From: Candidatus Iainarchaeum sp.
GTDB lineage: Archaea > Iainarchaeota > Iainarchaeia > Iainarchaeales > DTGL01
Reading direction: 5' to 3'
DNA length: 32,129 nt
Assembly: GCA_021163505.1 (NCBI GenBank)
Contig: JAGGVE010000001.1
Location: 1-32,129 of the forward strand
This document shows, piece by piece, positions 1 to 32,129 of the stretch; positions within the stretch are counted from its first letter, which is position 1, and every line of letters starts with the position of its first letter. The notes beneath the pieces were generated by a model. The model searched no databases. It was not told the DNA's origin and worked only from the letters and a program-made list of their open reading frames with translations. The translations under genes and the position numbers were made by a program.

Positions 1-903
1 AAGGTTGCGAGCTTCTTGGAAAAGTGGCTTGGCCAGGATGAATCCTTTGTAAGAATAATAAAGCGCTCTTCGCAGAAAATTTCGTTGCAGCTGAAAGCGC
101 TTGACCCAAGTGTTGTTTCGAAACCGATATTCAGCGAGACACATTCAAGTATATTGATGAGCGGAACCCTGCTGCCAACAAAGATGTATGCTGACTTGCT
201 TGGCTTCGAGGAAGAGCGCACTTTGCTCAGAGAATACAACTCGCCTTTCCCGAAGGAGAATAAGCTAACTCTTGTAGTGCCAAGCGTTACAACAAAATAT
301 TCCGAAAGGAGCTTTGAGGAATACAAACGCATAGCGGATATGCTTGCAAAGATGATCGCTTGTGTTCCAGGCAATGTTGCTGTTTTCTTCCCGAGCTTCG
401 AATTGTTGCAAGCTATTTCAATGCTTCTCGAAGGAAAACTTTTTAGGAAAGTGCTGAAGCAGAAAGAAAGAATGAATACAAAAGAAAGGTTTGCTTTGCT
501 GAGCGAGTTTAGGAAGAGTTCTTCGCAAGGAGCGGTTTTGTTTGCTGTTGCAGCAGGTAGCTTTGCTGAAGGTGTTGACTACTTTGGAAAGCAGTTGCTC
601 TGCGCGATTGTTGTAGGTATACCTCTGCGTGAAATGGACTTAGAGCAGAAATGCCTGATAGAATATTATCAGCGCAAATTTGGCGCAGGCTGGCATTACG
701 GCTACTTGTATCCAGCAATCGCAAGAGCAATACAGGCAGCCGGTAGAGTGATTAGAGATAGAAATGATCGCGGCGTTGTAGTTTTCTTGGATAAACGCTA
801 CACCTGGAAGAATTATGTAAGGTGCTTTCCTAAGGATATGGAAAGGATTGTAACGAATGAACCGGAAAAATTTATAGATGATTTCTGGAAGAAGCACAAA
901 TAA
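1..903 (+). CDS. DinG/XPD (Rad3)-type superfamily 2 DNA helicase, C-terminal part, truncated by the window start
   Basis: Frame is open from base 1 (KVASFLEKWLGQ...). Protein shows SILMSGTLLP, GNVAVFFPSF, AAGSFAEGVDYFG and AIQAAGRVIRDRNDRGVVVFLDKRY, typical of XPD/DinG helicase C-terminal motifs (Q/R-x-x-G-R-x-I-R). Confidence 0.86.
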   Translation, partial: KVASFLEKWLGQDESFVRIIKRSSQKISLQLKALDPSVVSKPIFSETHSSILMSGTLLPTKMYADLLGFEEERTLLREYNSPFPKENKLTLVVPSVTTKYSERSFEEYKRIADMLAKMIACVPGNVAVFFPSFELLQAISMLLEGKLFRKVLKQKERMNTKERFALLSEFRKSSSQGAVLFAVAAGSFAEGVDYFGKQLLCAIVVGIPLREMDLEQKCLIEYYQRKFGAGWHYGYLYPAIARAIQAAGRVIRDRNDRGVVVFLDKRYTWKNYVRCFPKDMERIVTNEPEKFIDDFWKKHK

Positions 904-904
904 G

Positions 905-1813
905 CTATTTGTTCAAGTAGCGATAAGCACTTTCTGCAGCAATAGCGCCTTGGGCACAAGCAACTATCACCTGCTGAAATACGCCAGTAACATCGCCAGC
1001 TGCAAATACTCCTGCAACGCTGGTATTCATATGCATATCTATCTTTATATTACCTCTTTCATCAAGCTTGCAGCCAAGCTGTTCTGCCAAATTAGAATTA
1101 GGTTCGATTCCAATGTAAATAAAAGCGCCTTCAACACTGAGCGTTTTTTCCTTACCTGTTTTCCAATCTTTATACTTCAATCCTTTTAGCATTTCGTTGC
1201 CAAAAAATTCGAACACCTTTGCATTAGTTATTATATCCACCTTGTTTTCTTTTAGCTTTGATACGTATACTTTTTCACATCTAAGCTCGGAAGCATATTC
1301 TATCAGGTAAACCTTCTTACATATTTTGCTCAAATATAATGCATTTACTGCTCCGCTATTGCCGCCGCCTATTACAGCAACCTCTTTATTGGCAAAGAGT
1401 GGTCCATCGCAAGTGGCGCAATAGCTTATGCCTTTGCCTTCAAACTGCTCTGCACCTTTCACATTTAACTTTCTATGCTTAGCGCCTGTTGCAATAATTA
1501 TTGTTTTCGCTTTCCTCTTTTTTCCATCACTCGTTTTCAGCTCAAAGTGTTCATTAGCTTTTTTTGCTTCCACTATTGCAAAGCCCTCATTTATTCTCAC
1601 TTGCAAGCTTTCCGCCTGGTTGCGCATCTTGTTTGCTAGCTCCAGCCCTTTTATTGGTTCAAAACCGGGATAGTTTTCTATAAGTACTGCTTCGTTGAGC
1701 ATTCCGCCAGCAATGCCAGCTTCAAATAGCTCAACGGTAAGCCCCTTTCTCTTGGCATATATTGCAGCTGATAAGCCAGCAGGGCCAGCACCAATTATTG
1801 CAACATCCAGCAT
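905..1813 (-). CDS. trxB: thioredoxin-disulfide reductase
   Basis: FAD-binding GAGPAGLSAAIYAKRKG, redox motif CATCDGP, NAD(P)-binding GGGNSG, C-terminal GVFAAGDVTG; 302 aa. Confidence 0.94.
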   Translation of the reverse strand: MLDVAIIGAGPAGLSAAIYAKRKGLTVELFEAGIAGGMLNEAVLIENYPGFEPIKGLELANKMRNQAESLQVRINEGFAIVEAKKANEHFELKTSDGKKRKAKTIIIATGAKHRKLNVKGAEQFEGKGISYCATCDGPLFANKEVAVIGGGNSGAVNALYLSKICKKVYLIEYASELRCEKVYVSKLKENKVDIITNAKVFEFFGNEMLKGLKYKDWKTGKEKTLSVEGAFIYIGIEPNSNLAEQLGCKLDERGNIKIDMHMNTSVAGVFAAGDVTGVFQQVIVACAQGAIAAESAYRYLNK

Positions 1814-1849
1814 AGCAGCACCTACAACGATAGAATTTTAATTCAAGAA

Positions 1850-1864
1850 AACATTTAAATATAA
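1850..1864 (+). promoter_or_regulatory. archaeal TATA-box-like promoter for the 1896 CDS
   Basis: AACATTTAAATATAA about 32 nt upstream of the ATG, with GGAG-like RBS at about 1880; identical 15-mer at 17088-17102. Confidence 0.5.
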
Positions 1865-1895
1865 GCGTATATGATGTTTTCTGGAGTGTAAGAAG

Positions 1896-3122
1896 ATGTC
1901 AAAGAGATTCTTACTTTTGGCAACACTTTTCTTATTTTCCCTTTTTTTAATTGTTCCTGTTAGTGCTCAGCCAGAGCAACTAAAGGCGCTTATAACCGAT
2001 GCAGAAATACAGAGTGCTATAGAGCAGGCAAAAACAGGAGCAGATTTTACAAATAAAGATGCATTATATTACAGCAAATTTATCAATAATACATACTATG
2101 CTTCTGTTTGCCATGGCGGTTCCAGATCGTTGGGCTGCAAGGAGCGCGTGGTGAAATTAAACGGCAACTATTATGAAATAGCAAACCCTGTTGCTGTTTT
2201 TGGTATTGGGGGTGCACACTATCTCAACACAAGCACAGATGATTACCTTGTTGTTAAGCTTCTTGGCGAGCTCTGGTTTATAAAGCCACACTGGAATGAT
2301 TCCGAGCAATGCTATTTTGATGTCTGGAAGTGGACCTCAAGCGAGAATTTTTTTGTTGATGCCTCGTATAATCTAAGTGCTTGCGAAGGACAGGGTTCAG
2401 CAGTATTTCCTAAGAGCAAAGATTTTTACACAGTAAGCGCTTATGAAAACAGCTGTGGCATAGCTTTTGATATTAGCTGCAGAAGCGGCAGCTGGCCAAC
2501 GGGAACTGATGTTGCTATAAAAAATATAAAAATAAATTCCCAGTATTTTGAGGAGCTTAAGGCAAGGGCCCAAACCAGAGAAAGCAGGATAACGCCTGCT
2601 CGGCAGATACCAAATGAATGTGGGTTTAAAATAGCTTCAGTACGCTATAAAGGCCAAACATATGATGATCCGAACTCCCTGACTTATTATGCTGAAACCG
2701 CTGAACCAATGAGCGTTAGTTTTGTTATAGATAATTCTAAATGCAATATTCAGCAAATGGTTTTTGGCTTGTGGGAAAGTGCTGAACCTATTGGTTATCC
2801 GCCTATTGATATATATGTAGGTTCTGATATAATAAATTCTTTAAACGAAAATGGAAGCGCCAATATTGAAGTCAGCTTCAGTGATGCTCGTGACTGGGCA
2901 AAGAAATACATGGCTGCAAGGGTGTTTGCATTGCCCTCTGATTCCACCTCTGCGAGATGGATCTCAAGTCAGGTGGTTGAAATAACATTTTCTTCAGGCA
3001 CTGGTGCTGGAGGTCAGACACAGAAGCCTCCTGAGCAGGGATTAACCAATTGTTCGGCTTGCAGCAGCCTTTTGCAATGCTTGGCATGCATAGATATGTT
3101 AATTTTGGAATCAATCCCATAA
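1896..3122 (+). CDS. secreted protein with C-terminal Cys-rich tail (CSACSSLLQCLACIDMLILESIP)
   Basis: N-terminal signal peptide (KRFLLLATLFLFSLFLIVPVSAQ); 408 aa; terminal CxxCx5CLACIDMLILESIP shared with the 28359-30560 protein. Confidence 0.85.
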   Translation: MSKRFLLLATLFLFSLFLIVPVSAQPEQLKALITDAEIQSAIEQAKTGADFTNKDALYYSKFINNTYYASVCHGGSRSLGCKERVVKLNGNYYEIANPVAVFGIGGAHYLNTSTDDYLVVKLLGELWFIKPHWNDSEQCYFDVWKWTSSENFFVDASYNLSACEGQGSAVFPKSKDFYTVSAYENSCGIAFDISCRSGSWPTGTDVAIKNIKINSQYFEELKARAQTRESRITPARQIPNECGFKIASVRYKGQTYDDPNSLTYYAETAEPMSVSFVIDNSKCNIQQMVFGLWESAEPIGYPPIDIYVGSDIINSLNENGSANIEVSFSDARDWAKKYMAARVFALPSDSTSARWISSQVVEITFSSGTGAGGQTQKPPEQGLTNCSACSSLLQCLACIDMLILESIP

Positions 3123-3124
3123 TT

Positions 3125-4594
3125 TTATCTGTTTTTCTTTTTGAGGTAAATAAAAGCAAACAGAATGGCCAGCAGCACTATTATGGCTATAATAATCCCA
3201 GTGTAGTCCTGCTTCGGCTCTGGTTTTGGGCTTGGCTTCGGGGTTTGAGTTTCTTTGGGTGTTGCAGGCGCTGGAGTTTCAGCTGTATCTATTTTTTCCT
3301 TTTCTTTCTCATAATTTTCAATCAATTCAGCGCTTCTGGCCTTGGACAGATCATATACTATTGTTACCTTTTGATGTAGGTTGCCTTCCTTATCCATAAT
3401 TTTTGATATGAGATACAGCTTATCATAATGTTCATCTGCTTCGATCTCTTTTTTCATTGCTATAATTTTTGGAGTTATGATGCCCTCGTATTCTGCTTTT
3501 CCAAGCAGCTTTCCGTCAGCGGTTACGAGTTCTGCTGTTGCCTTTCCTTCGAACTCGGTGAACCAATCTGTGGAATTTGAAAAGCAGCTGAATAAGGTGA
3601 ACCTATCTCCTTTTACCAGCGGGAATTTATCTATGCCCGAAAAAATGAAGCGCCCCATCGAACCCCTGACTGAAAACCGCAGATTTAGGATGTTGCTCCA
3701 GCCATTGGCGCTTGCTTTTATTTTGAGCAGATATGCTGCAGGCTTGAGATCAGTGAAGGATATTTTTATGATTTCATCTGAGTTTGCATCAATATCAACA
3801 AACCTCTTTTTTGAGTATTCTCTTAGAAGATTCTCTTCCCTAGAAGAATCCCACCTATAAAGTTCATATTCCACAAATGCACTTAATGGTTCGGGGGTGG
3901 TATTTATTATTCGTACCTCATAGTTTATTTTTTCACCGGGTTCAAACTCCTTTGCAAAATGCCTAAGGATTACATGATCGCCATTCAGGAGAACGCTGTT
4001 CCTATCGATATAAAATATTTGTTTTTCATAGCTGGATTTCACATTAAATCTTGCTACTGCTCCATAAACATGGTTTACAAATGGAAGCCCAGCCAGATTG
4101 AATGTTCTCGCTTCTTGAAAAAATAGTGCCACGTAATATTCGCCACTTGGCGAATTTTCGGGAATGTACCACTCAAAGCTTAGAGGATACTCCTGATTTG
4201 TATCCAAATACAGATCCTCCATAACCAGAAATTCATCAATCATATAACTGCCCTGTCTGCTACCGCTTTCTTCATTTATTAGATAGACCTGGGCCCATAC
4301 GTTGCCCTGGACAACAGGATAAGGGTTTGTATTTTTTATAACTGCAATTATGTTTGCAGTTTCCCCCGCGTTGTATGTTTTTTTTGTTGCATGGGGGAAC
4401 TGAAATTTGATGCTACCAAAGCGATAATAATCGAAGCAGTTAACGCCAGTTGCTTCTATATTTGTGCCCCCCACACCAATGTCTATAAGCGCAGCACCAT
4501 CATAACCATCTTCTACAGTGGTTTCCTGAGCGCAGACCAATGGATAAAAAATAGTAAGAAGTAAAGTAATTACAACTGCAAACGCCTTTTTCAT
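3125..4594 (-). CDS. surface protein, signal peptide plus C-terminal TM anchor with basic tail, Ig-like/CARDB-like ectodomain
   Basis: MKKAFAVVITLLLTIFYPLVCAQ signal; Pro/Thr/Lys-rich linker TPAPATPKETQTPKPSPKPEPKQ; TM IIIAIIVLLAILFAFIYLKKKNR; RBS GGTGG upstream of ATG. Confidence 0.8.
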   Translation of the reverse strand: MKKAFAVVITLLLTIFYPLVCAQETTVEDGYDGAALIDIGVGGTNIEATGVNCFDYYRFGSIKFQFPHATKKTYNAGETANIIAVIKNTNPYPVVQGNVWAQVYLINEESGSRQGSYMIDEFLVMEDLYLDTNQEYPLSFEWYIPENSPSGEYYVALFFQEARTFNLAGLPFVNHVYGAVARFNVKSSYEKQIFYIDRNSVLLNGDHVILRHFAKEFEPGEKINYEVRIINTTPEPLSAFVEYELYRWDSSREENLLREYSKKRFVDIDANSDEIIKISFTDLKPAAYLLKIKASANGWSNILNLRFSVRGSMGRFIFSGIDKFPLVKGDRFTLFSCFSNSTDWFTEFEGKATAELVTADGKLLGKAEYEGIITPKIIAMKKEIEADEHYDKLYLISKIMDKEGNLHQKVTIVYDLSKARSAELIENYEKEKEKIDTAETPAPATPKETQTPKPSPKPEPKQDYTGIIIAIIVLLAILFAFIYLKKKNR

Positions 4595-4625
4595 ATAACC
4601 ACCTTTTTTAAGTGACCATTATAAA

Positions 4626-6308
4626 TTAACTTATTGTAAATCCAGATTCTTTTTTAACTTCATTCAGGTAGCCTTTCACAAGATATCTTCCAGCAAATGA
4701 AAATGGGCCGATAGGTAGATCGCTGTTGCAACGAACAGGTTGTGCTTCTATAAAGGCGAACTCCTCCTCAAGGTTTTCATTTACCTTATCTATTCGTACA
4801 TTTACTGTTGCTGGCGAAGAGCATCGTACATGCAGAATCGTTTTTTCTCCTAAGCCGGTGTTGTCAGCCCATATTTTAAATTCTATTCTTTCCCCCAAAT
4901 TTATTGTTTTTATTATCCTCCTCTTCCGCCCTTTTGCATCGACAGCTGTCAAAATTACACCATACTGCCCGGGTTTGTAAGTGTGTTCCACAACAGCCCC
5001 TTTGCCTGCGCTTCCATCACCGAAGTCCCAGAAATAGTTTGCAATGTTTCCGCTGCCAGTAGCCTCAAATCTCACATTGACTTCTCCATCAGTCCTGCTT
5101 AAAACCTCATAGTCGAAATCTACTTCTATTGTTTGTGGGATTCCTTGGCCATATGAAACATCAAAACATTCGTGCGAGCCAGAAGTGGTATCGCTAAATA
5201 AAATCCAGTCAGCTTCTACGGCTTTTGTAGTCTCAGGCTCTCTGAAAAATAATTTATCCACATACACTCCCGAAACCCAATGGCCACTGCAGCACAGCTT
5301 GCACTCAAACTCTTCTATCGGTACGCTATACTTCGTTCTAATTTCTTCACATGCCTGTATCGCATCATTCACGCGTAATTTATATGCTTCAAGCATGCGC
5401 TTGGATGAAGGTTCAGTGGGCTCAATGGGAACAAGCTTTTCTACATGCCCTGTACCCTCAATATAAGAGCTCACCTTGCAGCTTGGGTTTTCTCTCACAT
5501 AGAAAGTCTGCACTCCAGCATATGCAGCATCTTCGCCCCATGCACCCAGCGGAATCACATATGCATCATTGCCTATTCCATTATCCACTTTATAAACTTC
5601 AGGAATATCGCTCACATCGTAAGATTCTGTACTGAACTCGGCAATGAAATCCGGTGTTGCATCGTATGGAATTCTTGGAGGTCTGTAAGTTTCAAGCTTC
5701 TTTCTTGTTTCAGAGCTTACGCATATAAGTGTTCCATGTCTGTATTTCTCAAAAAAATTCTCAACCAATGGCAGAACATCATCTGCTTCCACTATAGAAC
5801 ACGGCGGCGTGTCAACAGAGCCTCCGCTAATAAAAAAGTCATCAAGTTCTATTTCCCTTTCTGGAGTTTCCAGCAGAAGCACATCATCCTTGTACACTGC
5901 TGGCTCACCCATATGGGTAGGCCCATATTCCCCAACCTTTGATATGTAATAATGCCCGGATAGGTCGCCAGGCATATTCATTGTAAAAATAACCCGGACG
6001 CCCTGCGAATCTCTCGTATTGTTTGTTACACCTTCTCTTAAATCGTCTATGGTAAAAGGGCGCCTATATATTTTGCTGTAGTAATCCAATGTGAGGTCTG
6101 TTATTCTAAAAGCGTTCATAATTGGCAAAACCTGTTTTTCAAAGAATGTTGCGCGAGTTTCTTTATTTCCAACGTCGGTTGGGAGTACAGCAAGCCCAAG
6201 CTTCCAGTTTTCATATTGAAATCCAAGTGCATTTGCAGAATTGATTATAACGGAAAATAAAACCGTTGTAAACAAAATCCTTGCAATTATTGGAATTTTT
6301 TGCTGCAT
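4626..6308 (-). CDS. secreted protein with PKD domain
   Basis: Signal peptide QQKIPIIARILFTTVLFSVIINSANA; PKD signature NYFWDFGDGSAGKGAVVEHTYKPGQYGVILTAVD. Start placed at ATG 6308 behind GGTGG RBS (the ORF track begins at 6326). Confidence 0.8.
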   Translation of the reverse strand: MQQKIPIIARILFTTVLFSVIINSANALGFQYENWKLGLAVLPTDVGNKETRATFFEKQVLPIMNAFRITDLTLDYYSKIYRRPFTIDDLREGVTNNTRDSQGVRVIFTMNMPGDLSGHYYISKVGEYGPTHMGEPAVYKDDVLLLETPEREIELDDFFISGGSVDTPPCSIVEADDVLPLVENFFEKYRHGTLICVSSETRKKLETYRPPRIPYDATPDFIAEFSTESYDVSDIPEVYKVDNGIGNDAYVIPLGAWGEDAAYAGVQTFYVRENPSCKVSSYIEGTGHVEKLVPIEPTEPSSKRMLEAYKLRVNDAIQACEEIRTKYSVPIEEFECKLCCSGHWVSGVYVDKLFFREPETTKAVEADWILFSDTTSGSHECFDVSYGQGIPQTIEVDFDYEVLSRTDGEVNVRFEATGSGNIANYFWDFGDGSAGKGAVVEHTYKPGQYGVILTAVDAKGRKRRIIKTINLGERIEFKIWADNTGLGEKTILHVRCSSPATVNVRIDKVNENLEEEFAFIEAQPVRCNSDLPIGPFSFAGRYLVKGYLNEVKKESGFTIS

Positions 6309-6406
6309 GATACCACCATTTCCCAAACTGCATCTAGTTAGTATATAGTTATATTTACTATTTTATATATTTTTGCCTTTATATGGCTTTCGCATCGCCA
6401 AATCAC

Positions 6407-6982
6407 CTATTCTTTGCACCTTTTTTCGCTTTCTGTACTCCATTTGAACCAGAGAAAATAAAATCCAACAATTACCACAAACAAAAAACTTTTGAAGAGT
6501 ATGTTGTGCAATATTTCCGCTTCATTAAGGTTCTGGCTTAGGATGAAAGAAATAGTTATATATATGCGCATGATATTGAAAACGAAAACTGTTAAGGTTG
6601 CAAACGCAACACCAATAATACGTTTCTTTATTTTTATGCCGCGCGAGGCAATTATTGCAGATACAAGTACACTAAGCTCGAGCAAGCCTGTGCAGAGCGA
6701 GCTGAAAACAATTTCACTGGGGCCTATCTGCAAGGCAGCAAGTTCCTTATTTTCAACTGTTGCAGTCTTTACTTCTCCCCCGAGCAAAGCTTTCATAATG
6801 CCAGCTATGTAAAATCCTGCATAGTAATCCAGATTCAAAAGAAGAAAAACGAGATTAAATAAAGCGAATGAAATGATAAAATAAATAAGAAAAATGGCGG
6901 AGAGCTTAGCCTCCCGCAAAATTCCTCTGTATTGCAACACTCTGAAAATCCCTAGGGTGTTATTTACTTTTCTTTTTTTCAT
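6407..6982 (-). CDS. exosortase/archaeosortase-family transmembrane transpeptidase-like protein
   Basis: 191-aa multi-TM protein with Cys in SLCTGLLE, Arg in FNIMRIY and His in ILHNILFK, in the order and spacing of the Cys-Arg-His/Arg catalytic residues of exosortases/archaeosortases. Confidence 0.8.
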   Translation of the reverse strand: MKKRKVNNTLGIFRVLQYRGILREAKLSAIFLIYFIISFALFNLVFLLLNLDYYAGFYIAGIMKALLGGEVKTATVENKELAALQIGPSEIVFSSLCTGLLELSVLVSAIIASRGIKIKKRIIGVAFATLTVFVFNIMRIYITISFILSQNLNEAEILHNILFKSFLFVVIVGFYFLWFKWSTESEKRCKE

Positions 6983-7004
6983 GAAAAATCATTGTCGCTA
7001 TACT

Positions 7005-7556
7005 TTAGCGCGCAGCTGTTCTTAATGCTATCAAGCAGCAGATGTCATCTATGCTGGTACAGCTACATCCTGAAACCCAAGACGGATTCAAACCTGCCTC
7101 TCCGCTGTAGTAGGTTCTGATATCGCCTTCTAGCTCTGTACCCACATCACACAGCACTGAAAGCCTCACATTTTTACTTGCCGTTCCGCTATACCGTATC
7201 TGATTTTCCTCGCCATTTTCAACACCGCCGCCCCATGCGTCTGTGGTGTCACTTCCATAATCTCCCAAACTCAGACATAGCTGGTTTTCTTGCAGTCCAA
7301 CCTCAGCAGATTTGACAATCGCTTTTGCGGTCATAGCGCTTCCTTTATCGAACGTAACTATGTCTGTTTTGAAATGCTGAGAAAGCTTAGTTGATGCATC
7401 CTTCAGCTTGTCGCTGGCAGCCTGCACCGGGTCGCCTGTTGAACTTATCCCTGGAATAACCCTGAGTATCGCAAGCAATATTATAAGAATAACGATGGCC
7501 ACAATAGCTGCAATCAAAAGCTGAAACGTTGAAAAGCCTTGCCCTTTATTATCCAT
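7005..7556 (-). CDS. type IV pilin-like protein (class III-like signal)
   Basis: MDNKGQGFSTFQLLIAAIVAIVILIILLAIL; start at ATG 7556 preceded by GGTGG RBS (ORF track begins at 7583). Confidence 0.75.
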   Translation of the reverse strand: MDNKGQGFSTFQLLIAAIVAIVILIILLAILRVIPGISSTGDPVQAASDKLKDASTKLSQHFKTDIVTFDKGSAMTAKAIVKSAEVGLQENQLCLSLGDYGSDTTDAWGGGVENGEENQIRYSGTASKNVRLSVLCDVGTELEGDIRTYYSGEAGLNPSWVSGCSCTSIDDICCLIALRTAAR

Positions 7557-7648
7557 CTTTCCACCTCGCAAAATATATTCCAATAAAAATAGTATTTTCC
7601 ATTATTTAATTCTTTCGCCGAAAGGTTGTCAAACTCGCTGACAGGAAC

Positions 7649-8110
7649 TCAGGATGGCGAGGGTCTTTTTCCTATTGAAATATAGCATACAATGCCGCAG
7701 GAATCAGAGCTCTGGTAAACGCACTGGAAGTAAACATCTGCTTTTGCATCATATTTTACGTTCATTCTTTTTTCATCTATTACTTCAAAGTTGGTTCTGT
7801 AGGATTGGAACTTTATGCAATCCACAGGCATATTGAATCTATTTGAGAACGGCTTTACAGAATAGACACCTCTTACAAAGCTCAAATCTTTTTTTAATAC
7901 AAGGCCGTTCTCCAATTTATCAGGGGTTGTGGGCGCATTTATTGCCGAGCGCAATCCTTCCATAAGCCTTTCTTCACTTTCCCTAAGATGGATGGTGTTG
8001 AAGTAATTTATCGTGCTTATTATTATCAAAAGAACTGCAAGCCCAAATATTGCTGCAACCAGTAACCTGAACGGCCAGAAGTATCCTTTTCCCGTAGGCA
8101 TATTTCTCAC
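7649..8110 (-). CDS. type IV pilin-like protein
   Basis: MPTGKGYFWPFRLLVAAIFGLAVLLIIISTINYF N-terminus; start GTG 8110 (overlaps upstream stop) or ATG 8101; translationally coupled to the TadC-like gene. Confidence 0.68.
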   Translation of the reverse strand: MRNMPTGKGYFWPFRLLVAAIFGLAVLLIIISTINYFNTIHLRESEERLMEGLRSAINAPTTPDKLENGLVLKKDLSFVRGVYSVKPFSNRFNMPVDCIKFQSYRTNFEVIDEKRMNVKYDAKADVYFQCVYQSSDSCGIVCYISIGKRPSPS

Positions 8111-10440
8111 ATATATGCTCCAATCAACGTATTAGAGAACATAACAGTGATCACATATATTATAAGAGCAACTGGAAGATATTTTGCAATGTTCACCTTC
8201 ACAAGCAAATTGTTGTCTTCCTCAAGCTTTGTCGCGAAGTAAATTATGATAAGCACAATCTCCATTACATATATTCCCACTATAAGTATAAACAATAGCG
8301 GTTCAGCTATCTGGGTAATCGCATCAACCTTTATCCAATCCAGAATATTTGCTCTTGTAAATGGTCCTGGCATACTCCGTGTTATGAGTGTTTGGCTTCG
8401 AACCTTTTCAAATACTCCTGACTCCACAACTTTTATTGCAGTCTGCACAACTATTTTGTACAGGGTGGTGGTAATCCCCAAGACCACAGGCGTGATGATA
8501 ACACCCATTGTCATCATCATTGTGGTGATGTCTTTCACCAAGGATTTAAGAAGCTTCGCAACCCTCTCTGAATTCTCAAGCTGCAAAGCGAAGGAAATGA
8601 GGCTGCGTGCAGCAATATTTACGCCGAGGGCTACAGCGTCCAAAGCAAGGCGCAGGCCTGTTTTTATTATATTGGAAGGCTGTCTTTCTGCTGCTCCGAA
8701 GCGATGATCAAAGAAAGCGGAGTAAAGAGGCATGCCAAGGATATTTATGTTGTCCAAGGCTTTTGAAAATACCTCTTTTGATATTGTATAGTTTGGCAGA
8801 AATTCAACAGCATGTTTTATCGCTTCTTCCATTGGTTTGTTTTCACCAAGACGGGATGCGATTATGTATATAGCATCTTTGAATTCGTATTCCATTCCAA
8901 TAACCTTTTGCTGCATTTTCCTCTTATAAATACTATTATAGTAAAGCCACACAAACATACATGCGGATATTGTGAGCAAAATGCCGAACCATAGGTTGTA
9001 AGGTGTTATATCATTGCCATAGCTCATGAAGAAAGTAAGCCTGGCAAGCCTCACCTCCTGTTCTGCCTTCTTCCGTAATTCTTCCCCCGTGTATCCGCTG
9101 GCACGAAGGCTTCTTACCACCATCTTATAATAGGTTCCATCCGGAATATCAAAGTACCTTGGTGGATAGCCGTTCATCTGCAATACCTCTTCCTCGGTTT
9201 TGTCAGCGGGAATAATCTGTACTATTTCTTCGCTTTCACTGATTGCAAGCAGCATAGACTTTGGTGGAAAGCCTTCAAGGTGGAAATAGTAGGAGCAGAC
9301 CAAGCCAAGTATTGCAATTATTGCAACCGTGGTTTTTATATCAACTGTGCCTGTCTTGGTTTTTATTTTACCCTTAGGCGGTAATCCGGGATAGTCATCA
9401 GGTATTTCGGGCGCCTCATATACTGGGGGCCTTGTTTTTATTATGCCTCTGGCAAAGTATAGGGCTGTGAGCGGCAGGGCGATATTGTATATTGCAATTA
9501 ATGCTATTGGATTTGACCAGGGCATGCCTGTGAATATGGAGCCTACAGGGAGTATCACAATAAGAATTACTGGAAGAAGAATCCCGATGTAAAAAAGCGC
9601 TATTGATGGCTGTATAAGCGCATGTGCATAATTTTCCATTTTTTCCCTTATGCTTGCAAGCAACTCGTCCATCGTCCTGTTCAAAAGCACTTCCCGTTTT
9701 GCCTCACTTTCCTCAAGAATGGATGCTCTTATTCGCATCAATGCTCTTTTAAATTCAGGAGCGTAGCGCCCCCATCTGTAAGCTATACTATCTAGCCCCT
9801 CTGTTATGGTAGCGTGTATGCCGAGTTCGAGTTCCCAGAGCATTTTTTTAAAGTCTTGGGCTATTTGCCCTCTGCCGTGTGAAGCAGCAAACTCTGTAGC
9901 TTGCTCGAGATTTGGCGTAAGCTTTAGGGACATTATGAAGTAACCTATTATCTCTGGGATATATGCTAAAGATTTTTTTATTTCCACATTTACTGCTGTT
10001 AAAGGATACTGCTGTACATAGCGTGTTATTAAAAGTGAAACAGTTACTAATGCAAATAGCGGCATATAAAGGCCAAATGGCACCGTACGCAGAATTTTTG
10101 CAGGCGGCCCATTTATCATTATGAGCCAAATTATAAAGCTCGCGAGGATTGTTATCAGAAAAATGAAGCGAACTGCCGCACTGAACTCCTTTGGCTTAAG
10201 GTCCCAGCCAAGCAAATCTATCGCATTACGATACTCATCTTTAAACGGCTCTTCACTCCCAAGGCTCGGTACCATTTGGTATATTCTTTTACAAAGCCTA
10301 ACATAGCCGGGGTTGGCTCTTTTCTTAAGTATCTCCTCTTTCTCTTGCCAGAAAACATCCCTGGGCACAACTATATTTTGATACATCTCTCCAATACTAA
10401 CCTCTTTTTTCTTAGCGCGCTTATTCTTTCTTCGTGGCAT
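8107..10440 (-). CDS. TadC/GspF/ArlJ-type pilus assembly membrane platform protein, two repeated halves
   Basis: 777 aa; cytosolic helical regions with glycine/glutamate patterns such as IPEIIGYFIMSLKLTPNLEQATEFAAS and KDAIYIIASRLGENKPMEEAIKHAVEFLP, each followed by paired TM helices; adjacent to the pilus ATPase. Confidence 0.82.
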   Translation of the reverse strand: MPRRKNKRAKKKEVSIGEMYQNIVVPRDVFWQEKEEILKKRANPGYVRLCKRIYQMVPSLGSEEPFKDEYRNAIDLLGWDLKPKEFSAAVRFIFLITILASFIIWLIMINGPPAKILRTVPFGLYMPLFALVTVSLLITRYVQQYPLTAVNVEIKKSLAYIPEIIGYFIMSLKLTPNLEQATEFAASHGRGQIAQDFKKMLWELELGIHATITEGLDSIAYRWGRYAPEFKRALMRIRASILEESEAKREVLLNRTMDELLASIREKMENYAHALIQPSIALFYIGILLPVILIVILPVGSIFTGMPWSNPIALIAIYNIALPLTALYFARGIIKTRPPVYEAPEIPDDYPGLPPKGKIKTKTGTVDIKTTVAIIAILGLVCSYYFHLEGFPPKSMLLAISESEEIVQIIPADKTEEEVLQMNGYPPRYFDIPDGTYYKMVVRSLRASGYTGEELRKKAEQEVRLARLTFFMSYGNDITPYNLWFGILLTISACMFVWLYYNSIYKRKMQQKVIGMEYEFKDAIYIIASRLGENKPMEEAIKHAVEFLPNYTISKEVFSKALDNINILGMPLYSAFFDHRFGAAERQPSNIIKTGLRLALDAVALGVNIAARSLISFALQLENSERVAKLLKSLVKDITTMMMTMGVIITPVVLGITTTLYKIVVQTAIKVVESGVFEKVRSQTLITRSMPGPFTRANILDWIKVDAITQIAEPLLFILIVGIYVMEIVLIIIYFATKLEEDNNLLVKVNIAKYLPVALIIYVITVMFSNTLIGAYM

Positions 10441-12730
10441 GTGACCCCTTCTTCTCGCTAATTAGATTCTTAAGCAATACTGAGTCTACCCAAGCTTTCC
10501 ACTCCTGAAGCCATTTTTCATAATCCACCTTTCCAAACTCTTTTATCTGCTTTTCTTTGAGTAGGAGAAGCTTTGAATGAGCTGCAGCGCTATTCTCAGC
10601 TTCAAGTAGCTCTGGTAGCGAATGCTTTTTCTTCAATTCTACAAGGTACTTTTTAGATTCTGCCCTGACTTTTATTTCCGACCATATTTCCCTTATTGAA
10701 AGTCCGGAAGTTTTCTGTATCTTAGAAAAAAGTTCCGAATCTTTGAGGCTGTCTTCAATAAAAATTAGATCGTCTTTCTTTGCTTCATAGAGCATCAGGT
10801 CCAGCAGGCCACCCTCTCTAAGCGGTTCCTCATTCCAATGCTTTCTGATTTCGGTAACCTGCACAAGCCTCCTTTGCCTCCTAAGCGAACCATAGAATCT
10901 TATAGGTCTTGCGGTGACAACAACATCTGTTGCCTTAAAAGAGGTTGTTGGCACTCCAAGGTCATTGACAACGCGATCCCATACCGAGTAAGCTGAATCT
11001 CCATGAATTGTTCCCATAACAACATTGCCTGCAGCACCAACACGCATTGCTTCATAAAGCGTTATCGCCTCTTTGGATCTAACCTCCCCAAGAACCAATG
11101 CGCTGTCACCTAATCGCAACGCTGTGCGCAGAGCTTCTTCCGGTTCCATCTCTGTTTCTGTTTTGCTCGCAGTGATTGGCGATTTTGTTTTTAATCTCTG
11201 AATGTTAAAGCCTATTTTCTTTATATATGGAACCGGAATTTCCAGAGTGTCTTCCTGAACAATAATCCTTATATTTTTGGGAATTTCCAATATGCAAGCA
11301 GTCAGAAAAGAGGTTTTACCAGAGCCCCTTGAACCAGTGACTAAAAGCGTTGCCTGATTATCAATCAAAAATGATATAAGCCCTGCTGCAAGTGGATTTA
11401 GAAATTTTACATCTATAAATTGTGGCAACGTCCAGGGAGTTAACTTGTGTAACCTAAATGCAAAAGCAACGCCATCTGGAGCAAGTGGCGGCCCGATGGT
11501 GGCAACTCTTGTTTCAAGGTCTGGTAAGTCATAGTCAAGCACAGGGTGTGCTTCGTCAAATGGTCTGCCACTCATTGCCCTCAATTTTGTTGCAAGAGTT
11601 AATGCTTCTCTTTCAGTATAGAGCACATTCGTTATACACTGTCCAAAATCAGAATGCACAATATATATTGGATGCTGTCCTATAGGTGAATCTATATAGA
11701 TATCTGTTATTCTCCTATCAGAAAGAAGAATTTCAAGTATGCCATAGCCCACAGTATATCTGGCAACTATTTCACTAAGCTCCTTTAACTCCTTTTTATT
11801 AAGTTTTATATTGTAGTGGTCTGCAACTTCCATTATGGTTGTTTCATATAAACGTTCAAAGTATGCTCTTGAGCTTGTTATGCTACTAAGTGCAGCCTTG
11901 CTTGGCGAATACTCGGAAACAATCTCCTTGGTCTTGCTTATAACAAAGTATTTCTCTGGGCTCAGTGAATACTCTGGCGGGTATATGAAGTAAAGGTTTT
12001 GGGCTCTATCCGGATGGCTGAATATCTGAACACCAGTGTTTTTTACAGTGTATTCGTCCAGAAGCTCTAAACCGCTCTCTTCCCCAAGAAGGAGCCTTGA
12101 ACCTATAAAAGATGGTTTTATCTGGGCCTCAAAGAGTGATTTGTAGATTTCCTTTGTATCCGGCATCTCGGTGAGCTCAGATATGAACTTTTTCACATTT
12201 TCTATCATTCTGCACTCTTCGAAGCTTTTTTTTATTTTCAGTAGCGTTTTTAGGTATATCTTGCTGCCTTTTCTGTACTGCTCATCTCCTTCCTTATACC
12301 TTTCGGTTTCCTTTTTAATTTCAGAAAGACAGAGCAGGTAGGCTTTGATTGGATCCCGAGCAATCAGGTCTTTTGTTATTGAAACTACTACCCTATGGCG
12401 CATGCCAATACGGCGTTCTTCCGCCTTGTTAGTAACATCGCCAAGGTTTGTGTAGCCCCATATATTCTCCGCCGCAAACTTCTGCATGATTTTTACAATC
12501 TCTTTGAACATTTCTGTTTGTTCTTCATTGTATATTTTGTCATATACCTCTGAAAGCACTATTATGTTTGGATTTGTTTTCTGCAGAACTGTCATCAGGT
12601 GAAGTCTGCACGCTTCATCATCTGCAAGCGAGGATTTGTATATACAGCTCTTACAGTCAAATATAAGATAAAAGTTGTTTGCCTCTCTTTTAACCACGTA
12701 CTTTCCAACCTTAAATCCACCAATTTTCAT
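10421..12730 (-). CDS. type II/IV secretion system ATPase (TadA/ArlI/GspE superfamily)
   Basis: TDIYIDSPIGQHPIYI, Walker A VTGSRGSGKTS, EDTLEIP (Asp box), ALVLGEVRSKEAITLYEAMRVGAAGNVVMGTIHG (Walker B and His box). Start placed at ATG 12730 with upstream GGTGTGG RBS. Confidence 0.95.
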   Translation of the reverse strand: MKIGGFKVGKYVVKREANNFYLIFDCKSCIYKSSLADDEACRLHLMTVLQKTNPNIIVLSEVYDKIYNEEQTEMFKEIVKIMQKFAAENIWGYTNLGDVTNKAEERRIGMRHRVVVSITKDLIARDPIKAYLLCLSEIKKETERYKEGDEQYRKGSKIYLKTLLKIKKSFEECRMIENVKKFISELTEMPDTKEIYKSLFEAQIKPSFIGSRLLLGEESGLELLDEYTVKNTGVQIFSHPDRAQNLYFIYPPEYSLSPEKYFVISKTKEIVSEYSPSKAALSSITSSRAYFERLYETTIMEVADHYNIKLNKKELKELSEIVARYTVGYGILEILLSDRRITDIYIDSPIGQHPIYIVHSDFGQCITNVLYTEREALTLATKLRAMSGRPFDEAHPVLDYDLPDLETRVATIGPPLAPDGVAFAFRLHKLTPWTLPQFIDVKFLNPLAAGLISFLIDNQATLLVTGSRGSGKTSFLTACILEIPKNIRIIVQEDTLEIPVPYIKKIGFNIQRLKTKSPITASKTETEMEPEEALRTALRLGDSALVLGEVRSKEAITLYEAMRVGAAGNVVMGTIHGDSAYSVWDRVVNDLGVPTTSFKATDVVVTARPIRFYGSLRRQRRLVQVTEIRKHWNEEPLREGGLLDLMLYEAKKDDLIFIEDSLKDSELFSKIQKTSGLSIREIWSEIKVRAESKKYLVELKKKHSLPELLEAENSAAAHSKLLLLKEKQIKEFGKVDYEKWLQEWKAWVDSVLLKNLISEKKGSHATKKE

Positions 12731-12738
12731 AACCACAC

Positions 12739-15700
12739 CTACCCTGTGCAACGCTCACAACTTTCAGGGCTTTCGCACCTATTCTTTTCCTCAAGCATCA
12801 AATCTTCTACAATGTCTTTAATTATTCTTTTCATTGCTTCGTTCATCGGAAAACTGCTGTGCTGATTATTGCTTACAATAACACCATTATCAGACACCGA
12901 ATACCTGTAGATGTTTTCTTCAGAGGTAAGCCTTCTTGCTGTTGCTTCAGCACTTTCCATGCCTATTTCAATATTTTCCACAAGTGCATACAAATTTACT
13001 TTTAGCTCTCCTAATGTGTTTGTCACATCATAGATTGAGTGCACATCGCTGTTTGAGGGTTCATCTGTGATCAGCAGTATTACTTTGTAGCTCTCATTTC
13101 CCCAGCCGGTTCTCCAGCCAATATCTTCTGTATTGGCGCTGTTTGTTGCAAAAAATAGAGCGTCAAGCCATGGTTCTTTTTCCTCTATGTATGCAAGCCC
13201 CTTTATAAGCTCCGCTAATCTAAGAATGCTTCGTGAATCCCCCTTCAAGCTTACATATCCAACACTTTTTGTCTCTAGGAATTCGTTCCGCGAGTACCTC
13301 ATCTGTTTTGCAAGGCCTTCTTTTAGCGATGAATCAGCCCCGCCACCGAATATTAATGCACCTACTCTTAAACATTCCCCTCTGTCAGCAAATACGCATC
13401 GCTTATTAAAATTGCTTGCAAATTCCTCAAATGAGATTGTAAACTCAGCCAGCTCCTGCCAGGTTGATTCTGTAGCGTCAATAACCAGGAATAAATCGAT
13501 AGGCCTGCTAAGCTCGTTTATCCGCTGCAAATACTCCCAATTTTCATTTGAAGTTTCGCAGTAGCATTCACTCGGGCAGCTGAGCTCTGATTGGTGCGGT
13601 GCAATAGGCCCATTTGCTACAGATACCTGAGTTTCGCCTGAGCTTTCAGAGCCTTGTGGTTCTGCTGGCGCAATTGGTCCATTCGCCACAGATACCTGAC
13701 TCTCTTCAGGTTCGCTTTCGCCTTCATAAGGCTCTACTGGGGGCAATGGTTCAGCACCAGAGCTTACGCCGCCACAAAGCCATACCCTTGGCAACTCACA
13801 CTTAGCACAATTTTCTCTGCTGGGCGTGCATGTACCATAGACTGCAAGCACGCCTTCTGGAGTTTCTTCTATTGCTGCTGAGGTTTGAATCAGCTCCTGC
13901 CATTTTGCTATGCATTCCTGCTTGGTTATTTGGGTATCACAGTCACAGCCAAGCTCGACATAGCACTGTTCCAAATTATCGTTGCAATACAGCCTGCAGC
14001 CCTCTGTATAAATCTCTTTCTGGGGTCTTCTTTCAACTCTCCTGCAAAGAATGCACTGTTCTTCGCTGCATGGTCCAAGCCTTAGTTCCTCTTCTATTGC
14101 AGAGGTGAGCGCACTTATGATTGCATCCTTTATTTCTGCTGGTGTTGAATAGGGTATTGCCACCCCCCCAGTACTGGAAGAGAGCCAGCTCATCTGCTGC
14201 TCAAGCTTTTGCACATCACTTTCTGAGAGATTGCCAAGGGCCTTGCTTATGTTCGTATTGTAGATACCAACGAACTTTACTCCCTTGCGATTTGCGGCAT
14301 CTTTGAGGGATGCTATTACATCGTCTATGGTTTCTGATATTTGGCCTGAGCTAACGAGTGGCCTGTAATTCTCTTCAGGATTGTCATAAGGGGTTTCATA
14401 GGGATTATTTGGAGCATCAGTTAGCACAATTAAATACCTTTTCGATTCTGCGCTCCATTGCTCAGAGCCCAGAGCAAGAAGCGAAATGCCCGCCCACGGG
14501 TCAGCCACATCTGCGCCACCTGCTATATCCACACTTGTTAGGCTCGATGTTACTTCACTTAGATTGCCTGTAAGGGGCACTGCTTGCGGAGATGCCGAAG
14601 GGAATGCATGCCCTTTTTCAGTGCCATAAACATACCTTATGCCAACCTTCATACAGTGCTTTATTCCAAGCTCACTGCACTTCTGATCAAGCGTGTTAAT
14701 AATATCAGCTATCGAATTTTTGAATTCATAGAACTCATCGGCCATTGAGCCAGATAGGTCCAGCACAAATTCCACATCCATAAATGAATAATCGCTTAAG
14801 GTTTTGTCATAATACTGCGCACAGCTGCAGCTACCACATTCGCTCTGCCATGGCAGTATGCAATAATGAGTACAAACCTGCACAGGCATTCCCTCTTCGC
14901 AGAGCTTCAGACCTCTTTGCTTTGCGCTGTTGATTATCTCTGTAGTTATTATCTCCAATATTTTTGATGGCAACTCGGAAGCATTTGCATAGGATAAATA
15001 CCTGCCGCCTGTTTGTGCAGCTATGGATTGCAGATCTTGCTCTGGACACTGAAACCCATAGTCCTGGTTGGAGAAGTTATAGCCGTAAACATCTCTCAGA
15101 TAATTGGCCAGTATGGTGTAGAAACCGCTGGGCATCATATCACAGCCCTTTGCCGCAAGCGAAAATATCTTCACATTCTTTTCTCTTGCAAGCTCAGCAA
15201 CTTCTGTCAATGTTTTTGTGCTGCCATTGTTATAAGCATCGGTTATTACAATTATAATCTTTTCAGCATCATCCCGCCAGTGGATTGCATCCGAACTTAA
15301 AGCAAAATAGCTAACATCAGCCCATGCCTCTTGCCCTCCAGCCGAAATAACATCGTTGAGCATATCCGCTATTTTTGTGAAATCAGATGTTAAGTCTTGG
15401 TATCCAAAATCATCTCCCATAGAGGCGAAAATCGCTGGCGGCTGCTCCGCAAACTGGCTTATGCAATGGGGCGGCTTTCTTGCATCGAACTCGTCTTTAG
15501 TAAGGTTTCGATTTTTAGTATATCCGTAGTGTATTAAAGCGCTCTGGGCATAGTTGCACAGTACATAATTAAACGAATCGTACTGAAACGCATTGCAGGT
15601 TGCTACATTCTGCTGTTTGTGCTGCCTTTGATAGTTCAGACAGCTTTGGAACAGTGGATTGTTTTCCTCAAGACATTTTTTTGAATAGCCCTCAAAAACA

Positions 15701-16923
15701 TAAGCACCAATGCGCAGGCATTCCGTGCCAAGTTTTTCAATGCATTCCGAGCGCACTGTTTCATAGAGATTCGTGATGCTTGTTATAGTTTCGTCAATGT
15801 CATCTGACATTGAGCCGCTGCCATCTATTACAAGAAAAATGTCAAAAGGCTTTTCAGTCTGTCCTATTAATGAAAGCACCTCTTCTTTTGTATAGCAGTT
15901 TTTTGTGCAAACATCCTTTCTTTCTCCCTCGCCAGATAGCTCCAATGTTTTGCTCGCATAGCTCACTTTTTCCAGGGTTAGTTCGTAATTATCGGGTATG
16001 TTGTATAGAAGCCTCCATTTCCTTTCGCACTCTTCAAGAGTTATGCAATCATCGCAGGGGAAAAAGTATTTGCATTCGTTTTCAGAGATCCATTCACTTC
16101 TTGGCTCTCCGGGGATGCATTCCTCCAAAACAACTTTTCCGAATGCATTTATTTCAAACTCTTTTTCAACAAAATTTGTTTCATCGGTATTTTCTCTTAC
16201 AAGCAAGTTGAGCTTGTATGTACCGTTTTCTGGTATTTCAATGCTGATCTGCTTGCCGACAGAAGCGTTGATATGCAAGCTGAAGGGTTCAAGCTTTTTT
16301 TCGCTCACCAGTTTGTATTCATATTTCTGAAGGTGTGGATTGAATTCCCTCCGGTAAAGCTTTGCAATAACATCAATAGCAGACATATCCTGCTTGCCCA
16401 CATTTTTTACCTGAAAGCTGAGTTTTACCTCGTTGCCCTCTGCCAGATTTACATCGCTTTTGTCAATGTCCACTTCCGGTAGGGCTACCTGCGCAGGCTC
16501 TTCTCCAATATATACCTTGCATATATATATCTCTTCGAATCTGCATCTCGCAGAAATGACCTCTTCAGAGTCCTCCCTGAATGAAAAGAAACGCCTGTTC
16601 GGAGAATTATCCCACATTATCCTCTGGTGGCAGTCTGCACCAAGAACTCCTTTTGGGCAGCAGTGCCTTGGATGATTACATACAAATGTTACTGTACGAG
16701 ACTGGCTGTCGAAAGGATCTGCATGCATCTCAGTTTCTGCTTTAAAAAAAGCCTTATCGGTGTAATACTGCCCAAGCTTTGTTTCTGCCTTCTCAAGCTG
16801 CTCCCTTATAACCTCGTCTGGCTTTCTTGGTACTTTAAAGAACCCCGAAAAGTAAATAAGGAATATTGCAATAATTATTATAGCTATTATTGCAGCTACA
16901 AGTGTCTTAAACGAACTATCCAT
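12739..16923 (-). CDS. giant (1394 aa) pilin-anchored, Cys-rich protein with three von Willebrand factor A domains
   Basis: Pilin-like N-terminus MDSSFKTLVAAIIAIIIIAIFLIYFSGFF; vWA starts FLVIDGSGSMSDD, EFVLDLSGSMADE, FLVIDATESTWQE; recurring IIVITDAYNN / LIVLTDAPNN / ILLITDEPSN strands; many CxxC pairs. Confidence 0.9.
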   Translation of the reverse strand: MDSSFKTLVAAIIAIIIIAIFLIYFSGFFKVPRKPDEVIREQLEKAETKLGQYYTDKAFFKAETEMHADPFDSQSRTVTFVCNHPRHCCPKGVLGADCHQRIMWDNSPNRRFFSFREDSEEVISARCRFEEIYICKVYIGEEPAQVALPEVDIDKSDVNLAEGNEVKLSFQVKNVGKQDMSAIDVIAKLYRREFNPHLQKYEYKLVSEKKLEPFSLHINASVGKQISIEIPENGTYKLNLLVRENTDETNFVEKEFEINAFGKVVLEECIPGEPRSEWISENECKYFFPCDDCITLEECERKWRLLYNIPDNYELTLEKVSYASKTLELSGEGERKDVCTKNCYTKEEVLSLIGQTEKPFDIFLVIDGSGSMSDDIDETITSITNLYETVRSECIEKLGTECLRIGAYVFEGYSKKCLEENNPLFQSCLNYQRQHKQQNVATCNAFQYDSFNYVLCNYAQSALIHYGYTKNRNLTKDEFDARKPPHCISQFAEQPPAIFASMGDDFGYQDLTSDFTKIADMLNDVISAGGQEAWADVSYFALSSDAIHWRDDAEKIIIVITDAYNNGSTKTLTEVAELAREKNVKIFSLAAKGCDMMPSGFYTILANYLRDVYGYNFSNQDYGFQCPEQDLQSIAAQTGGRYLSYANASELPSKILEIITTEIINSAKQRGLKLCEEGMPVQVCTHYCILPWQSECGSCSCAQYYDKTLSDYSFMDVEFVLDLSGSMADEFYEFKNSIADIINTLDQKCSELGIKHCMKVGIRYVYGTEKGHAFPSASPQAVPLTGNLSEVTSSLTSVDIAGGADVADPWAGISLLALGSEQWSAESKRYLIVLTDAPNNPYETPYDNPEENYRPLVSSGQISETIDDVIASLKDAANRKGVKFVGIYNTNISKALGNLSESDVQKLEQQMSWLSSSTGGVAIPYSTPAEIKDAIISALTSAIEEELRLGPCSEEQCILCRRVERRPQKEIYTEGCRLYCNDNLEQCYVELGCDCDTQITKQECIAKWQELIQTSAAIEETPEGVLAVYGTCTPSRENCAKCELPRVWLCGGVSSGAEPLPPVEPYEGESEPEESQVSVANGPIAPAEPQGSESSGETQVSVANGPIAPHQSELSCPSECYCETSNENWEYLQRINELSRPIDLFLVIDATESTWQELAEFTISFEEFASNFNKRCVFADRGECLRVGALIFGGGADSSLKEGLAKQMRYSRNEFLETKSVGYVSLKGDSRSILRLAELIKGLAYIEEKEPWLDALFFATNSANTEDIGWRTGWGNESYKVILLITDEPSNSDVHSIYDVTNTLGELKVNLYALVENIEIGMESAEATARRLTSEENIYRYSVSDNGVIVSNNQHSSFPMNEAMKRIIKDIVEDLMLEEKNRCESPESCERCTG
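13597..13698 (-). repeat. in-frame tandem repeat of QVSVANGPIAP in the linker before vWA3
   Basis: Copies at 13597-13629 and 13666-13698, 69-nt period; protein ...SQVSVANGPIAPAEPQGSESSGETQVSVANGPIAPHQS. Confidence 0.85.
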
Positions 16924-17087
16924 AATTTTCTCCTCACAATTTATTTACAATTTAGTATTTTCCTTCTTTTATGCCCTCTATATATTTTTTAATTTTCTAA
17001 TATTAGTAAGCTCTTGTTGTATTTAAAATTTTTTATTTGCAGCGTAAAGGTTGGGTGTTCCTTTATAAAGGTAAAACAAGCTGAAAT

Positions 17088-17102
17088 AACATTTAAATAT
17101 AA
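17088..17102 (+). promoter_or_regulatory. archaeal TATA-like promoter of the divergent pilin operon
   Basis: AACATTTAAATATAA, 20 nt upstream of ATG 17122, implying a leaderless or near-leaderless transcript. Confidence 0.5.
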
Positions 17103-17121
17103 AAAAGCCATATTGTAATGT

Positions 17122-17292
17122 ATGAGCGCACAGAATTTTTTATCCGATAGTCGTGCACAGAGCGAATGGTCTGCAGTATATATGCTCTTGATTCTTGCAA
17201 TAGTCGCAATTCTGCTCATATCTGTTGTCAAGCCAATGTATCAGAATTCACAAAAAATAGTTGCAAGGACAAAGAGTTCTTTGGGTGGCTAA
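17122..17292 (+). CDS. 56-aa short type IV pilin/archaellin-like protein (not in supplied ORF track)
   Basis: Manual translation MSAQNFLSDSRAQSEWSAVYMLLILAIVAILLISVVKPMYQNSQKIVARTKSSLGG; class III-like site (R-A-Q-S-E) before the hydrophobic stretch; stop 2 nt before the next ATG. Confidence 0.72.
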   Translation: MSAQNFLSDSRAQSEWSAVYMLLILAIVAILLISVVKPMYQNSQKIVARTKSSLGG

Positions 17293-17293
17293 G

Positions 17294-17866
17294 ATGACCT
17301 TTAAAGGTTCTAGAGCACAGTCTTCGGCTGTTTTCGAGGTTCTGATAGGCGTAATAATAATGGGTTTTGTGCTGTTTTTTGGCTATAGGGCGCTGGAGGC
17401 AATGGCGAGGGAAAAATGTGCAAACTCAATAGCAAGCGAGATGGCTGAGTTTGCTAGGGCAATAGAGCGTACTGTAGGGCAGAGATACACAAATGAGGTA
17501 AACTTCTGGCCTCCGCGTTGCTTTAAAAACGCTGAGATAAAACTTTCAACGATTCAAAGCAGAGCTGTTTGTTCTTCCATCTGTCAAGAGGGAAAAAGCG
17601 AATGCGTGGTGCTTGATTTTTTCAGCCCGGATTATGTGCACAGGGAGTGTGTGAACATTCCACTCAAAACATCATTCTCTACTACAATAGGCGCTTTGGG
17701 GTCAGGAGGCTGTGAGGATAAAAGCAGTTCTGGCTATACGCTTGTTGACCTTTATGATGAACCGGGAGGGATTCCAGCAGGACATTATTTGCTGGTATAT
17801 GCTACTCCTCCTGGAAATGCATTTCCAGTGATATGCGCATATGTGAAAAATAGGGTTGGAGTGTAA
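17294..17866 (+). CDS. type IV pilin-like protein
   Basis: MTFKGSRAQSSAVFEVLIGVIIMGFVLFFGYRALEAM; same RAQS pre-hydrophobic motif as the upstream 56-aa protein. ATG at 17294 fits better than the ORF-track start at 17261. Confidence 0.75.
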   Translation: MTFKGSRAQSSAVFEVLIGVIIMGFVLFFGYRALEAMAREKCANSIASEMAEFARAIERTVGQRYTNEVNFWPPRCFKNAEIKLSTIQSRAVCSSICQEGKSECVVLDFFSPDYVHRECVNIPLKTSFSTTIGALGSGGCEDKSSSGYTLVDLYDEPGGIPAGHYLLVYATPPGNAFPVICAYVKNRVGV

Positions 17867-17872
17867 CCAAAA

Positions 17873-18550
17873 ATGCTTTCTTTCATATTGAGCAAATTCA
17901 ACCTTCTGATTCTCGCTACCGGGCTTTTTGTTATTGTTTCTTATTTTGCGTTTGGTTTTAGAGGTACCGTTGAATCTGCTCTTGCTTTTCAGCAGGCATC
18001 TTCAATAACAGCAAACGCCTCAATGCTTTTGAGTGCGGGCACACTTTGCGGAGCAACGGATGTGCAGCTTCCAAAGACTCTTTCTCCCTATAATGTACTT
18101 GGGTTTTCCTATAAAGTGAAGTTGCGGGGTTTTAAGTATAAAGAAAAGAGTCTGTTAATTGCAGAGATTTTGCAGAGAAACAAATATTTAAATCTGGGAA
18201 ACCCGATCGTGCTTGCCTCTTCTCGAAGAGATATAAATGCAGATATAAAATTTTTTTCCTATGAAGAAGGAGAACTCTGCCCAAGCGATGAAACTGTGCT
18301 TGATCCTCGCGGAGCTCCTTACCCAATGGATGAATTTTTATTCGTAAAAGAGATTTATAAGGGGCACACTTATTTCTACGTCGTTCCGTGTTCAAGCTAT
18401 CACAGAAAACTCTGTGAAGCAAATTTATACAGGCTCGGGTGTTATCTTTATAAAAAAAGAGGCGATGTGGAAAGCAACTGTGTTCCTGTTGATGAGGATT
18501 CCTGCAAGACAGCTTCAAGTTTTCCGAGCTGTTGGGGTGCTATTCCATGA
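17873..18550 (+). CDS. membrane-anchored pilin-operon protein, possible atypical pseudopilin
   Basis: N-terminal FNLLILATGLFVIVSYFAFGF single hydrophobic segment, then soluble Cys-containing domain; tightly packed in the pilin operon. Confidence 0.6.
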   Translation: MLSFILSKFNLLILATGLFVIVSYFAFGFRGTVESALAFQQASSITANASMLLSAGTLCGATDVQLPKTLSPYNVLGFSYKVKLRGFKYKEKSLLIAEILQRNKYLNLGNPIVLASSRRDINADIKFFSYEEGELCPSDETVLDPRGAPYPMDEFLFVKEIYKGHTYFYVVPCSSYHRKLCEANLYRLGCYLYKKRGDVESNCVPVDEDSCKTASSFPSCWGAIP

Positions 18551-19053
18551 GCAAGCAAAAAGGTTTTGTTGGGCCGATAGGCGATGATCTGCCGAGTTTA
18601 GTTCCACTCATTTTTTCCCTGATAATTTTCTTCGCAAGTTTTACATCAGCTTTTGACGTCTTTATTAAAAGCAAAGAACAATTTGATTCCGCGGTGCTTA
18701 TAACCGATATTGCTGCCTCTATTGCGGGCGACCACTTTATTGTAAGTCCTGAGGAATTCTATAGGTCTTGTGAGAGGGTTAGTGTTCCCGGGCTATTCTA
18801 CAAAGCTGGCCTTGTTGAACTTGAAGAGGATTTCAGGTATTTGGATATTCGTAAATTTGTAAACGAAAATGAGGGCGCCTATGCAGTTGGCACAGATGTG
18901 CTGGCATGCCCACTCAATATAGACCCGGATGCAAAGTTAAGAGAACACAGCGATGTAACAGTTCTCTTTTTCCCCGTTATTTTTCAGGACCCTTCGGTAG
19001 TAAGTGGATTGGCATCAAGGCCGATGCTTTTGGTGGTGGTTGTATGGCGCTGA
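18547..19053 (+). CDS. membrane-anchored pilin-operon protein, possible pseudopilin
   Basis: MSKQKGFVGPIGDDLPSLVPLIFSLIIFFASFTSAF; ATGA overlap with the upstream gene. Confidence 0.6.
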   Translation: MSKQKGFVGPIGDDLPSLVPLIFSLIIFFASFTSAFDVFIKSKEQFDSAVLITDIAASIAGDHFIVSPEEFYRSCERVSVPGLFYKAGLVELEEDFRYLDIRKFVNENEGAYAVGTDVLACPLNIDPDAKLREHSDVTVLFFPVIFQDPSVVSGLASRPMLLVVVVWR

Positions 19054-19784
19054 CTTTTAATAAAAAAGGGCAGGCATCTATAGCAGACTCAATGTTTATT
19101 CTGATAATATGCGCCACTATTGCTGCCCTTCTTTTTAATGTTTCCATTAACCACGGGAAAAATGTTGAAAGGCAGCTAAATTACATGCACACTACAGAAT
19201 ATGCAACCTCTGCTTTACAAACGCTTCTGTACTCAAGCTTTTCCTATGATGAATCTGAAACAGTTAAAACATCAGAGGAGGTGGACTACTTACTGGTCCA
19301 GATAAAAACCGATTATGTTCACGATGGGGTATTGGGAGATAAAACAAAGAACGCTATAGCGCACACAATGGAGAAGGTGATGTCGCCTTTTGAGCACTCT
19401 TACGATTATCTTTTTTATATATGGGCAAATCCAAATCAGAGCATTCCTGGTGTTGGCCCAAGTTCGTTAGGTTTCGTGCTGTTTTATCTAAAGATAACCG
19501 ATGATTCTGGAGTAAAACGTTATTTCTGCGCTCCCAAACGTCCAAAGAGTAAAATACTTGACGAGGTTCTTCTTGGTGGCGTGGGTGGGCCCTCTGTTAG
19601 TGCTCCGGAGGTTATTGCATTGAAAAGGTGGATCCCCCCTGCGCATGGTGGTCCTGGGTACGCTACTGTGCACTCCTATGCAAGTATTGTAATGTGGCCA
19701 ATAACGAAGCTCCCCAAAGGGCCCGACGATGCGGATATCTTAGGCTCCACAAATCTTGATTGCACGGAATACAGCCTTAGTTAG
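19044..19784 (+). CDS. type IV pilin-like protein
   Basis: MALTFNKKGQASIADSMFILIICATIAALLFNVSINHG: class III-like KKGQAS motif plus hydrophobic stretch. True start probably ATG 19044 (ORF track 18906); 10-nt overlap with the upstream gene. Confidence 0.75.
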   Translation: MALTFNKKGQASIADSMFILIICATIAALLFNVSINHGKNVERQLNYMHTTEYATSALQTLLYSSFSYDESETVKTSEEVDYLLVQIKTDYVHDGVLGDKTKNAIAHTMEKVMSPFEHSYDYLFYIWANPNQSIPGVGPSSLGFVLFYLKITDDSGVKRYFCAPKRPKSKILDEVLLGGVGGPSVSAPEVIALKRWIPPAHGGPGYATVHSYASIVMWPITKLPKGPDDADILGSTNLDCTEYSLS

Positions 19785-19804
19785 CCTAATTGGTAATGCA
19801 GTTG

Positions 19805-21265
19805 CTATGTTTCCCTCACTTTTATTTCAAGCACTTCAACATCGCTTTCCTGCAGCTCATTTGGTGGAACAGGGGATTCATAGAGCGCCTTTATTAGACA
19901 CCTTACCGTGCCTACCGCATGAGCTTTGGCTGTGTACGGAAGCTCCTTGGTTTTTTTAGGCTCTATGCTGTCAATGACAGATGTGCTTAACGGCTCGAGC
20001 CATTCACCTGTGCATTCTCCAGGATTTTCTATTATGATTCGCACATTGTTTAATGTAAGGTCCCCCTCGTTGTATACCCGCAGATAGATAAGTTTATCTG
20101 ATCCTATTTCCCGATCAGTAAAGGATACTATGCTTGTACTGGCCGTTACCCTCACGCCTACATTGACTTCTTTGCTTATTGTTATGGTTATGGGTGTCTT
20201 TATAGGTTCTGCGAGGAATTCAGCGTTGATCACGATGTTGCCATAAATTACCTCGCTTTTCGCATCGGTTGGTACAGAGAGCTCTATATTCAGAGTTTCA
20301 CTATCTTTTCCAGGAATGTATAAAATAGTTGTCTTGTTTGCTTCTTCTCCTGTTTCCTTTGTAAACCTCAGCCAGCTAAGCACTTCTGCAGGATCATTTT
20401 CTTTTGCAGATGTTATTTCAAAATATACATTCAGGTCTTCCACTGAAAATCGGCTTTTGTTATATATCCTAAACTCTTTCCTGTCTTTGGGCTTTGTTGT
20501 GGGATTTACATTAAATTTTACTGGCATTGTGGCTATTTCAGGTGCTAGGAAGACATCAACATCTTTAGATTTACTTTTGCCTGTATATTTTATTCTCACT
20601 TTAAAATTCTTTTTTGTTGATGTTTTTCTCCTCGGTATAGAGATTTCTTCAGGAACGGTGCATTTTATTGCAACAGTTTCTTCAGATTTTGCTTGCACGG
20701 AAATGCTGCTCGGAGCCTCACATAAAAGTTCTGAAAATGCCCCCTCGAGAAGGAGCTCTAAGCGTTCTGTGTGCGCTGAGGTGTTTTCAAGTATCACTTC
20801 AACATTCAACTTTTGACCCTGATAAATCCTCTGAGGCATCTCAAAGCTTGTTATTTTTGTTTTCAAGTCCTTCTGCAAGATAATGTTAAAACTTCCTCCT
20901 TCCTTTCCCCCGACTTCTATAGTTTCTTCCTTTTTTAGGAAATCGGGTGCACTTACTATAGCTATATATGTTCCTTCCCTCAGAGTTGTGGTATAATTCG
21001 TATAGCCCTCGCCTTTATATAGCGTTGTTTTTCCATCTTCTGAAACAATCTCTATTCTCGCATTATTGACTTTTGCATCATCCATTCCTTGTATAAATAT
21101 CTCCACCTCTTTAAGAGAAGCAATGAAATAATAATACAGAAAATACGCAACGATGATTATTGCAACTACCGCGATTATTTTTTTGAGGTTTCTTCTTATT
21201 TTTTCTGGAAGAGTTTCTTCAAGTTCGGTTTCATATTCCACATATATATTCCCAGGTTCAACCAT
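19805..21265 (-). CDS. N-terminally membrane-anchored protein with Ig-like/CARDB/NEW3-like repeats
   Basis: TM KKIIAVVAIIIVAYFLYYYFIA, carboxypeptidase-regulatory/PEGA-like segment ARIEIVSEDGKTTLYKGEGYTNYTTTLREGTYIAIVSAPDFLKKEETIEV, then beta-rich repeats. Confidence 0.72.
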   Translation of the reverse strand: MVEPGNIYVEYETELEETLPEKIRRNLKKIIAVVAIIIVAYFLYYYFIASLKEVEIFIQGMDDAKVNNARIEIVSEDGKTTLYKGEGYTNYTTTLREGTYIAIVSAPDFLKKEETIEVGGKEGGSFNIILQKDLKTKITSFEMPQRIYQGQKLNVEVILENTSAHTERLELLLEGAFSELLCEAPSSISVQAKSEETVAIKCTVPEEISIPRRKTSTKKNFKVRIKYTGKSKSKDVDVFLAPEIATMPVKFNVNPTTKPKDRKEFRIYNKSRFSVEDLNVYFEITSAKENDPAEVLSWLRFTKETGEEANKTTILYIPGKDSETLNIELSVPTDAKSEVIYGNIVINAEFLAEPIKTPITITISKEVNVGVRVTASTSIVSFTDREIGSDKLIYLRVYNEGDLTLNNVRIIIENPGECTGEWLEPLSTSVIDSIEPKKTKELPYTAKAHAVGTVRCLIKALYESPVPPNELQESDVEVLEIKVRET

Positions 21266-21998
21266 TTTTATCCCTCTTTTTTTTCAAAATATATACTACC
21301 GAAACCAAAATTATAAATGCAATGAAAAAATATAATAGTTTTCCTTCAACGAGTTTTGGTTGTAATCTATCATTCTCTGCTCTTTTTTTCCCTGCGCAAT
21401 CAGGGTCTATTCCTTCCGCGCAATCCGGATCACATACAGAATCTTTTAGATGCAGGCAGTAGCCATCTTTCTTGTTGAGTTTGCAGTCGCTTTCACAGCT
21501 GAGGTAGTTTTCCGTCACATCGCAAACGCCGTCGTTGTTGCAAAGTTTGCTTAAATCATATTCTGCAAGTACTGCCCTGCCGTGCTGAAAGCGCAGGTAT
21601 CGCGCATTTTCTATGTAGGGCACCATTAAAATCATCATCCCTCTTTTTGCCCCAATTAAAGAATCATAATCCAGCGCAAGCAGGTTTTCGTCATCCTCAG
21701 TTATGTATAATTCATCAATGTTAGGTATTTCAGAGGGTTCCAGTTTTATATCAAGTTTCCTTACTGTTGTTTGATATAGCGTTTTGCCATCTGCGCTTTT
21801 TAATTTAATCAGATACTCACCCTCATACCATGCTTCAGGAGCCTTCCCCAGCACGACCCGAACATCACTGATTTCATATTCGCCGTTTTCCCAGCTAACT
21901 TTGAACACTATTGCTTTAGCTGCTGTCTGAGCATAGCACAGCTGTAATAAAAGGAACACTATGAATGTTGTTATAGAAAAGGTTTTCATTATTTTCAT
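21258..21998 (-). CDS. secreted, C-terminally TM-anchored protein with juxtamembrane Cys-rich module
   Basis: Signal ITTFIVFLLLQLCYAQ; LCNNDGVCDVTENYLSCESDCKLNKKDGYCLHLKDSVCDPDCAEGIDPDC; TM plus KKKRDKNG tail. ATG 21998 follows an RBS (GGAGGCGTGGTG). Confidence 0.75.
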   Translation of the reverse strand: MKIMKTFSITTFIVFLLLQLCYAQTAAKAIVFKVSWENGEYEISDVRVVLGKAPEAWYEGEYLIKLKSADGKTLYQTTVRKLDIKLEPSEIPNIDELYITEDDENLLALDYDSLIGAKRGMMILMVPYIENARYLRFQHGRAVLAEYDLSKLCNNDGVCDVTENYLSCESDCKLNKKDGYCLHLKDSVCDPDCAEGIDPDCAGKKRAENDRLQPKLVEGKLLYFFIAFIILVSVVYILKKKRDKNG

Positions 21999-24514
21999 CC
22001 GCACCACGCCTCCCGCACAACCTCTCTTTCAAAACAGTCGTAAAGCCTTTTGGTTTGAGAGTTTACTCTTAGGGATGGAATATAGGATCCTATTTTTTCT
22101 AGGGTTGCTGGTGTTGGCCCCATTATATCCCTCGCTTGTCCACCTCCGTATGAGATTCTACGCCCCAAACAGTGGGTTTTGGTCATATATATTCTAAGAG
22201 CTCCGATTGCTTGAGGGTTCCGAGCCATTGTTGTTTGTATTTTTAATGCAAGCTCTTTTTTCGAGACTATTGCGCCTTGAACGCTAACACCAGAACCGAA
22301 GGATATGGTTATTGGAGCAAACTCTGTTATGCCTAATAAATCTGCAAAACTTCTTTCTATAACCACATACTCCGGGCAATGAGTGCTCGGTATTTCCTCT
22401 GGACAGGTTTCGTATGGTACGCTTGGGTCAAATGCGGTGTATACGAACCCTTCAACTGGCTGCACTGTAATGCCGAAAAGTCCACGCAGCTCTCTTAGTT
22501 CAACCACTGTTGCCATGGGAAGCCAGTTGTTTCTACGGCTTAACGAATATGCTCCTGGGAATTTGTTTGTACATCCGATTCTGCCTGAGCTCATAAATCT
22601 ATTTATTGCCCGCTGTTTTATGTATTCAGCTATGGAATATTGTTCGCAAAAACCGAGGCAGTGGCCCAGTTCATGGGGCATTGTTTGATATACGGGATCA
22701 ACACTCCTATCAGCAAGTGTTATCACAACTTTTGTTTGAATATTTCCTGTTACTAAGGGCGATACATGGAACCCGCTTGCATTTACTAATTTGCACTGTC
22801 CGCCTTCCTCCATAATAAATCCTGCATTGTTGCCCCTGTTCGTAAGCCCGTATCTTTGCAAAAGTTGTGTATTTGTTAGCGGACTTCTGTCGCTTATGCC
22901 TACAAATATAATGCTCTCCCTATTTAATGTAAATCCTGTTGCGCTTTCAACGCAGTTTCTAATATCATTTGCTAGTTCACGTGTATTTATGCATTTTTGA
23001 AGAGTGATATCGCACTCCGGGTGCTTTTCAGAAATATTTCTCGGAAGAATAAGTGCATAATAATTCAGATCATTTCCACAACCAGAGGCTTCTTTTAAAG
23101 ATTCAATATTAGCATTTACCTCCTCTTTAAATTTCTCATCGCTGCCCCGCCAGTCAATCGGCATAAATATAAAAAGCACTTTAACATCTTTGCCTGGTTC
23201 TGGAATGGCTGATTGTGTGCTTTGCTGCTCCGCGGGACAGCCATGGTTTGCGGGATCTCCCCTTTGATAAGGGCACCTATCTGCAGAATCTGGGACCCCA
23301 TCATTGTCGGAGTCCGTTTCGGCAGCTTGGTCAGTGCCTGTGCTATACTCTCTCACAACACTGACCTCCCCAATCTGAGAGACTTCCCTTTTGCCGTCCG
23401 AAACAGAGGCAAAGCACCTGATTTTATCAATGTTTTCATTTGCCAAGCTGGAGGGGACACTTAATGTGGTACAATAATTTTTAGCATCCGTACTTCTTAT
23501 ATCTTGGCTATAATATTGAAAGTTTGTGCTTCCCAGAAGTCTAACGTACCATGTGATTTTATATGTGAATGAGTCGCTATCAGGGTCCTGAATGCTGACA
23601 CAACAGCTAATATTTCTAGTTTCCGTTGTTGGTTGCTCAGGCCTAAACATAAGCGAAATTATTTTAGGCTCTGCGTTTGAACTGCCTGTCGTTACAAACT
23701 TTGGCCACCAGTATATATCGTAGTGATCTCCAGCATCGTACATTGTTGCATAACCAGAGTTTAGCGCTCTTTTTATCCTTTCCACCCAATTCGGGTCTTC
23801 TCCGCCAGGAAACTGACCGAGCTGTATTTCTGCAGAACTTTGGCCACGAGAAAGCTCGAAGCTAGCTATTTGTGGTGTTCTGGGAAATACTGCTAACACT
23901 GTTACCCTTATATTTTTGTTGGTGTTGCATATTCTGAAGCGTGCTCTGCCATATGGGACATAAATTTTTGTATACACAAACTTTGGCTTTGGGTTTCCGC
24001 TAAGTGCGTTGCCTTGCATTGCGGAAGAAATTATTGAAATGTTTGCAGTTGCATCTACGCTCTGAATACCGCAAATCTGCTGCTGAGCGTTGATTCCATC
24101 AATAAAATAAATTCCCCACCTTTCAAATTCCCATTTCGCAAAACTGTTTTCGTGCAGATTTTCGAGCCCCTCTAAATAATAGGTTATATTTGCATTTTCC
24201 AGACTTGTGTCTAAACTTTCTATAAGTATAGCCACATGCACGCTTTTGTAAAGAGTCCAAAATGAACCGTCCTTTTGTATCTCTGCAAGTTTGCCAGCCC
24301 TTAGCTCATTATTTGTTATATCATTTATTATTACTGGCTGTGTGCTTCTCAATCTTGATTCCAAAATGGAAAATATTTGTGGTGCATTTGTTACTGGTCG
24401 CAGAGCAGAGCCAGTGCCTGCACTGACACAGATAAAAAACAGGATCAGAAGAATAAACGCTAACACTTTCTTCAGGTAACTTTCAAAGAGAAACGCCTGC
24501 ATTGTTTTTCCCAT
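21995..24514 (-). CDS. secreted TSP3-like Ca-binding and zinc-metalloprotease-like protein (839 aa)
   Basis: Signal-like LKKVLAFILLILFFICVSAG; DSDNDGVPDSADRCP; zinc motif PHELGHCLGFCEQY; Met-turn-like GGGQARDIMGPTP. Confidence 0.75.
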   Translation of the reverse strand: MGKTMQAFLFESYLKKVLAFILLILFFICVSAGTGSALRPVTNAPQIFSILESRLRSTQPVIINDITNNELRAGKLAEIQKDGSFWTLYKSVHVAILIESLDTSLENANITYYLEGLENLHENSFAKWEFERWGIYFIDGINAQQQICGIQSVDATANISIISSAMQGNALSGNPKPKFVYTKIYVPYGRARFRICNTNKNIRVTVLAVFPRTPQIASFELSRGQSSAEIQLGQFPGGEDPNWVERIKRALNSGYATMYDAGDHYDIYWWPKFVTTGSSNAEPKIISLMFRPEQPTTETRNISCCVSIQDPDSDSFTYKITWYVRLLGSTNFQYYSQDIRSTDAKNYCTTLSVPSSLANENIDKIRCFASVSDGKREVSQIGEVSVVREYSTGTDQAAETDSDNDGVPDSADRCPYQRGDPANHGCPAEQQSTQSAIPEPGKDVKVLFIFMPIDWRGSDEKFKEEVNANIESLKEASGCGNDLNYYALILPRNISEKHPECDITLQKCINTRELANDIRNCVESATGFTLNRESIIFVGISDRSPLTNTQLLQRYGLTNRGNNAGFIMEEGGQCKLVNASGFHVSPLVTGNIQTKVVITLADRSVDPVYQTMPHELGHCLGFCEQYSIAEYIKQRAINRFMSSGRIGCTNKFPGAYSLSRRNNWLPMATVVELRELRGLFGITVQPVEGFVYTAFDPSVPYETCPEEIPSTHCPEYVVIERSFADLLGITEFAPITISFGSGVSVQGAIVSKKELALKIQTTMARNPQAIGALRIYMTKTHCLGRRISYGGGQARDIMGPTPATLEKIGSYIPSLRVNSQTKRLYDCFEREVVREAWCG

Positions 24515-24556
24515 AAATGAAAGATAATATTCTTTATTTTAAATCTTTGCTTTAGT

Positions 24557-24594
24557 GGTTCTGTTTCAAAAATCGCTGGCAAAATTTATTAAGC
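24557..24594 (+). repeat. 38-bp direct repeat, left copy
   Basis: GGTTCTGTTTCAAAAATCGCTGGCAAAATTTATTAAGC, identical to 25343-25380. Confidence 0.97.
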
Positions 24595-24681
24595 TACGCT
24601 GGCAATTAGGAAACAAGGCAATGCAAAGATGCAAAATTTTAATTACGCTGATCTTATTGCTCTGGTAATATTGGTATAACT

Positions 24682-25023
24682 TTAGCTTTTATATCTGAAT
24701 TTTCTGTTGTAGTTTTTGTGGTCCATATACTCCAAATAAATTAAGAACAGATTTACTTGGTTTCCTGCTATTGTGTAAATGAGTCTCCAGTTTTGGTCTA
24801 GATTGTATTTCCATAAATTGTTTACTCCGTATTTTTGTATGTATTCTTTTGGCCAGAGTTTTCTTGGAATTTTTTTGCCTGCTTCAGGATTTTCTGCAAG
24901 CTTTGCTGTTGCCCTGCTTATTAATTCAAGCAGGTATTCTGCCTCACTGTTCCCTTTATCCGCTCTCTTCCTCAGCTTTACATAGTCTTTGTTGAATTCT
25001 GCCGAGTAACGAATTTCATGCAT
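24682..25023 (-). CDS. RelE/ParE-superfamily toxin
   Basis: MHEIRYSAEFNKDYVKLRKRA...LWKYNLDQNWRLIYTI...LIYLEYMDHKNYNRKFRY: RelE-like fold signature; 8-nt overlap with upstream small gene. Confidence 0.85.
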   Translation of the reverse strand: MHEIRYSAEFNKDYVKLRKRADKGNSEAEYLLELISRATAKLAENPEAGKKIPRKLWPKEYIQKYGVNNLWKYNLDQNWRLIYTIAGNQVNLFLIYLEYMDHKNYNRKFRYKS

Positions 25024-25300
25024 TGGCTGGCACGCTCTCTTTAATCAGTTTTTTGAGTTTTTTGTTGTCTGCAAAAACCCATACTAGTTTATCGTCTTTT
25101 GTAAGCATTACTTTTCTTGATTCAATTAAATAGTCAATCACTATTTTGTAGGTTTGATACATGACCTTTTTTGGAAGCCTTTTCCAAAGCTCTGTCCTTT
25201 TAGGATAATCTTTGGCATTTTTTATGGCATCCTCTATCATCAAAACTGTATCCAGTCTTGGATAATGCAAAACAGTTGTCCTCAAACTCATGGTTATCAT
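25016..25300 (-). CDS. probable cognate antitoxin / winged-helix-like small protein
   Basis: 94 aa; ELWKRLPKKVMYQTYKIVIDYLIESRKVMLTKDDKLVWVF resembles a wHTH; overlaps the RelE gene start in classic TA arrangement. Confidence 0.7.
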   Translation of the reverse strand: MITMSLRTTVLHYPRLDTVLMIEDAIKNAKDYPKRTELWKRLPKKVMYQTYKIVIDYLIESRKVMLTKDDKLVWVFADNKKLKKLIKESVPANA

Positions 25301-25315
25301 ATAAGTTTATATGAT
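25296..25315. promoter_or_regulatory. perfect inverted repeat over the TA operon start codon, candidate autoregulatory operator
   Basis: ATCATATAA-GT-TTATATGAT (9-bp arms, 2-bp spacer); just downstream (on minus strand) of TATA-like tatatttaaatac. Confidence 0.6.
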
Positions 25316-25342
25316 TTAGAGTATTTAAATATATCGTGCCGA

Positions 25343-25380
25343 GGTTCTGTTTCAAAAATCGCTGGCAAAATTTATTAAGC
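25343..25380 (+). repeat. 38-bp direct repeat, right copy
   Basis: Identical to 24557-24594; the two copies bracket the TA cassette. Confidence 0.97.
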
Positions 25381-25480
25381 GGGGCGGTGTAGTATCACTG
25401 AGGTGCGCTCAGAGAGAGCTGTGCAGAGGGAAAAGCTGAGAAACTGGAAGGTACTGATAAGGAAGGCTTATTTTTTGATT
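25381..25480 (+). ncRNA. candidate small RNA between the repeat and the next promoter
   Basis: Locally GC-rich non-coding segment with hairpin GTGCGCTC-AGAGA-GAGC-T-GTGC (25403-25424), preceded by TATA-like AAAATTTATTA and followed by a T-run. No known RNA family recognised. Confidence 0.25.
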
Positions 25481-25514
25481 TTGTTACCAACGAAATTTAG
25501 AACAGAACCAATTA

Positions 25515-25532
25515 ACGAAACCTTTATATAGT
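25515..25532 (+). promoter_or_regulatory. archaeal BRE/TATA promoter of the 25601-30560 operon
   Basis: CGAAACCTTTATATAG, a strong BRE/TATA-like match; first gene starts about 70 nt downstream. Confidence 0.55.
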
Positions 25533-25600
25533 GAAATAATATTCTATTATTAAATTCACGGTTGCTTTTACATTTAATGTGCTTGTAGAAGGTGATTCTT

Positions 25601-26188
25601 TTGGATAAGCGATGGAAAAATCTTATAATTGTTTTTGGGGTTATCGCCCTGTTGGGTTTTGTTTACTATCTGTATATCTCAAGACCTTCTTTTGTCCCAG
25701 AATATTCTGCCATGCTTACGCTGATGGAAAAGTATGGTGTTGATGCAAAACAATTTCCCTCAGCGCTAGCTGGAATCTCAAACCTTTCCGAGCCTCAGCT
25801 TGAAAAGTTAAGTACCGAGCTTAAAGATTTTTCGAATAAAACCAACGAGGCCTGGCTTAAGGACCTTGCGCTGATATACTCTGATTTTGCCGAAATGGAG
25901 CTAAATAGAAAAAAACTGGAAAAAGCAAGCTTGCAGGCAAAGAGTCTAACTGCAAGTGCCTGTGAAAGAGTTTCGCTGTTCAATGAGATGAAGAAAAGAG
26001 GCGGTTCTGTGGTTAAAATTTCGGAAAAATTATTCCAAGCCACAAGTGATTTTTCCAAAAAATACCCCGATAAAACTGCAGAGATAAAGCTTTATGTTGC
26101 CCCTACTGCAACACAGCTCGCAAGAATAAGGGAATCATATAAAATGCAGAGCGCCTTTGTTGGCGCTCTTGGGGAGGTGTGTAAATGA
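25601..26188 (+). CDS. N-terminally membrane-anchored helical protein of unknown function
   Basis: TM LIIVFGVIALLGFVYYLYI, then charged helical region. TTG start at 25601 behind GGTGAT RBS (ORF track begins with GTG at 25592). Confidence 0.7.
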   Translation: MDKRWKNLIIVFGVIALLGFVYYLYISRPSFVPEYSAMLTLMEKYGVDAKQFPSALAGISNLSEPQLEKLSTELKDFSNKTNEAWLKDLALIYSDFAEMELNRKKLEKASLQAKSLTASACERVSLFNEMKKRGGSVVKISEKLFQATSDFSKKYPDKTAEIKLYVAPTATQLARIRESYKMQSAFVGALGEVCK

Positions 26189-28344
26189 GCACTAAACATA
26201 TTTTTACATTGTTTTTGCTTATGTTTGTTTTGGCCCCATTAGCCAGTGGATTTAGAATAGTTGCAAATATGAAACCAACTGAGATGCCAGACGGTACTCT
26301 TGGTTATACCTACGAAACAAGGTATCGTTCTGATTCGCATGTACTTATTAATGAACCAAATACATTCGAACTGAACCTCCGAGAAGAGCTAAGCATGCTT
26401 AATAGCGCTACTTTTGAGAAAATATTTGACAATCTCTATAATGGCGTATATACATTCAAACTCACAAGAATTGAGCCTACAAGTTATAGATTGAATGACG
26501 ATGGCAGTTATAGGTGTGTTGATAGGTGTAATACTGGCCCTAAAGCAGAGCTTATTCTTACACTGCCGGATGGACGTCACAATAATCCAAAATTCAAGGC
26601 AGCGATTGATAAGGTTTCGGGGGACTGGGTAAGCTTTGGCCCTGTCAGGTATGCGATTACTAATATTGAAGTTGCAGACTTTTATGAAAATTATATTGGT
26701 TCTGATCGCTATTACCTTCCAAACCCGCCAAATCCTCGCGTTGCAGTTGATTTTTGCATAATATTTGGATATATAAATGAGCGTAGGCGAACAGTGATTC
26801 CACGCGCATCAATGGAAAACTGTTTTGAGAGCATTGATGAGCTCCTTGCTTTCCTCGCGACAAAATATAGTGAAGATATTGTCTTTTCTGCAGGTGATGT
26901 TCTGGTTTCAGAGGGCCCTTCGTGGGCTCAGTGCGATATTGACTTTGAGAAGGAATCAGAGCTGCTAGAGGTTAAGGCAAGGCCCAAGCAAGATAAATGG
27001 GATGAAGCAGTTAGAATGGCTAAGTTCAACATGTTTGCAGAAAGCGAGATTGCAGAAACTAGGGGTCCAACGCTGGACCTTGCTGGATTAGTTGCGGAGG
27101 ATACCGGGAATGCACTTTTTGACAGCGCGTATAAATTCGATCTCATTTCCTTCAGCCCAAAGATTTTAACGCCGACTGGCACCATTGTTGAGCGCAAGGG
27201 TATTCCTGATGCAGATATAAAAATAACTGAAGTTAACAGTGGCGAGGCAAAGCATTCCAGGATGGATTATCATATAAGTGATTCTGAATTGCAGGCGCAG
27301 TATTCGTTTGGCGGAAAAAAACAGATCATACTGAGGCTTTATCAGAACCCAGCGGAGATAGAGATGCCCTACTTTGTAGATGAACAAAATAATAACTGCG
27401 CTTCTGGGTGTCCTTTATATGGGGTCGGAGTAGGGCATTGCAAAGATGCTTACGTAAGATTTGCAATGAAAGTAAGGCTTTTTGAAAATGAAAACAAGTT
27501 CAGCTGGTTTATGAAGACGAAGCGCGAGGTTCAGACACTTGTACAGGGGCCAAACATTAACATCACTGTAACCGATCTTGGCGGAAACCCTCTGGGCTTG
27601 GGTAGCGCTACGAAAGCCACTATCTCCTTTAATGACCCGGTAACGGGTGAACTGTATTCTATTACCAAAAATGTTTTGGGAGGCACTGTAAGTTTCCATG
27701 CTCCAATCTCTGATTTGGATGAGATTCCAATTACTCTGTCGATTACTGCAACAGGCTATGAGCCCTATAATGAAACATTTGTTTTGGATTCCGAGCCCTA
27801 TAAAAAAGATATTGTGGTTCAGTTGCAGAGCTCTGGCGCTGGGCCGCAGGCCGGCACAGAACCAGAAGTAACAGTTTCCACCAAGTATGTTGTTTTTTCC
27901 TACGCTGCCTTTAAAACCCTAGTAGAAAACTACGTTCCATATTTCACAGGCGAGCAGCTGCCCACTGTTGGCGATGATCTTACAGCTTATCCAAAAGATT
28001 CTTATATCGCTGTTTACAATGCCTTGCGCGACAGCAGAATTTTCAAGCTCGTAGACCCGGAAACTGGTCAGGAAGTGCCCTATTCTTTGGATTTCAGTTT
28101 TACAGGAAGCACGCAGTATAATGGAAAAGAGATTCCTTTGCACGTTGTGATAAAATTTGGTAATCTCTACCTGAATAAAACCTATCAGGCAAAGTTTTTC
28201 CTACCTGTTCCGAGCAGGCTTGCTGGCGGCACGGTGGACTCCTACGAAGACCTGAAAGTTGTTACTGTTAACTGGCGATTTACAGAGAGCGGATTGATAG
28301 AATCTAACTGGCAAACGCGCGATGCTCAATCAGGTGAATGGTGA
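26185..28344 (+). CDS. large secreted surface protein (719 aa)
   Basis: Signal HIFTLFLLMFVLAPLASG; carboxypeptidase-regulatory-like segment NINITVTDLGGNPLGLGSATKATISFNDP; ATGA overlap with upstream gene. Confidence 0.82.
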   Translation: MSTKHIFTLFLLMFVLAPLASGFRIVANMKPTEMPDGTLGYTYETRYRSDSHVLINEPNTFELNLREELSMLNSATFEKIFDNLYNGVYTFKLTRIEPTSYRLNDDGSYRCVDRCNTGPKAELILTLPDGRHNNPKFKAAIDKVSGDWVSFGPVRYAITNIEVADFYENYIGSDRYYLPNPPNPRVAVDFCIIFGYINERRRTVIPRASMENCFESIDELLAFLATKYSEDIVFSAGDVLVSEGPSWAQCDIDFEKESELLEVKARPKQDKWDEAVRMAKFNMFAESEIAETRGPTLDLAGLVAEDTGNALFDSAYKFDLISFSPKILTPTGTIVERKGIPDADIKITEVNSGEAKHSRMDYHISDSELQAQYSFGGKKQIILRLYQNPAEIEMPYFVDEQNNNCASGCPLYGVGVGHCKDAYVRFAMKVRLFENENKFSWFMKTKREVQTLVQGPNINITVTDLGGNPLGLGSATKATISFNDPVTGELYSITKNVLGGTVSFHAPISDLDEIPITLSITATGYEPYNETFVLDSEPYKKDIVVQLQSSGAGPQAGTEPEVTVSTKYVVFSYAAFKTLVENYVPYFTGEQLPTVGDDLTAYPKDSYIAVYNALRDSRIFKLVDPETGQEVPYSLDFSFTGSTQYNGKEIPLHVVIKFGNLYLNKTYQAKFFLPVPSRLAGGTVDSYEDLKVVTVNWRFTESGLIESNWQTRDAQSGEW

Positions 28345-28358
28345 AGAGGGAGCGGTAG

Positions 28359-30560
28359 ATGCGATTAAAGAGAAGCTCAATTTTCATCTTGTTTCTTATT
28401 TCTATTGCATTTAGTGCCCATTCTTTTACAATAGTTACGCAAATAAAGGAGAGCAGCCTTTCTATTGATGATGGAGCATATGCTTCTCTCGAACCTATTG
28501 ATTTTGTTATAAATGCTACTAGATTGGAAGCTAAATACCCGTGGCACGGCGTCTACCACATAATCCCTTCTTCCTACAAACCGCCCCAGAAAGATGAGAG
28601 AAGCGGCAATTATCTTGAAAGGTGCGCTCCTTCTGATAAAAGAGCTGTGTTGGTTTGGTTTCTGGAACCCAAAAGCCCTGATTACTCTTTTTCTATAGAC
28701 TTTGAAAGGAAGGTTGCAGAGCCAGATTGGACAAAACTTGATTGTGAAGCCGGCGTGGGATATACTCCTTGGGCAGATATTGGCAAGGTAATTCATTGTG
28801 ATACAATGCATAGGGCAGATGGAATAGGGAAAAGCGGGATTATTGAATACAGGATAGATTCTATAGAAGGACCCGAATATATTTGTAGACATGGAACTGG
28901 ACTGTTTGGAGTTGGTTATGCATGTAACATACAAGAACAGACAGATCGCACGGTCAGAATCAATTTTAGTGTTAGGTTTGGGCTTGATAATAGCACATAT
29001 TCTGACTGGATTTCTTCACCAGATAATATAACTATAAATGGCGTCACGTATAGAATAACAGCATCGCAGCGCAATAGCCAAGTTGAAGTTGCCGGGGATG
29101 AGCTTGGCAGAGAAACAAGCAGAGCGTTGGGTGGCTCTGCAAAACCCAGTGCCCCAAGCGGAGATCACATTCCCGAGTCTTCGGAATGTTCTCTACACAT
29201 AGTGAGTGTAAATGGCAATAATTATGCTTCTCTTGCAGATGATCAAAGCACAGGGGTTAAGAAGATTGGCTGCGCTCCAAACTCAATAGTTACCGTGGTT
29301 CTTTCAGGGAGCCCTGGATGTGTTTACGAATCACTTTCTGCAAAGATAGCCTCCGGGGTAAGTGCTGGCGGCGCCAGTATTATTGGCACTCCTCAATATT
29401 CTCTCACTTTGGAAGGTGCTGATACTGCTGCTTCAGCATTATCTAATGGCAATCAAGCAACTGTTTCCTTTGTATGCGAACGGGACAAGATAGATAATGC
29501 CCCCTTTTTACAGTTCTATGCTGATGCCAGACAATCTGCTTGTGAAACTGCAGTCTGCGAAGCACCTCAAACTGTTATGAGTGAGATAGTTAAGCTTGAG
29601 ATAGCTGTTGAGTCTCCTACTGGCTCTGAAACAGTTACTGGGCAATCACCGGCTGTTCAGAACCTTGATAACTTTTTGCGAGGCATAGGCGAATGTAGCT
29701 CAGATATCCAAAGCGTTGAGATAGTGAATTCTATTGAGAACGGAAAGATATATATATGCGATGACCAAAGAAACGCAGTTTCAAACACAATATCAGTTGC
29801 TTTGGGTGATACTAGCTGTTCTGTGCAACAGACTTGTGTAACTTTGTGGCGCCAGAACCCTTTAAGCGCTTCTTGTTTTGGCTCTGCTGACTTGAGCGGA
29901 GACGGAACAGTTGAAGATGCAGAGAAGTACTACTTTACCCTTCTATGGTGGCTGTATGTTGTTGCTGAACACTATGAATTGGAACCTTATGGTACTGATA
30001 GCGAAAGTGATTTTAAAGCTAAGGCTGAGGAGACCCTTTCTTCATATTTCTATGAACAGCTGGCTATGATAACATGGGATAACTGGTTTGTTCACAACAC
30101 CTACACAAAATGTTTTGCTCCTTCAGAACCACTTAGCTTTTCTATTTCGAAGGATTCCACAGAAACAAGCTTTTTAAATCCAGATGTGGGCTTATTTGAG
30201 CAGAATGTTTACCTCACGGTGCAGCAGCTGGCAGATTATGAAGGCAAGCACATCTGGTTTATTTCAAATAATTATTTTACTTTACCTCTGGTGAATAACT
30301 GTGCCGAGGTAGAACAAGAACAGCCGCAGGAAAAGGCACCTACTGAACAACCGTCAGGTCCCGAGCAGCCTGAACAGCCTAGTGGGCAACGGGAAAAGCC
30401 CATTGTTTCAAGCGGACCCGTAAATCCAGAAGAACAACCAAGGCAGCCTTCAGGTCCAAGCCCCCCTATAGAATTGGCTGGTTGTAACCCCTGTCTTTCA
30501 CCCATTGGCTGCCTTGGCTGTATAGATATTTTGGTTTTGCAGAGTATCCCTTCGGGATAG
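28359..30560 (+). CDS. large secreted surface protein with EF-hand-like loop, Pro/Gln/Glu-rich linker and C-terminal Cys tail (733 aa)
   Basis: Signal SSIFILFLISIAFSAHSF; DLSGDGTVEDAE; linker EQPSGPEQPEQPSGQ; tail CNPCLSPIGCLGCIDILVLQSIPSG. Confidence 0.85.
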   Translation: MRLKRSSIFILFLISIAFSAHSFTIVTQIKESSLSIDDGAYASLEPIDFVINATRLEAKYPWHGVYHIIPSSYKPPQKDERSGNYLERCAPSDKRAVLVWFLEPKSPDYSFSIDFERKVAEPDWTKLDCEAGVGYTPWADIGKVIHCDTMHRADGIGKSGIIEYRIDSIEGPEYICRHGTGLFGVGYACNIQEQTDRTVRINFSVRFGLDNSTYSDWISSPDNITINGVTYRITASQRNSQVEVAGDELGRETSRALGGSAKPSAPSGDHIPESSECSLHIVSVNGNNYASLADDQSTGVKKIGCAPNSIVTVVLSGSPGCVYESLSAKIASGVSAGGASIIGTPQYSLTLEGADTAASALSNGNQATVSFVCERDKIDNAPFLQFYADARQSACETAVCEAPQTVMSEIVKLEIAVESPTGSETVTGQSPAVQNLDNFLRGIGECSSDIQSVEIVNSIENGKIYICDDQRNAVSNTISVALGDTSCSVQQTCVTLWRQNPLSASCFGSADLSGDGTVEDAEKYYFTLLWWLYVVAEHYELEPYGTDSESDFKAKAEETLSSYFYEQLAMITWDNWFVHNTYTKCFAPSEPLSFSISKDSTETSFLNPDVGLFEQNVYLTVQQLADYEGKHIWFISNNYFTLPLVNNCAEVEQEQPQEKAPTEQPSGPEQPEQPSGQREKPIVSSGPVNPEEQPRQPSGPSPPIELAGCNPCLSPIGCLGCIDILVLQSIPSG

Positions 30561-30575
30561 TTACCTTTTTTTCTT
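30545..30575 (+). terminator. possible hairpin plus T-run at the end of the operon
   Basis: TATCCC-TTC-GGGATA (30545-30559) then CCTTTTTTTCTTT; overlaps the last codons of the plus-strand gene and the basic-tail codons of the convergent gene. Confidence 0.35.
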
Positions 30576-32129
30576 TGTGGATTCTGCGGCGCTTTCTTTA
30601 GTATAAGCGTAGTACGCGAGAATCACTATTACAACTGCAACTATTGCTAAAAACAACAACACTATTATATTTTCTATTTTTGGCGCAGCAACAGCTTGGC
30701 CAGCAGGCGCTTTTGGCGTTTCCTCTGCAGGCGTTTCTGTTTCTACTTCTGTTACAGTTTCTTCTGCTAAATTTATAACAATGTTTTTCTTTATCACTCC
30801 GCGGTCTGTGAGAATAACAAGGGGCAATTCAACAGTGTTTTTATCATAGCCTTTGCCAAGGTAGATTGTTGTGGTTATTTCAACACCCGCGTTTTTATCC
30901 ATTGTAAATTGCTCCGGTTCGAAAGTAACAGTGTGCTTTTCGGAGTTTATATCAAGAACTTCTAGCGGGCAGTCACTTGTATTCAATAGTTTTATTTTTG
31001 CCTTTACTGTTCTTTCTTGCTCAATTATTGTTTCTTCAACTTCTGCTTCCGCAGCAACACCTATTTTTTCAGGAAGCGTAGCTGCAACAAGCTTTACTTC
31101 TATTGGGAATTCTTTCTTATAATCTTTGGCTTCTACGGTAAGCAGGCCCTCATAATCACCAGCCTGCTCTGTTATTGCAGGGCTAATGTAAAGATAGAAC
31201 TCCTTGCTTTTGCCCGCTTCGAGCTCAAACTCCTTTGGTTCGAGGTAAATCCATTTTATGCCCGTTACACTTACTTTAACATGCTGTTTTTTTGTTCCTG
31301 TGTTTGTTGTTTTCAATGTCAGCAGTTTACTTTGCGGACAGAGCTGTGGACCAACCTCTAAGGTTAATTCTTTAGCTAATTCGTGGGTATCAACGCTTAG
31401 TGCATAGCAATCCTCAAGCTCTAATTCAAGCGTTAAACTTTCAGAGAACTGTTCGGAGCTTGCATTCAAAGTTAGCTTCTTTGTGCCAGCACTTTCTTTA
31501 CTTATATCAACTGTTGCTATGATTTCCTTCTCCTCTTTGGGCCTTAGTGTTACTTCCCTCTGGCTGAGCTCCCCCTTTAGCCCCTCGATAGATAGAGCAA
31601 GCGTTATTTCGCTATTTTTCTCGTTCTTTAACAGGAATTTATAAGTGAGTTTTCCATCCTCTAAGCAAGATTTTTCTTTTCCAGAGCTTTTTTCAATCGC
31701 AACTTTATAGCAATCCTTTAGCGCTACCTTGTATTCTTCATCAGTTGTCTTTTCATATAAAACAGAATTTGCAATTATCTTGAAGTTGAAGTCGCCTTCT
31801 TTGTTAGTCCTCATAAACTTTAAGCTTACCTCTGCTTCTTCACCTGGCTCGATTGTTATGCTTGTCTGCTCAAGCTTTATCCATTCTGGACCATCAATGC
31901 TTAAGTTAAGTTTGTCTTTGGCTCTGCCCTCGTTTCTTATTTTGATTGTTTTCGTTTCTTCAACATCATTGCATGCCTCTAAGGTCTTCTTTTCGAGCTT
32001 AACAACCTGCTTGTCCGTTAAGGTGATTTTTATACCTTTTTCCGCTTCTATTTCGGTGCCCTTAATTCGTGCAATTATGCTCGCTGTTTTTTCCGCCTCG
32101 GTAGTTTTGCAAGGAGCCTTGACTTTAAG
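30561..32129 (-). CDS. large surface protein with tandem Ig-like (NEW3/CARDB-like) repeats, C-terminal TM and basic tail; 5' end outside window
   Basis: The frame stays open past the ORF-track start (31814) to the window edge (e.g. LEACNDVEETKTIKIRNEGRAKDKLNLSIDGPEWIKLEQTSITIEPGEEAEVSLKF). TM ENIIVLLFLAIVAVVIVILAYYAY followed by ESTKKKR. Confidence 0.8.
   Translation of the reverse strand, partial: LKVKAPCKTTEAEKTASIIARIKGTEIEAEKGIKITLTDKQVVKLEKKTLEACNDVEETKTIKIRNEGRAKDKLNLSIDGPEWIKLEQTSITIEPGEEAEVSLKFMRTNKEGDFNFKIIANSVLYEKTTDEEYKVALKDCYKVAIEKSSGKEKSCLEDGKLTYKFLLKNEKNSEITLALSIEGLKGELSQREVTLRPKEEKEIIATVDISKESAGTKKLTLNASSEQFSESLTLELELEDCYALSVDTHELAKELTLEVGPQLCPQSKLLTLKTTNTGTKKQHVKVSVTGIKWIYLEPKEFELEAGKSKEFYLYISPAITEQAGDYEGLLTVEAKDYKKEFPIEVKLVAATLPEKIGVAAEAEVEETIIEQERTVKAKIKLLNTSDCPLEVLDINSEKHTVTFEPEQFTMDKNAGVEITTTIYLGKGYDKNTVELPLVILTDRGVIKKNIVINLAEETVTEVETETPAEETPKAPAGQAVAAPKIENIIVLLFLAIVAVVIVILAYYAYTKESAAESTKKKR

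Follow-up and report, generated by a model that had tools for sequence, protein, structure and literature searches.

Type IV pilus islands of archaea, DPANN lineages included, combine an ATPase, a TadC protein and multiple divergent pilins (PMC4858521; PMC6393860, Fig. 2A). DPANN islands with unrecognisable "dark-matter" pilins have already been noticed (Makarova 2019, PMC6393860), and vWA proteins have been linked to some archaeal pili systems, as ArnB-type regulators and TadG (PMC4858521, PMC6393860); the word "sortase" is absent from the main texts of both papers. In S. sanguinis, PilB carries a vWA module on a type IV pilin module and is a predicted tip adhesin (PMC8179133). Among archaeosortases, the model for ArtA of Haloferax volcanii uses an active-site Cys (PMC7157517), and the term "dedicated system" has been used for a sorting enzyme that has just one target (PMC3237569). 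Here we analyse a locus in which the genes of a type IV filament machine lie beside an archaeosortase gene.

The window, i.e., the whole stretch of DNA analysed, is the entire contig G000:C49 (32,129 bp) of a 959-kb genome that is 93.6% complete in 52 contigs. A check of the ORF list shows that all ORFs named in an earlier note on this DNA exist, on the strands given there (Table 1). The minus-strand genes are transcribed in the order vWA protein, ATPase, TadC-like platform, g8, g7 and archaeosortase, and a plus-strand operon of five packed ORFs diverges from them across a gap of 198 bp, as described before. Within the operons most genes overlap or lie no more than ~25 bp apart, the ~90-bp gap between g7 and g8 being the largest inside either operon. 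The family calls proposed earlier (T2SSE ATPase, vWA and exosortase/archaeosortase-family protein) are all borne out by Pfam and NCBIfam searches. Family scans of the window proteins matched none of the archaellum proteins ArlH, ArlF, ArlG and ArlC/D/E, in agreement with the earlier remark that archaellum accessory genes are missing from the locus. For comparison, 53 genomes of the same order and 87 of the phylum (one class), 25 of the latter near-complete, were searched. The phylum, whose members are tiny and uncultured, would fit Diapherotrites/Iainarchaeota.

Table 1. Features of the pilus-archaeosortase locus, with positions in the window.
Feature	Position	Strand	Evidence
Archaeosortase artX (191 aa)	6407..6982	-	TIGR04178 40.3 bits, cut-off 23
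Pilin-like g7 (183 aa), N-terminus KGQGFSTFQLLIAAIVAIVIL	7005..7556	-	position kept in relatives; g8 homologue
Pilin-like g8 (150 aa)	7649..8101	-	position kept in relatives; g7 homologue
TadC/T2SSF-like membrane platform g9 (777 aa)	8107..10440	-	T2SSF 20.6 bits (below cut-off); always adjoins ATPase
Filament assembly ATPase g10 (769 aa)	10421..12730	-	PF00437 72.9 bits
Pilin-module protein with three vWA domains (1394 aa), lineage-specific	12739..16923	-	PF00092 58.5 bits
56-aa pilin g12s, RAQ-SEW prepilin-like site	17122..17292	+	orthologues in 21 loci
Minor pilin-like g13	17294..17866	+	position kept in relatives
Single-TM g14, putative minor pilin	17873..18550	+	position kept in 19 loci
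Single-TM g15, putative minor pilin	18547..19053	+	position kept in 19 loci; no family match
Pilin-like g16, N-terminus NKKGQASIADSMFILII	19044..19784	+	position kept in 19 loci

The ATPase, whose T2SSE score of 72.9 bits compares with a cut-off of 24.9, is of the GspE/PilT assembly type and carries the Walker A motif GSRGSGKT; its relatives in the PDB are AfGspE (2oap, an archaeal GspE and the best solved relative), CpaF and FlaI. The platform protein had been read as a "double TadC". Its first half looks T2SSF-like, with a signal confined to residues ~175-300 that stays below the Pfam cut-off both in the own copy (20.6 bits at residues 176-298) and at the same place in three orthologues (19.5-22.1 bits), whereas the second half matched neither T2SSF nor, when the two halves were aligned by hhalign, the first half, so that the doubling is at most half supported. 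Homology and conserved synteny point to the ATPase (g10) and the platform (g9) as the motor.

Seven small pilin-like proteins (g7, g8, g12s and g13-g16), the upper number given before, are present and conserved in relatives. The fifth pilin of the plus strand is the 56-aa ORF g12s (MSAQNFLSDSRAQSEWSAVYMLLILAIVAILLISVVKPMYQNSQKIVARTKSSLGG), whose orthologues, wherever found, lie upstream of g13. The g7 and g8 families are homologous to each other (hhalign, 99.5%), and g7 is related to the N-terminus of g13 (96.1%). A class III signal followed by an N-terminal helix is recognised in g7, g12s, g13 and g16, and g14 and g15 are putative pilins by their position and single N-terminal helix only; g14 gave no family match and, in profile comparison, no homology to the other pilins. 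The AF2 model of g13 consists of a long N-terminal helix (residues 9-64) followed by strands, at low confidence (pLDDT 59), and this weak model found no match in Foldseek; together with the predicted N-terminus of the vWA protein (pLDDT 35), it lends no fold backing to the pilin identities. Homology and conserved synteny identify the seven as the conserved pilin-like set of the machine, with g12s as the candidate major (core) subunit and g7, g8 and g13-g16 as likely minor or tip subunits. The reported lack of a prepilin peptidase holds for the window, which encodes none, but not for the genome, where three A24 peptidases (PF01478, over cut-off) are encoded on contigs C34, C30 and C5 and may mature the prepilins.

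The vWA domains of the giant minus-strand protein bear motifs at residues 365, 720 and 1147, of the form DxSxS in domains 1 and 2 and DxTxS-like (DATES) in domain 3. Its residues 1-126 are homologous to g7 (hhalign, 96.7% over 118 columns) and g8 (82.8%), which bears out the pilin-like N-terminus suggested earlier, and residues 1-305 resemble a separate protein of ~310-390 aa located elsewhere in many relatives. The predicted layout, a pilin module followed by vWA domains with MIDAS-type motifs, is that of PilB, and the pilin-vWA homology, with S. sanguinis PilB as precedent (PMC8179133), supports a modular-pilin reading. Compared with PilB, the present protein has three vWA domains and long linkers in 1,394 aa, its pilin module is of the archaeal g7/g8 type, and the protein is restricted to one family of archaea among those searched. 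It occurs in just 3 of the 53 genomes, the other copies being full-length (G002) and shortened (G006), which gives no support to its description as a defining part of the system and rules it out as the system core. By its occurrence, it is a lineage-specific addition outside the conserved system; in this genus, three vWA domains may have been grafted onto a g7/g8-type pilin module to yield an extra tip adhesin.

The archaeosortase-like enzyme noticed earlier in the locus proves to be a true archaeosortase, as it passes the TIGR04178 superfamily signature and has a Cys-Arg-His triad (Cys97, Arg139 and His159) that is invariant in 26 of 26 orthologues and matches the catalytic residues of the family. 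None of the named subtypes (ArtA-E, pacearchaeosortase, thaum-/heimdallarchaeosortase) scored over cut-off; those that matched stayed far below it, with ArtD as the best (30.5 of 125) and pacearchaeosortase at 18.9 of 80. In many families and several orders, the gene lies immediately beside the motor or inside the pilin operon. A second archaeosortase paralogue provides a negative control for this linkage, since in 0 of 23 genomes does it fall within 30 kb of the ATPase, the archaeosortase or the client described below.

Scanning the neighbourhoods for a C-terminal helix with a basic tail revealed a probable client, a single-copy, Sec-secreted protein of ~1,500 aa whose C-terminus consists of the motif [F/L][N/D]LPSLPE, a membrane helix and a basic tail (e.g., GPFNLPSLPEQPLLLIIYIGLLVLSFVSVRIYFIKKRC). 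It occurs in 48 of the 53 genomes and in 20 of 20 near-complete ones, lies in the own genome at G000:C10:9337-13872, and keeps motif, helix and basic tail in 24 aligned copies. A profile built from the final 52 residues hit a single strong place in each of 43 genomes (E <= 2e-5), separated from noise by a gap; because 24 of the 43 matched copies went into building the profile, what is informative is that no other protein of these genomes carries the signal above noise. One client per genome with a tripartite C-terminus agrees with the definition of a dedicated system in PMC3237569. The client shares a contig with the ATPase in only 16 of the 41 genomes, fragmented MAGs, that have both. It has many invariant Cys and Gly and no match in Pfam, NCBIfam, PHROGs or the PDB. 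Three proteins of the window, g4, g18 and g25, end in a helix and a Lys tail without the motif and were rejected as clients. The second archaeosortase is disfavoured as the client's enzyme, being never linked and having a match listed in 11 of 20 near-complete genomes versus 20 of 20 for the client. We infer cleavage from co-occurrence and linkage only, and regard the pairing of archaeosortase and client as probable.

Giant proteins, roughly 2,200-3,400 aa long, stand beside the archaeosortase of most relatives and share a conserved N-terminus of two "DFL..KGIP"-like repeats followed by one helix. They occur in 49 of the 53 genomes, often several in tandem, and the nearest-scoring giant lies within 15 kb of the archaeosortase in 34 of 43 genomes. 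Ig-like domains (CarboxypepD_reg, SpaA, Big_1) were found in 13 of 14 giants, Glucosaminidase in two and Amidase_2 in one, neither of the latter in the own-genome copies. With one N-terminal helix and neither C-terminal helix nor basic tail, the giants were rejected as canonical archaeosortase clients. The client, pilus, archaeosortase and tandem giants of relatives make up one island, which giants and other secreted proteins crowd; here the client and an array of four giants stand side by side on contig C10.

An orthologue of the ATPase is encoded in 69 of the 87 phylum genomes and 24 of the 25 near-complete ones; 42 of the 53 order relatives have it, ~30 in full length at 54-87% identity, and the remaining matches are fragments or intein-split copies. 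Twenty neighbourhoods were compared gene by gene. In nearly every uncut locus, i.e., one without a contig end through it, the order of TadC, g8, g7, g12s and g13-g16 is conserved, in one or two blocks. Genes of the pilus locus have syntenic orthologues in ~19-25 independent loci and also in other orders of the phylum, so the arrangement is more than chance. Two more families, from outside the order, have the same gene set. A single contig of G086 carries giant, giant, archaeosortase, ATPase, TadC, g8, g7, g12s, g13-g16 and client, all within ~30 kb, the client ~2 kb beyond g16. ATPase and archaeosortase share a contig in 32 of 40 genomes (median distance 2.6 kb), in 30 within 10 kb, and the co-occurrence of ATPase, TadC and archaeosortase, anticipated in the earlier note, is thus conserved. 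A reading of the set as local fails, since its genes recur together in orthologous loci throughout the phylum. In G009, whose assembly is a single contig, long distances separate ATPase, archaeosortase, client and giants from one another. Client, giant family beside the archaeosortase, remote prepilin peptidases and phylum-wide set lie beyond the earlier reading.

The best explanation, and in our judgement a fairly probable one, is a type IV filament machine to which a dedicated archaeosortase is coupled. It would be a contact or attachment filament linked to the sorting, by its C-terminus, of a single large surface protein. The archaeosortase would cut the ~1,500-aa client at its LPSLPE-helix-basic C-terminus and attach it to a lipid of the membrane, following the model for ArtA; less firmly, the anchored client and the N-anchored Ig-repeat giants might make up a coat or receptor layer at the surface, which might act jointly with the filament to attach the cell to other cells or to surfaces. 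A bolder version, which makes a giant protein processed by the archaeosortase integral to the type IV filament, the lipid-anchored client serving as extracellular collar or receptor and the neighbouring giants, some of which bear peptidoglycan-hydrolase-type domains in relatives, arming it for contact with other cells, is doubtful; if true, it would be the first such type IV filament machine and a common contact apparatus for a whole archaeal phylum.

Alternatively, the locus may be a surface-biogenesis island in which archaeosortase and client constitute an S-layer-like envelope system, with an independent pilus co-located through shared regulation. Haloarchaeal ArtA does anchor the S-layer glycoprotein (PMC7157517), the client, a large secreted protein present once in nearly every genome, fits expectations for an envelope protein, the genes are dispersed yet retained in G009, and giants and other secreted proteins share the island; however, the position of the archaeosortase beside the motor or in the pilin operon, in many families and several orders, and the second archaeosortase, never near, speak against this explanation and leave it unlikely. 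Still less probable is a secretion pseudopilus, whose motor would drive a short, periplasm-like piston to export or release the client or giants as in type II secretion: one ATPase, one platform, several minor pilins, a very short core pilin and the kinship of the ATPase with 2oap would suit it, but in such archaea there is neither an outer membrane nor a secretin to pass through, and the client and giants bring Sec-type signals or N-terminal anchors of their own and remain membrane-tethered. Small-genome archaea often scavenge nucleotides, which counts for a competence-like pilus that takes up DNA to feed this scavenging. Such a pilus is nevertheless just as improbable as the pseudopilus, for although DNA uptake is tied to type IV pili in archaea and bacteria (a Methanococcus maripaludis transposon screen, PMC10133366), neither the locus nor the conserved neighbours examined showed a recognisable nuclease, ComEC-like channel or DNA-binding gene.

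A filament machine wired to a dedicated archaeosortase would provide a phylum-wide parts list for a lineage known from genomes only, comprising motor, platform, seven pilin-like proteins, archaeosortase, client and giants, together with a proposed new enzyme-signal pair that is testable in a laboratory haloarchaeon. It points to a surface system that can unite type IV filaments with the C-terminal sorting of proteins, and it bears on how small-genome archaea touch other cells. We found no paper joining archaeosortases and DPANN pili, which is weak evidence from a search that covers subscription literature thinly; within that coverage, the pairing of a sorting enzyme and its probable single client with a type IV pilus appears to be new, none having been found described.

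Like the described DPANN and archaeal islands (PMC4858521; PMC6393860), the locus joins an ATPase and a TadC-like protein to divergent pilins; it differs in its probable dedicated C-terminal sorting client and in an ATPase family and pilin set that are phylum-wide. With the Tad/Flp pilus it shares a very short pilin (~55 aa) and a CpaF-like ATPase, whereas its context is archaeal and an archaeosortase is present; family scans recognised no TadZ, RcpA secretin or RcpC in the locus. With ArtA/PGF-CTERM of Haloferax volcanii (PMC7157517) it has in common an integral-membrane archaeosortase with an active-site Cys and a tripartite client C-terminus, but the motif here is [F/L][N/D]LPSLPE instead of PGF, each genome has one client, not many, and the archaeosortase sits in a pilus locus.

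In one relative, G016, an intein interrupts the orthologue of the filament assembly ATPase without breaking its reading frame. This intein matches Pfam Intein_splicing (1e-22) and includes a LAGLIDADG domain, and its insertion point in the ATPase lies near query residue 490-496. Split matches to the ATPase query, from which the sites outside G016 were deduced, indicate that the orthologues of G027, G028, G029, G031, G041 and G063 are likely intein-interrupted as well; in G041, the break falls near residue 551.

The genome of the window (G000) also harbors a second type IV filament locus, distinct from that in the window, on another contig. Its ATPase bears a ferredoxin-like cysteine region at the N-terminus, and its TadC-like platform is split over two coding pieces. 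A similar ATPase is encoded close to the main locus in the relative G086.

Features located in the window and in related loci
Feature	Location	Remarks
g3 C-terminus	window 3050-3122	shared motif
Large secreted protein	window 21995-24514	HELGH metallopeptidase-like motif; weak thrombospondin type 3 match
Two-gene unit	window 24682-25300	RelE/ParE-type toxin-like plus small partner, as read from sequence
g24 C-terminus	window 30480-30560	shared motif
Second filament locus (L121)	G000:C10:3169-6419
ATPase similar to that of L121	L166:13685-15499	G086
Intein-bearing ATPase orthologue	L101:2313-6173	G016

The C-termini of g3 and g24 share one unusual motif: CSACSSLLQCLACIDMLILESIP in one and CNPCLSPIGCLGCIDILVLQSIPSG in the other. 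It may serve as an anchor at the C-terminus or as a disulfide tail, and no further copy turned up in the fetched loci.

Two proteins recur in the relatives' island (loci L070-L072, L078, L082-L084 and L088): a ~177-aa four-helix membrane protein adjoining the client, the probable archaeosortase target, for which a family match was sought and none found, and, adjoining the pilin operon, a protein of ~255 aa whose C-terminus forms a zinc ribbon. Some of the relatives' giant surface proteins (e.g., members of alignment A4) bear Glucosaminidase or Amidase_2 domains. Because peptidoglycan is not expected in these archaea, such giants may hint at interaction with bacteria.
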